Shown here: positions 1 through 64,000 of the stretch, piece after piece
Numbering within the stretch: position 1 is the stretch's first letter
Layout of the letters: each line of letters starts with the position of its first letter
IMG/VR virus record: IMGVR_UViG_3300009159_005817
Coordinates: 1-64,000 of that record
Length of the DNA stretch: 64,000 nucleotides
From: a virus
Direction: 5' to 3' (one strand)
Notes under the pieces: generated by a model
Told to the model about the DNA's origin: nothing
Seen by the model: only the letters and a program-made list of their open reading frames with translations
Database searches by the model: none
Position numbers and translations under genes: made by a program

Positions 1-96
1 GAACCATACTTATCTACTAATAAACAAGGAGAAGTTATAATAGATGTTCAACGAGGAAATATCAGTAAGTTTGTAAAATTAGCAGAAAAAAAGTAA
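1..96 (+). CDS. C-terminal end of a CDS cut by the window edge
   Basis: Frame 1 is open from the first base and stops with TAA at 94-96, giving the last 31 residues of a protein that ends in a lysine-rich helix-like stretch (KFVKLAEKK). The fragment is too short to assign. It sits directly before the block of capsid-targeted small proteins and may belong to it. Confidence 0.6.
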   Translation, partial: EPYLSTNKQGEVIIDVQRGNISKFVKLAEKK

Positions 97-106
97 TTTA
101 ACTAAT

Positions 107-712
107 ATGAAAAATTACATAAACACATTTGAAGGCTTCTTAAATGAATCTAAATACAAAGGAAATATCTCAGGAGATTCTGCTGAATATATTGCTAAAG
201 AAATGTCACAATATGTTAAAGGCATAATTAAACAGCCTAATGATAATGTTACTTACTTCCATTTAAAAGATAAATCCGGCAAATCAAAAGTTATTAAAAC
301 CTTATTAGATGTTTATGGATTAGAAGCAGTAGATGGTGGAAATCAATTTTCTCCATCACCTACTATTAAATTTGATAACGATCAACTTCTTGAATCCCTT
401 AGATCAGGTCCTAATGATGCTAAAATATATCCCATTAAAAAAGGAAGTGATCCAGAAGATCTTCTTTCCGGTAGATCTAGAGGATCATGGGTAAGTTCAA
501 AAACCATTAATGATATATTAGACGTTTTTGGTAAGGAAATGACCATTTATAAAGGTGACGAAATCACAGAATTCCTTCAAGTTAATAGCCGAGATAATAG
601 TGACATATATAAAATAGTTAGACGAGATTTAAGAGGACCTAGAACGGTTGGTTATATCCCTTCATATTATCAGAATTTTGACCAAACCGAAGAAATAAAC
701 AATACTCGTTAA
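107..712 (+). CDS. Putative capsid-targeted internal protein (201 aa), unknown function
   Basis: The N-terminus MKNYINTFEGFLNE|S matches the repeated tag of this phage. It resembles the T4 internal-protein capsid-targeting peptide, which the prohead protease cuts after Glu in L/I-x-E. Cleavage would fall after residue 14. The remaining ~187 residues are soluble and match no family I recognise. The gene is first in a run of eight tag-bearing genes with 0-25 base gaps. Packaging into the head is inferred from the tag only. Confidence 0.75.
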   Translation: MKNYINTFEGFLNESKYKGNISGDSAEYIAKEMSQYVKGIIKQPNDNVTYFHLKDKSGKSKVIKTLLDVYGLEAVDGGNQFSPSPTIKFDNDQLLESLRSGPNDAKIYPIKKGSDPEDLLSGRSRGSWVSSKTINDILDVFGKEMTIYKGDEITEFLQVNSRDNSDIYKIVRRDLRGPRTVGYIPSYYQNFDQTEEINNTR

Positions 713-713
713 T

Positions 714-1196
714 ATGAAAAACCACATAAACACATTTGAAGGATTCTTAAATGAAGCTCGATTAAATGAAAGCAAACCTGCTATGATGTACTATGTAGTA
801 GCCAAGGATGTCATTAAGGATAGAAGACTTAAAGTATATCCTGAAAACATCGAAAGACTTTTGAACAACTTACAAGCAGACGGACATTTATCATATGATG
901 CAACGATAACATCAGATGCAAAGAAAGATATTGAAAACGCATTAGATAAGTTAGACTTGAAAGGGAATGAATTGCTTTCATATGCAAGAAAAGGCATGAA
1001 GTACGAAAGTGAAGATGTTAATGAAGCCAATCAAATTAAAGTTGGAACTTTTGTTAGATACAAAAAAGACGAAGATTTTACTGGTGGTAAGATCAAATCT
1101 ATAAGTTCTGGTAAAGCAGAAATACATAATTGGGATGGTTCAACAACAGAACTTCCACTTAAAGATCTTGAATATATTGAGTCTTGGAATAATTAA
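714..1196 (+). CDS. Putative capsid-targeted protein with C-terminal SH3-like barrel
   Basis: The first 14 residues (MKNHINTFEGFLNE|A) nearly duplicate those of the gene before, also at DNA level. A second LNE|S follows at about residue 19, and a third motif, VNE|A, lies near residue 104. That last one would release a ~55-residue C-terminal domain whose pattern (VGTFVRYKKDEDF...GGKI) suggests a small KOW/SH3-like barrel. The gene may therefore encode two packaged mini-proteins. Function unknown. Confidence 0.72.
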   Translation: MKNHINTFEGFLNEARLNESKPAMMYYVVAKDVIKDRRLKVYPENIERLLNNLQADGHLSYDATITSDAKKDIENALDKLDLKGNELLSYARKGMKYESEDVNEANQIKVGTFVRYKKDEDFTGGKIKSISSGKAEIHNWDGSTTELPLKDLEYIESWNN

Positions 1197-1199
1197 AAT

Positions 1200-1607
1200 A
1201 TGAAACCTATCAAACTATATAAAGAGTTTATTAATGAGGCAAAAGACGTTGATTCGGCAATGAAGAAAATCGATGATTTGCCAAAAGGATCAACCTTTGA
1301 AGATGCCAAAAGAATAGATCGTATTTTTGATATCAGTAAACATAGTTGGAGTGAGGTTGTGGAAACTTTTGAAAAGAATCAAAAATCCGCAAAGATTAAA
1401 CCGATAAATATAAAAGACATACAAATAACTCAACCAAATATCCAGAGCAATAAAGTGAAAGCCATGATTGAGAAATTTGATAAATTACCTACAATTAATG
1501 CAGTTCAATTTCCGGATGGAATATCCATATATGATGGACATCATCGTCTATTAACTGCTTGGTCAATAGGAGAAACACGAATCAAAGTTAATCTTGTAAA
1601 AATATGA
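1200..1607 (+). CDS. Putative capsid-targeted ParB/sulfiredoxin-fold protein
   Basis: The tag MKPIKLYKEFINE|A is followed by ~120 residues ending in a ParB-N/sulfiredoxin-like signature: ITQPNIQSNKVKAMIEKF, then DGISIYDGHHRLLTAW near residues 107-122. The GHHR motif is the phosphate/nucleotide-binding loop of this superfamily, some members of which are nucleases or CTPases. A tagged ParB-like protein could act on DNA in the head or on host DNA after ejection; that is inference. The stop overlaps the next start (ATGA). Confidence 0.72.
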   Translation: MKPIKLYKEFINEAKDVDSAMKKIDDLPKGSTFEDAKRIDRIFDISKHSWSEVVETFEKNQKSAKIKPINIKDIQITQPNIQSNKVKAMIEKFDKLPTINAVQFPDGISIYDGHHRLLTAWSIGETRIKVNLVKI

Positions 1608-1834
1608 AACACCTACACACATACAAAGAGTTCTTATTCGAGTCAACGATTTCCGAAATGAAGATAACTTCAGTTGGCGTTAAAGAGATTCTTAAGAAGC
1701 TTTATGACGATGCTAAACTTACAAAAGCATTACATTTTAAAAACTTCCGAGATGCACTCGATTCTATTCTTGGATATAGTCAAACGGAATTAGAAGAATT
1801 AGAAACAGAGATAAAAGAACTAGAGCACGCTTAA
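1604..1834 (+). CDS. Putative capsid-targeted small helical protein (76 aa)
   Basis: The tag MKHLHTYKEFLFE|S has LFE in place of LNE and still fits L-x-E|S. The remaining ~63 residues are helical and end in a Glu/Leu-rich coiled-coil segment (ELEELETEIKELEHA). Translation is probably coupled to the previous gene through the 4-base overlap. No family recognised. Confidence 0.68.
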   Translation: MKHLHTYKEFLFESTISEMKITSVGVKEILKKLYDDAKLTKALHFKNFRDALDSILGYSQTELEELETEIKELEHA

Positions 1835-1856
1835 GATAATTTAAAAAATAAAAAAC

Positions 1857-2687
1857 ATGAAACATACACAAACATTCAAAGAGTTCTTAAATGAACAAGA
1901 AGAGATACTTAATGAAGATAGTTCTCTTGCACTTATGGTAATACTGCAAGCGGCTATAGTTAATGGACTTCTAATAGGTCAAATGGCGGCTAGTGGTGGT
2001 GGAGATGGCTTTCATCCTATCGATGATTTAAAAGCTTGGTGGGCGAAACGTAAAAAAGATAAAGCTGTAAAAAGTATTGTTGATAAATTAAAAGAAGATC
2101 CTGAAGTTTTAGCCTTTTTGAAAATGTCAAATTGGGCACAAAAAGGAAAATGGTATAAACTTATTGAACCTAAACTTAATGACGAAGAGAAAAAATATCT
2201 AAAAAGTATTTCAAGAACTCCATTTATGAATGAGGAAGTTAATGAAAATTCCGCAATCCTTCTTGATCTTTCTGATAAGCAGTTGGCACTTTCTATAAAG
2301 GCTAAATTACCAGCCAAGTATAAAAAAGATACGAAGACTTTAATATACAATGCTCCATATTCAATGGTTTCTCATGGTGCTAAACTTACAAACCTTCCAA
2401 CTCCTTCACGAGTATATCAATTGGAAAAAATGAATGAAACTTATAGAGGATCTGATAATTGGATATCTTTATCTTCATTAGCTATTGTACAAGATACAAC
2501 CAATCAAGTTACTTTTGTAATTGTATATGAAGAATTTGATCCAATTCAATTTGATGAAATAAAATCAAATAAAGATTTGTACAAAGAAGAGGATTATAAA
2601 GACGAAAAAGATTTGCTTAAAAAGATGCAAACTTGGTTTGCTTATTCTGAAAAGGTCTTTAAAGAAGTAATAGAAGATCACTCATAA
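1857..2687 (+). CDS. Putative capsid-targeted protein with hydrophobic segment (276 aa)
   Basis: The tag MKHTQTFKEFLNE|Q is followed by a second motif, ILNE|D, at about residue 20. A ~24-residue hydrophobic Gly/Ala segment (about residues 24-48) could insert in a membrane after ejection. A further motif, EVNE|N, lies near residue 129, separating a basic helical N-terminal half from an alpha/beta C-terminal half. P1' residues Q, D and N are less typical than A/G/S, so cleavage at these sites is less certain. Confidence 0.68.
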   Translation: MKHTQTFKEFLNEQEEILNEDSSLALMVILQAAIVNGLLIGQMAASGGGDGFHPIDDLKAWWAKRKKDKAVKSIVDKLKEDPEVLAFLKMSNWAQKGKWYKLIEPKLNDEEKKYLKSISRTPFMNEEVNENSAILLDLSDKQLALSIKAKLPAKYKKDTKTLIYNAPYSMVSHGAKLTNLPTPSRVYQLEKMNETYRGSDNWISLSSLAIVQDTTNQVTFVIVYEEFDPIQFDEIKSNKDLYKEEDYKDEKDLLKKMQTWFAYSEKVFKEVIEDHS

Positions 2688-2698
2688 AAAAACATAAT

Positions 2699-3175
2699 AT
2701 GAAACATATACTCACATTCAAAAACTTCTTAAACGAGGAAAGAGTTTATGGAATGTTCAATGATTCTCAAGGAAAACCATCTAAACTTTCACAAGAGATT
2801 TTAGATATTTGTCTAAAAGCACTACCTAAATATGTAATAGATAATATTGAATCAGTTGAAGCTTCCGGTTATTCTAAGACAAATTTAGCATCACCTCCTA
2901 CGGTTAGTAATAAAGGTCAATCAAGAGGTGAAAATGATTATACGACTATTGTTCTAATATTCAAAAATCCAATGGGAAAATCTAAAACAACTGAATTGAC
3001 GGTTGGATTAAGAAAAAGAACTTCTGGACCAGGAACTGGTTATCTTGCGGTTAAACCTACTGCAAATGGTCATTATGTTTTACCTGAACATAGTGCCGCA
3101 ATTGAATTTTATGATGCAGCGCCTGAAAGTTTAGCGGATTTATATAAGAGTACACTAGAAAAATTAATGAAATAA
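2699..3175 (+). CDS. Putative capsid-targeted protein (158 aa), unknown function
   Basis: The tag MKHILTFKNFLNE is nearly identical in DNA, over more than 35 bases, to that of the gene at 3541, showing recent copying of the tag module. The body has a predicted beta-rich core with RTSGPGTGYLAVKP near residue 110. No recognisable family. Leader is AT-rich without Shine-Dalgarno. Confidence 0.7.
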   Translation: MKHILTFKNFLNEERVYGMFNDSQGKPSKLSQEILDICLKALPKYVIDNIESVEASGYSKTNLASPPTVSNKGQSRGENDYTTIVLIFKNPMGKSKTTELTVGLRKRTSGPGTGYLAVKPTANGHYVLPEHSAAIEFYDAAPESLADLYKSTLEKLMK

Positions 3176-3176
3176 T

Positions 3177-3539
3177 ATGAAACATATACCAACATTCGAT
3201 AATTTCCTAAATGAAGGAACCATCATGATTTTTCACTACTCAAAGAAATCTTCAGAGATTGATGGTGACGTGAAAGAATTACAGAAGAAAGCTCAAGAAT
3301 TTATTAAAATCGCAAGAGACAAAGATTACAATATATCTTCTAACGATTCCGTACTTTATTTTCCAAATTTTAAATGGGCAGGAGGTAAACAAATCTTTGG
3401 ACCATCATTAGGTATTAAAGCAGGATCAGAAACAATGCTAATTAATCCAATAGGCTCTGATAAAATAATCAAGATTAGCGAAGGCTTGCTTGTTCGTTTT
3501 GTAAAAGACGGCAGAATCGAATCATATAATTTATACTAA
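3177..3539 (+). CDS. Putative capsid-targeted protein (120 aa), unknown function
   Basis: The tag MKHIPTFDNFLNE|G is followed by ~107 residues: an N-terminal helix rich in Lys/Glu and a C-terminal beta-rich part (LGIKAGSETMLINPIGSD). It lies one base after the previous stop. No family recognised. Confidence 0.7.
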   Translation: MKHIPTFDNFLNEGTIMIFHYSKKSSEIDGDVKELQKKAQEFIKIARDKDYNISSNDSVLYFPNFKWAGGKQIFGPSLGIKAGSETMLINPIGSDKIIKISEGLLVRFVKDGRIESYNLY

Positions 3540-3540
3540 T

Positions 3541-3789
3541 ATGAAACATATACTCACATTCAAAAACTTCTTAAATGAAGGATTCAAGAAACCTTATAGC
3601 GAAAAAATGAGCCTTGAGGATTTTTCTGCTATAGAAGTTGGAAGTGAGGTTCTTTATGCTGGAGCAACTTACGAAGTGGTTAACAACGATGGTGCAACTC
3701 TTCAATTAAAACCGGCTAAAGGTGCTAATGGTAAAGCGACTAAAGTTAATTTCTCAATGTTTAATGTTGCTGGAGCAATCCGCGATTAG
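3541..3789 (+). CDS. Putative capsid-targeted mini-protein with SH3-like fold (82 aa)
   Basis: The tag MKHILTFKNFLNE|G is followed by ~69 residues whose strand pattern (EVGSEVLYAGATYEVVNND) suggests a small SH3/KOW-like barrel, comparable to the C-terminal part of the gene at 714. It is the last member of the first tagged block; the next gene begins after an 85-base gap holding a CATATAAT promoter-like motif. Confidence 0.7.
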   Translation: MKHILTFKNFLNEGFKKPYSEKMSLEDFSAIEVGSEVLYAGATYEVVNNDGATLQLKPAKGANGKATKVNFSMFNVAGAIRD

Positions 3790-3811
3790 TTGAATCTTCA
3801 TAAATTTCAAA

Positions 3812-3822
3812 TCATATAATTA
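3812..3822 (+). promoter_or_regulatory. Candidate CATATAAT-type promoter before the sugar operon
   Basis: TCATATAATTA occurs in the 85-base gap before the 2,3-dehydratase gene, 52 bases from its start. The same core precedes many other genes here (31819, 46643, 47228, 58348, 59799, 61195). It resembles a -10/late-type box; no other element is visible. Assignment rests on recurrence only. Confidence 0.35.
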
Positions 3823-3874
3823 AAATTATAAGTCTAAGGATATGATCTGCTTATAGTAAAAAATATCATATGTT

Positions 3875-5236
3875 TTGAAATTAAGACAAGGGTTATTATT
3901 CCTAAAATCTCTACACACAAGATCTAAATCCGATGAAGAAGTTCTTCAATGGATAGAATCTAGACGATCATTAGTTAAGCACACGATTCAACAAATCGAT
4001 CTTAATAAGCTAAATGGTTGGAATTTCTACGATCATAAGATAGAACATACTTCTGGTAAATTTTATCAGATTCATATTAGACGCAATGAGTTAGATGGAA
4101 GGATTTGGGATCAACCAATAATCAATCAACCCGAAATTGGTATTCTTGGATTTATTACCAAACAAATCGATGACGTACTTCATTTTCTAGTTCAAGCTAA
4201 AATTGAACCAGGAAATATCAATATCGTTCAGTTATCACCAACCGTACAATCAACTAAAAGTAATTTCACTAAAGTTCATGGTGGTGCATTAACACCCTTT
4301 GTAGAATATTTCTTAAAAGGAGAATCTAGAATTTTAGTAGATCAACTACAATCCGAACAATCTAGTAGGTTCTTTCAAAAACGTAATCGCAATATTATTA
4401 TAGAAGTTGAAGATGAGTTATCTCATGAAAATTATTTATGGATGACTCTTGGAGATCTTGTTGCATTAACTAGATATCCTAATACTGTCAATATGGATAG
4501 TCGAACCGTTTTAAGTTGTATTCACTTTGGTTCATATTCATTTGAACATCTAGAACTAAGAGATTTTCTTGGTGGAATTTCACATGATTCTGCTTGGATA
4601 GATTCACTACTTCGTAAAGATGTATATCAAAAATCCCATCCAGAAATTCTTTCATTAATTACCGATCTTAAATTTAGAAGAGAAGCTTTGACTAGGTTAA
4701 TTTATCTTTCAGAATCACATGATTGGAATTTGATTGATGGTAAGATTGTTCATAAAGATGAAAAATATTTTGATGTAGTAGGTTATCGAATATTTATTGA
4801 AAATCGAGAATCCGCTCAATGGGATCAACCTTTAATCCGACCTAAATCTACTGGAATATGTTGTTTCTTTGCTCGTAAATTTGAAGGAGTATTTCACTTA
4901 CTAGTTCAGCTAAAAGATGAGATTGGATCTTTTGATGGTGTTGAAATGGCACCAACTATTCAAATGTCTGAAGAGAATTTAGATCTATCGCCTTTCTTTG
5001 AATCGTATCAAAGACTAATAAATACAGATTCGGTTTTATTTGATGTTATGCAATCCGAAGAAGGAGGAAGATTTTATCAAGAACAAAACCGAAATATTAT
5101 CATAGAAGTTAATGAAGAACTGGAACTTCCAAGAAATTATATTTGGATGACTCTTAATCAACTTAAAACATTCTTACAATATAACAATTACGTAAATATT
5201 CAAACACGTTCAATTATGTCATCTTTACCTCTATGA
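3875..5236 (+). CDS. NDP-hexose 2,3-dehydratase (EvaA-like)
   Basis: The 453-residue protein is made of two similar halves (about residues 45-225 and 275-450). Each contains WDQP, an LVQAK/LVQLK strand, a P-T-(V/I)-Q segment and RNIIIEV...NY(L/I)WMTL, the tandem architecture of the EvaA family. These enzymes remove the C2 hydroxyl of NDP-4-keto-6-deoxyhexoses, giving a 2-deoxy-3,4-diketo sugar. Start is TTG at 3875; the nearby ATG (3870) is out of frame and stops at once. It overlaps the next gene by four bases and starts a sugar operon. Family assignment is strong; the substrate is inferred. Confidence 0.82.
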   Translation: MKLRQGLLFLKSLHTRSKSDEEVLQWIESRRSLVKHTIQQIDLNKLNGWNFYDHKIEHTSGKFYQIHIRRNELDGRIWDQPIINQPEIGILGFITKQIDDVLHFLVQAKIEPGNINIVQLSPTVQSTKSNFTKVHGGALTPFVEYFLKGESRILVDQLQSEQSSRFFQKRNRNIIIEVEDELSHENYLWMTLGDLVALTRYPNTVNMDSRTVLSCIHFGSYSFEHLELRDFLGGISHDSAWIDSLLRKDVYQKSHPEILSLITDLKFRREALTRLIYLSESHDWNLIDGKIVHKDEKYFDVVGYRIFIENRESAQWDQPLIRPKSTGICCFFARKFEGVFHLLVQLKDEIGSFDGVEMAPTIQMSEENLDLSPFFESYQRLINTDSVLFDVMQSEEGGRFYQEQNRNIIIEVNEELELPRNYIWMTLNQLKTFLQYNNYVNIQTRSIMSSLPL

Positions 5237-6186
5237 AAGTAGCTATTCTAAATTGTTCAGATATTGCAAAACGAAGAATGATTCCGGCATTTCAGGCAAT
5301 ACCTGAAGTTGAAGTTTCTATCGTATGTAGCCGAGATATTCGTAGAGCTAAACAATATGCTGAAGAATTTGGAATCCCAAAATATACGGATAATCCAGAT
5401 GAAATTATTGGAGTTGATCTAGTTTATATTTCATCTCCTCCATCTGAACATTTTGATGCGATTAAAACATTTATAAAGAGAAAAATTAATATTCTTTGCG
5501 AAAAATCTCTTACCATAGATGCATATCAAACAACCTATCTAATTAATCTAGCCGATAAACAAGGAGTTCTTATACAAGAAAATTATGGATTTCCTTTTCA
5601 TACTCAGTGGAAATGGATAAAAGAAAACCTAAATAAAATAGGAGATCTTCTTTACATAAGAAGTGGATTTGAATTTCCTCCAAGAAATACCGAAACAGAT
5701 TTTCGTTACAAATCTGCTCTCGGTGGTGGTGCTCTTTTCGATGCCGGTGGATATCCTATTAAATTAGCCTCTTTATTATTGGGAACTCCTCAAAAACTTG
5801 ATGCAGTTACTCATATATCAAAATCACTTGATATTGATCTTTCTGGAAGAACATTTATTATTGATGAAACTGGAAAATCTGCATTTTTAACTTGGAGTTT
5901 TGAATCTACTTATCGTTGTGATGTAGAAATTGTAGGAACTCAAGGAACAATTAAAGCTGGTAAGATATTTACTCCTAGAATTGATGAACATGTTGAAGTG
6001 TCAATTTCACTTATTGGAGAGCCGGTAGAAAGACAACAATTTGTTTGCGATCATTTCGTTGAACTTATTCGAGATTTTATAAATAGAATAAAGATTAAAG
6101 ATAACTCTCATCATAAAAGTATATTAAAACAATCAAAATGGCAAACATATGTATCGTCTACTAGTATCAGAACCTTCACTAACTAA
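5233..6186 (+). CDS. Gfo/Idh/MocA-family oxidoreductase, likely NDP-sugar 3-ketoreductase
   Basis: The protein has an N-terminal Rossmann fold (VAILNCSDIAKRRMIPAF) and the family EKP-type motif as ILCEKSL near residue 90, with the conserved GGGALFDAGGYPI segment around residue 165. In deoxysugar pathways, members of this family (KijD10 type) reduce the C3 keto group made by an EvaA-type 2,3-dehydratase. Direct overlap with that gene supports the role. Length (317 aa) is normal. Confidence 0.78.
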   Translation: MKVAILNCSDIAKRRMIPAFQAIPEVEVSIVCSRDIRRAKQYAEEFGIPKYTDNPDEIIGVDLVYISSPPSEHFDAIKTFIKRKINILCEKSLTIDAYQTTYLINLADKQGVLIQENYGFPFHTQWKWIKENLNKIGDLLYIRSGFEFPPRNTETDFRYKSALGGGALFDAGGYPIKLASLLLGTPQKLDAVTHISKSLDIDLSGRTFIIDETGKSAFLTWSFESTYRCDVEIVGTQGTIKAGKIFTPRIDEHVEVSISLIGEPVERQQFVCDHFVELIRDFINRIKIKDNSHHKSILKQSKWQTYVSSTSIRTFTN

Positions 6187-7231
6187 CTTCGAAGAATTTG
6201 CAAATATTGCAAAAGAAGTTTGGGCAAGTGGAATCCTAACGCACAATGGACCTAAGGTCAAAGAACTCGAACATCGGTTAAAAGAACAATGGCAGATACC
6301 TCATCTATCATTAGTTACAAATGGAACTATTGCACTTGAAGTTGCAATGAGAGCTCTAGAACTTCCTAAAGGAAGTGAAATTATTACAACTCCATTTACC
6401 TGGATTGCAACTGCATCAGCTATTCAATGGCAAGATTATGAACCTATTTTTGTTGACGTTGATCCAAATACTCTTAATATAGATCCGGCTAAAATTGAAG
6501 AAAAAATAACAGATAGAACATCTGCTATTTTAGCGGTTCATGTATTCTCGAATCCATGTGATGTAGATTCTATTCAAGAAATTGCAGATCGTCGAGGTCT
6601 ACGAGTTATTTATGATGGTGCTCATGCAGTTGGTGTAAAATATAAAGGAGTAGATCTTTCTCAATTCGGTGATATTACAACTCATTCATATCATGCAACT
6701 AAAATTTATAATAGTGGAGAAGGTGGATCGATTATTACTAGAAATCCAGAGTTAGCTAAAAGAATTGATCGTCTTCGCTTCTTTGGACATAATGAAAAGA
6801 AAGATATTGTACATGAAGGAACTAATGCTAAAATGCATGAAATCTCTGCTGCAATTGGATTAGCTAATTTAAAAATGTTACCTAAAACAATTATGCATAG
6901 AAAACTTTTAACTCTTATGTATAAACATAGAATGGAAGGTTTACCGGTTAGATATCAAGCAATCAGCAACGACTCTTATAATTTTTCATATTTCCCCATC
7001 ATATTTGAAACAGAAGAACAATGTCTTAAAGTGTATGCGGCATTAGATGCTATTAAAATTATGCCTCGTAGATATTTCTATCCATCAGTTAACGAATTCA
7101 AAATCTTTGATCCTCAATCATGTCCTATTAGCGAAGATATTTCTAGACGAATTCTTTGTCTACCATGTCACGATGGTGTGAAGCTTATGGATGTCGATGA
7201 AATCTCACACACAATAATCAAAACTTTCTAA
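6149..7231 (+). CDS. DegT/DnrJ/EryC1-type sugar aminotransferase (PLP)
   Basis: Fold-type I aminotransferase of 360 aa. The PLP-binding Asp lies in IYDGAHA (D156) and the Schiff-base lysine is K185 in HATKIYNSGEGG, so this copy should be a true transaminase, unlike the one at 41721. It overlaps the ketoreductase by 38 bases. With a PglD-like acetyltransferase next door, a C4 amino transfer like PglE or perosamine synthase is the likeliest reaction; C3 is the alternative. Confidence 0.85.
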   Translation: MYRLLVSEPSLTNFEEFANIAKEVWASGILTHNGPKVKELEHRLKEQWQIPHLSLVTNGTIALEVAMRALELPKGSEIITTPFTWIATASAIQWQDYEPIFVDVDPNTLNIDPAKIEEKITDRTSAILAVHVFSNPCDVDSIQEIADRRGLRVIYDGAHAVGVKYKGVDLSQFGDITTHSYHATKIYNSGEGGSIITRNPELAKRIDRLRFFGHNEKKDIVHEGTNAKMHEISAAIGLANLKMLPKTIMHRKLLTLMYKHRMEGLPVRYQAISNDSYNFSYFPIIFETEEQCLKVYAALDAIKIMPRRYFYPSVNEFKIFDPQSCPISEDISRRILCLPCHDGVKLMDVDEISHTIIKTF

Positions 7232-7232
7232 G

Positions 7233-7847
7233 ATGCATGTAGTTATTGGAGCTAATGGATTAGCTAAACAAGTACTTCCTTTATACGACGCAAATCCTAG
7301 AGTTATCTTCTTTGATGATACTGAAAATGCAGGAGAGAACCTATATGAACATAAAATTGCACATGATCTTAAATGGGTAAAAGAGTATACGTCAATTGGC
7401 GAGACAGTAAATTTCTCAATTTGTATAGGAAATCCTAAATGGCGTGAGTATTTTTATTATCTTCTGGTTGATATGGGAGCCACACCAATTAATATCTTAT
7501 CGGAATTATCCTCCATTCAAGAGAGATCCGAGATTGACACAGGGAATATCTTTTTAGACTACACTTTAGTAGAAACCGATGTAAAAATTGGAAAAGGAAA
7601 CCTTATAAATTGCTATGCCGGTTTATTTCATGATTCTCAAATAGGAGATTTTAATGAGATTATGCCAGGAGCTAAAATTCTAGGAGGAGCTAAAATAGGT
7701 AACTCTTGTAGAATAGGAACGAATGCAACAATTCTTCCACAAATACATATTTGCTCGAATGTAGTAATTGGAGCTGGAGCAGTGGTTACTAAAAATATTA
7801 CTGAACCAGGAACATATATTGGAATTCCTGCAAGGAAGCAAGGATAA
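7233..7847 (+). CDS. NeuD/PglD-family sugar N-acyltransferase
   Basis: The N-terminus VVIGANGLAKQVLPLY matches the PglD_N nucleotide-sugar-binding domain. Residues ~105-200 form a left-handed beta-helix of hexapeptide repeats (IGKGNL, IGNSCRIG, VVIGAGAVV) with a candidate catalytic His in GLFHDSQIG. The family acetylates the amino group of UDP/GDP-4-amino-6-deoxy sugars. Placed directly after the aminotransferase, it would complete an NDP-4-acylamino-2,4,6-trideoxyhexose route. Confidence 0.83.
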   Translation: MHVVIGANGLAKQVLPLYDANPRVIFFDDTENAGENLYEHKIAHDLKWVKEYTSIGETVNFSICIGNPKWREYFYYLLVDMGATPINILSELSSIQERSEIDTGNIFLDYTLVETDVKIGKGNLINCYAGLFHDSQIGDFNEIMPGAKILGGAKIGNSCRIGTNATILPQIHICSNVVIGAGAVVTKNITEPGTYIGIPARKQG

Positions 7848-7870
7848 ATAACAAAATACAACATATATTA

Positions 7871-8752
7871 ATGGAATTTTTAAAGTACAACAACTTCATT
7901 CTTAATGAGCAATCTAAATGGGTTAATTTAGACACTATTAATGAAGCTGCACTTACGGCTACTCCAGATAAAAGCGTTAAGTTTGGTATTTGTATTACCA
8001 CTTACAAAATTGATGCTGGTGGTAGACAAAATCACATGTCCACCGAAAAAGTTCTGAGAGAATGTTTAGAGTCAGTTAAAACACAGAGTTGGCCAGAATG
8101 GAAAGTCTATATTATGGGAGACGCATATCCACAAGAAGAATGGCCGGAAATTGAAAAACTTGCTGCATCTATCGTTCCAAAAGATAAACTTTGGATGGAT
8201 AATCTAAAAACACCAGGAGAAAGAGACAAATATGATGGATCTATTCCACATCTAACAGGAGGAAATACGGCAGCAAACGTGACCATCGCTCAAATGAAAA
8301 AAGATGGCATTAAGTATTTTGCACGTCTTGACCATGATGATGCTTGGAAAACCGATCATTTAAAAACTCATGCTACTGCTTATACACAATTCCCAGAAGT
8401 TGTTTATAGTTTAACACAAGCTCGCAAGAAAAGAGTAAAAGGAGATGCCGGATCTTACATGTATTTTCCTGACAAAGGAACATATGAGAATTCTGAAAAT
8501 AATTACACATTAGGTCTTGGTGGACAATGTCATTCAGCAATGACTTGGAAATTAGAACCTTTAAAATATATCAAGTATCGTACTTGGGATCAACAAAAAG
8601 CGACACAACCTCGTAGAAAAGAGTGCTTCCCTGGCGATTGGGATAATACTGAAAGAATTAAAAGAATTGTAGAAGATGAAAATAATAAACACTCAATGAT
8701 TTTTGTTCCTAAATTAACTGTAAAATATCGTAACTCTGAAGGAAAATTTTAA
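7871..8752 (+). CDS. GT2-like glycosyltransferase with capsid-targeting N-terminus
   Basis: The first ~26 residues carry two cleavage-type motifs, MEFLKYNNFILNE|Q and DTINE|A. After them a GT-A fold begins (FGICITTYKID) with LRECLESVKTQSWPEWKVYI and the metal-binding FARLDHDDAW near residue 158, typical of family GT2. A tagged glycosyltransferase implies packaging in the head and delivery into the host, as T4 does with the ADP-ribosyltransferase Alt. It lies 23 bases after the sugar-synthesis genes. The packaging is inference. Confidence 0.75.
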   Translation: MEFLKYNNFILNEQSKWVNLDTINEAALTATPDKSVKFGICITTYKIDAGGRQNHMSTEKVLRECLESVKTQSWPEWKVYIMGDAYPQEEWPEIEKLAASIVPKDKLWMDNLKTPGERDKYDGSIPHLTGGNTAANVTIAQMKKDGIKYFARLDHDDAWKTDHLKTHATAYTQFPEVVYSLTQARKKRVKGDAGSYMYFPDKGTYENSENNYTLGLGGQCHSAMTWKLEPLKYIKYRTWDQQKATQPRRKECFPGDWDNTERIKRIVEDENNKHSMIFVPKLTVKYRNSEGKF

Positions 8753-8753
8753 T

Positions 8754-9326
8754 ATGAAAAAACTACTAATCTTATTAATCTCGAGTCTTCCTCTTTTTGG
8801 ATATTCACAAGACACTCTGGTAAAAAGACCTATCTATACTGTAAAATATTCTCAATCACTACAACAACCTCTTTGGTTAGAGTATTCTGTTAAAAGTCGT
8901 GAATGTGGAGCGAAACGAGATGGAATGGATTTTTATTCCGAAAAGGGAATTATAACAAGTGACAACGCTGATTATGCCGATAATGTTTATGATAAAGGTC
9001 ATATGGCTCCTGCTGCCGATTTCTGTGTTAATCGAGAAACTCTATTACTAACATTTTCCTATCTCAATTGTGCTCTTCAACACTATAAATTAAACCGAGG
9101 TGTATGGAAACAACTTGAATCAAATGAACGTGAATGGTCTAAAACTGATTCATTGATTATTCGAATCGATGTTATTTTTGAAAATGCTACCAAACTTCCT
9201 AGTGGTGCAACTATTCCTACTGCTTTTAAGAAGACTATTAAATTCTATAATTCAAAGAAGACGGTTGTTTATTACTTCAAAAACGAACCTCCTACAAAAA
9301 CACTAGATCAATATCTAGTTAAATAA
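8754..9326 (+). CDS. Exported NUC-type DNA/RNA endonuclease
   Basis: A signal peptide (MKKLLILLISSLPLFGYSQ) precedes a beta-beta-alpha-Me nuclease domain. YDKGHMAPAADF supplies the catalytic His (H83) of the (R/K)GH motif; LNCALQHYKLNRGVWKQLE supplies the metal-binding Asn (N105) and the conserved N114 and E122. The family (NucA, Serratia nuclease, EndoG) degrades DNA and RNA without sequence preference. Export to the periplasm suggests breakdown of incoming or released DNA. Confidence 0.87.
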   Translation: MKKLLILLISSLPLFGYSQDTLVKRPIYTVKYSQSLQQPLWLEYSVKSRECGAKRDGMDFYSEKGIITSDNADYADNVYDKGHMAPAADFCVNRETLLLTFSYLNCALQHYKLNRGVWKQLESNEREWSKTDSLIIRIDVIFENATKLPSGATIPTAFKKTIKFYNSKKTVVYYFKNEPPTKTLDQYLVK

Positions 9327-9330
9327 CTAA

Positions 9331-9399
9331 TTGTTAATAACTTTTGATCCCGAGATTTTTTAATCTCGGGATTTTGTATTATATTTGTATATACAATTT
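9331..9399 (+). promoter_or_regulatory. Dyad-type phage promoter 1 (Nudix gene)
   Basis: TTGTTAATAACTTT (9331) lies exactly 46 bases before TATTATATTTGTATATACAA (9377). The latter contains TATATTTG, fitting the Bacteroidota -7 consensus TAnnTTTG, and the perfect 12-base palindrome TTGTATATACAA. GTTAATAAC in the distal box is also a dyad. The start codon at 9410 follows by about 11 bases. An intrinsic terminator fills the spacer. Confidence 0.8.
9347..9375 (+). terminator. Intrinsic terminator nested inside promoter 1
   Basis: Perfect 11-base-pair stem ATCCCGAGATT / AATCTCGGGAT with a TTTT loop and a short T tail. It would end transcription of the nuclease and sugar operon while lying between the distal box and the -7 box of the next promoter. 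Confidence 0.75.
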
Positions 9400-9409
9400 A
9401 AAACAATAT

Positions 9410-9802
9410 ATGCAAAAGATTAGTGCTCAAGTTGTCCTCATCAACGAGGAAGGAAAAATTCTCTGTGTTTCTAGAAAAGATAACCATTCTGATTTTGGTT
9501 TACCTGGTGGTAAATCCGATCCTGAAGATAATGGTGATCCCGTTCAAACTGCCATTAGAGAAACCAAAGAAGAAACCGGTTTAGATGTTCACGATCTTAA
9601 ACTTATATTTGCAATTCATAAATACGGTTTCATGAATTATACTTATGTTGCCAAGTATTCTGGTGAAATTCATTTTAATGAACCTCATATTGTTAAATGG
9701 GCACCAATCAAATTAGCAACGGAAGGAACCTTCGGTGTGTATAATCAATTAGTTGCAGAATCCTTAAGAGATTCAAATTATGAATTCATCCGCCATTTTT
9801 AA
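9410..9802 (+). CDS. Nudix hydrolase
   Basis: The 130-residue protein carries a Nudix box (GGKSDPEDNGDPVQTAIRE then TKEETGLD, about residues 36-62) with the REx2EE core intact and a slightly expanded first half. Nudix enzymes hydrolyse nucleoside diphosphates linked to other groups. The start is set at 9410 because the in-frame codons upstream lie inside the promoter and terminator. The gene appears monocistronic, since another promoter follows at once. Confidence 0.88.
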   Translation: MQKISAQVVLINEEGKILCVSRKDNHSDFGLPGGKSDPEDNGDPVQTAIRETKEETGLDVHDLKLIFAIHKYGFMNYTYVAKYSGEIHFNEPHIVKWAPIKLATEGTFGVYNQLVAESLRDSNYEFIRHF

Positions 9803-9804
9803 AA

Positions 9805-9873
9805 TTGTTAATAACTTTATTCAAAAAGATTTTTTTATTTCACAAAGATTTATTATATTTGTATATACAATTT
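9805..9873 (+). promoter_or_regulatory. Dyad-type phage promoter 2
   Basis: TTGTTAATAACTTT at 9805 and TATTATATTTGTATATACAA at 9851, again spaced by exactly 46 bases. The spacer holds a T-rich run and CACAAAGAT. The next start codon (9887) is 14 bases beyond the palindrome region. Confidence 0.8.
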
Positions 9874-9886
9874 AAACAAATAACAT

Positions 9887-10096
9887 ATGCAACCTTTCGT
9901 AATTACTCTATCCGCTAAAGCCGCAAAATCTTTTCTTAAAGATCTTCGATCAAATGCAATTTCATTACAAACCATCGTAGAAAAAACCCATTTTACGCAT
10001 TTCGGATTTATGGAAGATTCACCTAAACTCCAAATGGCAATTCATTTAGTGAAAGAAAGATTCGGTACTAAATCATTTTCAATTGAATACATCTAA
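9887..10096 (+). CDS. Small promoter-proximal protein (69 aa), unknown
   Basis: A short, mildly basic protein (MQPFVITLSAKAAKSFLKD) immediately downstream of a strong promoter and apparently cotranscribed with 10115 and 10550. This placement is typical of early host-takeover genes. No motif recognised. Confidence 0.65.
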   Translation: MQPFVITLSAKAAKSFLKDLRSNAISLQTIVEKTHFTHFGFMEDSPKLQMAIHLVKERFGTKSFSIEYI

Positions 10097-10114
10097 TATT
10101 AAAACCAAAATCAT

Positions 10115-10534
10115 ATGAGCAATTACAAACAATGGATGAATCAAAAACAATCAGAAGTAAAAATAACAATTTCACCTTCTGATCTTGAGTACTCTGAAAT
10201 TATAAAAGAATATACATTACTTACTGGATCTACGAATTATTACGATAATCGTGATCTATACAATCAAATTACCAATAATATACGAAAGGTAATTATCTTA
10301 GAAAATGTTTCTTTAAACGAAGCTCAAACTTTCGCTGAACCTTTAAGAATTACATTCCCTAATCAATGTGTTTCACTTTATGCTGGTGAAAATTCATTCG
10401 TTGGTAATACCACTTGGAACGATCAATTAAAAATGTTTTTTGAATATCCAACATTTACGGAAATTGGAAAATCCATAATGGCAATCCGAAAAGAAGAAGC
10501 AAACGCAATGGGAATCGAAGCATCTTGGGAATAA
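10115..10534 (+). CDS. Unknown protein (139 aa)
   Basis: Soluble mixed alpha/beta protein (ITISPSDLEYSEIIKEYTLL near residues 18-37) with no recognised family. It is the second gene of the transcription unit started by promoter 2. Confidence 0.62.
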   Translation: MSNYKQWMNQKQSEVKITISPSDLEYSEIIKEYTLLTGSTNYYDNRDLYNQITNNIRKVIILENVSLNEAQTFAEPLRITFPNQCVSLYAGENSFVGNTTWNDQLKMFFEYPTFTEIGKSIMAIRKEEANAMGIEASWE

Positions 10535-10549
10535 TCAAAATTAATCTAT

Positions 10550-10684
10550 ATGCAATATATCAAAAAAATCTATCGTGCAATACGATGCAAATTTTGCGGA
10601 AAGAATATATCTTCCGTTGGTGCAGGAACCGAACCTCGACCTGAAATGTGTGAGCGATGCTATGAACATGGCGGAGATGAATAA
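10550..10684 (+). CDS. Zinc-finger mini-protein (44 aa)
   Basis: Starts ATG 10550, stops TAA 10682-10684. It contains two CxxC pairs (CKFCGK at residues 13-18 and CERC near 34-37), which form a small zinc-binding knuckle. A short promoter-driven zinc protein is typical of phage regulators of host machinery. The gene fills the gap exactly up to promoter 3. Confidence 0.6.
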   Translation: MQYIKKIYRAIRCKFCGKNISSVGAGTEPRPEMCERCYEHGGDE

Positions 10685-10753
10685 TTGTTAATAACTTTCC
10701 TACAAAACATTTTTTTATTCCACAAAAAAGTATTATATTTGTTATAACCAATT
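10685..10753 (+). promoter_or_regulatory. Dyad-type phage promoter 3
   Basis: TTGTTAATAACTTT at 10685, TATTATATTTGTTATAACCA at 10731, spacing 46. The start-site dyad differs from promoters 1 and 2 (GTTATAAC) but symmetry is kept. It drives the 80-residue gene at 10766. Confidence 0.78.
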
Positions 10754-10765
10754 AAAAAATAATCT

Positions 10766-11008
10766 ATGAATTCATTCTATGACAATCTAAAAGGCGTTGA
10801 AAAAGTAATGTACAAAACAAAATTCGACTTTCACATGAAATATTCTACCGGTGCTACCAAAGATTCTGCACATACTGCTGGTATTAAAGAGCTAGAAAGA
10901 CTTGGAAAAATGCGTAAAGAAATGGATCAACCACAAACTTATGTAGATCTTTCAACTGGTCGTAAATTTCGTTCAACCGAATCAGAACTTATATCACGTA
11001 ATTCTTAA
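10766..11008 (+). CDS. Unknown basic protein (80 aa)
   Basis: Charged small protein (KVMYKTKFDFHMKYSTGATK) directly behind promoter 3, ending with a Ser/Glu-rich tail. No family recognised. Probably an early gene judging from the promoter. Confidence 0.6.
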   Translation: MNSFYDNLKGVEKVMYKTKFDFHMKYSTGATKDSAHTAGIKELERLGKMRKEMDQPQTYVDLSTGRKFRSTESELISRNS

Positions 11009-11028
11009 CATCATATAAATTATAACTA

Positions 11029-11274
11029 ATGAAAAAATTACTCACATTTGCTCTTATCATTGTTTCTATTGCAACTTCATGTAAAGAGCCAAAAAGTAAA
11101 ACCGTTGTTAATCACATAGTTCAATCTATTGACACATCATTAAAATGGAATCCGACTATTCAACGAATGGAACCAATCTATGTTTATCATTATATAGATG
11201 GTGATAGTGTAAGAATGGCTGCTGATCGAATAAAAATCGGTGATACCATACCATACATATATTATAAATACTAA
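11029..11274 (+). CDS. Putative lipoprotein (81 aa)
   Basis: The N-terminal hydrophobic segment ends in a lipobox (SIATSC with Cys18), followed by KEPKSK and a polar domain with a C-terminal strand-rich part (GDTIPYIYYKY). It should be lipidated and exported. A CATATAAAT motif lies about 10 bases before the start. The target is unknown; superinfection exclusion is one possibility. Confidence 0.65.
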   Translation: MKKLLTFALIIVSIATSCKEPKSKTVVNHIVQSIDTSLKWNPTIQRMEPIYVYHYIDGDSVRMAADRIKIGDTIPYIYYKY

Positions 11275-11283
11275 TCTTTTCGA

Positions 11284-13119
11284 ATGAAAGTAACAGACAT
11301 AAGTAAAAAATACGAATTACTCGATGAAATACAGCACGTCTTAAAAAGACCTGGAATGTATATTGGTTCAACCAAACCACATCAATCATCCGAGTATTTT
11401 TTAGAAGATGGTAAATTTCAAAAAGAAGAAATTGAATTTAATCCAGGCTTTCTAAAATTATTTGATGAAATCGTTTCCAACTCGGTAGATGAATCTAAAC
11501 GTAATAAGACACTAGATACTATCGTTGTAAATGTAAACGAACAAACAAATGAAATTACCATTTGGGATAATGGTGGTATTCCAGTTGTTCAACATACTGA
11601 ACACAAACAATGGATTCCAGAATTAATCTTCTCAAATCTTCGTGCTGGTTCAAATTTCGATGATACTCAATCAAGAACCGTTGCTGGAACAAATGGTGTT
11701 GGTTCCACATTAACTAATATCTTTTCCAAGAAATTTACAGTAAAAACGGCAGATGGTAAAAATCAATACCTTCAAACCTTTTCCGACAACATGGGAAAAC
11801 GAACCGAAGCTAAGATTTCCAAATCTGATAGAAAATTTACTGAAATATCTTATATCGCGGATCTTCAACAATTTGGAATGAAATCAATTGGCGAAAAGCA
11901 TCTCAAAATGATGCGTAAACGTTTAATCGATATTGCCGCTGCAAATCCAGGACTTCGAGTAAATTTCAATAAAGAGAAATATCGTTTCAAATCATTTTTA
12001 GAATATGTTAAATTATACGTCAATGAAGCTTTATTCGAATCTTCAGAAAATTGGGAATTCGCTTTTGCACCATCAAACGGATCTTTTCAATCTGTTTCCT
12101 TTGTTAACTCCATTGAAACTAAGGATGGTGGAACTCATATCAATTACATCTTAAATCAAGCAGTTGAAAAACTACGAATTCTAATTAAGAAAAAACATAA
12201 AGTCGAGGTAAAACCAGCCGAGATTCGTAATCACATTTTTCTATTTGTTAATGCAACGGTATTCAATCCGGCATTCTCATCCCAAACTAAAGAAAAACTA
12301 ATTACCGAACCTAAAGATTTTGGATCTTCTCATATCATTTCAGATAAACTTGCAATGCGTATCTTTCAATCTGAAATTGTAAAATCATTACTTGATTGGA
12401 TAGATCGTAAAAAGGAAGCTGATGAAAGAGCACAACTTCGTAAATTAAACAAGAATTTAGATACCACCAAGATTCAAAAGCTAATTGATGCAAAATCTAG
12501 AGGTGATCGTGATAAATGTGTACTTGGTATATTCGAAGGAATGAGTGCATTAAGTGCCGTTCGTAAATTTAGAGAACCTCAATCATTCGGTGCATTTCCA
12601 CTCAAAGGAAAATTCCTAAATGTTAATGAACTAAAACCATCTGATGTTATTAAGAATCGTGAAGTAGTCGATCTTATGGGTTCGCTTGGACTTCGTTTAG
12701 GTGAAGCACCTGAAAATCTTCGATATGGTAAAATTTACATATATACCGATGCTGATCCAGATGGTGATGCAATCGCTGCATTGTTAATTAATTTCTTCGC
12801 TAAATTTTGGCCAGAATTATTTACTGAAAATCGCATCTTCCGTATTATGACTCCTATTGTGGTTGCTCAAAAAGGAAAACAAACCATGAGTTTCTATACT
12901 AACGAAGAATATCATAAATGGTTTAAAGAAATCGATCCAAAACCCTGGTCTATCGAATACAAAAAAGGTCTTGCATCTCTTGAAGATGTGGAATACAACG
13001 ATATCATTCGTAATCCAAATACTTTATTGCTTACTAGCGATAAATTATTCAAACAAACTTTATCTGAATGGTTCGGTGGAGATTCAACCCCTAGAAAAAC
13101 AAAATTGTTAAAAGCGTAA
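11284..13119 (+). CDS. DNA topoisomerase II large subunit (T4 gp39-like, GyrB/ParE)
   Basis: Residues 1-210 hold the GHKL ATPase: VLKRPGMYIGS, FDEIVSNSVDES, IWDNGGIPV and the AGTNGVGSTLTN lid. The TOPRIM domain has E417 (GIFEGMSALS) and DADPDGD (about residues 489-495). At 611 aa it is near the size of T4 gp39 and shorter than bacterial GyrB. It pairs with the following gene, four bases away, to form a phage type II topoisomerase for replication. Confidence 0.95.
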   Translation: MKVTDISKKYELLDEIQHVLKRPGMYIGSTKPHQSSEYFLEDGKFQKEEIEFNPGFLKLFDEIVSNSVDESKRNKTLDTIVVNVNEQTNEITIWDNGGIPVVQHTEHKQWIPELIFSNLRAGSNFDDTQSRTVAGTNGVGSTLTNIFSKKFTVKTADGKNQYLQTFSDNMGKRTEAKISKSDRKFTEISYIADLQQFGMKSIGEKHLKMMRKRLIDIAAANPGLRVNFNKEKYRFKSFLEYVKLYVNEALFESSENWEFAFAPSNGSFQSVSFVNSIETKDGGTHINYILNQAVEKLRILIKKKHKVEVKPAEIRNHIFLFVNATVFNPAFSSQTKEKLITEPKDFGSSHIISDKLAMRIFQSEIVKSLLDWIDRKKEADERAQLRKLNKNLDTTKIQKLIDAKSRGDRDKCVLGIFEGMSALSAVRKFREPQSFGAFPLKGKFLNVNELKPSDVIKNREVVDLMGSLGLRLGEAPENLRYGKIYIYTDADPDGDAIAALLINFFAKFWPELFTENRIFRIMTPIVVAQKGKQTMSFYTNEEYHKWFKEIDPKPWSIEYKKGLASLEDVEYNDIIRNPNTLLLTSDKLFKQTLSEWFGGDSTPRKTKLLKA

Positions 13120-13123
13120 ATAT

Positions 13124-14482
13124 ATGAAAGTAGCTGAACAGAAATCAAAATCGGTAACTGAATATCTGGATACCGAATATTTAAGTTATGCCAAGTATGT
13201 GGTGGAAAATCGTGCAATACCTTCGGTTATTGATGGATTCAAACCAACACAAAGAAAAATCATTTTTACTGCAAATCGAGCATGGAAGAATGGAACTGAA
13301 AAACCTTTTAAGATTTTTCAATTGAGCGGTAAAGTTGCAGTTGAATCTTTTTATCATCATGGTAATGCATCACTTGATGCTGCAATTATTGGTATGGCAC
13401 AATCATTTAAGAATTCACTTCCGCTCCTTGAAGAGATTGGTCAATTTGGATCTTTGCGATCTCCTGAAGCCGGTGCTCCTCGTTATATCTCAACTAAATT
13501 ATCTAAAAATTTCAGATTGATTTATAAAGACTTCGAATTACTTACTCCTCGAATGGAAGAAGGAAATGAAATTGAACCTGAATATTTCTTACCAATTATA
13601 CCTACTGTTTTATTAAATGGATCTTCCGGTATTGCAGTTGGATTTGCCACTAACATTCTTAACCGAAATCCAATTGATTTAATCGATGCTTGTCTTGCGA
13701 TTGTTAATGGAAAGAAATTTAAAGAACCTTTACCATGGTGGAGAGACTTTAACGGTAACGTTGAAAAAGTCGATGGCAGTGCATCATCATTTGTATTTCG
13801 TGGAATCTATGATGTAAAAGATACTACAACCGTAGAAATCACAGAACTTCCACCTTCAATGACTCTTGAGAAATATGATAATATTCTTAATGGTTTATTG
13901 GAAAAAGGAATCATTCGTCATTATGATGATAATTGTTCAAATGGAATTAGCTATACCGTAAAAATTGGTAGAGCAGAAATGAAACAACATGAACCTCGTC
14001 TTGAAGGTTATTTAAAATTAGCCGAAGCCGAAACAGAAAATCTAACTTGTTTAGATGAACGTGGTAAGCTAATCATTTTCAAAAACGTAAATGAAATTAT
14101 CAATTACTTTGTAAACTTCCGTCTAAGTTATTATGACAAACGAAAACAATATTACGTTGATCTATATACCCGAGACCTAACTAGATTATCAAATCGAGCT
14201 AGATTTATTAAAATGGTTGTTGATAGCAAACTAAAAATTAATAACGTTCCTAAAGCACAAATCGAAGCTGAATTAATAAAGAATAAATTCGATCAGCTAG
14301 ATGGATCGTTTACTTACTTACTTTCAATGCCTATTCATTCATTAACGAAAGAAAAAATCGATGAATTGCTTAAAGATGTTGAAACCAAAAAATCTGAAAT
14401 CGAAGAAATTCAAAAGTTAACTAAGGAAGAATGGTATAAACAAGACCTTATGGCTCTTAAAAAATCATTACAAACCAAATAA
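13124..14482 (+). CDS. DNA topoisomerase II medium subunit (T4 gp52-like, GyrA/ParC)
   Basis: The breakage-reunion domain begins with RAIPSVIDGFKPTQRKI. The active-site tyrosine is Y121 in EAGAPRYISTKLS, and GSSGIAVGFATNI follows near residue 170. The protein is 452 aa and ends in a coiled-coil region without the GyrA beta-pinwheel, as in T4 gp52. Confidence 0.95.
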   Translation: MKVAEQKSKSVTEYLDTEYLSYAKYVVENRAIPSVIDGFKPTQRKIIFTANRAWKNGTEKPFKIFQLSGKVAVESFYHHGNASLDAAIIGMAQSFKNSLPLLEEIGQFGSLRSPEAGAPRYISTKLSKNFRLIYKDFELLTPRMEEGNEIEPEYFLPIIPTVLLNGSSGIAVGFATNILNRNPIDLIDACLAIVNGKKFKEPLPWWRDFNGNVEKVDGSASSFVFRGIYDVKDTTTVEITELPPSMTLEKYDNILNGLLEKGIIRHYDDNCSNGISYTVKIGRAEMKQHEPRLEGYLKLAEAETENLTCLDERGKLIIFKNVNEIINYFVNFRLSYYDKRKQYYVDLYTRDLTRLSNRARFIKMVVDSKLKINNVPKAQIEAELIKNKFDQLDGSFTYLLSMPIHSLTKEKIDELLKDVETKKSEIEEIQKLTKEEWYKQDLMALKKSLQTK

Positions 14483-14487
14483 TTCAC

Positions 14488-14748
14488 ATGAAAAAATATA
14501 TCATCATTGCGATTGCAGCCTTAATTATAGAAGCTGCTGGTACCATGTACATATCAACCGTTGCTGATAAAAGTATATCAATGATATTTTGGGCTTCTCT
14601 TGGTCCTTTCCTCGGTCTACCATTTGTAGGCTATATGGTTGAATCTAAAACTTGGAAAGACCGTATAAAAATGGCTTTAGCCTCTTCTACTGGTTTTACT
14701 ATTGGAGCGGCAATCATTTATGGAGTTAACAGCACTCATCTTTTTTGA
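14488..14748 (+). CDS. Small membrane protein (86 aa), possibly frameshifted
   Basis: Three hydrophobic segments (about residues 5-23, 31-50 and 65-82). The frame stops right after a run of six T (14741-14746). Dropping one T would continue it for 36 more codons with another hydrophobic helix to a stop at 14855-14857. This may be a true mutation, a sequencing homopolymer error or chance. Function unknown. Confidence 0.6.
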   Translation: MKKYIIIAIAALIIEAAGTMYISTVADKSISMIFWASLGPFLGLPFVGYMVESKTWKDRIKMALASSTGFTIGAAIIYGVNSTHLF

Positions 14749-14857
14749 TGGCCTAGTAGATATATTCCCAATAAGTATTTTGATTATACTTCTCGGATCA
14801 ATAGATGACCACCTTTGTTTAATGATAATTTTGTTAAGGAAAAACTTTATCAAATAA
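14747..14857 (+). other. Possible frameshifted C-terminus of the small membrane protein
   Basis: Reading from GAT 14747 gives DGLVDIFPISILIILLGSI and further residues to TAA 14855-14857, a plausible fourth membrane helix. It joins the gene at 14488 only if one T of the T6 run is removed. The rest of the gap to 14970 is AT-rich; I see no other gene in it. Confidence 0.3.
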
Positions 14858-14969
14858 ATTCTGGTCATTAGAGTATCATATATTGAATCCATATTTTTAG
14901 ATTATAGGAATACTATAATCATATACTATTTTATTATAGTTCTTAGATATATAAAATAAAACCAAGGAA

Positions 14970-15212
14970 ATGAAAGAGAACAAAGATAGAAAATACCAAG
15001 TTCTACTCTCTCCTTCGGATGACCATAAATTAAAGAACATTATCATCAATTACTCATCGGTGAAAGGTCAATTAATGACGGCATCAGCTTATATTCGAGA
15101 TATGATTAACAATCATATAAGAGAATATGAAGGAGAACAAAATTCGTTTGTGAATGAACGAGTTAAAGAAATTATTCAAACAACAAAACAAAATTCAAAA
15201 AACGAAAATTAA
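14970..15212 (+). CDS. Small protein, possible ribbon-helix-helix type (80 aa)
   Basis: The layout (strand KYQVLLSPSDDHKLKNII, then a segment with TASAYIRDMINNHIREYE) resembles an MetJ/Arc-type ribbon-helix-helix DNA-binding domain followed by a charged tail. It lies four bases before the baseplate gene. The DNA-binding role is inferred. Confidence 0.5.
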   Translation: MKENKDRKYQVLLSPSDDHKLKNIIINYSSVKGQLMTASAYIRDMINNHIREYEGEQNSFVNERVKEIIQTTKQNSKNEN

Positions 15213-15215
15213 AAA

Positions 15216-16178
15216 ATGGAAAACAAAAATAATTATGAGGCAGGGATGAATGATTTAGAGAATCGTGAATTTCGCCAAGAAACGAAAATTGAAGAACAGG
15301 AAGTAAAACCTACTTCATTGGGTAAAGCTAGAGATTATACTGATCGTGGATCAGATGAAGCGGCTTTATTACCAGGTTATCATGAAATCTATGCAGAGCA
15401 ATTCCCATCAAAAGGAATTTTTTATCCAGAAGGAACTCGCTTTATGATTCGTGCAGCACAAGTAAAAGAGATTCGTCATTTCTCTACAATCGACGAACAA
15501 AATCCCTTTTCGGTAGATGAAGCCTTAAATGAAATTCTTAATGGATGTATGCAAATTCGTGTACCTGGCCGTCAAGCATCTTTTAAAGATCTTAAAGAAG
15601 AAGATCGTATATTCATAATCATGGCTATTCGTGAATTAACTTTCCTTAAAGGTGAAAATCGTCTAATGTTAAGTGTAACTTGCAAAGAGTGTAGTACTGA
15701 TAATGAACTTGATATTCGTAATGATGCATTTGAATCTACTAAATTAGAAGATACCATTATGAAATATTACGATCCAGAATCTCGTATATTTGATGTACAA
15801 ACTAAATCATCAGGTAATATTAAAATCTCTCCACCATCAATTGGTATCATGAGAGAAATTACTAAATATATTCAAAAGACTCAACAAGAAGGAAAGAAAA
15901 TCGATCAATCATTCGTTAAGGTTCTTCCTTACATGATTCAAGAATGGAGAGGATTTACTGAAGCATCCATTAAAAATATGGAAGTTGAATTTATGCGTTG
16001 GGATACTACTAAATATCAAACAATGAGTAAATTAACTGAAATGACTCGAATAGGGGTAAAAGAAGAGCTAAGTCATAATTGCTCAAAGTGCGGTACGGAG
16101 TTGCGCACTCCCATTAGCTTTCCCGGCGGTATCAAAAGTCTTTTCGTTATTTCAGATATCTCTGGAGAACTTATTTAA
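15216..16178 (+). CDS. T4 gp26-like baseplate/tail assembly protein
   Basis: Hallmarks of the T4_baseplate (gp26-like) family: a charged N-terminus, FPSKGIFYPEG near residue 68, a cysteine pair (CKEC), a helical middle, and a C-terminal zinc-ribbon-like CSKCGTELRTPISF with GGIKSLF. Members act in hub/tail assembly and often serve as tail-assembly chaperones before the tape-measure gene, as here. The last ~100 bases are locally GC-rich and overlap an open +1 frame that runs into the next gene, suggesting a possible frameshift product. Confidence 0.72.
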   Translation: MENKNNYEAGMNDLENREFRQETKIEEQEVKPTSLGKARDYTDRGSDEAALLPGYHEIYAEQFPSKGIFYPEGTRFMIRAAQVKEIRHFSTIDEQNPFSVDEALNEILNGCMQIRVPGRQASFKDLKEEDRIFIIMAIRELTFLKGENRLMLSVTCKECSTDNELDIRNDAFESTKLEDTIMKYYDPESRIFDVQTKSSGNIKISPPSIGIMREITKYIQKTQQEGKKIDQSFVKVLPYMIQEWRGFTEASIKNMEVEFMRWDTTKYQTMSKLTEMTRIGVKEELSHNCSKCGTELRTPISFPGGIKSLFVISDISGELI

Positions 16179-16214
16179 GACTAAAACTTATTTACTTTAT
16201 CATCTACGACTACA

Positions 16215-16233
16215 GCCTTCAGAAATTGAAGGC
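16215..16233 (+). other. Hairpin abutting the start of the 69-aa gene
   Basis: GCCTTCA-GAAAT-TGAAGGC forms a 7-base-pair stem ending exactly one base before ATG 16234. It could restrict initiation there or act as a stimulator for frameshifting from the upstream gene. No T tail follows, so it is not a terminator. Confidence 0.45.
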
Positions 16234-16443
16234 ATGTCGTATTATGAGTACGAATATATCACACAGAACTTGATAGATATATTAAAGGAGAAACAAGATG
16301 CCGAAGAACGTTCTCATAAAGGACAATCTGATAGTATGAATGTTAATTCCATGATGAAAGACGCTAAAAAGAGTTTACCTTCAATGCCTAGCATGGGTTC
16401 ACTATCATCTTTCCCTGGAATTCCCTCCTCATTAAAAATATAA
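16234..16443 (+). CDS. Small tail-assembly protein, possibly translated by frameshift
   Basis: The 69-residue product (MSYYEYEYITQNLIDILKEK) ends in a Ser/Met/Pro-rich tail. The frame stays open upstream to 16072, and the residues just before the ATG (LYHLRLQPSEIEG) look like natural coding of the same protein; no ATG, GTG or TTG exists there. The protein may be the second half of a fusion with the gp26-like protein, like lambda G-T, rather than a free product. Confidence 0.6.
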   Translation: MSYYEYEYITQNLIDILKEKQDAEERSHKGQSDSMNVNSMMKDAKKSLPSMPSMGSLSSFPGIPSSLKI

Positions 16444-16450
16444 TTTGTAA

Positions 16451-19400
16451 TTGAGCGCTAGACAAGTAAATGCACAAGAAGCAATTGTTTCCATCACTAG
16501 CAAGATGGAAGCGATGCTTCAGCAAGTGCAAACCCAATATGATCAGTCAATTAATTTATTAACGTCATTAAATACAACAATGACGGTTGATGTTGGGCAG
16601 GAGCTTAAGAAGCAAACCTCCTTACTTATGTCCATTGAGGCTAAGATAGGAACCAATGGAGGTAGTGCTGGCGAAGATAAAATGTTAGGCAAGAATTTAG
16701 AAATTCTCTCTAAAGGATTGAGTAAACTTGTTAAAGCGGCTGAAAAAATTAAACCTAAAACTGGCGAACAAGTAAAAGAATTTTTAGGTAATATAGCTGA
16801 TGGTCTAGCTAGTTTAACTGATAAAATAGATGAAAAGAAAGCTGAAATTATAGCGAATACGGTTATAACTTTAGCAAAAGGTGTTCTTCTATTTGGATTA
16901 GCAATGACTCTATATGTAATACTCGGACCAACCGCAATGTTAGGTTCAATGCTATTTGGATTAACAATTAGACTCTTATTGAAATCTGCCGGAGAAGTAG
17001 ATGAAAATTCGCTTAAAGGAATTGTTGCAGTTGCTGCATTAGGTCTTGGTGTTATATATTTTGGATTAGCAATGGCTTTATATGCAGTTATTGGTATTCC
17101 TGCAATGCTAGGTGCTGTTTTATTTGGATTAACCGTTAGATTATTAGCTAAAACTGCCGGATTAAATGATCCTAAAGTTGCTGCTGGAATTGTCGGAATT
17201 GCTGCATTAGGTCTTGGAGCCATATATTTTGGATTAGCAATGTTGGGTTATGCAATTATCGGTATTCCAGCAATGCTAGGTGCTGTTTTATTTGGATTAA
17301 CCGTTAGATTATTAGTGAAAACAGCTGGTTTAAACGATCCTAAAGTTGCTGCCGGAATGCAAGCCTTAATAGGACTTGGTAAAGCTATTTTAATATTCGG
17401 TTTAGTTATGTTGGCTTATGCAATTATTGGTATTCCTGGATTGATTGGTGCTTTGGTTCTTGCATTAACTCTTAAACTTCTTTCGAAAAGTATTAAGTCA
17501 ATGGGATCTAATATGGTCAGAAAAGGAATTATAAATATGGCTTTAGGAGCTATTGCTATTATTCTTCTCGGATTAACTATTATATTATTTGCAAAAGAGG
17601 TTCCTATAATGAGTTCTCTTTATGTTATTCTTACCATTGGTGCATTTGCTTTAGCCTTCTATATAGTAGGTAAATTCTTTAATGATATATTAAAAGGAGC
17701 TCTTGCAGTTGCTGCTATAGGATTAGGTATATCATTCTTAGCCTTAGGTTTATTCTTTTATAAATCAGTTGGAATGACTTGGGAAGAAACCGCAATGTTA
17801 GGGGTTACTATCGCTGGTCTTGGATTAGTAATGGGAGGTGCTGGTGAATTCTTTATGGAAATTATTAAAGGATCCGCTGCAATGATAGTCGCCGGAATTG
17901 CTCTAATAGTTATTTCTGCGGGTTTACTTGTATTCGCTCAAACTAAATTAACATTTCAAGATGCTGCTATTCTAGGAGCTACCATCTTAGGACTTGGTGT
18001 TGTAATGGGAATTGCCGGTGCTGGACCGGTACCTTTATTTATTGCATTAGGATCTGCCGCAATGATTGTTGCTGGTTTATCTTTAGTAGTTCTTTCTCTT
18101 GGTCTTGGAGCATTCAAGCTAACCGGATTTAAAGTTGAAGATGCTTTATCTTTAGGAGCTGCTATAGGTGCAGTTGGTGTAACTATGGGTATTGCCGGAT
18201 TAGCCTCTCCATTTATTATATTAGGTAGTGCAGCAATGGCTATTGCCGGTGTTGCATTAATGCCTCTTGCATTAGGATTGGCCGTATTCAAAGCTATTGG
18301 TTGGAAAAAAGGAACCGATGATGAGAGTTTAAAATCTGCATTAGGTTCCGTAATATCTGGTTTTCTTGGAGGAGATATGCCTGGTGGTATTCTTGCATCA
18401 ATTAAATTTGCTGCTCAAGCGGCAGCTAGATCGGTTCTTCTATTCATAGCAATTCCGCCATTAATTCTTGCCGGTGTTGCTTTATTGTCTATCTCTTTAG
18501 GATTAGCCGCATTTAAGAAAGCCGGATTTACTTCTTCGGATTCTGCTAATATGGAAGCTGCTATTGGTGGTATCGTTGGAGCATTCTCATTAGTTACTGA
18601 TAAAGAACGTCAGAAGAAAATGGGAATCAATGTCGATTGGATGGATTTAATGATTGGTATTATGGCACTTTCACAAGCCGGAAATACTCTATCTTCATTA
18701 GCAAAAGGAATTCAAGCATTTGCTAATCTTTCAGTTATTGAATATGAGGTGGTTGGTGCTGGAACTAAAAATGCTAAAATCGTTCCTAAAGGAATTACCA
18801 AATTAAGCAAGTCCGATTTTGAATCAGCGGCTTATGGAATGGCACAAGTAATTGGGGCTATTGCCGAACCATTCGCTTTAGTTGGTAAATTAGAAAAGGG
18901 TACACCATCTGGAAATCCTTTCTATGATGCAATATTCGGTGGTGGATTTGTATCTGCCGGTATTGATGCATTATCAAGATCTGGAGATACTCTTGTTAAT
19001 TTAGCAAAAGGAGTACAAGCATTCGCTAATCTCGAAATAACTGAATATGAAGTAATTGGTGCTGGAACTAAAAATGCTAAAATAATTCCTAAATCGATTA
19101 CGAAAATGTCGCCGACAGATTTTGCTGCTGCCGGAGCCAATATAGCAAAAATTATTGCGGTTGTTGCCGAAGCATTCGCTAAAGTAGGTAAAGATGAAGC
19201 TGCATCTGAAGGAGTATTCTCTGGAGGATTCTTATCTAAAGGAGTCGAAGCATTAGCTAACATAGGAGAAAATCTACAAGGAATTACTGAATCGGTTATT
19301 AAAGTTGCAACAGGAACATTTACTCCAATGACTGCCGTTCAAGACGGAAAAGGTACTAAATTAGTACCTGGAACTCCTATTAAAATTTCTAAGGCAATGT

Positions 19401-20191
19401 TAGAAGAGGCTGCCAGAACAATTAATAGTGTTATAATGGTTCTAGGACAGGGAATGATGGACTTCGGAACATTCGTTGACGAGAATGAAGATTCTATCGA
19501 CGAAGCTATTGAATACATTCCTACAATGAGTGAAGCCTTAATGAAGATGGTAGAGGTTAATGAAAAATTCTCTAAGATAACAGATGCAGATAAAGGAGTT
19601 AAATCATTTACTAGTTTTAATCAAGCAGTAATGGATGCTTATGATCCAGCCAAGCAGAAAAATCTTCCTCAAACAGCAGGATATATGATGCTATTCGTTA
19701 AAGGTATTGAAAGACTTGCTGCACCGGCCGATCAATTAGGTAAGGTTGCATCTAACGTAGAACGTATAGAAGCAGCAATGAAAAATATCAAAACTCATGT
19801 TAATGGATTTGATATGGAAAGGCTTACTAAAACGGATTCTCTATTTAAGTCAATGGCGATTTTATCAAAGAATCCTGAAGCTATGGCTGCTAAAATTAAT
19901 GATACTCTTAAAGTTGCATTTGAAGAATTTGGTAAAGCTCTTACCGAAGCAATTAAAGAATCCGGTGGTGGTGGTGGCGGTGGCGGTGGTGGAATACTTG
20001 AAGGCGTTAAAGATATTTTGACTCCAGGTCCAGCAGGTGCTGCTCCAAAAGCTACCGATCCAAAAGGAAAGGCTGCTCCTGGACCTGCTCCTCTCACTGC
20101 AGAGGCGATTGGAGCTGCTATGTCGAAAGCTTTAAATGCCGCTTCAATTACCATAAAACCGGCAGCAAACGCGGTATTCAAAACCACCTAA
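16451..20191 (+). CDS. Tape-measure-like tail protein (1246 aa) with tandem membrane repeats
   Basis: Start TTG, eight bases after the previous stop. The N-terminal ~130 residues are coiled-coil; residues ~140-640 are a long array of hydrophobic helices (repeats of the IYFGLAMALYAVIGIPAMLG type); then come two copies of a QAFANL..IEYEVVGAGTKNAK module (about 760-880), a helical region and a run of ten glycines near residue 1180. Position after the gp26-like gene and the length fit a tape measure that sets tail length and inserts in the host membrane during DNA entry. A different large membrane-active virion protein is the alternative. Confidence 0.65.
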   Translation: MSARQVNAQEAIVSITSKMEAMLQQVQTQYDQSINLLTSLNTTMTVDVGQELKKQTSLLMSIEAKIGTNGGSAGEDKMLGKNLEILSKGLSKLVKAAEKIKPKTGEQVKEFLGNIADGLASLTDKIDEKKAEIIANTVITLAKGVLLFGLAMTLYVILGPTAMLGSMLFGLTIRLLLKSAGEVDENSLKGIVAVAALGLGVIYFGLAMALYAVIGIPAMLGAVLFGLTVRLLAKTAGLNDPKVAAGIVGIAALGLGAIYFGLAMLGYAIIGIPAMLGAVLFGLTVRLLVKTAGLNDPKVAAGMQALIGLGKAILIFGLVMLAYAIIGIPGLIGALVLALTLKLLSKSIKSMGSNMVRKGIINMALGAIAIILLGLTIILFAKEVPIMSSLYVILTIGAFALAFYIVGKFFNDILKGALAVAAIGLGISFLALGLFFYKSVGMTWEETAMLGVTIAGLGLVMGGAGEFFMEIIKGSAAMIVAGIALIVISAGLLVFAQTKLTFQDAAILGATILGLGVVMGIAGAGPVPLFIALGSAAMIVAGLSLVVLSLGLGAFKLTGFKVEDALSLGAAIGAVGVTMGIAGLASPFIILGSAAMAIAGVALMPLALGLAVFKAIGWKKGTDDESLKSALGSVISGFLGGDMPGGILASIKFAAQAAARSVLLFIAIPPLILAGVALLSISLGLAAFKKAGFTSSDSANMEAAIGGIVGAFSLVTDKERQKKMGINVDWMDLMIGIMALSQAGNTLSSLAKGIQAFANLSVIEYEVVGAGTKNAKIVPKGITKLSKSDFESAAYGMAQVIGAIAEPFALVGKLEKGTPSGNPFYDAIFGGGFVSAGIDALSRSGDTLVNLAKGVQAFANLEITEYEVIGAGTKNAKIIPKSITKMSPTDFAAAGANIAKIIAVVAEAFAKVGKDEAASEGVFSGGFLSKGVEALANIGENLQGITESVIKVATGTFTPMTAVQDGKGTKLVPGTPIKISKAMLEEAARTINSVIMVLGQGMMDFGTFVDENEDSIDEAIEYIPTMSEALMKMVEVNEKFSKITDADKGVKSFTSFNQAVMDAYDPAKQKNLPQTAGYMMLFVKGIERLAAPADQLGKVASNVERIEAAMKNIKTHVNGFDMERLTKTDSLFKSMAILSKNPEAMAAKINDTLKVAFEEFGKALTEAIKESGGGGGGGGGGILEGVKDILTPGPAGAAPKATDPKGKAAPGPAPLTAEAIGAAMSKALNAASITIKPAANAVFKTT
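17093..17316 (+). repeat. Tandem 168-base repeat in the tape-measure gene
   Basis: The stretch starting GGTATTCC at 17093 recurs at 17261 with near identity over more than 50 bases, including GCAATGCTAGGTGCTG and the following TTTGGATTAACCG. The period is 168 bases, or 56 residues, one helix-pair unit. Diverged copies lie on both sides, showing growth by in-frame duplication. Confidence 0.8.
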
Positions 20192-20209
20192 CCTAATAAA
20201 AAACAATAT

Positions 20210-20956
20210 ATGGCTAAAAGAAGAAAGAATTATCAAGAGGAAGAACAAGATTACCAAGAGGTAATCAATCATTTCCAACCAAATCAACCCATTCTTGAAA
20301 AATACAAAATTGAGTTAAAACCTAAAAGCGAAAATCAAAAGATTTTTTTAGACTTAATAAGTAATAAGGAAATTGTAATATGTTCGGGTCCAGCTGGTAC
20401 AGGTAAAACTTTCTTAGCTTGCGTTCAAGCACTTAAATTATTCAAATCCGAATTTAAGTATCGTAAAATCGTATTAGTAAAATCCGTTACAACTCTTAAG
20501 GATGAAGAGATTGGTTATCTTAAAGGAACTATGGAAGAAAAAATGGAACCTTTCGTTTATTCATTCTTTCACAACTTCGAGAAAATCCTTCCCAAGAATG
20601 TTATTAAAAATTTAAAAGACTCTCAATCAATTGAAGTTCTTCCTCTTGCATATATGCGAGGAATTAATCTAGATAATTGTATTGTAATTGTCGATGAATG
20701 TCAAAATATTACACCTGATAATATGAGAACTATTATGACTCGTATAGGTGAAAATTGTAAGATGATATTCTTAGGTGATGAAGGTCAAATCGATTTGAAA
20801 AATAAGAAAAACTCTTCTTTACAGCTAATCATGGATAAATTCTCAACGGTTCCAGCAATTGGATGTATTAGATTCACCGAAGAAGATACGGTTAGAAATC
20901 CATTAATCAGAAAAATAGAAGAAGTTTTTAGATCTATTTCTAATCCTACTGCATAA
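20210..20956 (+). CDS. phoH: PhoH-like ATPase
   Basis: Walker A is SGPAGTGKTF (about residues 59-68) and Walker B is IVIVDECQN (about 158-166), followed by a sensor-like FLGDEGQID. The 248-residue protein is the single-domain form common in phages. PhoH proteins are P-loop NTPases, some with RNA helicase activity; the phage role is unsettled. Confidence 0.92.
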   Translation: MAKRRKNYQEEEQDYQEVINHFQPNQPILEKYKIELKPKSENQKIFLDLISNKEIVICSGPAGTGKTFLACVQALKLFKSEFKYRKIVLVKSVTTLKDEEIGYLKGTMEEKMEPFVYSFFHNFEKILPKNVIKNLKDSQSIEVLPLAYMRGINLDNCIVIVDECQNITPDNMRTIMTRIGENCKMIFLGDEGQIDLKNKKNSSLQLIMDKFSTVPAIGCIRFTEEDTVRNPLIRKIEEVFRSISNPTA

Positions 20957-20963
20957 AATAGGT

Positions 20964-21485
20964 ATGAAAAGAAAAAAGCCAAATGTCTTCTTAATATCCG
21001 ATACTTTCTTTGGTAGAAATTTAGCTGCCGTTGAAAGAGGATTTGAGAGTGTAGAAGAGATGGAAGATAACATGATTGATTTATGGAATGAAACCGTCGG
21101 TGAAGATGATGTAGTATATCATTTAGGTAATTTTGCATGGGATCCTATTTCAGCAGAAACGGCAATCAATTTTCTGAAAGGTAAAATTTATTTCGTATCC
21201 GGTAAATGTGATACCTTTCTACCGACCATATCTTTAGTTAAAACTGGAGTTCATACTTTATTTACCAATCAGATTGGAACTATGAAAGATCACAATTTTA
21301 TATTTTCTCATTGGCCTATGTTAGATTGGCCTGGAAAAGAAAATGGATTTATGCAATTTCATGCCGGAGAAGAACCAACAAATATTAAAGAACAACGAAT
21401 CAATGTCAATTGTAAGAATTGGGGTTTAAAACCAGTTGCCCTAGATGCTATACTTGATATTATTGAAATAACAAATAAAAAATAA
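20964..21485 (+). CDS. Degenerate calcineurin-like phosphoesterase
   Basis: The fold markers are present but the metal ligands are mostly lost compared with the intact copy at 32668: SDTFF for SDTHY, LGNFA for LGDWS, GKCDT for GNHDH, and FHAGE for the GHVH region; the His in SHWP is kept. The enzyme is probably inactive on phosphoesters and may bind a ligand or partner. It starts 8 bases after phoH. Confidence 0.75.
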   Translation: MKRKKPNVFLISDTFFGRNLAAVERGFESVEEMEDNMIDLWNETVGEDDVVYHLGNFAWDPISAETAINFLKGKIYFVSGKCDTFLPTISLVKTGVHTLFTNQIGTMKDHNFIFSHWPMLDWPGKENGFMQFHAGEEPTNIKEQRINVNCKNWGLKPVALDAILDIIEITNKK

Positions 21486-21502
21486 ACATAGAGCCTCACT
21501 CT
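21484..21502 (+). repeat. Left arm of inverted repeat around the zinc-ribbon gene
   Basis: AAACATAGAGCCTCACTCT is complementary to the right arm at 22362-22381, which has one extra C. The arms lie in the two intergenic spaces flanking the gene at 21581. Between this arm and the gene are two more small stems (21513-21526 and 21531-21547). Confidence 0.65.
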
Positions 21503-21580
21503 TGTTTGTCTTGGGTTTAATCACCCTAGAGTAGTCTAATCGGCTACAATAAGATTAACAAACTAAAAACAAAGGTAAAA

Positions 21581-22357
21581 ATGTACACAACAACCACAAC
21601 AGAAAAAGCTTGCGAAGCTCATATCGCTATTAATCACAGCCGTCTAAAGAGCTATGATAAAAATCGCTACTATCTTAAAGATAAAACAAATTTCGAGATA
21701 GAGGTATTCAATCCACATACCGTTTCGGTATTAGCAAAAATCAAAATGAATGGTGAGTATATCTCAACTGCCGGATTGATTATTAAACCAGGTCAACGAG
21801 TATTTCTTTCTCGTTATCTAGACACAAACAATTCCTTCCTTTTCGAAACATATGATGTTGAGAATAATCATGAAGTACTTGAAGCAATTGCCAACAATGG
21901 TAAAATTGAAGTTGAATTCTTCTTAGAACAGAATTATTATAATCCTACTTTTAGTGGAATATCGTGGACTTCATCGCCAACGGTTTATTATCAAAACAAC
22001 TTCCATAATGGAAATATGTTGTTCGATTCACAACCCATCTTTGGAGGAATTGCCTCTACCTTCACATCATCTCTTAATATGCCTATTGCCGGTAGTTCAG
22101 ATGTAAAATCTCTTTCGGTAGATGCATCAATAGAAACGGGAAGAATTGAGAAAGGTGAAAAGACTAATCAAAAAATGGAATCATCTTATGGATCTTATAA
22201 TTCATGGCCAACGAACGCCATTCAAATTCAGCTATTCCCGGAATCAATCAAACCAATTGAGGTTTCTGAAATTCGTACATATTGTACTGAATGTGGAACT
22301 CGAATGAAAAAACAAACATGGAAATTCTGCCCTAATTGCGGAACTAAAAATGACTAA
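21581..22357 (+). CDS. Unknown protein with C-terminal zinc ribbon (258 aa)
   Basis: A strand-rich N-terminal domain (FEIEVFNPHTVSVLAKIKMN, KPGQRVFLSRYL) resembles a capsid- or matrix-type beta sandwich, followed by a low-complexity linker and a double-CxxC zinc ribbon (YCTECGTRMKKQTWKFCPNC). The gene has an unusual 95-base leader with stem-loops and is bracketed by inverted repeats. Function not recognised. Confidence 0.65.
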   Translation: MYTTTTTEKACEAHIAINHSRLKSYDKNRYYLKDKTNFEIEVFNPHTVSVLAKIKMNGEYISTAGLIIKPGQRVFLSRYLDTNNSFLFETYDVENNHEVLEAIANNGKIEVEFFLEQNYYNPTFSGISWTSSPTVYYQNNFHNGNMLFDSQPIFGGIASTFTSSLNMPIAGSSDVKSLSVDASIETGRIEKGEKTNQKMESSYGSYNSWPTNAIQIQLFPESIKPIEVSEIRTYCTECGTRMKKQTWKFCPNCGTKND

Positions 22358-22361
22358 TTAG

Positions 22362-22381
22362 AGAGTGAGGCCTCTATGTTT
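22362..22381 (+). repeat. Right arm of inverted repeat around the zinc-ribbon gene
   Basis: AGAGTGAGGCCTCTATGTTT is the reverse complement of the arm at 21484 except for one extra C, and contains the small palindrome GAGGCCTC. It ends five bases before promoter 4. Confidence 0.65.
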
Positions 22382-22385
22382 TAAT

Positions 22386-22454
22386 TTGTTAATAACTTTA
22401 TTCAAATAAATTTTTTTATTCCACAAAAAAGTATTATATTTGTATATACAATTT
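22386..22454 (+). promoter_or_regulatory. Dyad-type phage promoter 4
   Basis: TTGTTAATAACTTT at 22386 and TATTATATTTGTATATACAA at 22432, spacing 46, with the conserved T-run and TTCCACAAAAAAG in the spacer. It precedes a cluster of five small overlapping genes. Confidence 0.8.
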
Positions 22455-22468
22455 AAAACAATATACAT

Positions 22469-22669
22469 ATGACAATGACTAAATTAGACTACAACAAAAT
22501 CTCAAACGTATTCGTAGGTGGAATCGATATGGAAGATTTTCCAGATTTCTGTGACGCTTACATCGAATCTGCTGATTATGATAATCGTGAAATGACCGAC
22601 GAAGAATTAGATATTCTTAACGAAGACGGTAGCTTTATTTCCGAACACGCACATTCACAAATTTGTTAA
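22469..22669 (+). CDS. Small acidic protein (66 aa), unknown
   Basis: Strongly acidic (FPDFCDAYIESADYDNRE, DEELDILNEDG). Acidic mini-proteins behind early promoters are often DNA mimics or inhibitors, but I see no specific motif. First gene of the promoter 4 unit. Confidence 0.65.
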   Translation: MTMTKLDYNKISNVFVGGIDMEDFPDFCDAYIESADYDNREMTDEELDILNEDGSFISEHAHSQIC

Positions 22670-22670
22670 T

Positions 22671-22832
22671 ATGATAATTTACATGATACAAACTCTTCAG
22701 ATGTTCGTAAACATAAGAGGAGAAGAATTCGCAAAACGAATTTCAGAATGTGGAAGATTCCAACAAACTAAAGATGGAGTTCCATTTTTAATAATTGAAG
22801 ACGAAGATAAACTTAATACTCTACTAAATTAA
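22671..22832 (+). CDS. Small protein (53 aa), unknown
   Basis: Starts one base after the previous stop and ends one base before the next ATG. The product (MIIYMIQTLQMFVNIRGEEF to LLN) has an alpha/beta pattern with an acidic IIEDEDK end. Tight packing supports it as real. Confidence 0.5.
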   Translation: MIIYMIQTLQMFVNIRGEEFAKRISECGRFQQTKDGVPFLIIEDEDKLNTLLN

Positions 22833-22833
22833 T

Positions 22834-22995
22834 ATGGAAGATAAAGAGATAATCATAAAAGCAATCGCTCAAAGAATCAAAGATGAGCAAAAGAAACATG
22901 AACGAAGTATTCCAGATTGGCATGAAATTGCTGCACGAAAAATATATGCTTCATTAGATATTAAACCTAAAACAGATTCAGATGAAAACTTATGA
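22834..22995 (+). CDS. Small helical protein (53 aa), unknown
   Basis: Highly charged helix (IIIKAIAQRIKDEQKKHERS) followed by IPDWHEIAARKIYASL. It overlaps the next gene by 14 bases. Supported by position in a gap-free cluster; function unknown. Confidence 0.5.
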   Translation: MEDKEIIIKAIAQRIKDEQKKHERSIPDWHEIAARKIYASLDIKPKTDSDENL

Positions 22996-23209
22996 ACCAA
23001 CCGATTCTATGCGAACGAATCAACTATCATTTACTCCAGGAGGATCTACTATAAAGGTTCTATATGAAACTCATGAAGTGGTATACACAAAAGTAAAATA
23101 TCCAAATGCATATATTAGGAAAATTCTAACCGATGCTCAACCTGAAGCAATTTGGATAAACGATCAATTAACACACATAAAAAAAGATGGGACGATTACG
23201 AAACTTTAA
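22982..23209 (+). CDS. Unknown protein (75 aa)
   Basis: Small strand-rich protein ending INDQLTHIKKDGTITKL. Overlaps both neighbours (14 and 23 bases), as is common in dense phage clusters. No family recognised. Confidence 0.5.
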   Translation: MKTYEPTDSMRTNQLSFTPGGSTIKVLYETHEVVYTKVKYPNAYIRKILTDAQPEAIWINDQLTHIKKDGTITKL

Positions 23210-23678
23210 TAAATTAAAATGGAAACCTTTTCAATTGAGAGAGGGTTCAATTTCCATAACTAATTACTTTATCGATAAAGATGGAAAGAAATGTCCAATG
23301 CAATCACATTTAGATATTCCCAAATATTCATTCTTTGAGATTGTAAAATGGGAACCTAATCAATATTATGGTAAGCTTCAAGAATATTTAGATAATGGAT
23401 GGAACATATCATTTGGCGGAGATTTCCTTCAACGGAATAATACCTCTATTTCTCTATCATTCTTTACCGGATCTCCTGAATCTTGTTTCATGCTTGCCTC
23501 ATGGGAAAACATGGATCATGATGAAAAATCTCCTGACCTTAAATTTGTAGGATCTCGTCCAATGGATTTAAATGAAGAAGAACAGGCAATTTTCATGCAG
23601 ATTGCAAAAGCCGGTCAACAACATATAGAAAAGGTATTAAGCAAATTCAACGAAGAAGATCACGATCATTGGAATTAA
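23187..23678 (+). CDS. Unknown protein (163 aa)
   Basis: Mixed alpha/beta protein with an acidic C-terminal helix (NEEEQAIFMQIAKAGQQHIE). The start inside the previous gene is the only in-frame ATG before residue 40. It ends one base before promoter 5. No family recognised. Confidence 0.6.
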   Translation: MGRLRNFNKLKWKPFQLREGSISITNYFIDKDGKKCPMQSHLDIPKYSFFEIVKWEPNQYYGKLQEYLDNGWNISFGGDFLQRNNTSISLSFFTGSPESCFMLASWENMDHDEKSPDLKFVGSRPMDLNEEEQAIFMQIAKAGQQHIEKVLSKFNEEDHDHWN

Positions 23679-23679
23679 A

Positions 23680-23748
23680 TTGTTAATAACTTTTGAAACA
23701 AATATTTTTTTATTCCAAAAAGATTTATTATATTTGTATATACAATTT
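23680..23748 (+). promoter_or_regulatory. Dyad-type phage promoter 5
   Basis: TTGTTAATAACTTT at 23680 and TATTATATTTGTATATACAA at 23726, spacing 46, identical architecture to promoter 4. Confidence 0.8.
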
Positions 23749-23762
23749 AAAACAATATACAT

Positions 23763-24032
23763 ATGACACACAGAGAATTCCATTTAAACGTAACAAAAGC
23801 AATTACCGAAAACTCCGGTAGAGAAGTTTATCCCATAATATACAAAGTTGGTGATACTTTAACACTTAACGAAAAACAATTCGATGATCTTCAATCTGGT
23901 TCTACTATCACTTTTTATACTAACGAAGGAATCATGGAATTTGACAAATATAATTTTAATAATGAAGTTTCCTTCACAGAAATAACCGTTCAATCCGGAA
24001 CTCGCAAATTAGGTCAACGTAAAAAGAAATAA
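23763..24032 (+). CDS. Unknown promoter-proximal protein (89 aa)
   Basis: Beta-rich small protein (YKVGDTLTLNEKQFDDLQSG) with a basic tail (RKLGQRKKK), possibly nucleic-acid binding. Single gene between promoters 5 and 6. Confidence 0.6.
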   Translation: MTHREFHLNVTKAITENSGREVYPIIYKVGDTLTLNEKQFDDLQSGSTITFYTNEGIMEFDKYNFNNEVSFTEITVQSGTRKLGQRKKK

Positions 24033-24033
24033 T

Positions 24034-24102
24034 TTGTTAATAACTTTCCATCAATAAATTTTACTTTACCAATTTTTTTTATTATATTATACTATAAATA
24101 AT
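24034..24102 (+). promoter_or_regulatory. Dyad-type phage promoter 6 (sigma factor gene)
   Basis: TTGTTAATAACTTT at 24034, TATTATATTATACTATAAAT at 24080, spacing 46. The TTTG of the -7 box is replaced by TTAT and the start dyad is TTATACTATAA, the variant also seen at 32636 and 63940. The spacer is more diverged than elsewhere. Confidence 0.72.
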
Positions 24103-24121
24103 AACTTAAACAAATCAACTT

Positions 24122-24721
24122 ATGGCTAAAAACGAATCATTAAAGGAATTAGGCGTTTCATTTAAAGAAACCAGATCAGAACGAGTATTTACCGATTTGT
24201 ATCATCGACTTAAACCAGGATTAACAAATTATGTCTTTCAAATTGTAAAAGATTACGATATGTCTAATCATATTGTTTCGGCGGTAATGTCTGAGGTTTA
24301 CAATAAAATCGATAAATATGATCCCAAATGGCATATATCAACGTGGATTTATCGAATAGCATACACTCATGCTTGTGGTTATCTTCGTGCTAAAAAAGTA
24401 CAAAGAACGGTTTCCCTTTCTGCATTCGATAACGATGAAAATCGTAACCGTTTACATAAACTTGAATTTGAATCTATCGAAGATCATCGTGATGCAATCG
24501 AAAAACGTGAGGATGCTGATGCGGAAAAAGCACACATTTTATACCTTCGTACAATCGTCGATAATTTACCAATCGAATATCGTGAGGTAGTAGTTGAAAA
24601 ATTCTATAACGATTTAAAATACGATGAAATCGCCGAGAAACTAAATATTCCATTACATACCGTAAAAAATCGAATTTCTCGAGGAAAACGAATCATTCAA
24701 GAAGAACTTACCAAAAAATAA
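24122..24721 (+). CDS. Phage sigma-70 family (ECF-like) RNA polymerase sigma factor
   Basis: Sigma region 2 (about residues 25-100) includes YNKIDKYDPKWHISTWIYRIAYTH, the -10-reading and core-binding part. Region 4 (about 140-195) has the helix-turn-helix LKYDEIAEKLNIPLHTVKNR. At 199 aa with only regions 2 and 4 it is ECF-sized. It would redirect host RNA polymerase to phage promoters. It has its own variant promoter. Confidence 0.88.
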   Translation: MAKNESLKELGVSFKETRSERVFTDLYHRLKPGLTNYVFQIVKDYDMSNHIVSAVMSEVYNKIDKYDPKWHISTWIYRIAYTHACGYLRAKKVQRTVSLSAFDNDENRNRLHKLEFESIEDHRDAIEKREDADAEKAHILYLRTIVDNLPIEYREVVVEKFYNDLKYDEIAEKLNIPLHTVKNRISRGKRIIQEELTKK

Positions 24722-24737
24722 ATTAATTTGAAATATT

Positions 24738-24770
24738 CAATTGTCACTTATCAATGATAGGTGACAATTG
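24738..24770 (+). terminator. Strong hairpin after the sigma factor gene
   Basis: CAATTGTCACTTATCA and TGATAGGTGACAATTG pair over 16 bases with one G-T wobble and a minimal loop. No T run follows directly, so it may protect the 3' end or block readthrough rather than be a classic intrinsic terminator. The rest of the 123-base gap holds no gene. Confidence 0.6.
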
Positions 24771-24844
24771 CTGTTCCTACAGACCGCTAGTAGTAAGCAA
24801 TTTTTTCATCACTTTTAGGATACATATCTTAAAACAAAAACAAA

Positions 24845-26767
24845 ATGAAGAAATTGCTTAAATCATTTCTATTGATGATTATTCTAGCTCTTCCAATTCT
24901 TACGTTTGCACAATCTGGTCCACCAGCACCAAGTGCAGGAATCTGGGCTTTAATAGATACCAACTATTCTGTTGGTACATCAACATTAGGAATATCAAAA
25001 GCCAGAATAACTCTTAAAAACACAACCAGTACATTATATACTGGTGTACAATTTAGAGTATTCTACGACAAAAATGCTTTCTCATCTGCATCAGTTGCTT
25101 TAGTAGGATCAACAACTAATCTTTACCTACAATCAGTAGATAACAATACGGCAGGTTATGTTACTATGTCTCTAGTTTATACAGGAAATAGTTCAGCATA
25201 TACATTAGCAGACGGTGAAAGATTTGAAATTACATTTAATCACGTATCATCCGGTGCATTTTTTGCCTTACCAAGTATTAGTGCATTAACCTGGACTGGT
25301 TCTGCTACTTTTCCTGAGATTGCTGCTGAGCAAACTGGTTTAGATACGGTCTTAAATTTACATAGTTATGGTGGAACTTGGTTAAGACCACAACTTAGTT
25401 ATCATGGTAAATTTACTAACGTAACCGCAACACCAGCTAAAAACCTTCCGCTTTCATTAGAAAAAAAAGTTAAGATTGGTGGAACTTGGGGTGCACATGC
25501 AACTTACACAACTAACCTTTTAGGAGTATTTTCATTTACGGAATTAATCGATACAACTTATTATGATGTTCGTCTTTCTATTCAAGGAGATACAATGTCA
25601 GTTGGTAACGTTATTTCAACTGCCGATGCTCAGCTAATTAATCAATGGGTTCTTGGTGGAGCTACTCCTTCTGGATTTGATTTTTATACTGGAGACGTTA
25701 ATTCATCTAATGGAATATCCATCACCGATGCTTATGGAGTATTTGGTAGAATTGCCGGTAGATTTAGCACTTGGCCTAACTCAGTTAAAGATGTAAAATT
25801 CTTTACTGAAACAGAATATACCACAATCGTTGGAACCCCAACCACAAACTTTACTGGAACTATTTCAGGAGCTACGAACTTCTATTTTGATATACTTCCT
25901 GGAGCACCAGATAGTGTAACTTATTATGTATGTGTACCTGGTGATGCAAATGGAACCGGTTATCATATGGCTCGTCTAACCCCAATAGATATTATTGTTA
26001 GTCCACCTGCCGGAACTCCTATCCAACAAGAAAATGTTATTGATATGAAAGTTGAATATGACTTTCCTACATCTTCTATGGAAATAGGTCTACCTTCACT
26101 TTCTGTTAAAGAAGGAAATCTAGTGGAACTTCCAGTTACTGTTAAAACTAATGGAAAAGATATTTCAGCATTACAACTTTCAATGCTATACGATCAAACG
26201 CTTTTACAATTCAAAGATGTTAAGAATTCTCAAAAATCCATGTTTTGGATGTCTTCTATTAATCCTATGAATGGTATTATAGAATGGGCCGGATATGATC
26301 CTTCATCTAACAAATCATATATGATTTCTGATGGATATGAAATATTCACTCTTCGTTTCTTGGCTTTGAAACCTCAAGCAGAATGGAATCAATCACCTCT
26401 TTATACTTCTCGTAAATTTTCAGGTGATGCTTATTCTAAAGATATGAATATTACTCCAGCAAATGGAATTTTGATTGTCGCTAAAATGGCACCTATTTCT
26501 GGAGGTTTAAGTGAAAATGAAATGACTATATTTCCAAATCCAACATCTGGTGAAATTACCATCGACTTTACCGTAAAACAGACAGGTCGAGTAAAGTTAT
26601 ATATAGTAGGCATGAATGGAGAAATCAATCACATAATTCTTGATAAAGATATGCCAGAAGGTGAATATGTTTATACTTCAAATATTAATCATCTTACTCA
26701 AGGAATTTATGTTGCTTCTTTACAAGCCAAGAATCAAACTATAAGTAAAAAAATAATCAAAAACTAA
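24845..26767 (+). CDS. T9SS-exported adhesin with cohesin-like and dockerin-like parts
   Basis: A signal peptide (MKKLLKSFLLMIILALPIL, ending FAQ) is followed by a cohesin-like beta sandwich (about 30-170), a repeat-module region with a dockerin-like GDVNSSNGISITDAYGV near 282-300, a second cohesin-like domain (about 425-545), and a type A T9SS sorting domain (about 563-640: MTIFPNPTSGEITIDF to KKIIKN). Such C-terminal domains route proteins across the outer membrane of Bacteroidota and are removed on the surface. This predicts display or secretion by the infected host cell. Confidence 0.85.
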   Translation: MKKLLKSFLLMIILALPILTFAQSGPPAPSAGIWALIDTNYSVGTSTLGISKARITLKNTTSTLYTGVQFRVFYDKNAFSSASVALVGSTTNLYLQSVDNNTAGYVTMSLVYTGNSSAYTLADGERFEITFNHVSSGAFFALPSISALTWTGSATFPEIAAEQTGLDTVLNLHSYGGTWLRPQLSYHGKFTNVTATPAKNLPLSLEKKVKIGGTWGAHATYTTNLLGVFSFTELIDTTYYDVRLSIQGDTMSVGNVISTADAQLINQWVLGGATPSGFDFYTGDVNSSNGISITDAYGVFGRIAGRFSTWPNSVKDVKFFTETEYTTIVGTPTTNFTGTISGATNFYFDILPGAPDSVTYYVCVPGDANGTGYHMARLTPIDIIVSPPAGTPIQQENVIDMKVEYDFPTSSMEIGLPSLSVKEGNLVELPVTVKTNGKDISALQLSMLYDQTLLQFKDVKNSQKSMFWMSSINPMNGIIEWAGYDPSSNKSYMISDGYEIFTLRFLALKPQAEWNQSPLYTSRKFSGDAYSKDMNITPANGILIVAKMAPISGGLSENEMTIFPNPTSGEITIDFTVKQTGRVKLYIVGMNGEINHIILDKDMPEGEYVYTSNINHLTQGIYVASLQAKNQTISKKIIKN

Positions 26768-26772
26768 TAATC

Positions 26773-27102
26773 ATGTCAGAAGAAACACAAGATCAAAATG
26801 ACGGAACTTGGTCAGGTCTAAAGAAAACTTTAATAGGAACTCTAACCACAGTTATTGCTGGCGGAGGAATCTGGTTATCTACTACTCTATTTGGTGGTGG
26901 ACACGAAGATAAAGAAGAAACTAAAACCGAGCAAGCTGCACCAGCACCAGTTGTAATTAATGTACAACAAAATCAAGAGAATACTCAAAAACAACAAAAC
27001 AATGGTGGTACCACTACTATCATCAAAGAAAGAGTTATAGAGAAAGCTCCTGCTGAAAAGAAAGAAGAAAAGAAAAAAGAATCTGAGGATGCTCCTTGGT
27101 AA
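26773..27102 (+). CDS. Small single-helix membrane protein with charged tail (109 aa)
   Basis: One membrane segment (GTLTTVIAGGGIWLSTTLF, about residues 19-40) and a long Glu/Gln/Lys/Pro-rich tail. Size and topology fit a holin or spanin-like lysis component, or a membrane anchor for the neighbouring exported proteins. No family recognised. Confidence 0.6.
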   Translation: MSEETQDQNDGTWSGLKKTLIGTLTTVIAGGGIWLSTTLFGGGHEDKEETKTEQAAPAPVVINVQQNQENTQKQQNNGGTTTIIKERVIEKAPAEKKEEKKKESEDAPW

Positions 27103-27121
27103 TTAAAAAAATTAAAACAAA

Positions 27122-27418
27122 ATGGCTAAATTACAAAACACCAAACCTGGATTCTTTAAGAGAATGTTTATGGATGATAACGATATTAATGAAAAATCTA
27201 TCGTTGGATTTTGTGCTTTCATTGTGATGGTTATTGCATTTGGAGTTGATATTTATACCGGTTTCAAAGGTATGCCTTTCGAGATTAATGAATTCATTTT
27301 TGATGGATTTATGGTTATTACTTTAGGTGCATTTGGTATCGCTTCAGTTGATAAGTACTTAACCGGAAAGAATAAAAATGAGAGTTCATCATCTAATGAA
27401 GAACCGCCTATTGAATAA
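27122..27418 (+). CDS. Two-helix membrane protein, holin-like (98 aa)
   Basis: Two hydrophobic segments (about 29-47 and 58-76) with a charged C-terminus, the layout of small phage holins. It resembles the 93-residue protein at 58062 in length and topology. The holin role is inferred. Confidence 0.6.
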   Translation: MAKLQNTKPGFFKRMFMDDNDINEKSIVGFCAFIVMVIAFGVDIYTGFKGMPFEINEFIFDGFMVITLGAFGIASVDKYLTGKNKNESSSSNEEPPIE

Positions 27419-27428
27419 ACCAAAATTT

Positions 27429-28148
27429 ATGAAAGCGATTATAATTTCTATATTGCTATTATTTTTTGCTCAAGCAAGTATTGCTCAGATTGGTACTATA
27501 AAATCTGAGCAATATCAAGCTGAGTTTGAAAAGAAGCAATCTCTTGATGCATTACCAGAATATACTGATACAGTTAAAGTTCCCATTCAAATTCTTAAAA
27601 TTGGAATCAATTCAGAATTGTATGAGATGTACCCTGAATTGAAAGATAAAAGAGTTGGTTTAGGTGTAACTAATATTGTTCTAGAATATCTTGAATATAC
27701 TAATCGTTTTGTATTCACTGAAGATAAACTTGAAATTAAAGAACGTATGGTTCAGCAATTTAAAGCATCTGATAAAGGATTTACTGAAAATAAAATAGAC
27801 GGTAGAGGAAAGATCAAACTCGCTAAATATTTTGTTTATATTGAGGTCTATGATTTTTCTGTATCTGATGATGAAGTTGTAAAAATTAATGGCGAATCAA
27901 AAACCACTCAAATAACTCGTTTAGGTTTACAAATTAAATTTGTGGATGCTGAGACTGGTGAAATTATTATGGGATCCGGTCTTGGTGAAGCATCAACTAT
28001 TAAGACGGTTTCTATTTTAGATGGAGTTGATGATAGTGAAATTAAGTTCAATCAATCACACATTGGTATAACTACCAAGAAATCTCTTGAAACGGCATCT
28101 TCTAGAATTGTTTCGAGAATGATTAAAAAAGGCATATTCAAATCGTAA
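27429..28148 (+). CDS. CsgG-like outer-membrane pore protein
   Basis: The start is set at 27429 because it begins a clean signal peptide (MKAIIISILLLFFAQASIAQ). The mature part follows the CsgG layout: a first strand/helix ending NRFVFTE, a YFVYIEVYDFSV strand, then TRLGLQIKFVDAETGEIIMG, the invariant strand region, and a helical C-terminus. CsgG forms the ring-shaped pore that exports curli subunits. The usual lipobox cysteine is absent. Confidence 0.65.
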   Translation: MKAIIISILLLFFAQASIAQIGTIKSEQYQAEFEKKQSLDALPEYTDTVKVPIQILKIGINSELYEMYPELKDKRVGLGVTNIVLEYLEYTNRFVFTEDKLEIKERMVQQFKASDKGFTENKIDGRGKIKLAKYFVYIEVYDFSVSDDEVVKINGESKTTQITRLGLQIKFVDAETGEIIMGSGLGEASTIKTVSILDGVDDSEIKFNQSHIGITTKKSLETASSRIVSRMIKKGIFKS

Positions 28149-29912
28149 ATGTACATTAGATCAATTATATTCTTTATTGCCTTTTGGTTCACGTCAATAG
28201 CAAGTTATGGTCAGTCTTTTAATTATTCATATACTGATCCTTGTACAGGTGTAGTCAAGACAATACCGGTTTCTACTAATGGAATAACGGTAACCTATTA
28301 CGGCCAAATCCATACATTTCAACCTACTGATTTTTACAATGGAGGTTTTGAAAGTTGGGCTCAAACGGTATACTCATCCTTTGGAAATAATAATCCATGT
28401 GCTTCTATTGTAGGTCTTCCTACTGGAATTAATATAGCACAAAACACAGCAATCAATTTCTTAAGTATTATAAATTCTCTATCTGCTATTAGTGATTTAT
28501 CTTCTTTAGGTGGAGCTACTAATTTATTATCAGGAATTGGAAGTGTTTCCGGTTCTACTAGTAATAAAAAGAAAGATGATAAAAAGAGTGGATCCGCTCA
28601 AACAGACGGAACAACCACAACTACTGAAGGTAGCGTATCAACTCCTAATGGAGGATCAACAACATCAGGTTCATCAGGAAATTCCGGATCCACTCAAACG
28701 AATGGAACTGCTACAAATACGGAAGGAAGCGTATCAACTCCAAGTGGAGGTTCAACAACTTCAGGATCTTCTACTAATCAAGGAACTGGAAATACAAATC
28801 CAACTCAACCTACTCAAACAGGAGGTCAAACAACTCAACCACCGGTAGGTTCTACTCAAAATCAAACTGGCACAAATGGAAATAATAACACGAGTAATAC
28901 CAATAGTAATTCTAGTGGGTCTAGTAATACTAGCAATAATACAAACAATACTCAACCTACGACTGGTACAAATCAAACACAAAACCCTACCACAACCCAA
29001 AATGGAAATTCACAGAGTGGAAGCACAAATTCAAATAGCGGCAATGCTAACCAAAATGGGAGTGGATCCTCTAATAGCAATGGATCGAGCAACCAAAATG
29101 GTAGCGGATCAAACTCAAACGATGGATCTTCTCAAGAAGGTAAAAGTGGAAGCGGAAATACTCAAGGAAGCGAAACGCCTAAAGAAGAAGGTGGAAAAAC
29201 CAACCTAGTAGGTGGAGCCGTTTCGACTTTAGCAAATTCAACTAGTTCTGGTAAAGCCGCTTCAACTGAAAGTAGAAAACCCACAATTCTAGGAAGTAGT
29301 GATTTTGTTGGATTTAATTTTAAAGATTCCGATATTGATCGAGGAGCTAAATTTACAGGAGGTTATACTTCATTAAGATGGGATGGACAAAGATCCCATG
29401 GAATTTTAGTTGATTATACAACTGCTCTTAAAGGACCAAATATTACTGGATTTTATGCAATCATAAAGAAGAAGAGAATTGATTTAATATCAACTACGCT
29501 TACATTAGGATTTGATCGAAAGACTTCGGTTTATGGAACTTTGGCTCTTGGTCAAATGTGGAATATTGATAAAAAGAAAAAACTTAAAGCAGTATACATG
29601 TTAACCGGATCATTTGGTTCTGTATATGGCGAAGAATTTGTTGGTACTGCTGCAATTGCCGGTGTAATGTACGATTGGAAAATTTCTAAACGAATAGATA
29701 TTAAATTAATGGGGCTATATGTCTATGCTCCATATGTTAGTTATTATAATGACATACTACTAAAATCTCCTCATGTAGTTCTTCCTATCATTGGAACTAA
29801 CATTGGACTTACGAAGAGATTTAAGTTAAACATAAATGGTGGTGGAGCTTGGGCATTACAAGAAAATGCATTAAACTACACCATAATGATGGGTACTAGA
29901 TTTTTATTATGA
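28149..29912 (+). CDS. Outer-membrane barrel protein with long Ser/Thr/Asn/Gly linker (587 aa)
   Basis: A signal peptide (ends SYGQ) leads to a ~110-residue N-terminal domain, a low-complexity region from about 140 to 350 rich in S, T, N, G and Q, and a C-terminal ~200-residue domain of alternating strands ending in Leu-rich TRFLL, typical of outer-membrane beta barrels. The linker could span or decorate the cell surface. Start codon directly follows the CsgG-like gene. Confidence 0.65.
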   Translation: MYIRSIIFFIAFWFTSIASYGQSFNYSYTDPCTGVVKTIPVSTNGITVTYYGQIHTFQPTDFYNGGFESWAQTVYSSFGNNNPCASIVGLPTGINIAQNTAINFLSIINSLSAISDLSSLGGATNLLSGIGSVSGSTSNKKKDDKKSGSAQTDGTTTTTEGSVSTPNGGSTTSGSSGNSGSTQTNGTATNTEGSVSTPSGGSTTSGSSTNQGTGNTNPTQPTQTGGQTTQPPVGSTQNQTGTNGNNNTSNTNSNSSGSSNTSNNTNNTQPTTGTNQTQNPTTTQNGNSQSGSTNSNSGNANQNGSGSSNSNGSSNQNGSGSNSNDGSSQEGKSGSGNTQGSETPKEEGGKTNLVGGAVSTLANSTSSGKAASTESRKPTILGSSDFVGFNFKDSDIDRGAKFTGGYTSLRWDGQRSHGILVDYTTALKGPNITGFYAIIKKKRIDLISTTLTLGFDRKTSVYGTLALGQMWNIDKKKKLKAVYMLTGSFGSVYGEEFVGTAAIAGVMYDWKISKRIDIKLMGLYVYAPYVSYYNDILLKSPHVVLPIIGTNIGLTKRFKLNINGGGAWALQENALNYTIMMGTRFLL

Positions 29913-30901
29913 GAAAGTTTATCACCACAATAATTGCCATCTTGTTAACCGGTGCTACATATGCACAAGCGTTTACATATTCAGGCTACATATATAACGC
30001 AAATGGTACAGGAGCAGTAAATGTTCCAGTAAAGTTATATAAGAGAACAACTCCAAATATAACTGGTTTTACGTCTCAAACAAACTATAATGGTCACTCA
30101 TATTATAGATCAACCGGTTCTATGACGTGGACTGATGCAAAACAAGCTTGCATAAATATGAATGGGCACTTGGTTACAATTGCTAACGCCTCTGAACAAT
30201 CATTCGTATTTAATACATGGCCATCAGGATGGATTGGATTTACTGATGAATCGGTTGAAGGTACATTTGTATGGGTAACTGGAGAACCTGTAAATTATAC
30301 CAATTGGAATCCTGGTGAACCAAATAATGCAGGCAATGAAGATTATGCTCAATTTGTTAGTGGCGGTAAATGGAATGATCTACCTAACACATCTTTACCT
30401 TATGTAATTGAATTTGATTATATTGTAACCACTACTCCATGGGTTTTGCATCAAACCGTATACACAAACGCTAGTGGATATTATTCATTCAATCAATTGA
30501 CAAATCCATCAGTTGAATGGTATATTCGATATGATGCACCAACACCAATCACAATACATCAAACATCTGATTTAAGTACAATTGGAAATATCGTATTAGG
30601 AGTTACCACCAAGAAATCTTTACATTGGAATATGTTCGATGTGAATAATGATGGAAATATAACGATATCTGATGCATACTATGTGAGTGGAAAGAAAAAC
30701 GGAATATTTGCAAGTTGGATTGGATCTCAATCATCAGCCTTATATACGCCAGCCCAATTTAATATTCTAAATACCGGAACTACTAATTTAAAGGCAACAT
30801 ACCCTGGAGTAAGCTCATTTACAATATCAACTCCAGTGAATGGTGGATCTGCAAATTATTACCTAATTGCTCCAGGTTATGCTGGACAAGTAACATACTA
30901 A
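29909..30901 (+). CDS. Exported C-type lectin-domain protein with dockerin-like module
   Basis: After a signal peptide (ends YAQA) comes a carboxypeptidase-regulatory-like start, then a C-type lectin fold (about 50-165: GHLVTIANASEQ, WIGFTDE, NWNPGEPNNAGNEDYAQF, GKWND). The EPN-type motif is that of calcium-dependent mannose-binding lectins. Residues ~245-330 repeat a module of the protein at 24845, including DVNNDGNITISDAYYV. No T9SS domain is present. Confidence 0.82.
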   Translation: MRKFITTIIAILLTGATYAQAFTYSGYIYNANGTGAVNVPVKLYKRTTPNITGFTSQTNYNGHSYYRSTGSMTWTDAKQACINMNGHLVTIANASEQSFVFNTWPSGWIGFTDESVEGTFVWVTGEPVNYTNWNPGEPNNAGNEDYAQFVSGGKWNDLPNTSLPYVIEFDYIVTTTPWVLHQTVYTNASGYYSFNQLTNPSVEWYIRYDAPTPITIHQTSDLSTIGNIVLGVTTKKSLHWNMFDVNNDGNITISDAYYVSGKKNGIFASWIGSQSSALYTPAQFNILNTGTTNLKATYPGVSSFTISTPVNGGSANYYLIAPGYAGQVTY

Positions 30902-30907
30902 ATATTT

Positions 30908-31363
30908 ATGAAAAATCTACTTCTTATATTACTTCTGCTTCCAATGTTATCATTCGGACAAATCAATTCATGTGTTCATGTTGATTCGGTTTATTCAACC
31001 GCTAAATATAAGGATATGGGTAATCGTGATATTCGCTTTGGTATTAGACAAATGACCGAGGATATTCTTTCTGAAAAATATTGTATCAATTCATCATCTC
31101 CGGATGTAGATGTAGAGGTATTTTTCTTTGGTTTACCTAGAAGTACTTATAGAATAATTGGAGTAGAGAAAACTAATCAAATAACTCAAGTTGGCATTCG
31201 TATTTATTATAATGGTGTTAAATACGAAGCTTATGGAGAATCTGATACTGAAATACGAACTGTGATGTTAGAGATTGTTGAAGGACAGACTCCATTTTCA
31301 AAGATGACGGTTTCTAATGCGATAAAAAAAGCAATAGAATCATGCGTATCTCAAATGCCTTAA
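30908..31363 (+). CDS. Exported protein, possible short CsgG relative (151 aa)
   Basis: Signal peptide (MKNLLLILLLLPMLSFGQ) and a small alpha/beta domain. The segment TNQITQVGIRIYYNGVKYEA parallels TTQITRLGLQIKFVDAETGE of the CsgG-like protein, suggesting a trimmed relative or partner. Two or three cysteines could form disulfides in the periplasm. Confidence 0.55.
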   Translation: MKNLLLILLLLPMLSFGQINSCVHVDSVYSTAKYKDMGNRDIRFGIRQMTEDILSEKYCINSSSPDVDVEVFFFGLPRSTYRIIGVEKTNQITQVGIRIYYNGVKYEAYGESDTEIRTVMLEIVEGQTPFSKMTVSNAIKKAIESCVSQMP

Positions 31364-31803
31364 TTATATTCTTACTCTTTATACCATCATTCATATTTGG
31401 ACAAATTAAAGTTCAAGATGTTGGTGACGGATGGCAAAGCAAAGTAGATTCTGCTATTACTCTTATACAGAAAACTGATACCATCGCCTATCAAATCTTA
31501 ATAGAAAATTGTAAGGATGTGGAATTTATTATTGGTAAGTACTCTACTACTAAACCTCCTTATACGATTGCTATAACCACTAAAGATATGAATCTAAATT
31601 CCATCAATAATATAGCAGCCGTGTTAATACATGAATCATATCATCTTTTTATATACAATAACAAAATAGTATATTCACCAACCGATGAAGAAGCCACTTG
31701 CTATGAAAGAGAATATGAATTTCTTTGTAAACTCCCTAATGTTGAAGATTGGCTATTTCTTAATGCCATGAACAACATCATCCTTTTCCGAAATCGGAAG
31801 TAA
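31342..31803 (+). CDS. Exported zincin-type metallopeptidase (153 aa)
   Basis: Signal peptide (ends FIFGQ), then an HExxH motif in AAVLIHESYHLF (H97, E98, H101) with a downstream acidic DEEATCYEREYE (E116/E117) suited as third zinc ligand. Small secreted zincins of this size can act on proteins or peptidoglycan cross-bridges. It overlaps the previous gene by 22 bases. Confidence 0.68.
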   Translation: MRISNALIIFLLFIPSFIFGQIKVQDVGDGWQSKVDSAITLIQKTDTIAYQILIENCKDVEFIIGKYSTTKPPYTIAITTKDMNLNSINNIAAVLIHESYHLFIYNNKIVYSPTDEEATCYEREYEFLCKLPNVEDWLFLNAMNNIILFRNRK

Positions 31804-31818
31804 CTTTTTATTACACGG

Positions 31819-31830
31819 TTCATATAATTA
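31819..31830 (+). promoter_or_regulatory. Candidate CATATAAT-type promoter
   Basis: TTCATATAATTA lies 28 bases before the start of the gene at 31858, in the only gap between it and the exported-protein island. Confidence 0.4.
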
Positions 31831-31857
31831 ATATATTGATCTCTTAAAATTAAGGAA

Positions 31858-32484
31858 ATGAAACCACACAAGCTAAAAGGAGATTTTGATCTAGATGAAT
31901 CTTCATCTAACAAAATCAAAGAAGTAAAAGATAAAATATCCAATTGGCTTTGGATGAATATTGGATGGCAATTTAGATACATTTATCGTAAAATTCGTAA
32001 TCTAATTAGATGGACTCCTATTATTTGGAAAGATCAAGATTGGGATGATACTTTCATATTTGAAATTCTAAAATTCAAATTGACCAATCAAGCTAAATAT
32101 ATTGGTGGTCAGGATCGTCATACAACGGCAAAAAGAGATGCCGAGATTATGATGACTTGCGTTAGATTAATTGATCGTATACAAGATGATTTCTATGATA
32201 GTGAATATACAGATTATCATGAAGCTGATTTTAGATTTGAAGATTGCGAAGATAAACCCGGATATTCACAATTACACATTGATGAGATTTCTAATAGATT
32301 TCCAGAATACTTCTCTAAATATCCAAGACAATATAAACGAGCATTAGATCCTAATACTCATTGGTATTATAGCGAGAAATCTGATAAGACAATTGCAATG
32401 TGGATTAGTAACGAAAATCAAAAACGAGCACAAACTCTACTCTTCAAAATTATAAACGAAAGAATCCAAGGATGGTGGGATTAA
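31858..32484 (+). CDS. Conserved-looking phage protein (208 aa), unknown
   Basis: Tryptophan-rich N-terminus (NWLWMNIGWQFRYIYRKIRN) followed by a helical region (TTAKRDAEIMMTCVRLIDRI) and an aromatic tail. No catalytic motif recognised; it is not exported. A CATATAAT motif precedes it. Confidence 0.65.
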   Translation: MKPHKLKGDFDLDESSSNKIKEVKDKISNWLWMNIGWQFRYIYRKIRNLIRWTPIIWKDQDWDDTFIFEILKFKLTNQAKYIGGQDRHTTAKRDAEIMMTCVRLIDRIQDDFYDSEYTDYHEADFRFEDCEDKPGYSQLHIDEISNRFPEYFSKYPRQYKRALDPNTHWYYSEKSDKTIAMWISNENQKRAQTLLFKIINERIQGWWD

Positions 32485-32589
32485 TCAACAGATGTACTTC
32501 TTAGTTCATCTATTGACCCTAATAGAATCAATAACTATTATATACATTATCTTACAATCAATACCTCTATTGTTAATAATTGGCTAAAA

Positions 32590-32658
32590 TTGTTAATAAC
32601 TTTATGACTCGAGATTTTTTAATCTCGGTTTTTTGTATTATATTTATACTATAATTAA
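32590..32658 (+). promoter_or_regulatory. Dyad-type phage promoter 7
   Basis: TTGTTAATAACTTT at 32590, TATTATATTTATACTATAAT at 32636, spacing 46, with the variant start dyad TTATACTATAA. A second TTGTTAATAAT lies exactly 20 bases upstream (32570). The region before it (32485-32569) shows no convincing gene. Confidence 0.78.
32609..32634 (+). terminator. Intrinsic terminator nested inside promoter 7
   Basis: CGAGATT / AATCTCG stem with TTTT loop followed by G and six T. The same stem core (CGAGATT) is used in the terminator inside promoter 1. Confidence 0.75.
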
Positions 32659-32667
32659 TTAAACAAT

Positions 32668-33312
32668 ATGAAGATAGAAATTCCAAAAGGCGTAAACGTT
32701 TGGTTTACTTCGGATACCCATTACAATCACAAAAACATTTGTCGAGGCGTAAGTACATGGGAAGCTGGAAGAGGAACTCGAGATTTTACAAATCTACAAA
32801 AGATGAACGATGCGATCGTTAATCAAATCAATTCAAAGGTAATGGAAGATGATATTCTTTTCCATCTTGGTGATTGGTCATTTGGTGGATTTGAATCTAT
32901 TATGGAATTTCGTAATCGTATCGTTTGTAAAAACATTCACTTAATCTTAGGTAATCATGACCATCATATCGAAAATAATGCAGATGATGTTCAAGATTTA
33001 TTTTCTTCTGTTAATCAGTACTTGAAAATGCAAATCAACATTAACCGAACAGCAAATGGCGTAGATAAACATAACTTCGTTTTATGTCATTATCCTCTTG
33101 GATCTTGGCACGATATGGCAATGGGTGTAATACATTTACATGGTCACGTTCACCTTCCACCAAATTTAAAACTTGGTGAAGGAAAGGCAATGGATGTAGG
33201 TGTTGATGGAAATAATATGGCAGTATACTCATTACAAGAAATTGTGAACATCATGAAGAAACAACCAATTGCCTCTTTACGTTTACCAAAAGATCATCAT
33301 GAACAAGTCTAA
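32668..33312 (+). CDS. Calcineurin-like metallophosphoesterase
   Basis: All metal-binding motifs are present: SDTHYNHKNI (about residues 15-24), HLGDWSFGG, LGNHDHH, CHYPLGSW and HLHGHVHLPP. The 214-residue single-domain form is frequent in phages; substrates may be cyclic nucleotides or nucleic-acid ends. Driven by promoter 7 and followed by a kinase gene 12 bases later. The degenerate copy at 20964 is a probable paralogue. Confidence 0.9.
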   Translation: MKIEIPKGVNVWFTSDTHYNHKNICRGVSTWEAGRGTRDFTNLQKMNDAIVNQINSKVMEDDILFHLGDWSFGGFESIMEFRNRIVCKNIHLILGNHDHHIENNADDVQDLFSSVNQYLKMQININRTANGVDKHNFVLCHYPLGSWHDMAMGVIHLHGHVHLPPNLKLGEGKAMDVGVDGNNMAVYSLQEIVNIMKKQPIASLRLPKDHHEQV

Positions 33313-33324
33313 CATAAAATAAAT

Positions 33325-33729
33325 ATGAAAAATCTAATTCTACTTCGAGGATTACCAGGTTCTGGAAAATCCACAGCTGCAAAACTATTTCAAGGATCAG
33401 GATATTCTTCACATTATGAAGCCGATATGTATTTCCTTAATAAAGAAACTGGTGAATATCAATTTGATCCGAGTAAATTAAAATTGGCTCATAATTGGTG
33501 TGCTATACAAACTCAAAAAGCAATGGTTGATGAGATACCTACTATTATAATCTCGAATACATTTACTCAAGAATGGGAAATGGACAATTATCGTGAATTA
33601 GCAAAAATGCACGATTATCAAGTATTTACTCTAATTGTAGAAAATCGTCATGGTGGAGTTAATGTACATGGAGTACCTGATGATAAATTAAAAGCAATGG
33701 AAGACCGTTTTGAACTTAAATTAATATAA
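33325..33729 (+). CDS. P-loop polynucleotide-kinase-like protein
   Basis: Walker A GLPGSGKST (residues 9-17), an acidic EADMYF, and a C-terminal NVHGVPDDKLKAMEDRFE typical of the T4 PseT-kinase/N4BP2-like family. Only the kinase half is present (134 aa); a HAD phosphatase is encoded separately at 35113, together resembling a split T4 Pnkp. 5' end phosphorylation of nucleic acid is the likely activity. Confidence 0.8.
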   Translation: MKNLILLRGLPGSGKSTAAKLFQGSGYSSHYEADMYFLNKETGEYQFDPSKLKLAHNWCAIQTQKAMVDEIPTIIISNTFTQEWEMDNYRELAKMHDYQVFTLIVENRHGGVNVHGVPDDKLKAMEDRFELKLI

Positions 33730-33730
33730 C

Positions 33731-33949
33731 ATGAAAAATGACAGACACATTTGGGAAGGTTGGACAGCTCAATCTTTTATCGATGAATTACAACCAATCT
33801 TTAATATGATAATCCAAAATCAATCTCATATTAAACCTTTTAAAACAAAAGAAGAACTTAAAACCTGGTGTAAGGATCATCAACCTTACTATAAGAAACA
33901 TATACCAGAAGTATACAATCATTTCTTAGAACTTACTGAATTAAAATAA
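33731..33949 (+). CDS. Unknown small protein (72 aa)
   Basis: Helical and basic (FKTKEELKTWCKDHQPYYKK). Sits one base after the kinase gene. No family recognised. Confidence 0.58.
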   Translation: MKNDRHIWEGWTAQSFIDELQPIFNMIIQNQSHIKPFKTKEELKTWCKDHQPYYKKHIPEVYNHFLELTELK

Positions 33950-34198
33950 ATGGGAAAAATAATATTAGAATTCGATTCAATCGAAGAATCGCAAGATGCA
34001 AGAGTAGCATTGGATGCGATGAAATGGAAAATGGCAATGTGGGACTTAGATCAAAAGTTAAGAGGAACTACTAAATATGGAGCAAGTCAACTTGATACAG
34101 CAAAAGAAGCAACAGATGAAGAGATGAATATTGCAGAAAAATACAGAAATACGATTAGGGAAATACTTAATGAATATAATCTAAACATAGAAGATTAA
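33950..34198 (+). CDS. Unknown small protein (82 aa)
   Basis: Begins IILEFDSIEESQDARVALDA, a ferredoxin-like strand-helix start, then a charged helical tail. Shares a start region adjoining the previous stop. Function unknown. Confidence 0.58.
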   Translation: MGKIILEFDSIEESQDARVALDAMKWKMAMWDLDQKLRGTTKYGASQLDTAKEATDEEMNIAEKYRNTIREILNEYNLNIED

Positions 34199-34218
34199 AC
34201 GATTACAAAATATAATAG

Positions 34219-34479
34219 ATGAAAAATATTGATATTGAATTAGACCGAATAAATGTTCGTTCAGAACAAATACTTGATAGATTAAAAGAAATTCAAGGAG
34301 AAAGAACAACTATTAAATTCAAGATAAAAAATAATCTAATAGATTTTGTTTTAGGAGAGCTACAAATGCAAACACTCGATTATGAAGCACTTCTTCTAGT
34401 CGAAGAAACGGTAGAATTAGAAGTAGATATTTCGTTCGTGGAGTTAATCGATGAATTGGATATTGATATACAAAGATAA
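34219..34479 (+). CDS. Small coiled-coil protein (86 aa)
   Basis: Acidic, heptad-like Leu/Ile/Val spacing throughout (INVRSEQILDRLKEIQGERT). No motif recognised. An AT-rich leader TATAATAG precedes the start by one to two bases. Confidence 0.55.
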   Translation: MKNIDIELDRINVRSEQILDRLKEIQGERTTIKFKIKNNLIDFVLGELQMQTLDYEALLLVEETVELEVDISFVELIDELDIDIQR

Positions 34480-34485
34480 AAAATT

Positions 34486-35100
34486 ATGAAAGCGTTAAAA
34501 AAAATAAAGTACTTCATCAAAGATTTCGAATTTTTGAAGGCGTATAACTCACCATTCCTAGCACCAAAACCTCATTTGTACATTGGAAAAATTGCTTTAG
34601 GAACACCACATTTTTTTCCTAGAAAATGGGTAAAGGCTACTCCAGAAAGAGCTACTGAGGCAGCTTTACGAGAAATTGAAGATACCAAGAAATTTAATGA
34701 AAATCATACCGAATATAAAAGAACCGTCAAGACTTTTGATGATCTTTATGTAGAGAAGATGAGATGGTCTTATACCGAACCTAAAAAAATCGGTTTTGAT
34801 TTTGTTTCACTTGGTTGGAAAACTAAATGGTCAGATACCGATTATCGTTTTGAATGGTCGCCTAGATGGTCATTTGTCTTTTTTAAATGGCAAATTGCCA
34901 TTACGTTTGTTGCTCCTCAAATAGATCATTATTGGGAATGTTGGTTATTTTATACTCGAAATACTGATAAAACTAAATCAATTGAACAAAGAATCATTCA
35001 ATGTAGAAAAGAATTTCCTTGTAATTGGATTTCCTCAATTGATGGAGTAAAAACAACTACTTGTTATTGGGATGTAATTTTAAAGGAAAAATGGTTATAA
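34486..35100 (+). CDS. Unknown aromatic-rich protein (204 aa)
   Basis: Unusually rich in Trp/Phe/Tyr (WSPRWSFVFFKWQIAITFVA) with a basic N-terminus. Could be membrane-associated or a nucleic-acid binder. No family recognised. Confidence 0.6.
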   Translation: MKALKKIKYFIKDFEFLKAYNSPFLAPKPHLYIGKIALGTPHFFPRKWVKATPERATEAALREIEDTKKFNENHTEYKRTVKTFDDLYVEKMRWSYTEPKKIGFDFVSLGWKTKWSDTDYRFEWSPRWSFVFFKWQIAITFVAPQIDHYWECWLFYTRNTDKTKSIEQRIIQCRKEFPCNWISSIDGVKTTTCYWDVILKEKWL

Positions 35101-35112
35101 CATATAATAGAT

Positions 35113-35679
35113 ATGAAAGTAATATTTTTAGATAATGATGGAGTAATTTGTTTATCTAGCAATTGGGGTGGAAGATCTAAGAAATGGTCTAATTATAGGA
35201 GTGAAAATCCTGAATCTAGTAATGACTTAAGATCTGCTCCTGTTACCGTGAGATTTGATAATTTCGATAAGAAAGCCATTAAAATTCTTAACGAAGTTAT
35301 TGAGGAAACTGGTGCTGAAATTGTGGTAAGTTCTGATTGGAAACTTCACGCAAATCTCGAAGAACTTGGAGATTATTATGAATCACAAGGAATCGTTAAA
35401 AGGCCTATTGCAATAACTCCTAACTTAGAAGATTTTGATCCTGATTCTGCTGGCATATATCATTGGAAAGGGTGGAAGGAAAGAGCTCGAATATTAGAAA
35501 TACAAAAGTATCTTGAACTACATCCAGAGATTACACATTGGGTTGCTATTGATGATTTGAATATGTCACCAGAATATAACCAAGATCATGGATTAGAACA
35601 TTTCGTTTTAACGCCGAGATCGAATGAAGGAATTAAACAATCCGGTATAAAAGAAAAACTAATTAATAAATTGAAATAG
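35113..35679 (+). CDS. HAD-superfamily phosphatase (RNA-repair type)
   Basis: Motif I FLDNDGVIC (Asp6 and Asp8), motif II VVSSDWK near residue 75, and motif IV-type WVAIDDLNMSP near residue 145. The layout is that of HAD domains found beside phage RNA-repair genes (3'-phosphatases). With the kinase at 33325 it would supply end healing. A CATATAAT motif lies four bases before the start. Confidence 0.8.
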   Translation: MKVIFLDNDGVICLSSNWGGRSKKWSNYRSENPESSNDLRSAPVTVRFDNFDKKAIKILNEVIEETGAEIVVSSDWKLHANLEELGDYYESQGIVKRPIAITPNLEDFDPDSAGIYHWKGWKERARILEIQKYLELHPEITHWVAIDDLNMSPEYNQDHGLEHFVLTPRSNEGIKQSGIKEKLINKLK

Positions 35680-36342
35680 ATGGAAACGAAGATTGTTTGT
35701 ATCTCTGATACACATGGTAAACACAAACAAATTCCCGAAGATTGGTTTCCTGAAGGAGATATTATCGTACATGCCGGTGATATTAGTTCAATGGGTTATT
35801 TACACGAAATAGAAGAATTTTGTAAATGGTACTCTAATCTATCATATTCTTATAAGATTCTTATTGCAGGAAATCATGATTGGGGATTCCAAACTAAACC
35901 TCAGGAAGTAAAAGAAATTCTTGATCGTTATCCAGAAATTACCTACCTACAAGATTCTAGTATAGAAATACGAGGTATTAAATTCTGGGGTTCTCCATGG
36001 CAACCTGAATTTTGTGATTGGGCTTTCAATCTTAAAAGAGGACCTCGAATTCTAGAAAGATGGAAACAAATACCCGAAGATACTCGAGTACTTATTACTC
36101 ATGGTCCTGTACAGGGAAGATGTGATATGACATTAAGTGGAGAATTCGTTGGTTGTGAAATGCTTGAAATGGAACTTCATACTAGATTAAATGTTGAGCT
36201 ACATATATGCGGACATATTCATTGTGCTCATGGAGAAACTCATGATGGTAAAACACATTTCATCAATGCCGCAATTCTAAACGAACGTTATCAAGTACAA
36301 TATAAACCGATCGTTTACACCGTTGACCTAAACGACGAATAA
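35680..36342 (+). CDS. Metallophosphoesterase, MPPED-like
   Basis: Motifs VCISDTHGKH, IVHAGDISSMG, IAGNHDWGF, LITHGPVQGRCD and HICGHIHCAHGE are all intact. The 220-residue form resembles MPPED-type calcineurin-like phosphodiesterases. It follows the HAD gene with no gap, suggesting shared work on nucleic-acid or nucleotide phosphoesters. Confidence 0.87.
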   Translation: METKIVCISDTHGKHKQIPEDWFPEGDIIVHAGDISSMGYLHEIEEFCKWYSNLSYSYKILIAGNHDWGFQTKPQEVKEILDRYPEITYLQDSSIEIRGIKFWGSPWQPEFCDWAFNLKRGPRILERWKQIPEDTRVLITHGPVQGRCDMTLSGEFVGCEMLEMELHTRLNVELHICGHIHCAHGETHDGKTHFINAAILNERYQVQYKPIVYTVDLNDE

Positions 36343-36361
36343 ATATAAAAAACAACTTACC

Positions 36362-36655
36362 ATGGATAAAATTCCTACATATAAAAACTATAAACAAGAT
36401 TTTACGACTAAGAAGCTAGATGAAGCCGGCATGAAAGTATCTCGTCAACTTCAAAAAGCAACCGAAGATTATCATCAAGCACAACTAGATATGCAGACTA
36501 TACAAAAAGATTTTATTGCAACTGCTAAAAATGATGAATCTAAACGTAAAGAACTTAAAGATAAACTAATTAAACAAAATGAAATCGTCAAAACCAAAGA
36601 GAAAGCGTTTCATCAAGCCCTTGGCAACGAGGACATTGACGATCTTGAAATCTAA
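36362..36655 (+). CDS. Coiled-coil protein, possible targeting tag (97 aa)
   Basis: The N-terminus MDKIPTYKNYKQDF resembles the capsid tag and is followed by KKLDE|AG, an L-x-E|A motif at residue 21-22. The rest is a long charged coiled coil. Packaging is plausible but weaker than for the LNE-type tags. Confidence 0.58.
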   Translation: MDKIPTYKNYKQDFTTKKLDEAGMKVSRQLQKATEDYHQAQLDMQTIQKDFIATAKNDESKRKELKDKLIKQNEIVKTKEKAFHQALGNEDIDDLEI

Positions 36656-36659
36656 AAAT

Positions 36660-37145
36660 ATGGGTCTATTTAATTTCTGGTCATGGCCAGCTGAACTTAT
36701 CGATGATATACGACAATGGTTTGTTGTTAGATCAGCACTTAAAGAACCGGCTACTGATGCTGAGTTTAAAGCATTTAAAGATCTTGAAATCAGAAAAGAT
36801 AAAATTGGTAGATTATATACCGTCGTAAATTTACCCGAAGAACTTTGGCCATATGAAAAAAAGAATATGGCTTGGCCTTATGTCCTAGATAAATTAAGAA
36901 CTGTAGATGAACTTCTAATGAGATTGCGTCTAAACGAACTTCTATTTCCAGATGTTAGACCTATCGAAGATTCATTTGCATATTTGGTAATTCTTTCTCC
37001 ATCAATTGAATCCTTTTCGATATGGAAATTTTTAAGATGGTTACTTAATTTATCAGTAACTACCGGAACATTATTTTTAATCGATCGAATAGTACTTAAA
37101 CTTTCCGGATTAGGTATACTAGATCACTTCATAACATTATTTTGA
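36660..37145 (+). CDS. Unknown protein with C-terminal membrane segment (161 aa)
   Basis: ATG 36660 is preferred over an in-frame ATG at 36579, which would read through the end of the previous gene. Helical N-terminal part with a conserved-looking WPYVLDKLRTVDELL, then a hydrophobic segment near residues 125-150. No family recognised. Confidence 0.6.
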   Translation: MGLFNFWSWPAELIDDIRQWFVVRSALKEPATDAEFKAFKDLEIRKDKIGRLYTVVNLPEELWPYEKKNMAWPYVLDKLRTVDELLMRLRLNELLFPDVRPIEDSFAYLVILSPSIESFSIWKFLRWLLNLSVTTGTLFLIDRIVLKLSGLGILDHFITLF

Positions 37146-37864
37146 GAACTACAATAGGAAACCACGGTGCTGGTAGATACTATGTTGTAGACGAAGAGAA
37201 ACAAATCAAACTCCCATCTGTCACTACTATACTTGGTGAAATGATGGACAAATCCGGTTTGCTAGAATGGCAAAAACGAGTTGGTGTTGAAGAGGCAGAA
37301 AAAATCGCCAAGAAAGCAGCAAATCGAGGAACATTCATGCATGCCGTTTTAGAGAATTATGTTGATAACTTATTCGTTGCACCTATAGAAAATGCATTAC
37401 AAGAATCTTTTAAAAAGGCAGTAGCCGAAAACGATTTCACTGAAGAAGAATTTGAAATTGGTAAGAACTTATTCTTTAACTTTTATCAATCCGACTTTTT
37501 TAATAAAATTGATGGAGTTCTTTATCAAGAAGAAGCTCTATGGTCTAATCGAGGTGGTGGTTATGCTGGTCGTATGGACTTAGCAGTTAGGTATAAAGAT
37601 CAAAAGAAAAAAGTCGTAGATTATAAAACATCTAAAAAACCTAAAAGAGATGATTGGATTCTAGGTTATAAAATGCAAGTATCCGCTTATGCAGTTGCGT
37701 TATACGATCGATTTGGAATTGTCATAGATGAATGTGAAATATGGATATCTTGTGAGACTGGAGATTTACAAACATTTACACTAACACAACCAGATATGAA
37801 ATTTTATTTCGGTGAATTTATGAAGTTAGTTAAAGGTTATCATGAGAAATTCCCACAGAATTAA
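37142..37864 (+). CDS. PD-(D/E)XK nuclease, RecB/Cas4-like exonuclease
   Basis: The core GRMDLAVRYKD...KKVVDYKTSKK gives the D, E/D-x-K residues (about 150-168) and KMQVSAYAVAL supplies the helical QxxxY motif. An upstream GTFMHAVLENYV helix completes the RecB-like fold. Start is TTG overlapping the previous stop. Likely a DNA exonuclease in recombination or replication. Confidence 0.82.
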   Translation: MRTTIGNHGAGRYYVVDEEKQIKLPSVTTILGEMMDKSGLLEWQKRVGVEEAEKIAKKAANRGTFMHAVLENYVDNLFVAPIENALQESFKKAVAENDFTEEEFEIGKNLFFNFYQSDFFNKIDGVLYQEEALWSNRGGGYAGRMDLAVRYKDQKKKVVDYKTSKKPKRDDWILGYKMQVSAYAVALYDRFGIVIDECEIWISCETGDLQTFTLTQPDMKFYFGEFMKLVKGYHEKFPQN

Positions 37865-37877
37865 CATATAATAGAAT

Positions 37878-38531
37878 ATGGCGATACCTAAAATTATACA
37901 TCAAATTTGGATTGGTCCCAAGAAATGCCCTGATAAATTAATACAAACTTGGCGAGATCTACATCCAGAAGAAGATGGTTGGCAACATATACTTTGGACA
38001 GATAAAGATGTAGATGATTTCAAAATGAAAAATATCCGTCATTATAATGATATTGAAGAATGGGCAGGAAAAGCAGATGTTTGGCGATATGAAATACTTT
38101 ATCGTTATGGTGGATTCTTTTGTGATGCAGATTCTATTTGCACTAATACATTAGATGATTTTTTCTTTGAACATGATTGTTTTGCTGGTTTCGAAAATGA
38201 ACAAGCTAGACCTAATCTAGTGGCAAACGGTTATATCGGTGCTTCAAAAGAAAATCCATTCATGAAAATCCTTATTGATGAGTTATACAAAACTACATCG
38301 GTTTCTCATAAATATACTAATCGTATGGCTTGGCAAAATACCGGTCCTCTTTTCTTTACGAACACAATCATTAAACATCAATATCCAATTTCGGTTTATC
38401 CATCATTTGTTTTTATACCTGAACATTATTCAGGAGTCAAATATACAGGAGATAAAAAATCTTACTCTAAACAATTATGGGGTAGTACGCAAGAATTTGG
38501 AGCTAACCCAAACTTTTATAACGAATTATGA
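37878..38531 (+). CDS. GT32-family glycosyltransferase
   Basis: The start IPKIIHQIWIGPKKCPD and the metal-binding DxD in YRYGGFFCDADS (about residues 78-85) are diagnostic of OCH1-type sugar-binding glycosyltransferases. 217 aa, a single GT-A domain. First gene of a six-gene glycan cluster with overlapping reading frames. Confidence 0.88.
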   Translation: MAIPKIIHQIWIGPKKCPDKLIQTWRDLHPEEDGWQHILWTDKDVDDFKMKNIRHYNDIEEWAGKADVWRYEILYRYGGFFCDADSICTNTLDDFFFEHDCFAGFENEQARPNLVANGYIGASKENPFMKILIDELYKTTSVSHKYTNRMAWQNTGPLFFTNTIIKHQYPISVYPSFVFIPEHYSGVKYTGDKKSYSKQLWGSTQEFGANPNFYNEL

Positions 38532-39232
38532 TAGCATCTGTAATTGTTCCTATTTACAATACACCCATTGAATGGCTTAAACTTTCAATCGAATCGATAA
38601 AAGCACAGACATATAAAGATCTGCAAATTTTACTTATTGATGATTGTTCAACCGATCTTGAAGTACAAAAAGCCTGTCAAGAGCTAGAGGATTCTGATAA
38701 TAGAATTGAATACTATAGATTAGAAGAAAATCGAGGTATTGCCGGTGCACTTAATGTAGGTTTGCATTATTCGAAATCTGAATGGGTTTTTAGAATGGAT
38801 GCCGATGATATTATGTTACCAGGAAGAATTCAATTACAAATGGATTATCTTAAAGAAAATCCAACCGTTGATATTCTTGGTGGTGGTCTTTTTTATCTAA
38901 TTAAAAATGAAGATACTTGGAATTATGATCCTAATCCAATAATTCATCCTAATATAATTACTCGTGAAATTGGTAAAAACTCTCATTGGTTTATTAATCA
39001 TCCAACAGTAGTTTACAGAAAATCTAAGATTCGAGAAATTGGTGGTTACGATGAATCTTTACGAGGTCTTCCTGAAGATTATGAACTTTGGTGTCGTTCT
39101 TTACGTAATGGATTGACCATACATAACATTGCTCTTCCTTTAATATTTCTAAGACTTTCGCCAAAATCACTTTCTCAAAATTTCGATTCTAGAGTACTTG
39201 ATTTTCTAAATCAAAACCAGAAAACCCTATGA
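38528..39232 (+). CDS. GT2-family glycosyltransferase
   Basis: Classical GT2 start (ASVIVPIYNTPIEWLKLSIE, LLIDDCSTD), the DxD as FRMDADDIM near residue 92, and a late GLPEDYELW acceptor-site motif near residue 180. Overlaps both neighbours by four bases, implying coupled translation. Confidence 0.9.
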   Translation: MIASVIVPIYNTPIEWLKLSIESIKAQTYKDLQILLIDDCSTDLEVQKACQELEDSDNRIEYYRLEENRGIAGALNVGLHYSKSEWVFRMDADDIMLPGRIQLQMDYLKENPTVDILGGGLFYLIKNEDTWNYDPNPIIHPNIITREIGKNSHWFINHPTVVYRKSKIREIGGYDESLRGLPEDYELWCRSLRNGLTIHNIALPLIFLRLSPKSLSQNFDSRVLDFLNQNQKTL

Positions 39233-40002
39233 TAACTACTGCATTAATAGGTGGACTTGGAAATTACATGTTCCAAATTGCCACAGCTCATTCTATCGCT
39301 AAAGATGTAAGAACTGATGCCTTTTTTGATTTAAGTAGAACCGGCCAATCACAAAGACACATCAATTATTATTTAGATAATATCTTCAAAAATGTAAAGT
39401 TCGGAACCCCAATCCCGAAATACTTATATAACGAGAAAAAATTCAGTTTTGATACGATCCCAGCAGTAGATGATTTATATTTAAGCGGATATTTTCAAAG
39501 TGAAAAGTATTTTGAAAAATACGCTAAAGAAATACGAGATCTATTTAGATGCAAAGAAACTGAAATTAAATTAAGGGAACATATCTCACAAATCGATTTT
39601 ACTTGCTCAATACATGTTAGACGAGGAGATTATCTTCAATATCCGAATAAACACAATCAATCACCTGCAGATTATTATAAAACAGCAATTCAATTAGTAA
39701 AAGATCAATTTCCTAATTATGAAGTAACTTTTCTGGTATTCTCTGATGATATACAATGGTGTAAAAATCATTTCATTGGAATGGAATATATGTTCATTGA
39801 AGGATTCGAAGATTGGGAAGACATGATACTCATGTCTTTATGTGATGCTAATATTATAACAAATTCCACCTTTTCTTGGTGGGCAGCTTGGTTAGGTGAA
39901 ACTCCTAATAAGCTAATCATTGCACCAGAAAAATGGTTTGGTTCAGAAGGACCACAAGATCAACAAGATATTATACCTGAACGATGGATAAAATTAAGAT
40001 AA
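39229..40002 (+). CDS. GT11-family transferase (alpha-1,2-fucosyl/colitosyltransferase)
   Basis: GGLGNYMFQIA at the start, the GDP-binding HVRRGDY (about residues 124-130) and the C-terminal ITNSTFSWWAAWLG are the signature of family GT11. The family transfers L-fucose, and in some O-antigen clusters colitose, from the GDP sugar. Adjacent GDP-sugar genes fit either donor. Confidence 0.9.
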   Translation: MITTALIGGLGNYMFQIATAHSIAKDVRTDAFFDLSRTGQSQRHINYYLDNIFKNVKFGTPIPKYLYNEKKFSFDTIPAVDDLYLSGYFQSEKYFEKYAKEIRDLFRCKETEIKLREHISQIDFTCSIHVRRGDYLQYPNKHNQSPADYYKTAIQLVKDQFPNYEVTFLVFSDDIQWCKNHFIGMEYMFIEGFEDWEDMILMSLCDANIITNSTFSWWAAWLGETPNKLIIAPEKWFGSEGPQDQQDIIPERWIKLR

Positions 40003-40814
40003 GAGATTATGCCTTTGCTCATGCAAAGTACAGTACAGATTTTCAAAACTCTCAATTTATTGAATGGGATAGAGGACCTATAACTGCTGAAGACAAAGTG
40101 GTATTCTATACTGACAATTCATTAGAATTAGTTCACCGAGAATCTTCGCAAAATGCACATTGTAAAAAGATTGCATGGTTGCTAGAACCGGTGGATGTAT
40201 GTCCTCATTCATACGATTTCATCCGAATAACTCGTTATTTTGATTTAGTTCTTTCGCATAACATAGATTTCGTAAATGAAATGCAAAATCGAGGAGTTGA
40301 AGCATTATGGGTACCATTTGGTGGTTGTTGGATAAAACCAGAAGATCAACGAATATATGATAAACATGGAATGACTTCAATCATTGCATCAGATAAACAA
40401 ATGACGGTTGGTCATCGTTTACGACACTCAGTCATTGCAGCAACTAGAGATAAACTAACTGTTCGAGGAAGAGGCTATACGCCTGTTGATTATAAGCTCG
40501 ATTTACTCAAAGATTTTAGATTCCATGTAGTTATTGAAAACGCTAATATTGCTGGTTGGTTTACTGAAAAGCTAATTGATTGCTTTAGAACAGGAACCGT
40601 TCCTATTTATTGGGGAAATCCTCTGATCGAAGAAATTTTTGATCGTGAAGGAATGATACTTTGCTACAATGAACAACAAATTATTGATGCAATAAATTCT
40701 GTTACTCTAGAAAAATATGATACGATGAAAGAGGCAATACAACGAAATTTCGAAATTGCACAAACCTACCTAATTGCCGAAGATTATATCTATAAAAATA
40801 TTCTCAATAAATGA
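39984..40814 (+). CDS. GT10-like fucosyltransferase
   Basis: The C-terminal half carries FRFHVVIENANIAGWFTEKL followed by DCFRTGTVPIYWGNP (about residues 175-211), the conserved donor-site region of alpha-1,3/1,4-fucosyltransferases. 276 aa, without membrane anchor. It overlaps the GT11 gene by 19 bases. Confidence 0.85.
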   Translation: MDKIKIRDYAFAHAKYSTDFQNSQFIEWDRGPITAEDKVVFYTDNSLELVHRESSQNAHCKKIAWLLEPVDVCPHSYDFIRITRYFDLVLSHNIDFVNEMQNRGVEALWVPFGGCWIKPEDQRIYDKHGMTSIIASDKQMTVGHRLRHSVIAATRDKLTVRGRGYTPVDYKLDLLKDFRFHVVIENANIAGWFTEKLIDCFRTGTVPIYWGNPLIEEIFDREGMILCYNEQQIIDAINSVTLEKYDTMKEAIQRNFEIAQTYLIAEDYIYKNILNK

Positions 40815-41737
40815 AACAAAAAATTCTAATAACTGGATCTAATGGAATGGTTGGTAAAGACCTTATTAGATTAATAGAAGACGAAGGGTTATACTCAGTA
40901 ATAGGAGTTCCTTCTAAAGTATATGATCTTAGAGATTCTCAAGAAGTATTTGGTTTATTGAGACTCAATAAACCGGATATTGTAGTTCATTTAGCTGCAA
41001 AAGTCGGAGGAATTGTAGATAACATAGAAAAACCTGCAGAATACACAGAAGATAATTTACTAATGAATACGAACATCGTATCAGCTTCTCGTAATTTTGG
41101 AGTAAAAAGATTAATTGGAATTCTTTCAACTTGTGCATATCCTGATAAAGTTGAAATTTATCCCATGACAGAAGAACAACTTCATGATGGTCCACCGGCA
41201 CCAACTAATTTTGGTTATGGTATATCTAAACGTTGTATGGCATCTCATATAGATGCAATCAATAAACAATATGGATTGGAATATCAATATCTAATTCCCT
41301 GCAATTTATATGGAGAACACGATAAATTTGATAATCAAAGAGCACATTTCATATCAGCTCTAATCAAAAAGATATTAGATGCTAAAGAACAAAATGCAGA
41401 AGAAGTAACCCTATTTGGTGATGGAACTCCTCTTCGTCAATTTATGCATTCTAGAGATTTAGCTAACATCATATATGAATGTATCAAAAATGATATAACC
41501 GAATCAATGAATGTGGCAACTGAAGATAATTTATCTATTGATGAAATGGCACATATTGCTAGAACTTCTTTAGGTGCCGATCATATAAAAATAAAATACG
41601 ATATCACCAAACCAAATGGTCAATTTCGTAAAGATGTTTCAATACAAAAATTACGTAAACATTTCCCTGACTTTAAGTTCACTACTTTAAGCGAAGGAAT
41701 CAAACAAATATATCAAACTTATGCAAAAAGCAATTAA
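40811..41737 (+). CDS. GDP-L-fucose synthase / GDP-L-colitose synthase-like epimerase-reductase
   Basis: SDR fold: ITGSNGMVGKDL nucleotide loop, catalytic S106, Y136 and K140 (STCAYP and YGISK), and HLAAKVGGI typical of Fcl/WcaG. Fcl and ColC are homologous, differing in the 3-hydroxyl of the substrate. The next gene is ColD/E1-like, so colitose synthesis must be considered beside fucose. Confidence 0.85.
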   Translation: MKQKILITGSNGMVGKDLIRLIEDEGLYSVIGVPSKVYDLRDSQEVFGLLRLNKPDIVVHLAAKVGGIVDNIEKPAEYTEDNLLMNTNIVSASRNFGVKRLIGILSTCAYPDKVEIYPMTEEQLHDGPPAPTNFGYGISKRCMASHIDAINKQYGLEYQYLIPCNLYGEHDKFDNQRAHFISALIKKILDAKEQNAEEVTLFGDGTPLRQFMHSRDLANIIYECIKNDITESMNVATEDNLSIDEMAHIARTSLGADHIKIKYDITKPNGQFRKDVSIQKLRKHFPDFKFTTLSEGIKQIYQTYAKSN

Positions 41738-42899
41738 GTTAGTATCCGACACAATTGATAAGAAAGATCTAAAGGCTCTATCTGATTGGATGTTACACTC
41801 AGAAACTCCACAATTAACAAAAGGTCCTTTAACAATTGAATTTGAAAAGAATTGGTCAGAATGGTTAGGTGTAAAACATACGACTTTCGTAAACTCCGGT
41901 TCATCTGCAATTCTTTTGGCGCTTGCCGCATTAAAAGAAACAAATCGTTTAAGAAACGAAAAAGTCGTAGTTCCTGCATTGAGTTGGGTAACCGATGTTA
42001 GTTCTGTTATGCAATTAGGAATGACTCCTATTTTATGTGATTGTAATAATGAAGATCTTTCATTAGATCTCGATGATTTAGAGAAGATATTTATTGAAGC
42101 AAATCCTTCAGTAATGATTTTAGTTTCCGTTCTTGGTCTAGTACCAGATATGAATAATGTTGTTAAGCTTTGTAAAAAATATGGAGTTTATCTTATTGAA
42201 GATGTATGTGAAAGTATGGGATCTTCTTATAATGGAAATAAACTAGGAACCTTTGGTGACATATCTTTATTTTCACTTTACTATGGACATCATATTTCAA
42301 CTATTGAAGGTGGTTTAATTTGTACTAATAACGAAGAGCTAAATACCATAATTCGATCAATGAGATCTCATGGTTGGGATCGCGATTGGAACGATAAAAC
42401 CAAACGAGAATATAGAGATCTATATGATATATCAGAATTTGATTCAATGTATACATTCTATTATCCAGGGTATAATCTCAGATCTACTGATTTACAAGCC
42501 TTCATTGGTTTACGCCAAATAGGAAAGATCGACGAATTTGCTAAACTTCGTTCGTATAATTTCACGATCTATCAAGAACTTTTATCAGAATACAATGAAT
42601 TAGATATTGAATATCGAGAAAATACATTTATTTCTAATTTTGCATATCCTATGGTACATGCAAATCGAGAAAAAATTATTACTGCTCTTCGAGAAAAAAA
42701 TATTGAAGTTCGACCTTTAATTGCCGGAAATATGGCAAACAAACCATTTTGGAAAATGAAATATGGTGATCGAGATGATTACTTCTTCAATTGTGTTGAC
42801 ATTGATAAATGTGGATTCTATCTACCAAATCATCAAGGTTTAATCCGGGAAGACATTGAATTCATATGTTCAATAATTATCAAACATGCAAAATCTTAA
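41721..42899 (+). CDS. PLP-dependent 3-dehydratase, ColD/E1-like (DegT superfamily)
   Basis: The fold matches DegT aminotransferases (PLP Asp D161 in IEDVCES), but the Schiff-base Lys is replaced by His: SLYYGHHISTIEGG with H190 at the lysine position. That change defines ColD and CDP-sugar E1 dehydratases, which remove the C3 hydroxyl to give 3,6-dideoxyhexoses. Length 392 fits ColD. Overlap of 17 bases with the Fcl/ColC-like gene supports a joint pathway to GDP-colitose, inferred. Confidence 0.8.
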   Translation: MQKAIKLVSDTIDKKDLKALSDWMLHSETPQLTKGPLTIEFEKNWSEWLGVKHTTFVNSGSSAILLALAALKETNRLRNEKVVVPALSWVTDVSSVMQLGMTPILCDCNNEDLSLDLDDLEKIFIEANPSVMILVSVLGLVPDMNNVVKLCKKYGVYLIEDVCESMGSSYNGNKLGTFGDISLFSLYYGHHISTIEGGLICTNNEELNTIIRSMRSHGWDRDWNDKTKREYRDLYDISEFDSMYTFYYPGYNLRSTDLQAFIGLRQIGKIDEFAKLRSYNFTIYQELLSEYNELDIEYRENTFISNFAYPMVHANREKIITALREKNIEVRPLIAGNMANKPFWKMKYGDRDDYFFNCVDIDKCGFYLPNHQGLIREDIEFICSIIIKHAKS

Positions 42900-42938
42900 T
42901 ATTAAAACAATCATATAAAATAAAACAAACAAATTAAA

Positions 42939-43454
42939 ATGAAAGTAGTTAAAGCAAACGACGTTCCTACTCAGGAACAAACAAAAACAGGTGCAATTAA
43001 TGAAGTATTAGTTGCTCAATTGGTGGAAAAATTTGATAACATGAAAATGTTAGTAGATACTAAAAAGTACTCTATTCTTTTAGATGAAAATCAAACAAAT
43101 GCATTGATGAACGAATTCTATCCAGCATTTCAATGGAAAGGTTACGAATCTTATGCAGTGGCAGAAACCTATAATCAATTAAGTGAAATGGTTAAAGATA
43201 ACAAAATCGATTCAGGTGCTGATGCTCCTATTATTGAAGCTATCTTTCACTTCTTAAAAAATTATATTGGAACTGGTGTTGATTCTGCTACTAAATTCCG
43301 TTCAATTTGCGATCAATTTGCATTACCTATGCAAGACATCAATACTGATCGTCAAACATTGAAAGATGTTGCTCTAGAATTAACTGCAGCGGAAAAAGGA
43401 ATTACCGTAGAATCATTAGTAAATTCATTCGATCCAGAAAAACGAAATATATAA
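42939..43454 (+). CDS. Unknown protein (171 aa), possibly virion-associated
   Basis: Helical acidic protein (INEVLVAQLVEKFDNMKMLV). Preceded by CATATAAAAT at about 19 bases. GAINE|V and TAAE|K lie in it but not at an N-terminal tag, so I do not count it as targeted. No family recognised. Confidence 0.6.
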   Translation: MKVVKANDVPTQEQTKTGAINEVLVAQLVEKFDNMKMLVDTKKYSILLDENQTNALMNEFYPAFQWKGYESYAVAETYNQLSEMVKDNKIDSGADAPIIEAIFHFLKNYIGTGVDSATKFRSICDQFALPMQDINTDRQTLKDVALELTAAEKGITVESLVNSFDPEKRNI

Positions 43455-43470
43455 TAGAAAGAAACTCCTA

Positions 43471-43710
43471 ATGTTCAAGAAATTCTTTCAATTTATAAGT
43501 GAAGGCAAAAAACCAAAACCGCATGAGATCCAACAAGCTGACCCTCAAAGTCCTCCTGTAGATCCATCAATAGTAACTAAATGCCCTAAGTGTGGAAGTA
43601 CTGGTATGATTTGCGATTGCTATACTGATGATTATTATAATGCAAAGCTGCCTCAACAGGCACCAAGACCTAATAAAAAAGTAAAACCTAAAACGAAAAA
43701 AGATGAATAA
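43471..43710 (+). CDS. Putative capsid-targeted zinc-binding mini-protein (79 aa)
   Basis: The tag MFKKFFQFISE|G fits I-x-E|G. After it comes a proline-rich segment, a zinc knuckle (CPKCGSTGMICDC, about 38-50) and a basic tail (RPNKKVKPKTKKDE). A packaged basic zinc protein may bind DNA in the head. Overlaps the next gene by eight bases. Confidence 0.65.
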   Translation: MFKKFFQFISEGKKPKPHEIQQADPQSPPVDPSIVTKCPKCGSTGMICDCYTDDYYNAKLPQQAPRPNKKVKPKTKKDE

Positions 43711-43993
43711 ATTCGAACAATTCATAGAGAAACATTTTAACAAATTAGCTTTATTTTTGTTGATTGTTACTTTCCTAAATACATGCGGAAACCCAAACAA
43801 AGTTACAAACAAACGTTTAGATGCTTTAACAACTAAGATTGATTCTTTACAATCAATTACTGTTAATATAAAAGATCTTCAAATCGAAGGACTTAAAGCC
43901 GAAAAACGAATGATACAATCAACCGATCGTAAAATGTTAGACGTTAGTCGTCAAACAGAAATCGATAAAGAGATTGAAAAACTTTCCAAGTAA
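43703..43993 (+). CDS. Membrane-anchored coiled-coil protein (96 aa)
   Basis: N-terminal amphipathic start (MNKFEQFIEKHF), a hydrophobic segment (LALFLLIVTFLNTCG, about 15-29), then a coiled coil to the end. Could be a spanin-like or tail-associated protein. Two terminators follow. Confidence 0.6.
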   Translation: MNKFEQFIEKHFNKLALFLLIVTFLNTCGNPNKVTNKRLDALTTKIDSLQSITVNIKDLQIEGLKAEKRMIQSTDRKMLDVSRQTEIDKEIEKLSK

Positions 43994-44002
43994 TATATAA
44001 AA

Positions 44003-44027
44003 GAACCGAGCAATCGGTTCCTTTTTT
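44003..44027 (+). terminator. Intrinsic terminator
   Basis: GAACCGA-GCAA-TCGGTTC stem with C and six T. The T tail overlaps the TTGTTAATAATT element at 44026. Confidence 0.85.
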
Positions 44028-44083
44028 GTTAATAATTAGGAGATCTAAATGATCTCCTTTTTGCATATAAATAATATACATAA
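44026..44083 (+). promoter_or_regulatory. Weak variant of the dyad-type promoter
   Basis: TTGTTAATAATT at 44026 with TAATATACATAA at 44072, again 46 bases apart, but the -7 box is poor. A second terminator lies within the spacer. Functional status uncertain. Confidence 0.4.
44039..44062 (+). terminator. Second intrinsic terminator in tandem
   Basis: GGAGATC-TAAAT-GATCTCC stem with five T, 12 bases after the first one, giving a double stop between 43703 and 44086. Confidence 0.82.
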
Positions 44084-44085
44084 AA

Positions 44086-44463
44086 ATGAAAGTTACCAAA
44101 AGCATTAAATTAGAAGATTATCTTTTCCTTGAAATCGAAAGAATTATCAATGAAGATAATTCTATAGAAAAACACTTTTACTTAAAAGATGACGAAAATA
44201 AAATTCGTCAGAAATTAGCAGTATTAAGCGATCTAAGATGGTCATCTCATAATCCAATGGCATTGGATAAATTTTTTAAAATATCAAAACAATATAAGGT
44301 GCCTATAACAAATAACATCAATAAAGGATTGGATTTCGAACATGAAATAAGTATTCAAAAGAGATTTAATTGTTTCAGCCGAACATTCAAAATTAGAGTA
44401 ACTAGATTAACCAATCAAACAGCCAGAAATACAAGAAATGCAATACAGAATATACTTGGATGA
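44086..44463 (+). CDS. Unknown protein (125 aa)
   Basis: Basic alpha/beta protein (VLSDLRWSSHNPMALDKFFK). Overlaps the next gene by 26 bases. No family recognised. Confidence 0.58.
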   Translation: MKVTKSIKLEDYLFLEIERIINEDNSIEKHFYLKDDENKIRQKLAVLSDLRWSSHNPMALDKFFKISKQYKVPITNNINKGLDFEHEISIQKRFNCFSRTFKIRVTRLTNQTARNTRNAIQNILG

Positions 44464-44911
44464 TGTAAGAACTCCAGTCGATAAAGACTCTTGGGTGATT
44501 GTTAGAAATTATGAAAAATTCATAGCTAAAGTTAGCGAATTAGGATTGAAGAACATTTCAACAATCTCATTAGATCATGATTTAGGCGATGGAGCTATGA
44601 GTGAATACTTCAATAATGTATCACCAAATTATAAGTTAGATTATAACAACATCAATGAAAAAACAGGAATGGATTGTACTAAATGGTTGATTAATCATTT
44701 TTACGAAATCAATCCTAAGAGAACGGAAATGACACGTTTTGATAGAAAATCTGTTCCATTAATATTTCCTACCGTATATGTACATTCTGCAAATCCAATT
44801 GGAAGCGCTAATATGATGGGATATATCAATAACTTCTTAATGAATGAAGGTGCTCCTCAAACATGTGTTAGAGTTCGTATCGATCATACTATGGAAACTA
44901 TCATCGAATAA
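44438..44911 (+). CDS. Cyclic-phosphate-processing receiver-like protein (cpREC type)
   Basis: The start YRIYLDDVRTP, a VIVRNYEKF strand-helix, ISLDHDLGDG and a C-terminal VYVHSANPIGSANMMGYINN match the receiver-like domain found near phage and bacterial RNA-repair genes, proposed to process cyclic phosphates. Links to the kinase/phosphatase genes at 33-36 kb are functional inference. Confidence 0.72.
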   Translation: MQYRIYLDDVRTPVDKDSWVIVRNYEKFIAKVSELGLKNISTISLDHDLGDGAMSEYFNNVSPNYKLDYNNINEKTGMDCTKWLINHFYEINPKRTEMTRFDRKSVPLIFPTVYVHSANPIGSANMMGYINNFLMNEGAPQTCVRVRIDHTMETIIE

Positions 44912-44934
44912 ATAAAGAAAATATACTTACGTCA

Positions 44935-45732
44935 ATGAACAAACGCGACAACATAATTAAATGGACAATCATTGGAATCTTTGTTGGCTTATATGCCATG
45001 GTTTCAGCTATCTCCACTATTCACGTTATCGATTTCTTTCGTTTAAGTAATCCAAATTGGTTGGCAATTACTTTAGCGATTGCATTCGAGATTGGTGCTG
45101 CTGCATCGTTAGGTGCTATCGTAATCCTAGATAAAACTTCTCGTTTTATGGTTTGGATGTTATTCTTAATTATAACTGCAATGCAGATGATGGGAAATAT
45201 GTATTATGCATATACTCATTTAACCGAATATCAATCTTGGTCTGAGCTATTTGGATTGATTGAAGACGAACCCATTTATCAAAAACGAATACTTTCATTA
45301 ATTTCTGGTGCAATTTTACCTTTAGTTGCACTTGGATTTATCAAATCCCTAGTTGATTATATTAGACCTTCAAAAGAACAACATTTAACCGATAAAGAAA
45401 TACAGAAAGAGGCTATCATAAAGACGATGAAATCTGACGAGAAATCTAATATATATGATACTCCTGAAGTAAAAGAAAAAATGTTAGCCGATTTATTTAC
45501 AAAAGATGAGGTTATTGAAGAAGACGTTCAAGTTAGTCCTAGCATCGAATCCGAAGAAAATCCTCATAATATCACAATAGAATCGGTAGAGAATAAAGAA
45601 GAATGGCCACCAAAAGAAGAAATTCAATTCTATAAAGGACCTACTGCTAGCGAATCGTCAACTTTACCTAAAGAACCACAAACTGTTAATACTATAGAAG
45701 AGCTAAGACACTTCAATAAGATGCATGCATAA
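44935..45732 (+). CDS. Four-helix membrane protein with acidic tail (265 aa)
   Basis: Four membrane segments in the first 150 residues (for example KWTIIGIFVGLYAMVSAIST and FMVWMLFLIITAMQMMGNMY), then a long Glu/Ser/Pro-rich cytoplasmic tail. Phages often carry such a protein near structural genes; function unknown. Confidence 0.65.
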   Translation: MNKRDNIIKWTIIGIFVGLYAMVSAISTIHVIDFFRLSNPNWLAITLAIAFEIGAAASLGAIVILDKTSRFMVWMLFLIITAMQMMGNMYYAYTHLTEYQSWSELFGLIEDEPIYQKRILSLISGAILPLVALGFIKSLVDYIRPSKEQHLTDKEIQKEAIIKTMKSDEKSNIYDTPEVKEKMLADLFTKDEVIEEDVQVSPSIESEENPHNITIESVENKEEWPPKEEIQFYKGPTASESSTLPKEPQTVNTIEELRHFNKMHA

Positions 45733-45766
45733 TCAATGAGATAAATATAAAAACATCTCATTTTAA

Positions 45767-46309
45767 ATGGACATAGTATCATCGGGTAGTAGTATCAATG
45801 GAATTTCTCAATTTGGAACGGCATTTATGGACTTGCAAGAGAATTTCTGTTGCTGGGACACGGATAACCGACATATCATTCGTTGGATTGGTTGTAATCC
45901 ATCTATTTACAAAAACAACAAAAATGTATTTTCTGCAGCCGATTTAGCATTCTGTAATTGGTATCAGGTAGTAGATTCTTATCAATTTACTATTGTAGAA
46001 ATGGCTCCTGAAGCATTAGTTGAGGTTGCTTTAAATTCAAAGTACTTAATGATGAAAGTTATATGGCCAACCGGAACTACTGGACCATTAGAATCTGCTA
46101 AAACTATAGAAGTTCAAATTAATGAACAGGCTGGTTATGTTGGTTCTACCGTACCTGTTAATATCGAATCTCCTAGTCCTGCTAGATATAACACATATGT
46201 TATGAAAGATGTATTTACTCTTAATTCAGAATCTCTTTTAACTAGCAATTTAATTCTAAACAATATATCTGCCTATACGGTAGATGTTGCAATATTATAC
46301 GCAAAATAA
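45767..46309 (+). CDS. Unknown beta-rich protein, possibly virion-associated (180 aa)
   Basis: Strand-rich with a Cys/Trp-containing N-terminal part (LQENFCCWDTDNRHIIRWIG) and an immunoglobulin-like C-terminal half. Followed by a collagen-like gene, it may be a decoration or fibre-associated protein. No family recognised. Confidence 0.58.
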   Translation: MDIVSSGSSINGISQFGTAFMDLQENFCCWDTDNRHIIRWIGCNPSIYKNNKNVFSAADLAFCNWYQVVDSYQFTIVEMAPEALVEVALNSKYLMMKVIWPTGTTGPLESAKTIEVQINEQAGYVGSTVPVNIESPSPARYNTYVMKDVFTLNSESLLTSNLILNNISAYTVDVAILYAK

Positions 46310-46319
46310 ATAAAAAACA

Positions 46320-46637
46320 ATGTCTATAGCAAGTAGAAATACATTAAAAACCGGATTTGTTGCAGGTACTGCAGCAACCGCAACTAAATTTGCAGATTTA
46401 ATCGATTCTGCATTTAACCGAAATGATGACTCTTTAGTATTAGGTCCAACCGGAATGACTGGTGTTTATGGTCTATTAGGTCCAACTGGTGGAACTTATA
46501 TGGGAATGTTCATCTCTCCATCTTACGCTGGATTTACTGGAGCTTCTGGAATGACTGGTCAAACTATTTTTGACGGTTATACCATGTATGTTTATAGTGG
46601 AGTAAATTGGGTAAAATTTGGTGGTACTTCAGTTTAA
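46320..46637 (+). CDS. Short virion protein with collagen-like GPTG repeats (105 aa)
   Basis: Glycine triplet-like motifs (GPTGMTG, GPTGGTY, GFTGASGMTGQT) occupy the middle, ending in an aromatic strand (YVYSGVNWVKFGG). Such repeats are usual in phage fibres or capsid decoration. Confidence 0.6.
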   Translation: MSIASRNTLKTGFVAGTAATATKFADLIDSAFNRNDDSLVLGPTGMTGVYGLLGPTGGTYMGMFISPSYAGFTGASGMTGQTIFDGYTMYVYSGVNWVKFGGTSV

Positions 46638-46642
46638 GTAAC

Positions 46643-46654
46643 TTCATATAATTA
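46643..46654 (+). promoter_or_regulatory. Candidate CATATAAT-type promoter
   Basis: TTCATATAATTA, 18 bases from the end of the core to the start at 46671, in the only sizeable gap of this stretch. Confidence 0.42.
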
Positions 46655-46670
46655 CTAAAACCAATTATAT

Positions 46671-46931
46671 ATGTCACAAAAGAAAAGTGTTACTAATGCT
46701 GGTGAAGCTATCTCAGTATTAATTCAAACCGCAGAATTAGCTCAATCAAGAGGAATCTTATCGTTAGATGATGCATTCCTGGTAAAGCAATCAATTGATT
46801 TGCTTGATGCAATGGCTAAGGCTGCACAACGTATGGATGGACCAATTCCTCCAGGACATCCTGTTCCTGAAACGGCAATTCCTACATATGATGAAAATCA
46901 AGTTTTAAACGAAAGTGCAAAAACCAAATAA
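46671..46931 (+). CDS. Unknown small helical protein (86 aa)
   Basis: Helical (AGEAISVLIQTAELAQSRGI) with a proline-rich end. A VLNE|S motif stands near the C-terminus rather than the start, so its meaning is unclear. Possibly a small structural or assembly protein. Confidence 0.58.
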   Translation: MSQKKSVTNAGEAISVLIQTAELAQSRGILSLDDAFLVKQSIDLLDAMAKAAQRMDGPIPPGHPVPETAIPTYDENQVLNESAKTK

Positions 46932-47226
46932 AGAAAACCTGCTTACTCAAGGTGAATATAACCCAGGTACAGAAAATACTGATCTAGAAAAGATTCGTTT
47001 TTTTCGTTCTACTTGGAAAAATTTCTTCGACTACTGGAAGGCTAGAGGTGTAGAAACCGATCCTTATGAAGGTACAGAGATGGAATATCCTACTAAAAAA
47101 GTACAAGATAAACCAACTTTACCATATCAGGACTTTGGCACTTACGACAAATCTAGTAAAAATCAGAAGCTATCTGAAAGTTTCAATGATTTCCAAAAAG
47201 AAGAAGATAATTCAATCGAAGAGTAA
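46915..47226 (+). CDS. Unknown charged protein (103 aa)
   Basis: Start GTG 46915, overlapping the previous gene by 17 bases. Hydrophilic with FFRSTWKNFFDYWKARG near residue 30. No family recognised. Confidence 0.52.
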   Translation: MQKPNKENLLTQGEYNPGTENTDLEKIRFFRSTWKNFFDYWKARGVETDPYEGTEMEYPTKKVQDKPTLPYQDFGTYDKSSKNQKLSESFNDFQKEEDNSIEE

Positions 47227-47227
47227 G

Positions 47228-47239
47228 TACATATAATTA
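47228..47239 (+). promoter_or_regulatory. Candidate CATATAAT-type promoter
   Basis: TACATATAATTA just 4 bases before the start at 47244. If a true -10 box, the transcript would be leaderless or nearly so. Confidence 0.33.
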
Positions 47240-47243
47240 ATAT

Positions 47244-47471
47244 ATGTCATACCGAGAATTAATCCCAAATTCAAATTTTTCTAATCCTCTTAACGAATTA
47301 ATGTTTAAATTCATGGATCGTTTAGATATGGATGCTCGAGATCGAGAGATCTTCGAGGATTTGGCGTTATTCATTTATCATGAAGGTAAATTAAAAGGTG
47401 CAGAAGAGTACTTAAACGAAATAACTGAAATTAAATTAATAGATAATGGAGAAAACAAAACAGCCGATTAA
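47244..47471 (+). CDS. Unknown acidic helical protein (75 aa)
   Basis: Helical and acidic (FKFMDRLDMDARDREIFEDL). Overlaps the following glycosyltransferase gene by 26 bases. No family recognised. Confidence 0.55.
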   Translation: MSYRELIPNSNFSNPLNELMFKFMDRLDMDARDREIFEDLALFIYHEGKLKGAEEYLNEITEIKLIDNGENKTAD

Positions 47472-48627
47472 CGGCTTACCTACTATTGGATTGAGCATCA
47501 TTGTAAAAAATGAATCCAAAGTAATTGAAAGAATGCTCAATACCGTGCATCCTATACTTGATTACTATTGTGTAATTGATACTGGATCTACTGATGGAAC
47601 GCAAGATATTATTCGCAAATTCTTTGAAGAAAAAGGAATACCCGGTGAAGTAATCGAACATCAATGGGTTAATTTCCAAGATGCTCGTAATACGGCAATG
47701 AATGCCGTAAAAGGTAAAGTAGATTTTGGATTTTGGATAGATGCCGATGAACAATTAACATACGATCCAAGATTTAATTTAATGGCTTTGAAAATGAGTC
47801 TAGCTAAAATCGATGGTGGAAATGTAAAAGTAACTTATGGTGATCAGAATTATTACCGTATGCAATTCTTTCGAACTAATAAACCATGGTATTGGTATGG
47901 TCCAGTCCACGAGGTTCTTATTAGTGATGAACCACTAATATCAAATGAAGTTCCTGGTCTTGGTGTCCTAGTTACTCCTGATGGTAATTCATGGACTTCT
48001 GAATCGGTACAATCTAAATATGAAGGTCATGCTAAAATCCTAGAAGATTACGTAGCAAATGATCCCAAGAAAGATCCTCGTTGGTTATTCTATTTAGCTC
48101 AATCATATAGAGATGCTAATGGTGAAGAAAACCTAAAGAAATCTCTTGGATGGTATACTAAACGTGCTGAAACGCTTAGTGGATTTTGGGAAGAGGTTTA
48201 TTATTCAGGTTTAATGGCTGCAACTATTAAAGCTCAATTAAAACATCCAACATCAGAAATTATCGAAGATTATCTTAAGATAGGTAAAACTAATATCTTC
48301 CGTTGTGAACACCTAGTTCCCATCATTATGCATTATCAAGCAATAAAAGAATTTGATATTGCATACATATTCTCATCACATGCAATGAAATATGCCGGTA
48401 AGAATCCATTCCCTAAAGCAACTTTATTCATCGATAAAAACACTTACAATTGGAAGATTTTTGATCTTCATTGTTTAAGTTGTTTCTATTCTGGTCGTAA
48501 AGAAGAAGGCGAACAAGCATTTAGAAAATTGCTTAAAGCTAAAGAGAAAGGACTTATCCCACAAACGGAATTAGCTAGAATTGAACAAAACCGTCAATGG
48601 TTTATTAAAGCAAAAAATGGAAAGTAA
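47446..48627 (+). CDS. GT2-family glycosyltransferase with C-terminal helical repeats
   Basis: The GT-A part (about 1-230) has IGLSIIVKNESKVIERMLNT, VIDTGSTDGTQDI and the DxD as FWIDADEQ near residue 103. The C-terminal ~150 residues contain TPR-like helices (YLAQSYRDANGEENLKKSLG). This two-part form is common in protein- or envelope-glycan transferases. Confidence 0.87.
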   Translation: MEKTKQPINGLPTIGLSIIVKNESKVIERMLNTVHPILDYYCVIDTGSTDGTQDIIRKFFEEKGIPGEVIEHQWVNFQDARNTAMNAVKGKVDFGFWIDADEQLTYDPRFNLMALKMSLAKIDGGNVKVTYGDQNYYRMQFFRTNKPWYWYGPVHEVLISDEPLISNEVPGLGVLVTPDGNSWTSESVQSKYEGHAKILEDYVANDPKKDPRWLFYLAQSYRDANGEENLKKSLGWYTKRAETLSGFWEEVYYSGLMAATIKAQLKHPTSEIIEDYLKIGKTNIFRCEHLVPIIMHYQAIKEFDIAYIFSSHAMKYAGKNPFPKATLFIDKNTYNWKIFDLHCLSCFYSGRKEEGEQAFRKLLKAKEKGLIPQTELARIEQNRQWFIKAKNGK

Positions 48628-48628
48628 A

Positions 48629-48844
48629 ATGAAGCTTAACAAAAGAGAAGATATTAAAGTAGCTATGTGGATAAATGAAGAGCTGGTTACTAATGATTCT
48701 AATATTGTGTATGCTGAAATTGAAGAAAACGACCTTTTCTTGTTAATAAAAACCGAGTCAAAAGATTATAAATTTAAAATATCCAAATATGAAAACATTA
48801 AAGAAAATGAACCTGAAAGGGGAAATGGAGTACAAGAGAGTTAA
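48629..48844 (+). CDS. Unknown small protein (71 aa)
   Basis: The start is placed at ATG 48629, just after the previous stop; alternatives at 48617 and 48581 lie inside that gene. Charged strand-rich protein (YAEIEENDLFLLIKTESKDY). Confidence 0.5.
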   Translation: MKLNKREDIKVAMWINEELVTNDSNIVYAEIEENDLFLLIKTESKDYKFKISKYENIKENEPERGNGVQES

Positions 48845-49004
48845 TGACTCTGAAGGAAACAATCTTACACGAGTTGGATGGAACTTCTGTCCTAAAACTG
48901 AGTGGAAAGAAAATGTAAGAGATTTCGGTAAAACGAAAGAAGAAATCACTAAGGTTGATAAACCTAAGAAAGAAAAGAAGATTAAAAAGGAGAAAGTCGC
49001 TTAA
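48789..49004 (+). CDS. Small Lys-rich protein (71 aa)
   Basis: Ends in a very basic tail (DKPKKEKKIKKEKVA). ATG 48810 (MNLKGEMEYKRVND) is an equally good start. Overlaps the previous gene by 56 bases if 48789 is used. A hairpin follows. Confidence 0.5.
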   Translation: MKTLKKMNLKGEMEYKRVNDSEGNNLTRVGWNFCPKTEWKENVRDFGKTKEEITKVDKPKKEKKIKKEKVA

Positions 49005-49015
49005 TTGCGGCTTTT
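48993..49015 (+). terminator. Possible terminator
   Basis: AAAGTCGC / GCGGCTTT stem (one G-T wobble), loop TTAATT, then T and a second small GGC..GCC repeat. It overlaps the end of the Lys-rich gene. T tail is short. Confidence 0.5.
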
Positions 49016-49050
49016 GCCGTTTTAACCATCGAGGATTGAATATATATTAC

Positions 49051-50364
49051 ATGAAAAGATTATTAAAGTATAAAGACTTTGTTGAAGTTTTAAGCGAAGG
49101 TGCTAGACTTCAAGCATTGGTCGATGATCTTCCTTTGTTTGAAGGTGGTGCATACGGTCACCTATCACATCCTTTCGAAGACATGAATTTGACTATGGCA
49201 GATTTGCATACGATGATACAAGATACTGTTAATGGATCTTTTGGTCCTGAGAATTTTGTTCAAGAGAAAACTGATGGTCAGCAAATATCAATATCTTGGA
49301 AGGATGGTAAATTGATTGCGGCAAGAAATAAAAGTCATCTAAAGAATGCTGGCGAAGCCGCATTAGATTCTTCTGGTATTGCTTCTATGTTTGCTGGTCG
49401 TGGTGATATCGAAATTGCCTATAATGCAGCAATGGAAGATCTTCAAAAATCTATTGGCGGTTTATCAGATAAAGATAAATTAGCCTTCTTTGCTAATGGT
49501 AAGAAATTCGTTTCATTAGAAGTTATTACGCCTATCACACAAAATACAGTTCCTTATGGTCAAAATATGCTTGTATTCCATGGAGTACTTGAATATGATG
49601 AATCCGGAAATGTTATCGATGAAGATAAACAAGCTGCTAGAAATCTTGGTAAATCAATTGCTGATGCGAATCTAGCTGCACAGAAAATGTTCTTTGTTAG
49701 AGGACCTCAAGATATGGATATTAAACCATTTCCTAATACCGCAAAAAGATCTTCATATTACGAAAAGAAATACAACGAAATCCTTACTACTTGTGGATTA
49801 ACTGATGCATCTACCGTATTTGATTATGCAATAGGTATGGCTAGATTAGTACTTGAAGAAGAAGCTAAATCTGCAAAGGTTGAAATCCCTGCATCTGCAA
49901 TCGATGGTTTGGCTGCACGTATAGCAGATATTAATAAGTCTTTTTCGGTTTCGTTAATCAAGAAAGAACTTGGTGATAATGCTGATTGGTATTTTGATCT
50001 AGAAAAGAAAAGTGCCAAACAACTTAAACGTAAAATTTATGCTCCTCTTGAATCGCTTTTCCTTGAAATAGGAACAGAATTCATGAAGAATATGTCTACC
50101 TTCCTATCTGCAAATCCTACGGAAGCAGCCGAAGCAATGAAAAATGAAATTGATTCTACTATCGCAAAGATTCGTACAAATGGTGACGAAAAAGACGTAG
50201 AAAAATTAGAACACGAATTAACTAGAGTTACTGCTGCTGGTGGTGTCGAAGGATTGGTTCCTACTGAAGGAATTACATTCGTTTATAAAGGTAAACTTTA
50301 TAAGTATACTGGAATTTTCGCTCCACTACATCAAATACGCTCTATTTTAGCTTATAAAAAATAA
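49051..50364 (+). CDS. Capsid-targeted ligase-like nucleotidyltransferase (KxDG)
   Basis: ATG 49051 is chosen because it gives the tag MKRLLKYKDFVEVLSE|G; a longer frame from 48955 would read through the terminator. The body resembles the RNA/DNA ligase fold: motif I EKTDGQ (K73-T-D-G76), a following ISWKDGKLIAARNK, and LEVITPITQNTVPYGQN as a motif III-like segment. Packaging would bring a nucleic-acid ligase or capping-like enzyme into the host with the genome. Activity is inferred. Confidence 0.7.
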   Translation: MKRLLKYKDFVEVLSEGARLQALVDDLPLFEGGAYGHLSHPFEDMNLTMADLHTMIQDTVNGSFGPENFVQEKTDGQQISISWKDGKLIAARNKSHLKNAGEAALDSSGIASMFAGRGDIEIAYNAAMEDLQKSIGGLSDKDKLAFFANGKKFVSLEVITPITQNTVPYGQNMLVFHGVLEYDESGNVIDEDKQAARNLGKSIADANLAAQKMFFVRGPQDMDIKPFPNTAKRSSYYEKKYNEILTTCGLTDASTVFDYAIGMARLVLEEEAKSAKVEIPASAIDGLAARIADINKSFSVSLIKKELGDNADWYFDLEKKSAKQLKRKIYAPLESLFLEIGTEFMKNMSTFLSANPTEAAEAMKNEIDSTIAKIRTNGDEKDVEKLEHELTRVTAAGGVEGLVPTEGITFVYKGKLYKYTGIFAPLHQIRSILAYKK

Positions 50365-50377
50365 AAACAAAGTAATT

Positions 50378-50554
50378 ATGCAAAAGTACGAAGAAATCAA
50401 AACTTTAATCTCATCAATCGATGGTGACGTAGACAAATTTTATAATAAAGGAAATAAGTCTGCTGGAACTCGTATCCGTAAAGCTATGCAAGATTTGAAA
50501 AAACTTGCTCAAGACTTACGTGTTGATGTTCAAGAATCGAAAAGTGCTGAGTAA
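50378..50554 (+). CDS. Histone H1-like protein (Bacteroidota Hc1 type, 58 aa)
   Basis: The sequence MQKYEEIKTLISSIDGDVDK, then FYNKGNKSAGTRIRKAMQDL and KKLAQDLRVDVQESK matches the short H1-like proteins common in Bacteroidota genomes, including the NKxAGTR(I/V)RK core. These are small basic DNA-binding helices. It lies between two capsid-tagged genes, so a role in genome packing or host nucleoid control is plausible. Probable acquisition from the host. Confidence 0.82.
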   Translation: MQKYEEIKTLISSIDGDVDKFYNKGNKSAGTRIRKAMQDLKKLAQDLRVDVQESKSAE

Positions 50555-50560
50555 TCCTAA

Positions 50561-51016
50561 ATGACCGGATTGTTCAAAATTAATGAAGATTCTGCCTTTG
50601 GACCGGGAATGATGTTTGGCATCCCTGGTCCTGGTCCAAAAGCGGATTCTCCAAAACAACCTTCTGATAAAAAGAAGGAAAAAGGAATTACCCCGAAACA
50701 AATGAAGAAGACTATACCATCATTCAAAAAATTTAACGAAGGTTTTGCTTACGTTAAAGATCCTTTCAGAGAAGGTGAAAGGATGTTCAGTAAAGATATT
50801 AAAATAGACAATGTTGCTGTTATTAATATCAATGGTTCTATTGATGGATTAGATGCTACACACACAGCAATCGTATCCGTTATAACTAGTACTATGGATA
50901 ACTTCGGCGAAGATCTTGGTAAAGAACGAATCATATTAACACAAAAAGATTTTACCACTAAAGCAGAGGCTGAAAGCTTTTTGAAGAAAATTGAAAAAGA
51001 AATTATCTACAAATAA
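50561..51016 (+). CDS. Unknown protein with internal tag-like start (151 aa)
   Basis: The first ~47 residues are Gly/Pro/Lys-rich. An internal ATG at 50702 begins MKKTIPSFKKFNE|G, tag-like but with F at the third position before the cut. Either the gene starts at 50702 as another tagged protein or an extra N-terminal segment was fused. The C-terminal ~100 residues form an alpha/beta domain. Function unknown. Confidence 0.6.
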   Translation: MTGLFKINEDSAFGPGMMFGIPGPGPKADSPKQPSDKKKEKGITPKQMKKTIPSFKKFNEGFAYVKDPFREGERMFSKDIKIDNVAVININGSIDGLDATHTAIVSVITSTMDNFGEDLGKERIILTQKDFTTKAEAESFLKKIEKEIIYK

Positions 51017-51603
51017 TGAAGAAATTTAAAGAATTCGTTACAGATATTCTGATATTTGAAAAGATTGATGGAAAGGAAGTTTGTATATTTCCTGGACGTT
51101 TTCAACCTTTTCATAATGGACATATTGAAGCAATACATCGAACAGCAAAAGCTTTCGGAGTTCCTGTTATCCCGGTACAAATCAAATCAAAGAACGAAAA
51201 TTCACCTTTCCCAGATTCTCTTCTAGAAAAGATTGGTAAGGCCATGATTAAAGAATTTCCTTTCATTGAAGATTATGTACTTTATCCTCCTGATAAGAAA
51301 ACTGTAGTACCTCAAATGGTTAAATTCCTTCAAGAAAAGGGTTATGATCCAATTGGTATTGGTTGTGGAAGTGATCGTTTAAGAGATTATGAACGTCAAG
51401 TTGAATATCTAACATCACCGAAATCGGATGTTCAAGTTAATAAATTTTCGGTTGCAATGGTTGATGAACGAAGAGCCGATGGTCCTTCAGGAACAAGAGT
51501 TCGTGAAGCACTTATGAATGATGATAAAGAGGCATTCGAAAAAGCTACACCAAGATCACTACATCCTTTCTATAAAGAGCTACAAAAATACCTTAAAAAA
51601 TAA
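51016..51603 (+). CDS. NMN/FMN adenylyltransferase-like nucleotidyltransferase
   Basis: HxGH-type motif in FPGRFQPFHNGHIEAI (about residues 25-40) and the C-terminal GPSGTRVREAL (ISTxxxR equivalent, about 160-170), as in archaeal NadM-type enzymes that join AMP to NMN. The start MKKFKEFVTDILIFE resembles a capsid tag with a non-standard K after the Glu. NAD supply during infection, or a packaged enzyme, are both possible. Confidence 0.82.
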   Translation: MKKFKEFVTDILIFEKIDGKEVCIFPGRFQPFHNGHIEAIHRTAKAFGVPVIPVQIKSKNENSPFPDSLLEKIGKAMIKEFPFIEDYVLYPPDKKTVVPQMVKFLQEKGYDPIGIGCGSDRLRDYERQVEYLTSPKSDVQVNKFSVAMVDERRADGPSGTRVREALMNDDKEAFEKATPRSLHPFYKELQKYLKK

Positions 51604-51619
51604 AAATCATAATATAAAT

Positions 51620-53143
51620 ATGAAACCTATTAAAAACTACAACGAATTCATTAATGAAGCATGGATTGGTCCATTCGTATTCAATGAAGACATGACCGAT
51701 GATGAACTAAAGGCTATATACCAAGGTGCATTAGATGGATTTGCTTATTGGCAAAAAGGATTTGAATATCCAAAAGCCGATTACAAAAAGGCATATACTG
51801 AAATTGGAAAGATTCTAAAGAAAAGAGGAGTTAATGTTGATGAATCTGTTAATGAAGGATCTAACGACGAAATGGTAAAACGGAGTTGTGTCGAAAGACT
51901 TTCTCAATTCTTTAGAGTTAGTCCAAACGCATTATCACATTTCAAATTTGATGGAACCGATAACATTAAAGCTTTAACAAAAGCTCTTAATTCTACATCA
52001 GATGAAGGAACCGAGGCATACTATAAAGTAGCAATCCGAGTTGGAAAACAAGATGCCGGTATCGAAGAATCTATCGAGGAATCAGCTAAATGTCCTCCTA
52101 TATACATTCCGGTATTATCTAATATCGATCATACTAGAATAATCAAATGGATGGATATTCATTTTGATAGTCATAAATGGGATATGAAGAAATCCGGTGC
52201 TGGTTTTGAAATCGATGTTGAAAAACTATCTAGTCAAGAACAAGATGATTTATTAAAATATTTACACTCACAAGATTATTTAGAAGAATCTGTTAATGAA
52301 GCTTGGAGTAATATAGACACCGACAAAGCTGCCGATCTAATCAATAAAGAAATTGGAGTTAATCCTGGTTATTTCTTTATTGGCGATGAAGATTTATGCA
52401 TCAAATTTGATAAATTATGGACTGAAAAGAAATACAAAGTAGCTCTTAATATGTTATTTTTTATTGAAAATCTAAAAGATCTTAAAGACTTCATAAAACA
52501 AAACCAAAACGAATCGGTTAATGAAGCAGTATCACCAGAAGTACATCGTATGGTTAATAAATTTGTAACCGGTATGGCTGATAAATATGATTATTCTTTA
52601 CAAGATGCAGTTTATGCAATACTAGACGTTTTAAAAAGTCAAAAATATAAAGGATTAAAAGAATCTGTTAATGAAGGTGAAACTTTAATATTTGATGAGA
52701 TCGGAGAAAACCTAACCAAACTTCAGGATCAAATAGATGCAATGCTTAAATGGGAAATCACCGATCAAAAATGGATCGTTGCACTTAAAACAATTCAATC
52801 TGCCTGTTCTAAATTGGAAGATACTGTCGCTAAAGCTGATCAGAAATTAGGTGCTATTGAATATAATGAATCCATTAGTGAAGGTCTTTTAAAATTAGAT
52901 GAAGGTGCTGTTAAACAATTTGAGATCGATTATAAAGACATGGAAAGTAGTATCAAACGAGGTATTGGTTGGATTGATCCTGAATATGTGGCTGAAACTT
53001 GGGAGAATTCTTCAGATACTATTGATTATGAAATAGTTAGAAATGAAATTCTTACTCGTCTAATTAAAGCCGATCTTCTTTATACATCACTAGATGGAGA
53101 AACTAAAGGTAAAAGAATTACCAACATAAGTCAAATTAAATAA
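51620..53143 (+). CDS. Capsid-targeted polyprotein with repeated protease sites (507 aa)
   Basis: ATG 51620 gives the tag MKPIKNYNEFINE|A. Matching motifs recur inside: ESVNE|G (after E79), ESIEE|S (E154), ESVNE|A (E227), ESVNE|A (E302), ESVNE|G (E352), ESISE|G (E421) and LDE|G (E428). Cutting at all would release seven small proteins of about 50-79 residues, each with its own helical or alpha/beta pattern. The linkers are far more alike than the domains, as in a beads-on-a-string polyprotein. Processing by the prohead protease is inferred from the T4 L/I-x-E rule. Confidence 0.78.
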   Translation: MKPIKNYNEFINEAWIGPFVFNEDMTDDELKAIYQGALDGFAYWQKGFEYPKADYKKAYTEIGKILKKRGVNVDESVNEGSNDEMVKRSCVERLSQFFRVSPNALSHFKFDGTDNIKALTKALNSTSDEGTEAYYKVAIRVGKQDAGIEESIEESAKCPPIYIPVLSNIDHTRIIKWMDIHFDSHKWDMKKSGAGFEIDVEKLSSQEQDDLLKYLHSQDYLEESVNEAWSNIDTDKAADLINKEIGVNPGYFFIGDEDLCIKFDKLWTEKKYKVALNMLFFIENLKDLKDFIKQNQNESVNEAVSPEVHRMVNKFVTGMADKYDYSLQDAVYAILDVLKSQKYKGLKESVNEGETLIFDEIGENLTKLQDQIDAMLKWEITDQKWIVALKTIQSACSKLEDTVAKADQKLGAIEYNESISEGLLKLDEGAVKQFEIDYKDMESSIKRGIGWIDPEYVAETWENSSDTIDYEIVRNEILTRLIKADLLYTSLDGETKGKRITNISQIK

Positions 53144-54045
53144 TGCTAAAATTTAATCAATTTGTTAACCTGATTCTTAATGAAGGAGGTAATGCGATTG
53201 AGGATGCTCGTCCTATTTTGCAATCTGAAATAGATGCAACGTATGCATATGTTATTAAAAACATATATCCTCTTATTGGTCTTGCCGAAGATTTTGCTAA
53301 ACCAATAGGATCTTTTAAGAAAAAAGCACCTGATCAAACATCTGGTGATATCGATATTGCCGTTCTTGCTGATAGAATTGCCGGAGAAAATGGAATTGAT
53401 TTATCTCAGGTTCTTGAATTCATCGCATCTAAATTGAGTGATTATTCTCCGGTCGTTAGTAAAGGGTTTCAACAAGTTTCTATAGGTGTTCCAATTGAAG
53501 GTGATAAGAAAAAAGGTATTGCACAAATTGATTTGATGCTAACAGATAATCTGAATTTTTCCTCCTTCATGTATCATTCACCAGACTTTACTCAAGCAGA
53601 ATCCAAATATAAAGGACTTTACCGTAATATTCTACTAATGAATATCATTAGCAATTCGAAACGAGAAACTACCAAGCTAACCGACAAAGGTGAAATTGAA
53701 GAATATCGTTCATATGTACTTCGTCTAAATCAAGGTGTTGTTGCGGTAACCAAATCGTTTATAGGTAAGAAAGGGTTAGTTAAGAATCCTACATTACTCA
53801 ACGATCAAGATAAATTTATGTCTAATACTCCAGAAGTTATTGCGGAATTGGCATTCGGTCCGGATGTTCCCATTTCAGAAATAATGACTTTTGAAGATAC
53901 TTGGAGACATACAATGGATTCTAAATTTATTCACCAAGATAAATTAGATGCAATTCTAAAAGATTTCAGAACTAGATTACTTGCTGCTAAAGTTCCTTTC
54001 CCTATTGAATGTGTAGAACAATACCCAAATATATTTACATCATGA
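53143..54045 (+). CDS. Capsid-targeted Pol-beta-type nucleotidyltransferase
   Basis: The tag MLKFNQFVNLILNE|G is followed by a Pol-beta superfamily core: GSFKKKAPDQTSGDIDIAV (GS at 56-57, D69, D71) and the third acidic strand IAQIDLML (D130). The C-terminal helical part is family-typical. Members transfer nucleotides to RNA, proteins or small molecules. A packaged copy could modify a host target right after ejection; target unknown. Confidence 0.77.
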   Translation: MLKFNQFVNLILNEGGNAIEDARPILQSEIDATYAYVIKNIYPLIGLAEDFAKPIGSFKKKAPDQTSGDIDIAVLADRIAGENGIDLSQVLEFIASKLSDYSPVVSKGFQQVSIGVPIEGDKKKGIAQIDLMLTDNLNFSSFMYHSPDFTQAESKYKGLYRNILLMNIISNSKRETTKLTDKGEIEEYRSYVLRLNQGVVAVTKSFIGKKGLVKNPTLLNDQDKFMSNTPEVIAELAFGPDVPISEIMTFEDTWRHTMDSKFIHQDKLDAILKDFRTRLLAAKVPFPIECVEQYPNIFTS

Positions 54046-55568
54046 TGTTAAAATACAATCAATTCGTTCAATGGTTAAATGAATCAGCTATGGCTCCAGT
54101 TGAATGGAATGAGAAGCCTAAATATCGAGTACAATTTCTTAGTTTCTTAGAAGATAAAAATAAAGAACTTATAATTGATGGTAAATACAAATCCTCATAT
54201 CCATTTCTAACTTTCAAAGTTTCTGATATTTCTAATTTAGAAGATATACAATCGTTTATAAAAAGTGATAAAGCGGTTTCATCTAAAGAACCTTTAATGG
54301 ATGTTGATGCAGTTAAAATACCATTAACACATTTGCTAAAAACTGGATTATTTACTAATCAATCAAAGACTTCAACTGATACCGATACTAAAGAAGGTAT
54401 GGTTGTTTATTTCTACTACAATCAAGACGCAGACATTCTTTCTATAAAAAATTCAGAAGCAGTTGCATTAGTAGATAACATTCCGAATGGAGATTTACAT
54501 CCAAAAGCTATGGATAAAATTAGATTATGGTTATCTGATTTTGATAGAGAAAATGAAGAACAAATCGCTCAATGGAAATCTACCGGTAATGTAATGGCTG
54601 AATTTTTATCGAATGGATATCATTTAGACCGAAATGATATACTTATAAAAGTTAGAGATAGGGCAAGAATACTTTCTGGTTTAGCACCGGATAATTGGTG
54701 TCCTGGAGACGTTTACTTAGTAGATCCTTCTGCTAAATCTACCATACTTGATTATGTAAATAATGCAAAAACCATAGGAGAATTAAATTTATTATTCAAT
54801 GATTCATTCACACCAAGAGAAACCTCAGCTGAACCTATGGGATCTCTTGTAGCGGTTTCTCTTAAACAACAAGTAGCTAGATTAGGTAGAGCAAAAGAAT
54901 TCCTAAAAACAATATCCACAAAAGATTCAGTATATAACCTTACAAAAGAAGAATTGGTTAAATGTAAAACTGATGAATCTTGGGCAAAAGCAGAAATTTC
55001 TAATTATCAACAACTCTTAGGAACTATCGCTTCTAAATCAGAGATAACCGTTCATTATAACCCTGGAAGTGTAGATCGTATTAAACCGGCTTTATTACCT
55101 AGTAAATTGGCTGCCATAAAATTAACTTATCATCTACTTACTTTACCAAAAGAATCACCGGAAGATCTTGATGATAATCTTCTAAGTGTTCTTCAATTTG
55201 GACTTAAGCAAGCCGACAAATCAACAAATCCTCCATATTTCAAAATCACCGGAAGTATAAAAGGTGAAGGTAGTTTAGAGTTCTTTCATGGAGGAGATAC
55301 TTTAAAGTTATTAATTGGAGGAATTGGTAACAAAGAAGCCAAGCTAGTTATTTTAGATTTACCTAGTAGATTAGATATTGTTCTGTTTTATTACGTTTCA
55401 ATTGGCGATACTGCATATGAAATTCGTTTAAGGTCGGCAACTACCAATAGTAAACAAGCCGGATTAGAATTTGAAAGAAAAGATATTATCGGAAATCTTG
55501 TAGAAGATCCTCAAGGAACAACATCTAAAATAGATAAATTATTCCATCAAAGATCCTCGATGAAATAA
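54042..55568 (+). CDS. Capsid-targeted large protein, unknown function (508 aa)
   Basis: ATG 54042 or 54045 begins the tag MLKYNQFVQWLNE|S; an upstream frame start at 54009 lies inside the previous gene. The body contains LSGLAPDNWCPGDVYLVD and VAVSLKQQVARLGRAKEFL, motifs that recur in phage proteins with this tag but have no function I can name. ATGA overlap with the nucleotidyltransferase gene suggests co-packaging. Confidence 0.7.
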   Translation: MMLKYNQFVQWLNESAMAPVEWNEKPKYRVQFLSFLEDKNKELIIDGKYKSSYPFLTFKVSDISNLEDIQSFIKSDKAVSSKEPLMDVDAVKIPLTHLLKTGLFTNQSKTSTDTDTKEGMVVYFYYNQDADILSIKNSEAVALVDNIPNGDLHPKAMDKIRLWLSDFDRENEEQIAQWKSTGNVMAEFLSNGYHLDRNDILIKVRDRARILSGLAPDNWCPGDVYLVDPSAKSTILDYVNNAKTIGELNLLFNDSFTPRETSAEPMGSLVAVSLKQQVARLGRAKEFLKTISTKDSVYNLTKEELVKCKTDESWAKAEISNYQQLLGTIASKSEITVHYNPGSVDRIKPALLPSKLAAIKLTYHLLTLPKESPEDLDDNLLSVLQFGLKQADKSTNPPYFKITGSIKGEGSLEFFHGGDTLKLLIGGIGNKEAKLVILDLPSRLDIVLFYYVSIGDTAYEIRLRSATTNSKQAGLEFERKDIIGNLVEDPQGTTSKIDKLFHQRSSMK

Positions 55569-55598
55569 GATAAATAACATAACAAAAACAAACAAAAC

Positions 55599-56186
55599 AT
55601 GTATACTAGAGAACAGATAGAAGGAGCCGTAAAGGCTAAAGGATACGTTTGGTTTGAAGGGGAAAAAGATTACGATGTTAATATCGTGGGAGTTAGAAAT
55701 TCAGCCACTGGCCAAAAAGTTACTAATGTATTTGATGATACATTAACACTATCCTATAAGATTGCCGGTCAATGGAAATTCCATACCTGGATATGTACAA
55801 CTGACCCTGGTAAAAAGGGTGTTATGGAATATCATAATGCTGCTGGTGTTGCAAGATTAGTCGAAGGACAATATCGTGGATCTCATACTATCAGATTACA
55901 TCAAGGAAAATATGAAGCTTTAGGGCAAGCTAAAAACGTAAAAGTTTATAGAGATGCTAACCGAGATTTAACTTATAACGAAGATAAAATTCAAGAAGGA
56001 GTTTTTGGAATTAATATTCATAAAGCCGGTGCCGATTCAACATACGTCGAGAATTGGTCAGAAGGTTGCCAAGTATTTAAAAAATCAGCAGACTTTGAAG
56101 AATTTATGACTATAATCAGAAAATCAAGAGATATTCATGGTAATTCTTTTACCTATACTCTAATTGAATCTACTGATATCGCCTAA
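55599..56186 (+). CDS. YkuD-like cysteine hydrolase/transpeptidase, possible peptidoglycan enzyme
   Basis: The C-terminal motif GVFGINIHKAG followed by NWSEGCQVFK (about 141-163) resembles the H...S(H)GC catalytic layout of L,D-transpeptidase-like domains, with C161 as likely nucleophile. An N-terminal ~90 residues supply a beta-rich part (WKFHTWICTTDPGK). Likely a cell-wall enzyme for entry or lysis; assignment is moderate. Confidence 0.55.
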   Translation: MYTREQIEGAVKAKGYVWFEGEKDYDVNIVGVRNSATGQKVTNVFDDTLTLSYKIAGQWKFHTWICTTDPGKKGVMEYHNAAGVARLVEGQYRGSHTIRLHQGKYEALGQAKNVKVYRDANRDLTYNEDKIQEGVFGINIHKAGADSTYVENWSEGCQVFKKSADFEEFMTIIRKSRDIHGNSFTYTLIESTDIA

Positions 56187-56200
56187 CAAATATATACATT

Positions 56201-56635
56201 ATGATACTAAACTACCAAGAATATCTTGCTTTAGAAGAAGCCGCTAAGTACTCAATCGATAAAAATCATTCTCTAATTGCCGTTCATGGTCTTTCATTGA
56301 GAGATCAAATACACGTTTGGCATTGGCAAACCGAGGTTGGCGATCAACATAAAGCCTTAGGAGAATTTTACGAAAACTTATTAGAAACTCTCGATCAATT
56401 AGTAGAAGCTATAATGGGAAAATACGGAAGAATTTCTGTTAAGACGGTTGGATCTCCTAAACCTCTTGTTGATCTACAAGATCTAAAAAACATTGACGCT
56501 TTTGTTGATGAATACATAAAACTTTTTGACAATTTCAGAAACACAACTTTCAAAAATGATACAGAAATTCAGAATATCATAGATGAAATCGTTGCAGAAG
56601 CTCTTAAATTGAAATATCTCCTAACAATGTCTTAA
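56201..56635 (+). CDS. Dps/ferritin-like protein, possibly capsid-targeted
   Basis: The segment LRDQIHVWHWQTEVGDQHKALGE with YENLLETLDQLVEAIMGKYG has the paired-helix and H..HW..(D)H pattern of Dps-like four-helix bundles. The N-terminus MILNYQEYLALEE|A fits L-x-E|A after a tag-like segment. Dps proteins bind DNA and iron and protect from oxidation; a packaged one would protect the genome. Tag reading is moderate. Confidence 0.7.
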   Translation: MILNYQEYLALEEAAKYSIDKNHSLIAVHGLSLRDQIHVWHWQTEVGDQHKALGEFYENLLETLDQLVEAIMGKYGRISVKTVGSPKPLVDLQDLKNIDAFVDEYIKLFDNFRNTTFKNDTEIQNIIDEIVAEALKLKYLLTMS

Positions 56636-56652
56636 AAATACTTAATTACAAA

Positions 56653-57036
56653 ATGTTTGTACCAAATCACATTCACGTCCTTATTAAAGGTTATGTCAAA
56701 AATCCACCTCGAACAGAGGAACATCTAAATGATTGGTTTCGACGATTGGTCGAACGTGTAAGAATGGTAGTAGTTGCTGGTCCAACTTCTGTATATGTTA
56801 ATGAACCCGGAAATGAAGGTTTAACTGGAACCGTTACATTAGCAACCTCACATGCATCTATTCATGTATGGGATAACATTGAACCTGCAATGTTCCAATT
56901 CGATCTATATTCATGTTCAGAATTTACTCCACAGGAAGTTATCGAACACTTAGAAGAATTCGATCTAGTTTCATGCGAATATATGTTCATCGATCGTAAT
57001 ACTGAAATGAAAGTCGTAGAAACTGGAAATGTTTAA
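56653..57036 (+). CDS. AdoMet decarboxylase-like pyruvoyl enzyme
   Basis: The core LATSHASIHVWDNIEPAM with FQFDLYSC aligns with prokaryotic SpeH: self-cleavage Ser S66 (pyruvoyl precursor), H71 and C88 all present. The residue before the Ser is Thr instead of Glu. At 127 aa the size fits. SpeH makes decarboxylated AdoMet for spermidine; phage relatives may have altered substrates. No spermidine synthase is in the window. Confidence 0.78.
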   Translation: MFVPNHIHVLIKGYVKNPPRTEEHLNDWFRRLVERVRMVVVAGPTSVYVNEPGNEGLTGTVTLATSHASIHVWDNIEPAMFQFDLYSCSEFTPQEVIEHLEEFDLVSCEYMFIDRNTEMKVVETGNV

Positions 57037-57373
57037 AGCTCTAAAAAATAAATTACACATCATATCATGGGTGTTAACTGATATTGTCTGGTACTCAGGC
57101 AATTCTGATTTAACTCTGATTATGATTATACCTACGTTACTCTTAACCGGATATGCTCTAATAGCACAAAAGGATAAAAGAGAAGAAAACTTTGTACTTG
57201 CCTCATGGGTTCTTGCGAATACTATTTGGTTGTTACATGAAATACGAGATTGGTCTATTCTTCCAGTTTTTCTTTTCATGACGATTGGAGTCGTATTCTC
57301 TTTTCTCACTATGAGATCTTGTTTACATATCCAATGCAAAAAACCAACACCTATAAAAAATGGCAAAGTCTAG
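57029..57373 (+). CDS. Small multi-spanning membrane protein (114 aa)
   Basis: About four hydrophobic segments (for example LIMIIPTLLLTGYALIA and LPVFLFMTIGVVFSFLTM). The layout resembles PnuC-like or holin-like small transporters but no motif decides. Overlaps the SpeH-like gene by eight bases. Confidence 0.6.
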   Translation: MFKALKNKLHIISWVLTDIVWYSGNSDLTLIMIIPTLLLTGYALIAQKDKREENFVLASWVLANTIWLLHEIRDWSILPVFLFMTIGVVFSFLTMRSCLHIQCKKPTPIKNGKV

Positions 57374-57503
57374 TACCAGCGAGGTTAGAAATTTCCACGC
57401 TAAAACTAAAAAGAAAAATCCTGGAGTACATTCGAAGACAAAATCTTCAAGAGCAAAAACTTCTAAGAATTACAGAAAAGCTTATGTAGGACAGGGGAAA
57501 TAA
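57360..57503 (+). CDS. Small basic protein (47 aa)
   Basis: ATG 57360 to TAA 57501-57503, product MAKSSTSEVRNFHAKTKKKN then PGVHSKTKSSRAKTSKNYRK and a short tail. Very Lys/Arg/Ser-rich, probably nucleic-acid or ribosome binding. It fills the gap before clpP, with a purine-rich GGACAGGGG near its end. Confidence 0.6.
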   Translation: MAKSSTSEVRNFHAKTKKKNPGVHSKTKSSRAKTSKNYRKAYVGQGK

Positions 57504-57508
57504 TCCCT

Positions 57509-58036
57509 ATGGCAAAACGTAGAATTCAAAACCGAACCATAATGTTTTTTGGTCAGGTTACAGAAAACAATGTATCTAAAGTCATCGATCAAATTGATGC
57601 CATTTTAGAAGAAGATCCGAATGACAATGGTCCCATCAAAATCATTCTGTCTAGTGAAGGTGGAGATGTGTATGATGGATTTGGCCTTATAGGTTATATG
57701 GAATCTATACCAATAAAATTCCATATTCATTGTGTAGGTAAAATCATGTCAATGGCATTACCAATCGCTCTATCAGGAGATTTAGTTACTGCATCTCCTT
57801 ATTGTACTTTCATGTATCATGAAATATCCCATTCCGTACCATATCACGAGAAGATACAATATCACAAACAAGAATTAAAAGAATGTGACCGTCTACAGAA
57901 GATGTACGATGAGTATATAGTTAATCACACCAAGTTCGATAAAGTGTTCCTAGATGATATTAAGGATAAACGAGCAGAGTTCTATTTTTCACCGAAAGAA
58001 GCCATTAAATATGGTGTCATATCTAAAATAGTTTAG
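57509..58036 (+). CDS. clpP: ClpP-like serine protease
   Basis: Catalytic Ser S81 in GKIMSMALPIAL and His H104 in CTFMYHEIS, with the oxyanion-loop LSSEGGDVYDG (about 48-58), match ClpP. 175 aa, lacking a propeptide. It could be a host-like degradative peptidase or a capsid maturation protease. The E|A/G/S rule of the tags points rather to a T4 gp21-like enzyme elsewhere, so its role here is open. Confidence 0.85.
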   Translation: MAKRRIQNRTIMFFGQVTENNVSKVIDQIDAILEEDPNDNGPIKIILSSEGGDVYDGFGLIGYMESIPIKFHIHCVGKIMSMALPIALSGDLVTASPYCTFMYHEISHSVPYHEKIQYHKQELKECDRLQKMYDEYIVNHTKFDKVFLDDIKDKRAEFYFSPKEAIKYGVISKIV

Positions 58037-58061
58037 ATAGATATTAAAATCAAATTATCAA

Positions 58062-58343
58062 ATGGAAAACAAATCAAATACCGTCTTTGGAAAACTTAAA
58101 TGGTTCTTTACCGAACTTATGAAAATGTACAGCAGTGAAAAATCATATTTCTCTAAGAAGAGAGTTGAATCTGGAATTGCTTTTGTCATATCTCAATGGG
58201 GTATGATTTGGTTCTTAATAAAGAAAATCGATGTACTAACTGCATCCGATATGTTAATTTGGGCAGGTATTGAATTTGCCGTTGCTGGATATATGATTAA
58301 TCAAATCCAAAAAGAGAAGAAGACCGAAGATACTTCTAATTAA
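58062..58343 (+). CDS. Two-helix membrane protein, holin-like (93 aa)
   Basis: Two hydrophobic segments (about 39-56 and 64-82) with charged ends (IQKEKKTEDTSN). Similar in size and topology to the gene at 27122. Holin or structural membrane protein. Confidence 0.6.
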   Translation: MENKSNTVFGKLKWFFTELMKMYSSEKSYFSKKRVESGIAFVISQWGMIWFLIKKIDVLTASDMLIWAGIEFAVAGYMINQIQKEKKTEDTSN

Positions 58344-58347
58344 ATTT

Positions 58348-58359
58348 TACATATAATTA
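58348..58359 (+). promoter_or_regulatory. Candidate CATATAAT-type promoter
   Basis: TACATATAATTA, 24 bases from core end to the Nudix start at 58382. Confidence 0.42.
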
Positions 58360-58381
58360 CTATATTCTAAATAGTAATAAT

Positions 58382-58792
58382 ATGCAAACATCAGCCGGAA
58401 TACTTTTCATATTAGACAACAAAGCGCTATTAGCACATTCAACTAATTCAAGATGGTGGAATTCATGGATGCCACCTAAAGGTCATGTTGAAGACGGGGA
58501 GTCTTTACCACAAACAGCAGCCAGGGAAACCGAAGAAGAAATTGGTTGGCGAATAGATCCTAAATATCTTAAAGAAAGTTTTCTAGTAGAATATCAAAAA
58601 TCTAATATGGTTTGGAAACAAATACACATATTTCCGATTTATCTAGATTCCATTAATGACGATAGATTAAAAATTGTAGGAGATCTTCAAAAAGAAGAAG
58701 TTGATGCTATTGAATGGATGGATCATGATATGATTATTAAAAGATCTAATCGAGGTTATGTTACACATATATTAAACGCAATAAAAAAATAA
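58382..58792 (+). CDS. Nudix hydrolase (Ap4A/NTP type)
   Basis: Perfect Nudix box: GHVEDGESLPQTAARETEEE followed by IGW (about residues 36-58), preceded by SWMPPKG. 136 aa. The second Nudix enzyme of this window; closer to dinucleoside polyphosphate hydrolases by its PPKGHVE start. Confidence 0.9.
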   Translation: MQTSAGILFILDNKALLAHSTNSRWWNSWMPPKGHVEDGESLPQTAARETEEEIGWRIDPKYLKESFLVEYQKSNMVWKQIHIFPIYLDSINDDRLKIVGDLQKEEVDAIEWMDHDMIIKRSNRGYVTHILNAIKK

Positions 58793-58797
58793 AAATT

Positions 58798-59772
58798 ATG
58801 CACGAAACACGCATTCCTAAAGTTAAAGGTTTCATTGATTCACGAGAAGTAAAAGTACATGGAACATTCGTAAAAGGTTGGGTTTGTCCTCTTGATCGAA
58901 GAACTCCATACGAAATGAAGTTACTCGTTGATGGAATCGAAATGCCAATCGCATCAGGTATGGAAAGACCAGATGTATCAAAGGTATATTACAAAAAAGA
59001 AAAACAATTTGGATTTCAAACCGTATTTCCTAATACTGCAAAAACCGCAATAGTACTTATTAAAAATGAATATGGTACATGGGATGAGGTATTCGATTTA
59101 TTAGGAATTCCCGAAGCAGTAACTCCTAAAGCAGAAACCTCTAATGAAGATCTAGATAAAATATTTAAAACGACTAACGAATGGAAAACGTTCTTATGCG
59201 TTGATAATTTTTATGACGATCCTGATGCAGTTAGAGAATTTGCATTGAATCAAGATTTTCAAATACACAAAGATTATCATAAAGGAAGACGAACTGATGT
59301 AGTATATCGTCCTGAAGGTTTAAGAGAAAAATTCGAAAAGATCATTGGTAGAAAAATCACTTCATGGGACAAATATGGAGTTAATGGATGTTTTCAACAT
59401 TGTATAGCCGAAGATCAAGTGGTTTATCATTTTGATTCGCAAAATTATGCAGGTGTAATTTATCTAACACCAGATGCACCACCCGAAAGTGGAACTACAT
59501 TCTATCGCTCTAAGAAAAACAAACTAACAAAAATCATGGATAATCCTCATGCAACAGCAACCGGAAAATCATTTGATGAATTACATAAGGAAACTTTCGA
59601 AAGAGGATTCTATGATTCTACTCAATTCGATGTAGTGGATGTTGTTGGTAACGTTTACAATCGATTAGTTATATGGGATGCATTAACACTCCATGCAGCT
59701 ACTAAATATTTTGGAACAGATCTACATAATTCCAGACTATTCCATCTATTCTTCTTCGACGTAGAGAAATAA
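58798..59772 (+). CDS. 2OG-Fe(II) oxygenase-like protein with N-terminal glycan-enzyme-type domain
   Basis: The C-terminal half has the iron triad H211-x-D213 (VVYHFDSQNYAG) and H299 (LTLHAATKYFG) with R313 for 2-oxoglutarate (NSRLFHLFFF). Residues ~20-90 form a module (VKGWVCPLD, LVDGIEMPIASGMERPDV, FGF) also seen in bacterial glycosyltransferases. Hydroxylation of a glycan, protein or base is possible; substrate unknown. Confidence 0.75.
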   Translation: MHETRIPKVKGFIDSREVKVHGTFVKGWVCPLDRRTPYEMKLLVDGIEMPIASGMERPDVSKVYYKKEKQFGFQTVFPNTAKTAIVLIKNEYGTWDEVFDLLGIPEAVTPKAETSNEDLDKIFKTTNEWKTFLCVDNFYDDPDAVREFALNQDFQIHKDYHKGRRTDVVYRPEGLREKFEKIIGRKITSWDKYGVNGCFQHCIAEDQVVYHFDSQNYAGVIYLTPDAPPESGTTFYRSKKNKLTKIMDNPHATATGKSFDELHKETFERGFYDSTQFDVVDVVGNVYNRLVIWDALTLHAATKYFGTDLHNSRLFHLFFFDVEK

Positions 59773-59798
59773 AATAGATATTCTTCATTAATGCGTAG

Positions 59799-59810
59799 TT
59801 CATATAATTT
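59799..59810 (+). promoter_or_regulatory. Candidate CATATAAT-type promoter
   Basis: TTCATATAATTT, 20 bases from core end to the start at 59829. Confidence 0.42.
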
Positions 59811-59828
59811 AAAATACACATTAATCAA

Positions 59829-60524
59829 ATGAAAAAAGTAGAAGCTCTGTTTATATCAGATGTACATCTAGGAAGTAAAGGATCTAATGCCGCAAAGTTA
59901 TTAGAAACTTTAAAACAATATGAACCGGAGAAATTATTTATTGTCGGTGACTTCATTGATGGTTGGCTGCTAAAGAAGCGACATTATTGGACACAGGATT
60001 ATACTAACGTAATTCGTAAAATTTTATCATACTCAAAACGAGGAACTCAAGTGATTTATATAACAGGAAATCATGACGAGTTCCTTCGTCATTATGCACC
60101 AACCGATCTAGGTGACAATATACAAATTGCTGATGAATGGATTTGGAATGGATATTTCATAACACATGGAGATTTATACGATGGAGTTGTTAGCCTAAAA
60201 TGGTTAGCTCATTTAGGATCTGCTGGTTACGAATTAGCAATTACCATTGATCGATTCATGAAACGTTTTGGTTATAAGAAATCTTTATCTAAATGGGCTA
60301 AAGATTCAGTAAAAGATGCAGTAAAATTTATCACATCGTTCGAATCTCAATTAGCTTTTCAAGCAGATAAACGCAATTGTACTGGCGTAATTTGCGGACA
60401 TATACATAAACCAGAGAATAAAATAATTGATGGTATACATTATCTCAATTGTGGAGATTGGATAGAAAACAATACATACATAGTATATGATAAAGGAACA
60501 TTTGACAATCGTCATTCCGTGTAA
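59829..60524 (+). CDS. LpxH-like metallophosphoesterase (UDP-diacylglucosamine hydrolase family)
   Basis: Motifs FISDVHLGSKG, FIVGDFIDGW, ITGNHDEFLR, THGDLYD and GVICGHIHKPE are all present. The DFIDGW and HGDLYD forms are those of the LpxH-like subgroup that removes UMP from UDP-2,3-diacylglucosamine in lipid A synthesis. Next to glycosyltransferase and UDP-sugar dehydrogenase genes, a lipid A or envelope-glycan target fits, by inference. Confidence 0.83.
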   Translation: MKKVEALFISDVHLGSKGSNAAKLLETLKQYEPEKLFIVGDFIDGWLLKKRHYWTQDYTNVIRKILSYSKRGTQVIYITGNHDEFLRHYAPTDLGDNIQIADEWIWNGYFITHGDLYDGVVSLKWLAHLGSAGYELAITIDRFMKRFGYKKSLSKWAKDSVKDAVKFITSFESQLAFQADKRNCTGVICGHIHKPENKIIDGIHYLNCGDWIENNTYIVYDKGTFDNRHSV

Positions 60525-61191
60525 AAACGAAGAGAATTACATATTAGAAACCCTATATTCAATAGAAAAACAGGAGTGGATCGTTGGAACTCGAGTAATT
60601 ATTGCCGATGCAAATTCTACGGATTCTACTCGACAAAGAATAAAAGAATATCAAGAACATTCTTTACTTAATATTGAGGTAATTGATGGAGGTTCCGTTT
60701 CATTTGGTAGAAATGCCGGTGCCAAATTATGCGATACTCAATACGTTCTTTTTATGGATGCAGATTCTCATCTTTTTGAAACGGATATTATATTCGAAGC
60801 CATCTTTCAAATATTACATTATGCAGATCTAGTAACATGCAAATTAAAATGTACACAAAAAATACTTAAAGCAAATATCATATACCGAACATTTAATATC
60901 ATACAAAGTCTTATGCCAGAAACATTTTCGACTGGAGTTTTTATGATGGTTAATATGGATGAATATCGAAGAATTGGTGGATTCAATGAAGATCTACATC
61001 AATCCGAAGATTATATCTTCTCTAGAAATATTCCTAAAAAGAGATTCCAGATTATAGATAGATTTACCGGACAAGACGATCGAAGATTTAAGAAGACCGG
61101 ATATTTAGGTATGTTAAAGCTGGTATTCAGTAATTACCTTAATCGTAATAACATAGAACACTTTAAGAAAGACGTAAATTATTGGAAATAA
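60487..61191 (+). CDS. GT2-family glycosyltransferase
   Basis: TIVIPCKNEENYILETLYSI, IIADANSTDSTRQ and DxD in VLFMDADSH (about 88-96), then GGFNEDLHQSEDY as acceptor motif. 234 aa, overlapping the LpxH-like gene by 38 bases. Confidence 0.88.
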   Translation: MIKEHLTIVIPCKNEENYILETLYSIEKQEWIVGTRVIIADANSTDSTRQRIKEYQEHSLLNIEVIDGGSVSFGRNAGAKLCDTQYVLFMDADSHLFETDIIFEAIFQILHYADLVTCKLKCTQKILKANIIYRTFNIIQSLMPETFSTGVFMMVNMDEYRRIGGFNEDLHQSEDYIFSRNIPKKRFQIIDRFTGQDDRRFKKTGYLGMLKLVFSNYLNRNNIEHFKKDVNYWK

Positions 61192-61194
61192 TGA

Positions 61195-61206
61195 ATCATA
61201 TAATAA
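61195..61206 (+). promoter_or_regulatory. Candidate CATATAAT-type promoter
   Basis: ATCATATAATAA, 18 bases from core end to the start at 61223. Confidence 0.4.
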
Positions 61207-61222
61207 CTTTAAATTAATAAAC

Positions 61223-62083
61223 ATGAGTAAAGAAACAATCGGAATCATCGGTCAAGGCTTTGTTGGATCAGCCGTTCGAGAAGGAATGCAAAATTATTTT
61301 GATATTTTAGCATTTGATAAAGATCCAAATAAATACAGCAATGTAGAATCAATATATCATATGATTGAATCTACCAGTATTGCTTTTCTTTGTGTACCTA
61401 CTCCAATGAAAAAATCAGGTGAATGTGATTTATCAATCGTTAGAAATGCATTAACAGAAATCTCTAATATAGCAAAGTCGCTATCCGTTGAAGATTTTAT
61501 CGTGGTTATGAAATCTACGGTTCCACCAGGAACAACTGATAAATTGAATAGTGAATATTCCAATTTAGATATCCTATTCAATCCTGAATTTCTAACAGAA
61601 GCTAATGCAACCGAAGATTACAAAAATCAAAATCGTATTATTGTAGGTGGTGAAAGACCTGGATCTACAAAAGTTAAAGCAATTTTCGCTAAAGCATTTC
61701 CGAAAGTGCCTATCATCAAAACATCTTCCACTATCGCGGAAACTATTAAGTATGTAACTAATACATTCTTGGCAATGAAGGTTTCGTATGCAAATGAAAT
61801 CTTTCAAATGTGTCAAGCTCTTAATGTAGATTACGATAAAGTAATTGAATATGCTCGATACGATGACCGTTTAGGTAATTCACATTGGTCAGTACCCGGA
61901 CCAGATGGTGATTATGGATTTGGTGGACATTGCTTCCCAAAAGATATTGCAGCACTACAATATGTTGCAAAAAACCTTAACGTAGATTCCACTATGTTAA
62001 CCGCTACAATTAATAAAAATAACCTTGTTCGCACTGATTTAGATTGGACTAAACAAATCGGTAGAGCAGTATCTGCAGAATAA
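61223..62083 (+). CDS. Shortened UDP-glucose/GDP-mannose dehydrogenase
   Basis: Rossmann start IGIIGQGFVGSAVREG, the middle LFNPEFLTEANATEDY and the catalytic Cys C237 in YGFGGHCFPKDI are all present. At 286 aa it stops soon after the active site and lacks the usual C-terminal nucleotide-sugar-binding domain of ~400-450 aa enzymes. It may still act as a dimer or with altered substrate. Confidence 0.83.
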   Translation: MSKETIGIIGQGFVGSAVREGMQNYFDILAFDKDPNKYSNVESIYHMIESTSIAFLCVPTPMKKSGECDLSIVRNALTEISNIAKSLSVEDFIVVMKSTVPPGTTDKLNSEYSNLDILFNPEFLTEANATEDYKNQNRIIVGGERPGSTKVKAIFAKAFPKVPIIKTSSTIAETIKYVTNTFLAMKVSYANEIFQMCQALNVDYDKVIEYARYDDRLGNSHWSVPGPDGDYGFGGHCFPKDIAALQYVAKNLNVDSTMLTATINKNNLVRTDLDWTKQIGRAVSAE

Positions 62084-62084
62084 T

Positions 62085-62342
62085 ATGAGTATATTAAAAG
62101 ATCAAAAAGTAAATTGGATCCAATCTAAAGAAGATACCAAGAAAGTTGAAGATAAAAAAGCAATGAGTGGTAAAGAAAGACTTAAAACCATCACTGCAAT
62201 TATTACTGCTCAACAGACAATAAATGAAAAATGTAAGTTGGTATATGAAAGTAAACCAACTTCTGAATTGTATAGCATCATCATAATGAACGATGTTAAT
62301 TTAAGCGTATTAGAAAAAATAAAAGTACAAAATGAAGGTTAA
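62085..62342 (+). CDS. Unknown small protein (85 aa)
   Basis: Lys-rich helical protein (SGKERLKTITAIITAQQTIN) starting one base after the dehydrogenase and overlapping the cupin by 11 bases. No family recognised. Confidence 0.57.
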   Translation: MSILKDQKVNWIQSKEDTKKVEDKKAMSGKERLKTITAIITAQQTINEKCKLVYESKPTSELYSIIIMNDVNLSVLEKIKVQNEG

Positions 62343-62682
62343 TACTAATAAGATTGATGGAATGGTTATTCGTGATAACGAAACCTACATCGTAGAAGAC
62401 AATCGTTTTTTGAAGAATATGGTTCTATCAAAAACTACATTACATCCTGGTAAAGATACTTCAGGACATTCACATCCTGGTCTCGAGGAAGTTTACTTCT
62501 TCAAAAAAGGAAGTGGTGTTATGCAATTAGATGAAGAATTTATCGATGTTGCTGAAGGCGATATTGTTCTAATTCCAGACGGTGCGTTTCATAAAGTATA
62601 CAATTCAAAACATCCTTCAGGATGGAGTCAACATTCACTTGAATTTGTATGTGTATTTCAATCATACGAAAGAGAAGATTAA
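62332..62682 (+). CDS. Cupin-fold protein
   Basis: Cupin motif 1 GHSHPGLEEVYFFKKGSG (about 42-60) and motif 2 DIVLIPDGAFHKV (about 82-94) with metal-binding His residues. 116 aa, single domain. Small cupins near sugar genes are often sugar isomerases/epimerases, but regulation or binding roles exist. Confidence 0.82.
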   Translation: MKVNTNKIDGMVIRDNETYIVEDNRFLKNMVLSKTTLHPGKDTSGHSHPGLEEVYFFKKGSGVMQLDEEFIDVAEGDIVLIPDGAFHKVYNSKHPSGWSQHSLEFVCVFQSYERED

Positions 62683-62694
62683 CAGATAAAATAT

Positions 62695-62994
62695 ATGAAC
62701 TTAACAAACGAATTTATGCCTATTCGAGAATGGGCAAAAGACAAAGGAATCTACGAGAAAGGCGATCCTCTAACACAATTCGCTAAGCTATCCGAAGAAA
62801 TGGGTGAATTAGCTATGTCATTGCTAAAGAAGAATGATGCGGAATTTCAAGATGCTATTGGTGATTGTGTAGTGGTACTTACGAATCTAGCAAAACTTAA
62901 AGGTTATAACATTGAGGATTGTATCAATGGATCTTATGAGGTTATTGCAAAACGTAAAGGACAAATGGTTAATGGAACTTTCGTAAAAGAATAA
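62695..62994 (+). CDS. MazG-like nucleotide pyrophosphohydrolase
   Basis: LSEEMGELAMSLLKK followed by DAIGDCVVVLTNLAK gives the E-x2-E..E-x2-D metal-binding pattern of the all-alpha MazG superfamily. 99 aa. Phage MazG enzymes hydrolyse NTPs or alarmones. Ends at a broken promoter copy. Confidence 0.82.
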   Translation: MNLTNEFMPIREWAKDKGIYEKGDPLTQFAKLSEEMGELAMSLLKKNDAEFQDAIGDCVVVLTNLAKLKGYNIEDCINGSYEVIAKRKGQMVNGTFVKE

Positions 62995-63040
62995 TGTTAA
63001 TAACTTTCAATAATTAAATTTTTTTATTCCGCAAAAAAGT
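62995..63040 (+). promoter_or_regulatory. Truncated copy of the dyad-type promoter
   Basis: The distal box (TGTTAATAACTTT) and the T-run with TTCCGCAAAAAAGT are intact, but exactly at the expected -7 position (63040) the sequence changes to TATGACAAAAG, the start of the next gene. The -7 box and start dyad are missing. Confidence 0.7.
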
Positions 63041-63265
63041 ATGACAAAAGAAAAATTAGATAAGGAATTACGAGAGCTTGCCGTGGGCGCAATCGATGCT
63101 GGAGACATAGACGATTCAATGGCATTCGATATTGCGGATGGCTGGCTAATGGATAATCCAACCGCGAATGCAGCGATCAAGAAGTACTATGGCGCAAGCG
63201 ATGCACAAGGCTTTGTGGCCAATCGAATCTGTTGGCCTAACGTCCGAAACTTACTTAACCCTTAA
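63041..63265 (+). CDS. GC-richer small protein of foreign look (74 aa)
   Basis: Base composition is clearly higher in G+C than the surroundings (GTGGGCGCAATCGATGCTGG and similar). The acidic helical product (VGAIDAGDIDDSMAFDIADG) ends in WPNVRNLLNP. It replaces the core of a promoter copy, which suggests insertion. No family recognised. Confidence 0.65.
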   Translation: MTKEKLDKELRELAVGAIDAGDIDDSMAFDIADGWLMDNPTANAAIKKYYGASDAQGFVANRICWPNVRNLLNP

Positions 63266-63292
63266 AACCAATTAACATGACAACCCAGGAGA

Positions 63293-63892
63293 ATGATAGA
63301 CAATCTAGAAATAATAAAGAGCATTCTTAATTTCCAGAAGCGAGGTGACTTCTATATGTTATACGTTTTCAAACGCAAGAAAGATCAACCTGAAGGAGAA
63401 CGTAATAATCATCAATCAGTAAGAACTATTAAAACTTATTGCATCGAAAGTATCGATCATCTAGAAAGACGATACGATGAAATCCGTCAAATGTGCGAAA
63501 TGTTTAAAGCCCGAGCATATATACATGTACAAAAGCAAAATCACTTTGATGTTTCTCTTAATATGATGGTTGCACTTGCTCAACGAATTCAAGATGGAAA
63601 CGTCAATCAAAAAGGTTTATTCGATTCGGTTGTTGGTCAAATCAAAACGCAAGAAAAACTTTGGATAGTCGATATCGATACACAAGATCTACAAGAACTA
63701 AGAAACATTCAAGTAACTATTAATCAATGCAAACCAGAAGGACCAAAAACTAAATACATCGTTCCAACTAAAAACGGATGGCATTTAATTACTGATCGTT
63801 TCGACGTATTAGAATTTTCAAAGAAACATCCTGAAGTAGATATCCAAAAGAAGAACCCTACTTTATTATATTTACCTAATAGCTTATCTTAA
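63293..63892 (+). CDS. Unknown protein (199 aa)
   Basis: Basic N-terminus, a helical middle (DVSLNMMVALAQRIQDG), then an alpha/beta end with WIVDIDTQDLQELRNI and KYIVPTKNGWHLITDRFD. The last two segments recall primase-polymerase-like strands but I cannot assign it. Ends one base before promoter 8. Confidence 0.62.
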   Translation: MIDNLEIIKSILNFQKRGDFYMLYVFKRKKDQPEGERNNHQSVRTIKTYCIESIDHLERRYDEIRQMCEMFKARAYIHVQKQNHFDVSLNMMVALAQRIQDGNVNQKGLFDSVVGQIKTQEKLWIVDIDTQDLQELRNIQVTINQCKPEGPKTKYIVPTKNGWHLITDRFDVLEFSKKHPEVDIQKKNPTLLYLPNSLS

Positions 63893-63893
63893 A

Positions 63894-63962
63894 TTGTTAA
63901 TAACTTTTTACGAAAACAGTTTTTTATTCCACAAAAAAGTATTATATTTATACTATAATTAA
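63894..63962 (+). promoter_or_regulatory. Dyad-type phage promoter 8
   Basis: TTGTTAATAACTTT at 63894 and TATTATATTTATACTATAAT at 63940, spacing 46, with the variant start dyad of promoters 6 and 7 and the conserved TTCCACAAAAAAG spacer. Confidence 0.78.
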
Positions 63963-63973
63963 ATACTCAAAAT

Positions 63974-64000
63974 ATGAAAAACTTTCGAATCGTTATTAAA
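63974..64000 (+). CDS. Start of a CDS cut by the window edge
   Basis: ATG 63974, 11 bases after promoter 8, reads MKNFRIVIK to the window end. Only nine codons are visible; no assignment. Confidence 0.55.

Follow-up and report, generated by a model that had tools for sequence, protein, structure and literature searches.

The 64,000-nucleotide stretch of viral DNA analyzed here (the window; positions 1 to 64,000 of IMG/VR record IMGVR_UViG_3300009159_005817) contains a gene at 51620–53143 on the plus strand, whose product, P0001 (507 residues plus stop), repeats one short motif between a row of different segments. The locus raises the question of whether the gene encodes one protein or a string of several and, if several, what would separate them. 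The original prediction was a packaged string of effectors cut by the head protease. The polyprotein part of that claim is well supported by comparison, as segments turn over at the motifs. It is probable that P0001 is a head polyprotein, imported into the prohead by an N-terminal tag and cut by an S77-type protease at the tag and the linkers into internal mini-proteins that are kept and later ejected.

Anatomy of the chain

The reading frame, identified by translation and motif count, was taken to start at 51620, just past the end of the upstream gene at 51603. This start yields the tag, while an in-frame ATG at 51518 would lengthen the product to 541 residues. The tag (MKPIKNYNEFINE|, residues 1–13, 51620–51658; all features of the gene are on the plus strand) was recognized with tag patterns, and its presumed role follows the capsid targeting sequence of phage T4 (PMC9026906; this and the other papers are cited from the portions available). 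Candidate cuts follow residues 13, 79, 154, 227, 302, 352, 421 and 428, so that the positions recovered from the translation are those of the original prediction, from the FINE|A end of the tag onward. They delimit segments of 66, 75, 73, 75, 50, 69, (7) and 79 residues: module 1 (residues 14–79, 51659–51856), module 2 (80–154, 51857–52081), module 3 (155–227, 52082–52300), module 4 (228–302, 52301–52525), module 5 (303–352, 52526–52675), module 6 (353–421, 52676–52882), the heptapeptide GLLKLDE between two candidate sites (52883–52903) and the C-terminal module 7 (429–507, 52904–53140), whose end carries no motif.

The six linkers are ESVNE|G (linker 1, 51842–51856), ESIEE|S (linker 2, 52067–52081), ESVNE|A (linkers 3 and 4, 52286–52300 and 52511–52525), ESVNE|G (linker 5, 52661–52675) and ESISE|G (linker 6, 52868–52882). 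The repeated core described earlier is real, but its first Glu, given as variable, never varies: the core is always E-S-(V/I)-x-E, and the variable residue is the one preceding it (D, E, E, N, K, N). A feature that had been overlooked is that four of these linkers carry two sites each, an upstream half-site of the hydrophobic-x-E|S type (VDE|S, IEE|S, LEE|S and LKE|S in linkers 1, 2, 3 and 5) giving VDE|SVNE|G, IEE|SIEE|S, LEE|SVNE|A and LKE|SVNE|G.

The pattern ES[VI]xE[AGS] occurs six times in P0001, against a mean of 0.007 and a maximum of 1 in 20,000 shuffles, and the looser [VIL]xE[AGS] occurs 12 times, against a mean of 1.9 and a maximum of 9 in 20,000 shuffles. Across 339 called ORFs of the 254-kb record that includes the window, the stricter pattern is found seven times, six of them in P0001. 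Raw site density is not special to P0001, however: the prohead protease of the same phage has 16 sites in 633 residues and another protein has 11 in 468, and since both are equally site-dense, sites by themselves prove little. As these two are likely core proteins, their density lends weight to the main rival explanation, that P0001 is a prohead core or scaffold protein, cut to shrink it so that the pieces can exit the head, and with no later job. We hold this to be unlikely, though a serious contender. Neither of the two site-dense proteins has even spacing or a constant linker.

The whole of P0001 is poorly modeled (mean pLDDT 50.4). With aligned relatives, modules 1 and 2 reach 70–89 in most ten-residue blocks, dipping at residues 74–80 and 149–171. 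Modeled alone, module 2 attains 86.9 and comprises four helices, with only its last four residues, within the motif, below 50; it is predicted to fold right up to the motif, which is predicted to be disordered. Such a confidently predicted fold for module 2 alone argues against a core protein. No function was read from the fold, because the closest structures match in a range that may reflect just a common arrangement (best VIA-align Z score 5.1); a Foldseek search with module 2 gave no match at E ≤ 0.001 in PDB or BFVD.

Family searches of P0001 yielded no PHROG match and no Pfam model above cut-off. The polyproteins of three other loci (L126, L058, L112) likewise have no PHROG match, and that of L078 matched only phrog_6437, of unknown function. 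Among the polyproteins scanned, the only Pfam family to pass its cut-off was DUF3008, at the N-termini of L089 and L117. Sub-cut-off matches to YqzH, NgoMIV, MnmE, Gig2 and RRF, plus Cas2 and others in PADLOC, were treated as chance. Rfam gave no matches in the window.

Module exchange at the linkers

A homolog in the related phage G003 (locus L004) has 315 residues and retains the tag type, modules 1 and 2, the LDE|G site (SLSKLDE replacing GLLKLDE) and module 7. A new module of 75 residues stands between modules 1 and 2, modules 3–6 are absent, and all of the joints coincide with linkers. In L169 the module order is 2, 6, 1, with linkers bounding each. Comparison of homologs for gain or loss of whole segments between motifs, proposed with the original prediction, thus reveals gain, loss and reordering, all at linkers.

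Module 1 is present in L004, L169, L364 and L365, with different neighbors in L169 and in L364/L365. Module 2 is found in L004, L047, L164, L168, L169, L170 and L171; it is the first module, behind an apparent tag, in L164, and stands without a linker at the end of the open frame in L168 and L171. Module 6 has relatives in L047 and L169. For modules 3, 4 and 5 no convincing relative was found, module 5 having been searched without a pattern specific to it, and the region spanning residues 199–344 gave one weak match (L103, E 9e-4).

The wording of the linker is less constant than its position. In L170, where one module is duplicated, the linkers read SLKE|A, and in the near-identical phages L364 and L365 module 1 ends VDE|A, with SVNE wholly missing. 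Because module 1 can end in this way without SVNE, the comparison suggests a role for SVNE as a spacer separating two cuts. Homologs that retain the domains but not ESVNE had been named as evidence against the original prediction; such cases do occur in part, in L170 and L364/L365, but most of the junctions seen carry another hydrophobic-x-E.

Module 1 differs from its L004 counterpart by 10 synonymous and no non-synonymous changes, and dN/dS is about 0.13 for module 7 and about 0.25 for module 2. All three are under purifying selection. Their dS values are unequal (0.35, 0.53 and 1.24), as expected if modules have separate histories. Exchangeability of the modules and purifying selection on the three tested both speak against a core protein with no later job.

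Similar chains are found in many viral stretches. A scan for two ESVNE motifs about 68–78 residues apart found an in-frame pair in at least 119 stretches, all of which have two or more ESVNE within a single open frame. The scrambled pair ENVSE, with a first half four times more permissive, gave no matches, and 105 control loci picked by the reversed 15-mer contain no ESVNE. The stretches do not represent 119 independent phages, as they include close duplicates (L047/L082, and the window relatives L053 and L092). Spacings between motifs fall at 68–78 residues in 148 of 291 cases, at 40–67 in 56 and at 79–100 in 32, but since the scan selects ESVNE and the first of these ranges, the spacings in other phages cannot serve as independent evidence of module size. 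Removal of 16 duplicate or overlapping loci and of identical ORFs left 122 ORFs with two or more motifs, on 111 loci; among 82 ORFs, chains carry up to eight linkers.

Cutting at the motifs gave 369 segments of 35–115 residues, which form 201 clusters when coverage is required on both sides, 66 of them in at least two loci. Single-linkage clustering was dropped, having chained 242 modules into one cluster. By a strict count, 6 of the 66 shared clusters have at least two different clustered neighbors on both sides and 33 on at least one side; a looser count, in which unclustered neighbors are taken as different, gives 43 of 66. BLAST alignment ends inside ORFs (675) lie within two residues of a motif in 18.2% of cases, compared to 3.7% for random points, and within five residues in 32.7%, compared to 8.4%. 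The pooled 369 modules have a mean net charge of +4.5, and 84% are positive. A basic, DNA-binding role was considered on this account and rejected, as every segment of P0001 is neutral or acidic.

Some modules also occur as small proteins with a tag of their own. There are 123 short ORFs with at most one motif that carry a module, and 38 of these consist of an 8–40-residue start and one module. The module matches C-terminal modules of polyproteins in 33 of the 38 and internal modules in five, for example at L156:5478–5723, where MKITKTQLKQMIREEIQSLKE| is followed directly by the module. The existence of modules as singly tagged small proteins is a further argument against a core protein.

A tblastn search of 50,697 phage records with P0001 returned a single match, at E 6, and module 1 has no match in named phage records. 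A module search of genome contigs found no relative. The polyproteins of L126, L100 and L087 matched 1, 28 and 0 records of named phages, respectively, mostly through single modules in isolates such as C48C1, Melnitz, HTVC008M and immuto; that of L169 matched 27. No long ESVNE array was seen in the four isolate regions read. One module (L169:6607–6801; residues ~314–380 in L047) resembles part of certain actinophage genes, whose annotation is either capsid maturation protease or hypothetical. In Gordonia phages the L169 module resembles the final stretch of a gene labeled “capsid maturation protease,” and the module also resembles a stretch in one portal gene of another phage.

Sequence constraints at the candidate cut sites

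The residue following the motif (P1′) was not set by the scan. In 82 ORFs (80 listed loci, the window and L004), 160 of 233 ESVNE have A, G or S at P1′ (69%, against a background of 20%) and 31% have another residue. In a separate count, A and G together number 222 and D, V and E together 56, the background ratio being 7,693 to 11,696. As A and G far exceed the other residues with G-starting codons, conservation of a leading G at the DNA level is no explanation for P1′. At the upstream half-site, P3 is occupied by I, L or V in 97 of 233 (42%, against 18%). Among 99 complete ORFs, none has ES[VI]xE within six residues of its end, and 19 have any [VIL]xE in the last seven.

One module family was gathered by its own sequence, so that copies were not chosen by motif, although the family itself was drawn from motif-selected ORFs. 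The best 80 of 123 relatives were used, and removal of identical module-plus-flank rows left 45 distinct contexts, many of them near-identical. Where protein follows the module (33 copies), a hydrophobic-x-E comes next in 30, with A, G or S after it in 23 and another P1′ in seven; one of the remaining copies is followed by T-x-E-A and two by neither. None of the nine C-terminal copies has a site after it, and three further copies run off the contig. The upstream flank has a site in 28 contexts, x-E only in 11 and neither in four, and is off the contig in two. Within the family modules, no site is present in any of 513 windows. Six of the 45 contexts are on contigs already in the ESVNE set; without these, removed by comparison of contig names, an x-E site follows 26 of 28 internal copies (one as T-x-E) and none of eight terminal copies. 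The linkers of the family read ESINE, EGIIKE, ESLIKE, ESVVNE and ESTINE, and since their wording varies, it is the site that is conserved and not ESVNE as such. In this family the sites thus fall between modules and not within them, which is a point against the core explanation.

A second rival explanation is that the chain remains uncut and ESVNE serves as a recombination seam and flexible linker, kept alike by homologous exchange. Linker DNA does look like a recombination seam as well: 370 copies comprise 28 distinct 15-mers, and pairs are identical as 15-mers in 52% of comparisons within one ORF and 21% between loci, as exchange would have it. Codon choice is narrow too, although in each stretch the scan itself restricted the codons allowed in one or more linkers. 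A seam that is never cut is nevertheless improbable. A and G are favored after the motif, and not merely residues with G-starting codons (222 against 56); differing linkers at the same joints keep hydrophobic-x-E (EGIIKE|A, ESLIKE|A, ESVVNE|G, SLKE|A, VDE|A); and C-terminal module copies are without a site.

Head-gene setting and the nearest known systems

The window is contained at 100% identity in IMGVR_UViG_3300009158_000031 (G002), of 254,393 bases. The window's own 122-kb record, a fragment, has no S77 match, and the protease was therefore taken from the longer record. The head cluster of G002 comprises a portal gene (phrog_213), an S77-type prohead protease gene (PF03420/phrog_207) and a gp23-type major head protein gene (phrog_138), with the terminase large subunit further along. 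PF03420, the T4-type S77 prohead protease family, scores above cut-off at G002:101739–102092, within a gene (G002:101682–103583, equal to L015:1682–3583) for 633 residues. The C-terminal part of that product is full of repeated AES/NES-like sites and may be a fused scaffold.

Including P0001, G002 encodes 29 proteins with a tag of the strict pattern; a looser pattern finds 54 starts in G002 and seven in the reversed sequence. P2 is N in 26 of the 29, matching the VNE of the linkers, compared with 35 of 258 other [VIL]xE[AGS] sites of the G002 proteome. Eight consecutive singly tagged genes, the one-product counterpart of the chain, lie at 107–3789 (+) of the window, with starts at 107, 714, 1200, 1604, 1857, 2699, 3177 and 3541. 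Their tags of 13–14 residues are alike and their bodies unlike, and the run looks like an island of cargo genes, each for a singly tagged head protein. Immediately upstream of the window, a singly tagged protein of 87 residues (G002:133186–133446, equal to L016:13186–13446) aligns with one of the internal modules of the L077 polyprotein (E 1e-9). At 7871–8752 of the window, a product with a loosely tag-like start (ILNE|Q) has an above-cut-off match to Pfam glycosyltransferase family 2 and is possibly an enzyme carried in the head.

Two further features of the phage were observed. A dispersed AT-rich element of ~90 bases, intergenic in the window (9793–9889, 22381–22474, 23675–23768) and also present at L015:18975–19075 and L021:9710–9810, is about 87–91% identical among copies and contains TATATTTG, which resembles the Bacteroidota −7 box, TAnnTTTG. 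The element may be a phage promoter, which would point to a Bacteroidota host. An ORF of 1,228–1,246 residues at 16451–20191 contains two pairs of repeats, 16880–17284 with 17048–17452 (77%) and 18656–18790 with 18959–19093 (80%).

Beyond G002, an S77 protease scores above cut-off on 17 of 25 motif-selected contigs and three of 25 controls (Fisher p = 0.0001; five controls at E ≤ 0.1), the control contigs being shorter on average (about 55 against 78 kb). The motif-selected contigs are those of at least 25 kb among the listed loci, minus L053 and L092, with 39 unlisted loci left out. In 10 of the 17, the polyprotein gene lies less than 5 kb from the protease gene, where 3.1 would be expected at random (P = 0.00015), and in the other seven it is 13–101 kb away; L123 has two polyprotein ORFs, one of which was placed. 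The gene order in L126 is portal, genes for 281 and 168 residues, protease, polyprotein, a 79-residue gene, a scaffold-like gene (by eye) and major head protein. PHROGs confirm the portal, protease and major head protein of L126; gene context in the other contigs was read by eye.

This setting bears on the core explanation in both directions. In several contigs the polyprotein gene stands between the portal and gp23-type genes, and the modules seem to be inserted into a short portal-adjacent protein, both as a core protein might have it. Such a protein has 159 residues in L099 (6371–6847) and 431 in L087 (4277–5569), where the extra sequence between the N- and C-terminal parts contains three ES[VI]xE motifs; L099 contains none. 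On the other hand, several contigs, again by eye, have a separate scaffold-like gene beside the major head protein gene (without a PHROG match in L126).

In G002 about 80 kb separate the P0001 gene from the head cluster, and eight of the 25 motif-selected contigs have no S77 match. These observations are what a third rival explanation has in its favor, in which cleavage takes place but P0001 works outside the head, or a different protease does the cutting, for example the ClpP-like product of 57509–58036 (by eye). We consider this very unlikely, as the linker agrees with the site that ends the tag in singly tagged proteins, and S77 enrichment and adjacency are found elsewhere.

The closest known counterparts of a tagged head polyprotein are the T4 internal proteins IPI, IPII and IPIII and Alt, which share a short N-terminal tag ending in hydrophobic-x-E, an S77 protease and small size. 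The T4 prohead protease cleaves after L/I-x-E, and the first ten residues of IPIII are enough to carry a protein into the head (PMC9026906). Mature IPI* has 76 residues, close to the segments of P0001 (66, 75, 73, 75, 50, 69 and 79), and is injected together with the DNA, blocking a restriction enzyme; apart from the conserved targeting sequence, T-even internal proteins are described as diverse (PMC3012670). The internal-protein model fits the sizes of the segments and the turnover of modules. P0001 has a tag of 10–20 residues ending in L/I-x-E (MKPIKNYNEFINE|A) and, in G002, the protease. However, each T4 internal protein has one gene and one tag, whereas here one tag heads a chain with seven candidate products rather than a single mature product per gene, and P0001 is for this reason not classed as an ordinary internal protein. 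As in viral polyproteins, the sites lie at module boundaries and are kept when modules move.

The T4 core proteins gp22, gp67 and gp68 are cut by the prohead protease at several sites into fragments that mostly leave the head (PMC9026906). This precedent favors the core explanation, and P0001 resembles these proteins in its several candidate sites. In several contigs, polyprotein genes also occupy the corresponding stretch of the head cluster: the L126 gene sits in the portal–protease–gp23 cluster, and 10 of 17 contigs have polyprotein and protease genes less than 5 kb apart, but in G002 the gene is ~80 kb off. P0001 differs from the T4 proteins in that the sites bound exchangeable modules and lie mostly in a near-constant linker. 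Head proteins of phiKZ, 201phi2-1 and SPN3US are also cut at several sites per chain by a glutamate-specific prohead protease, but there the part with several cuts is described as a propeptide that has to be removed and does not form a series of different modules (PMC9026906, PMC5694885, PMC10052503). Polyvalent proteins, multi-domain, mosaic and thought to be injected with phage DNA, join large and often catalytic domains (PMC5512222), whereas most modules here are shorter than 100 residues and the polyproteins scanned have no enzyme family above the Pfam cut-off. In the open literature, subscription papers and preprints aside, no description of prohead-protease-cut cargo polyproteins in tailed phages was found.

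Besides segment turnover at the motifs, four comparisons support the polyprotein: a site after internal but not C-terminal module copies, the preference for A and G at P1′, S77 enrichment and some modules that occur singly tagged. From these and the likeness to T4 we infer a pathway in which MKPIKNYNEFINE, like the T4 capsid targeting sequence, would bring the chain into the assembling prohead, where the S77 protease would cleave after hydrophobic-x-E at the tag and at every E-S-(V/I)-x-E linker. Linkers are probably often cut twice (xxE|SVNE|A). Cleavage would free seven folded mini-proteins of 50–79 residues within the head, each about the size of IPI*, which would stay with the DNA and enter the host with it, where any function they have would be exerted. 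The linker would double as an evolutionary seam, at which modules are gained, lost and reordered.

The system may be a widespread and unrecognized form of cargo delivery in T4-like phages, in which a tag imports a polyprotein, the protease frees mini-proteins for ejection and the seam allows host-directed or anti-defense modules to be traded; this wider proposal is tentative. If the polyprotein reading is right, more than 100 uncharacterized phage ORFs (122 here) would parse into mini-proteins by a simple rule, and a ladder of the corresponding peptides is predicted in virions. The chains would offer a natural format for fixed-ratio packaging of several proteins in T4-type heads, and their modules a searchable stock of small head-delivered proteins, among them perhaps anti-restriction or takeover factors like IPI*.
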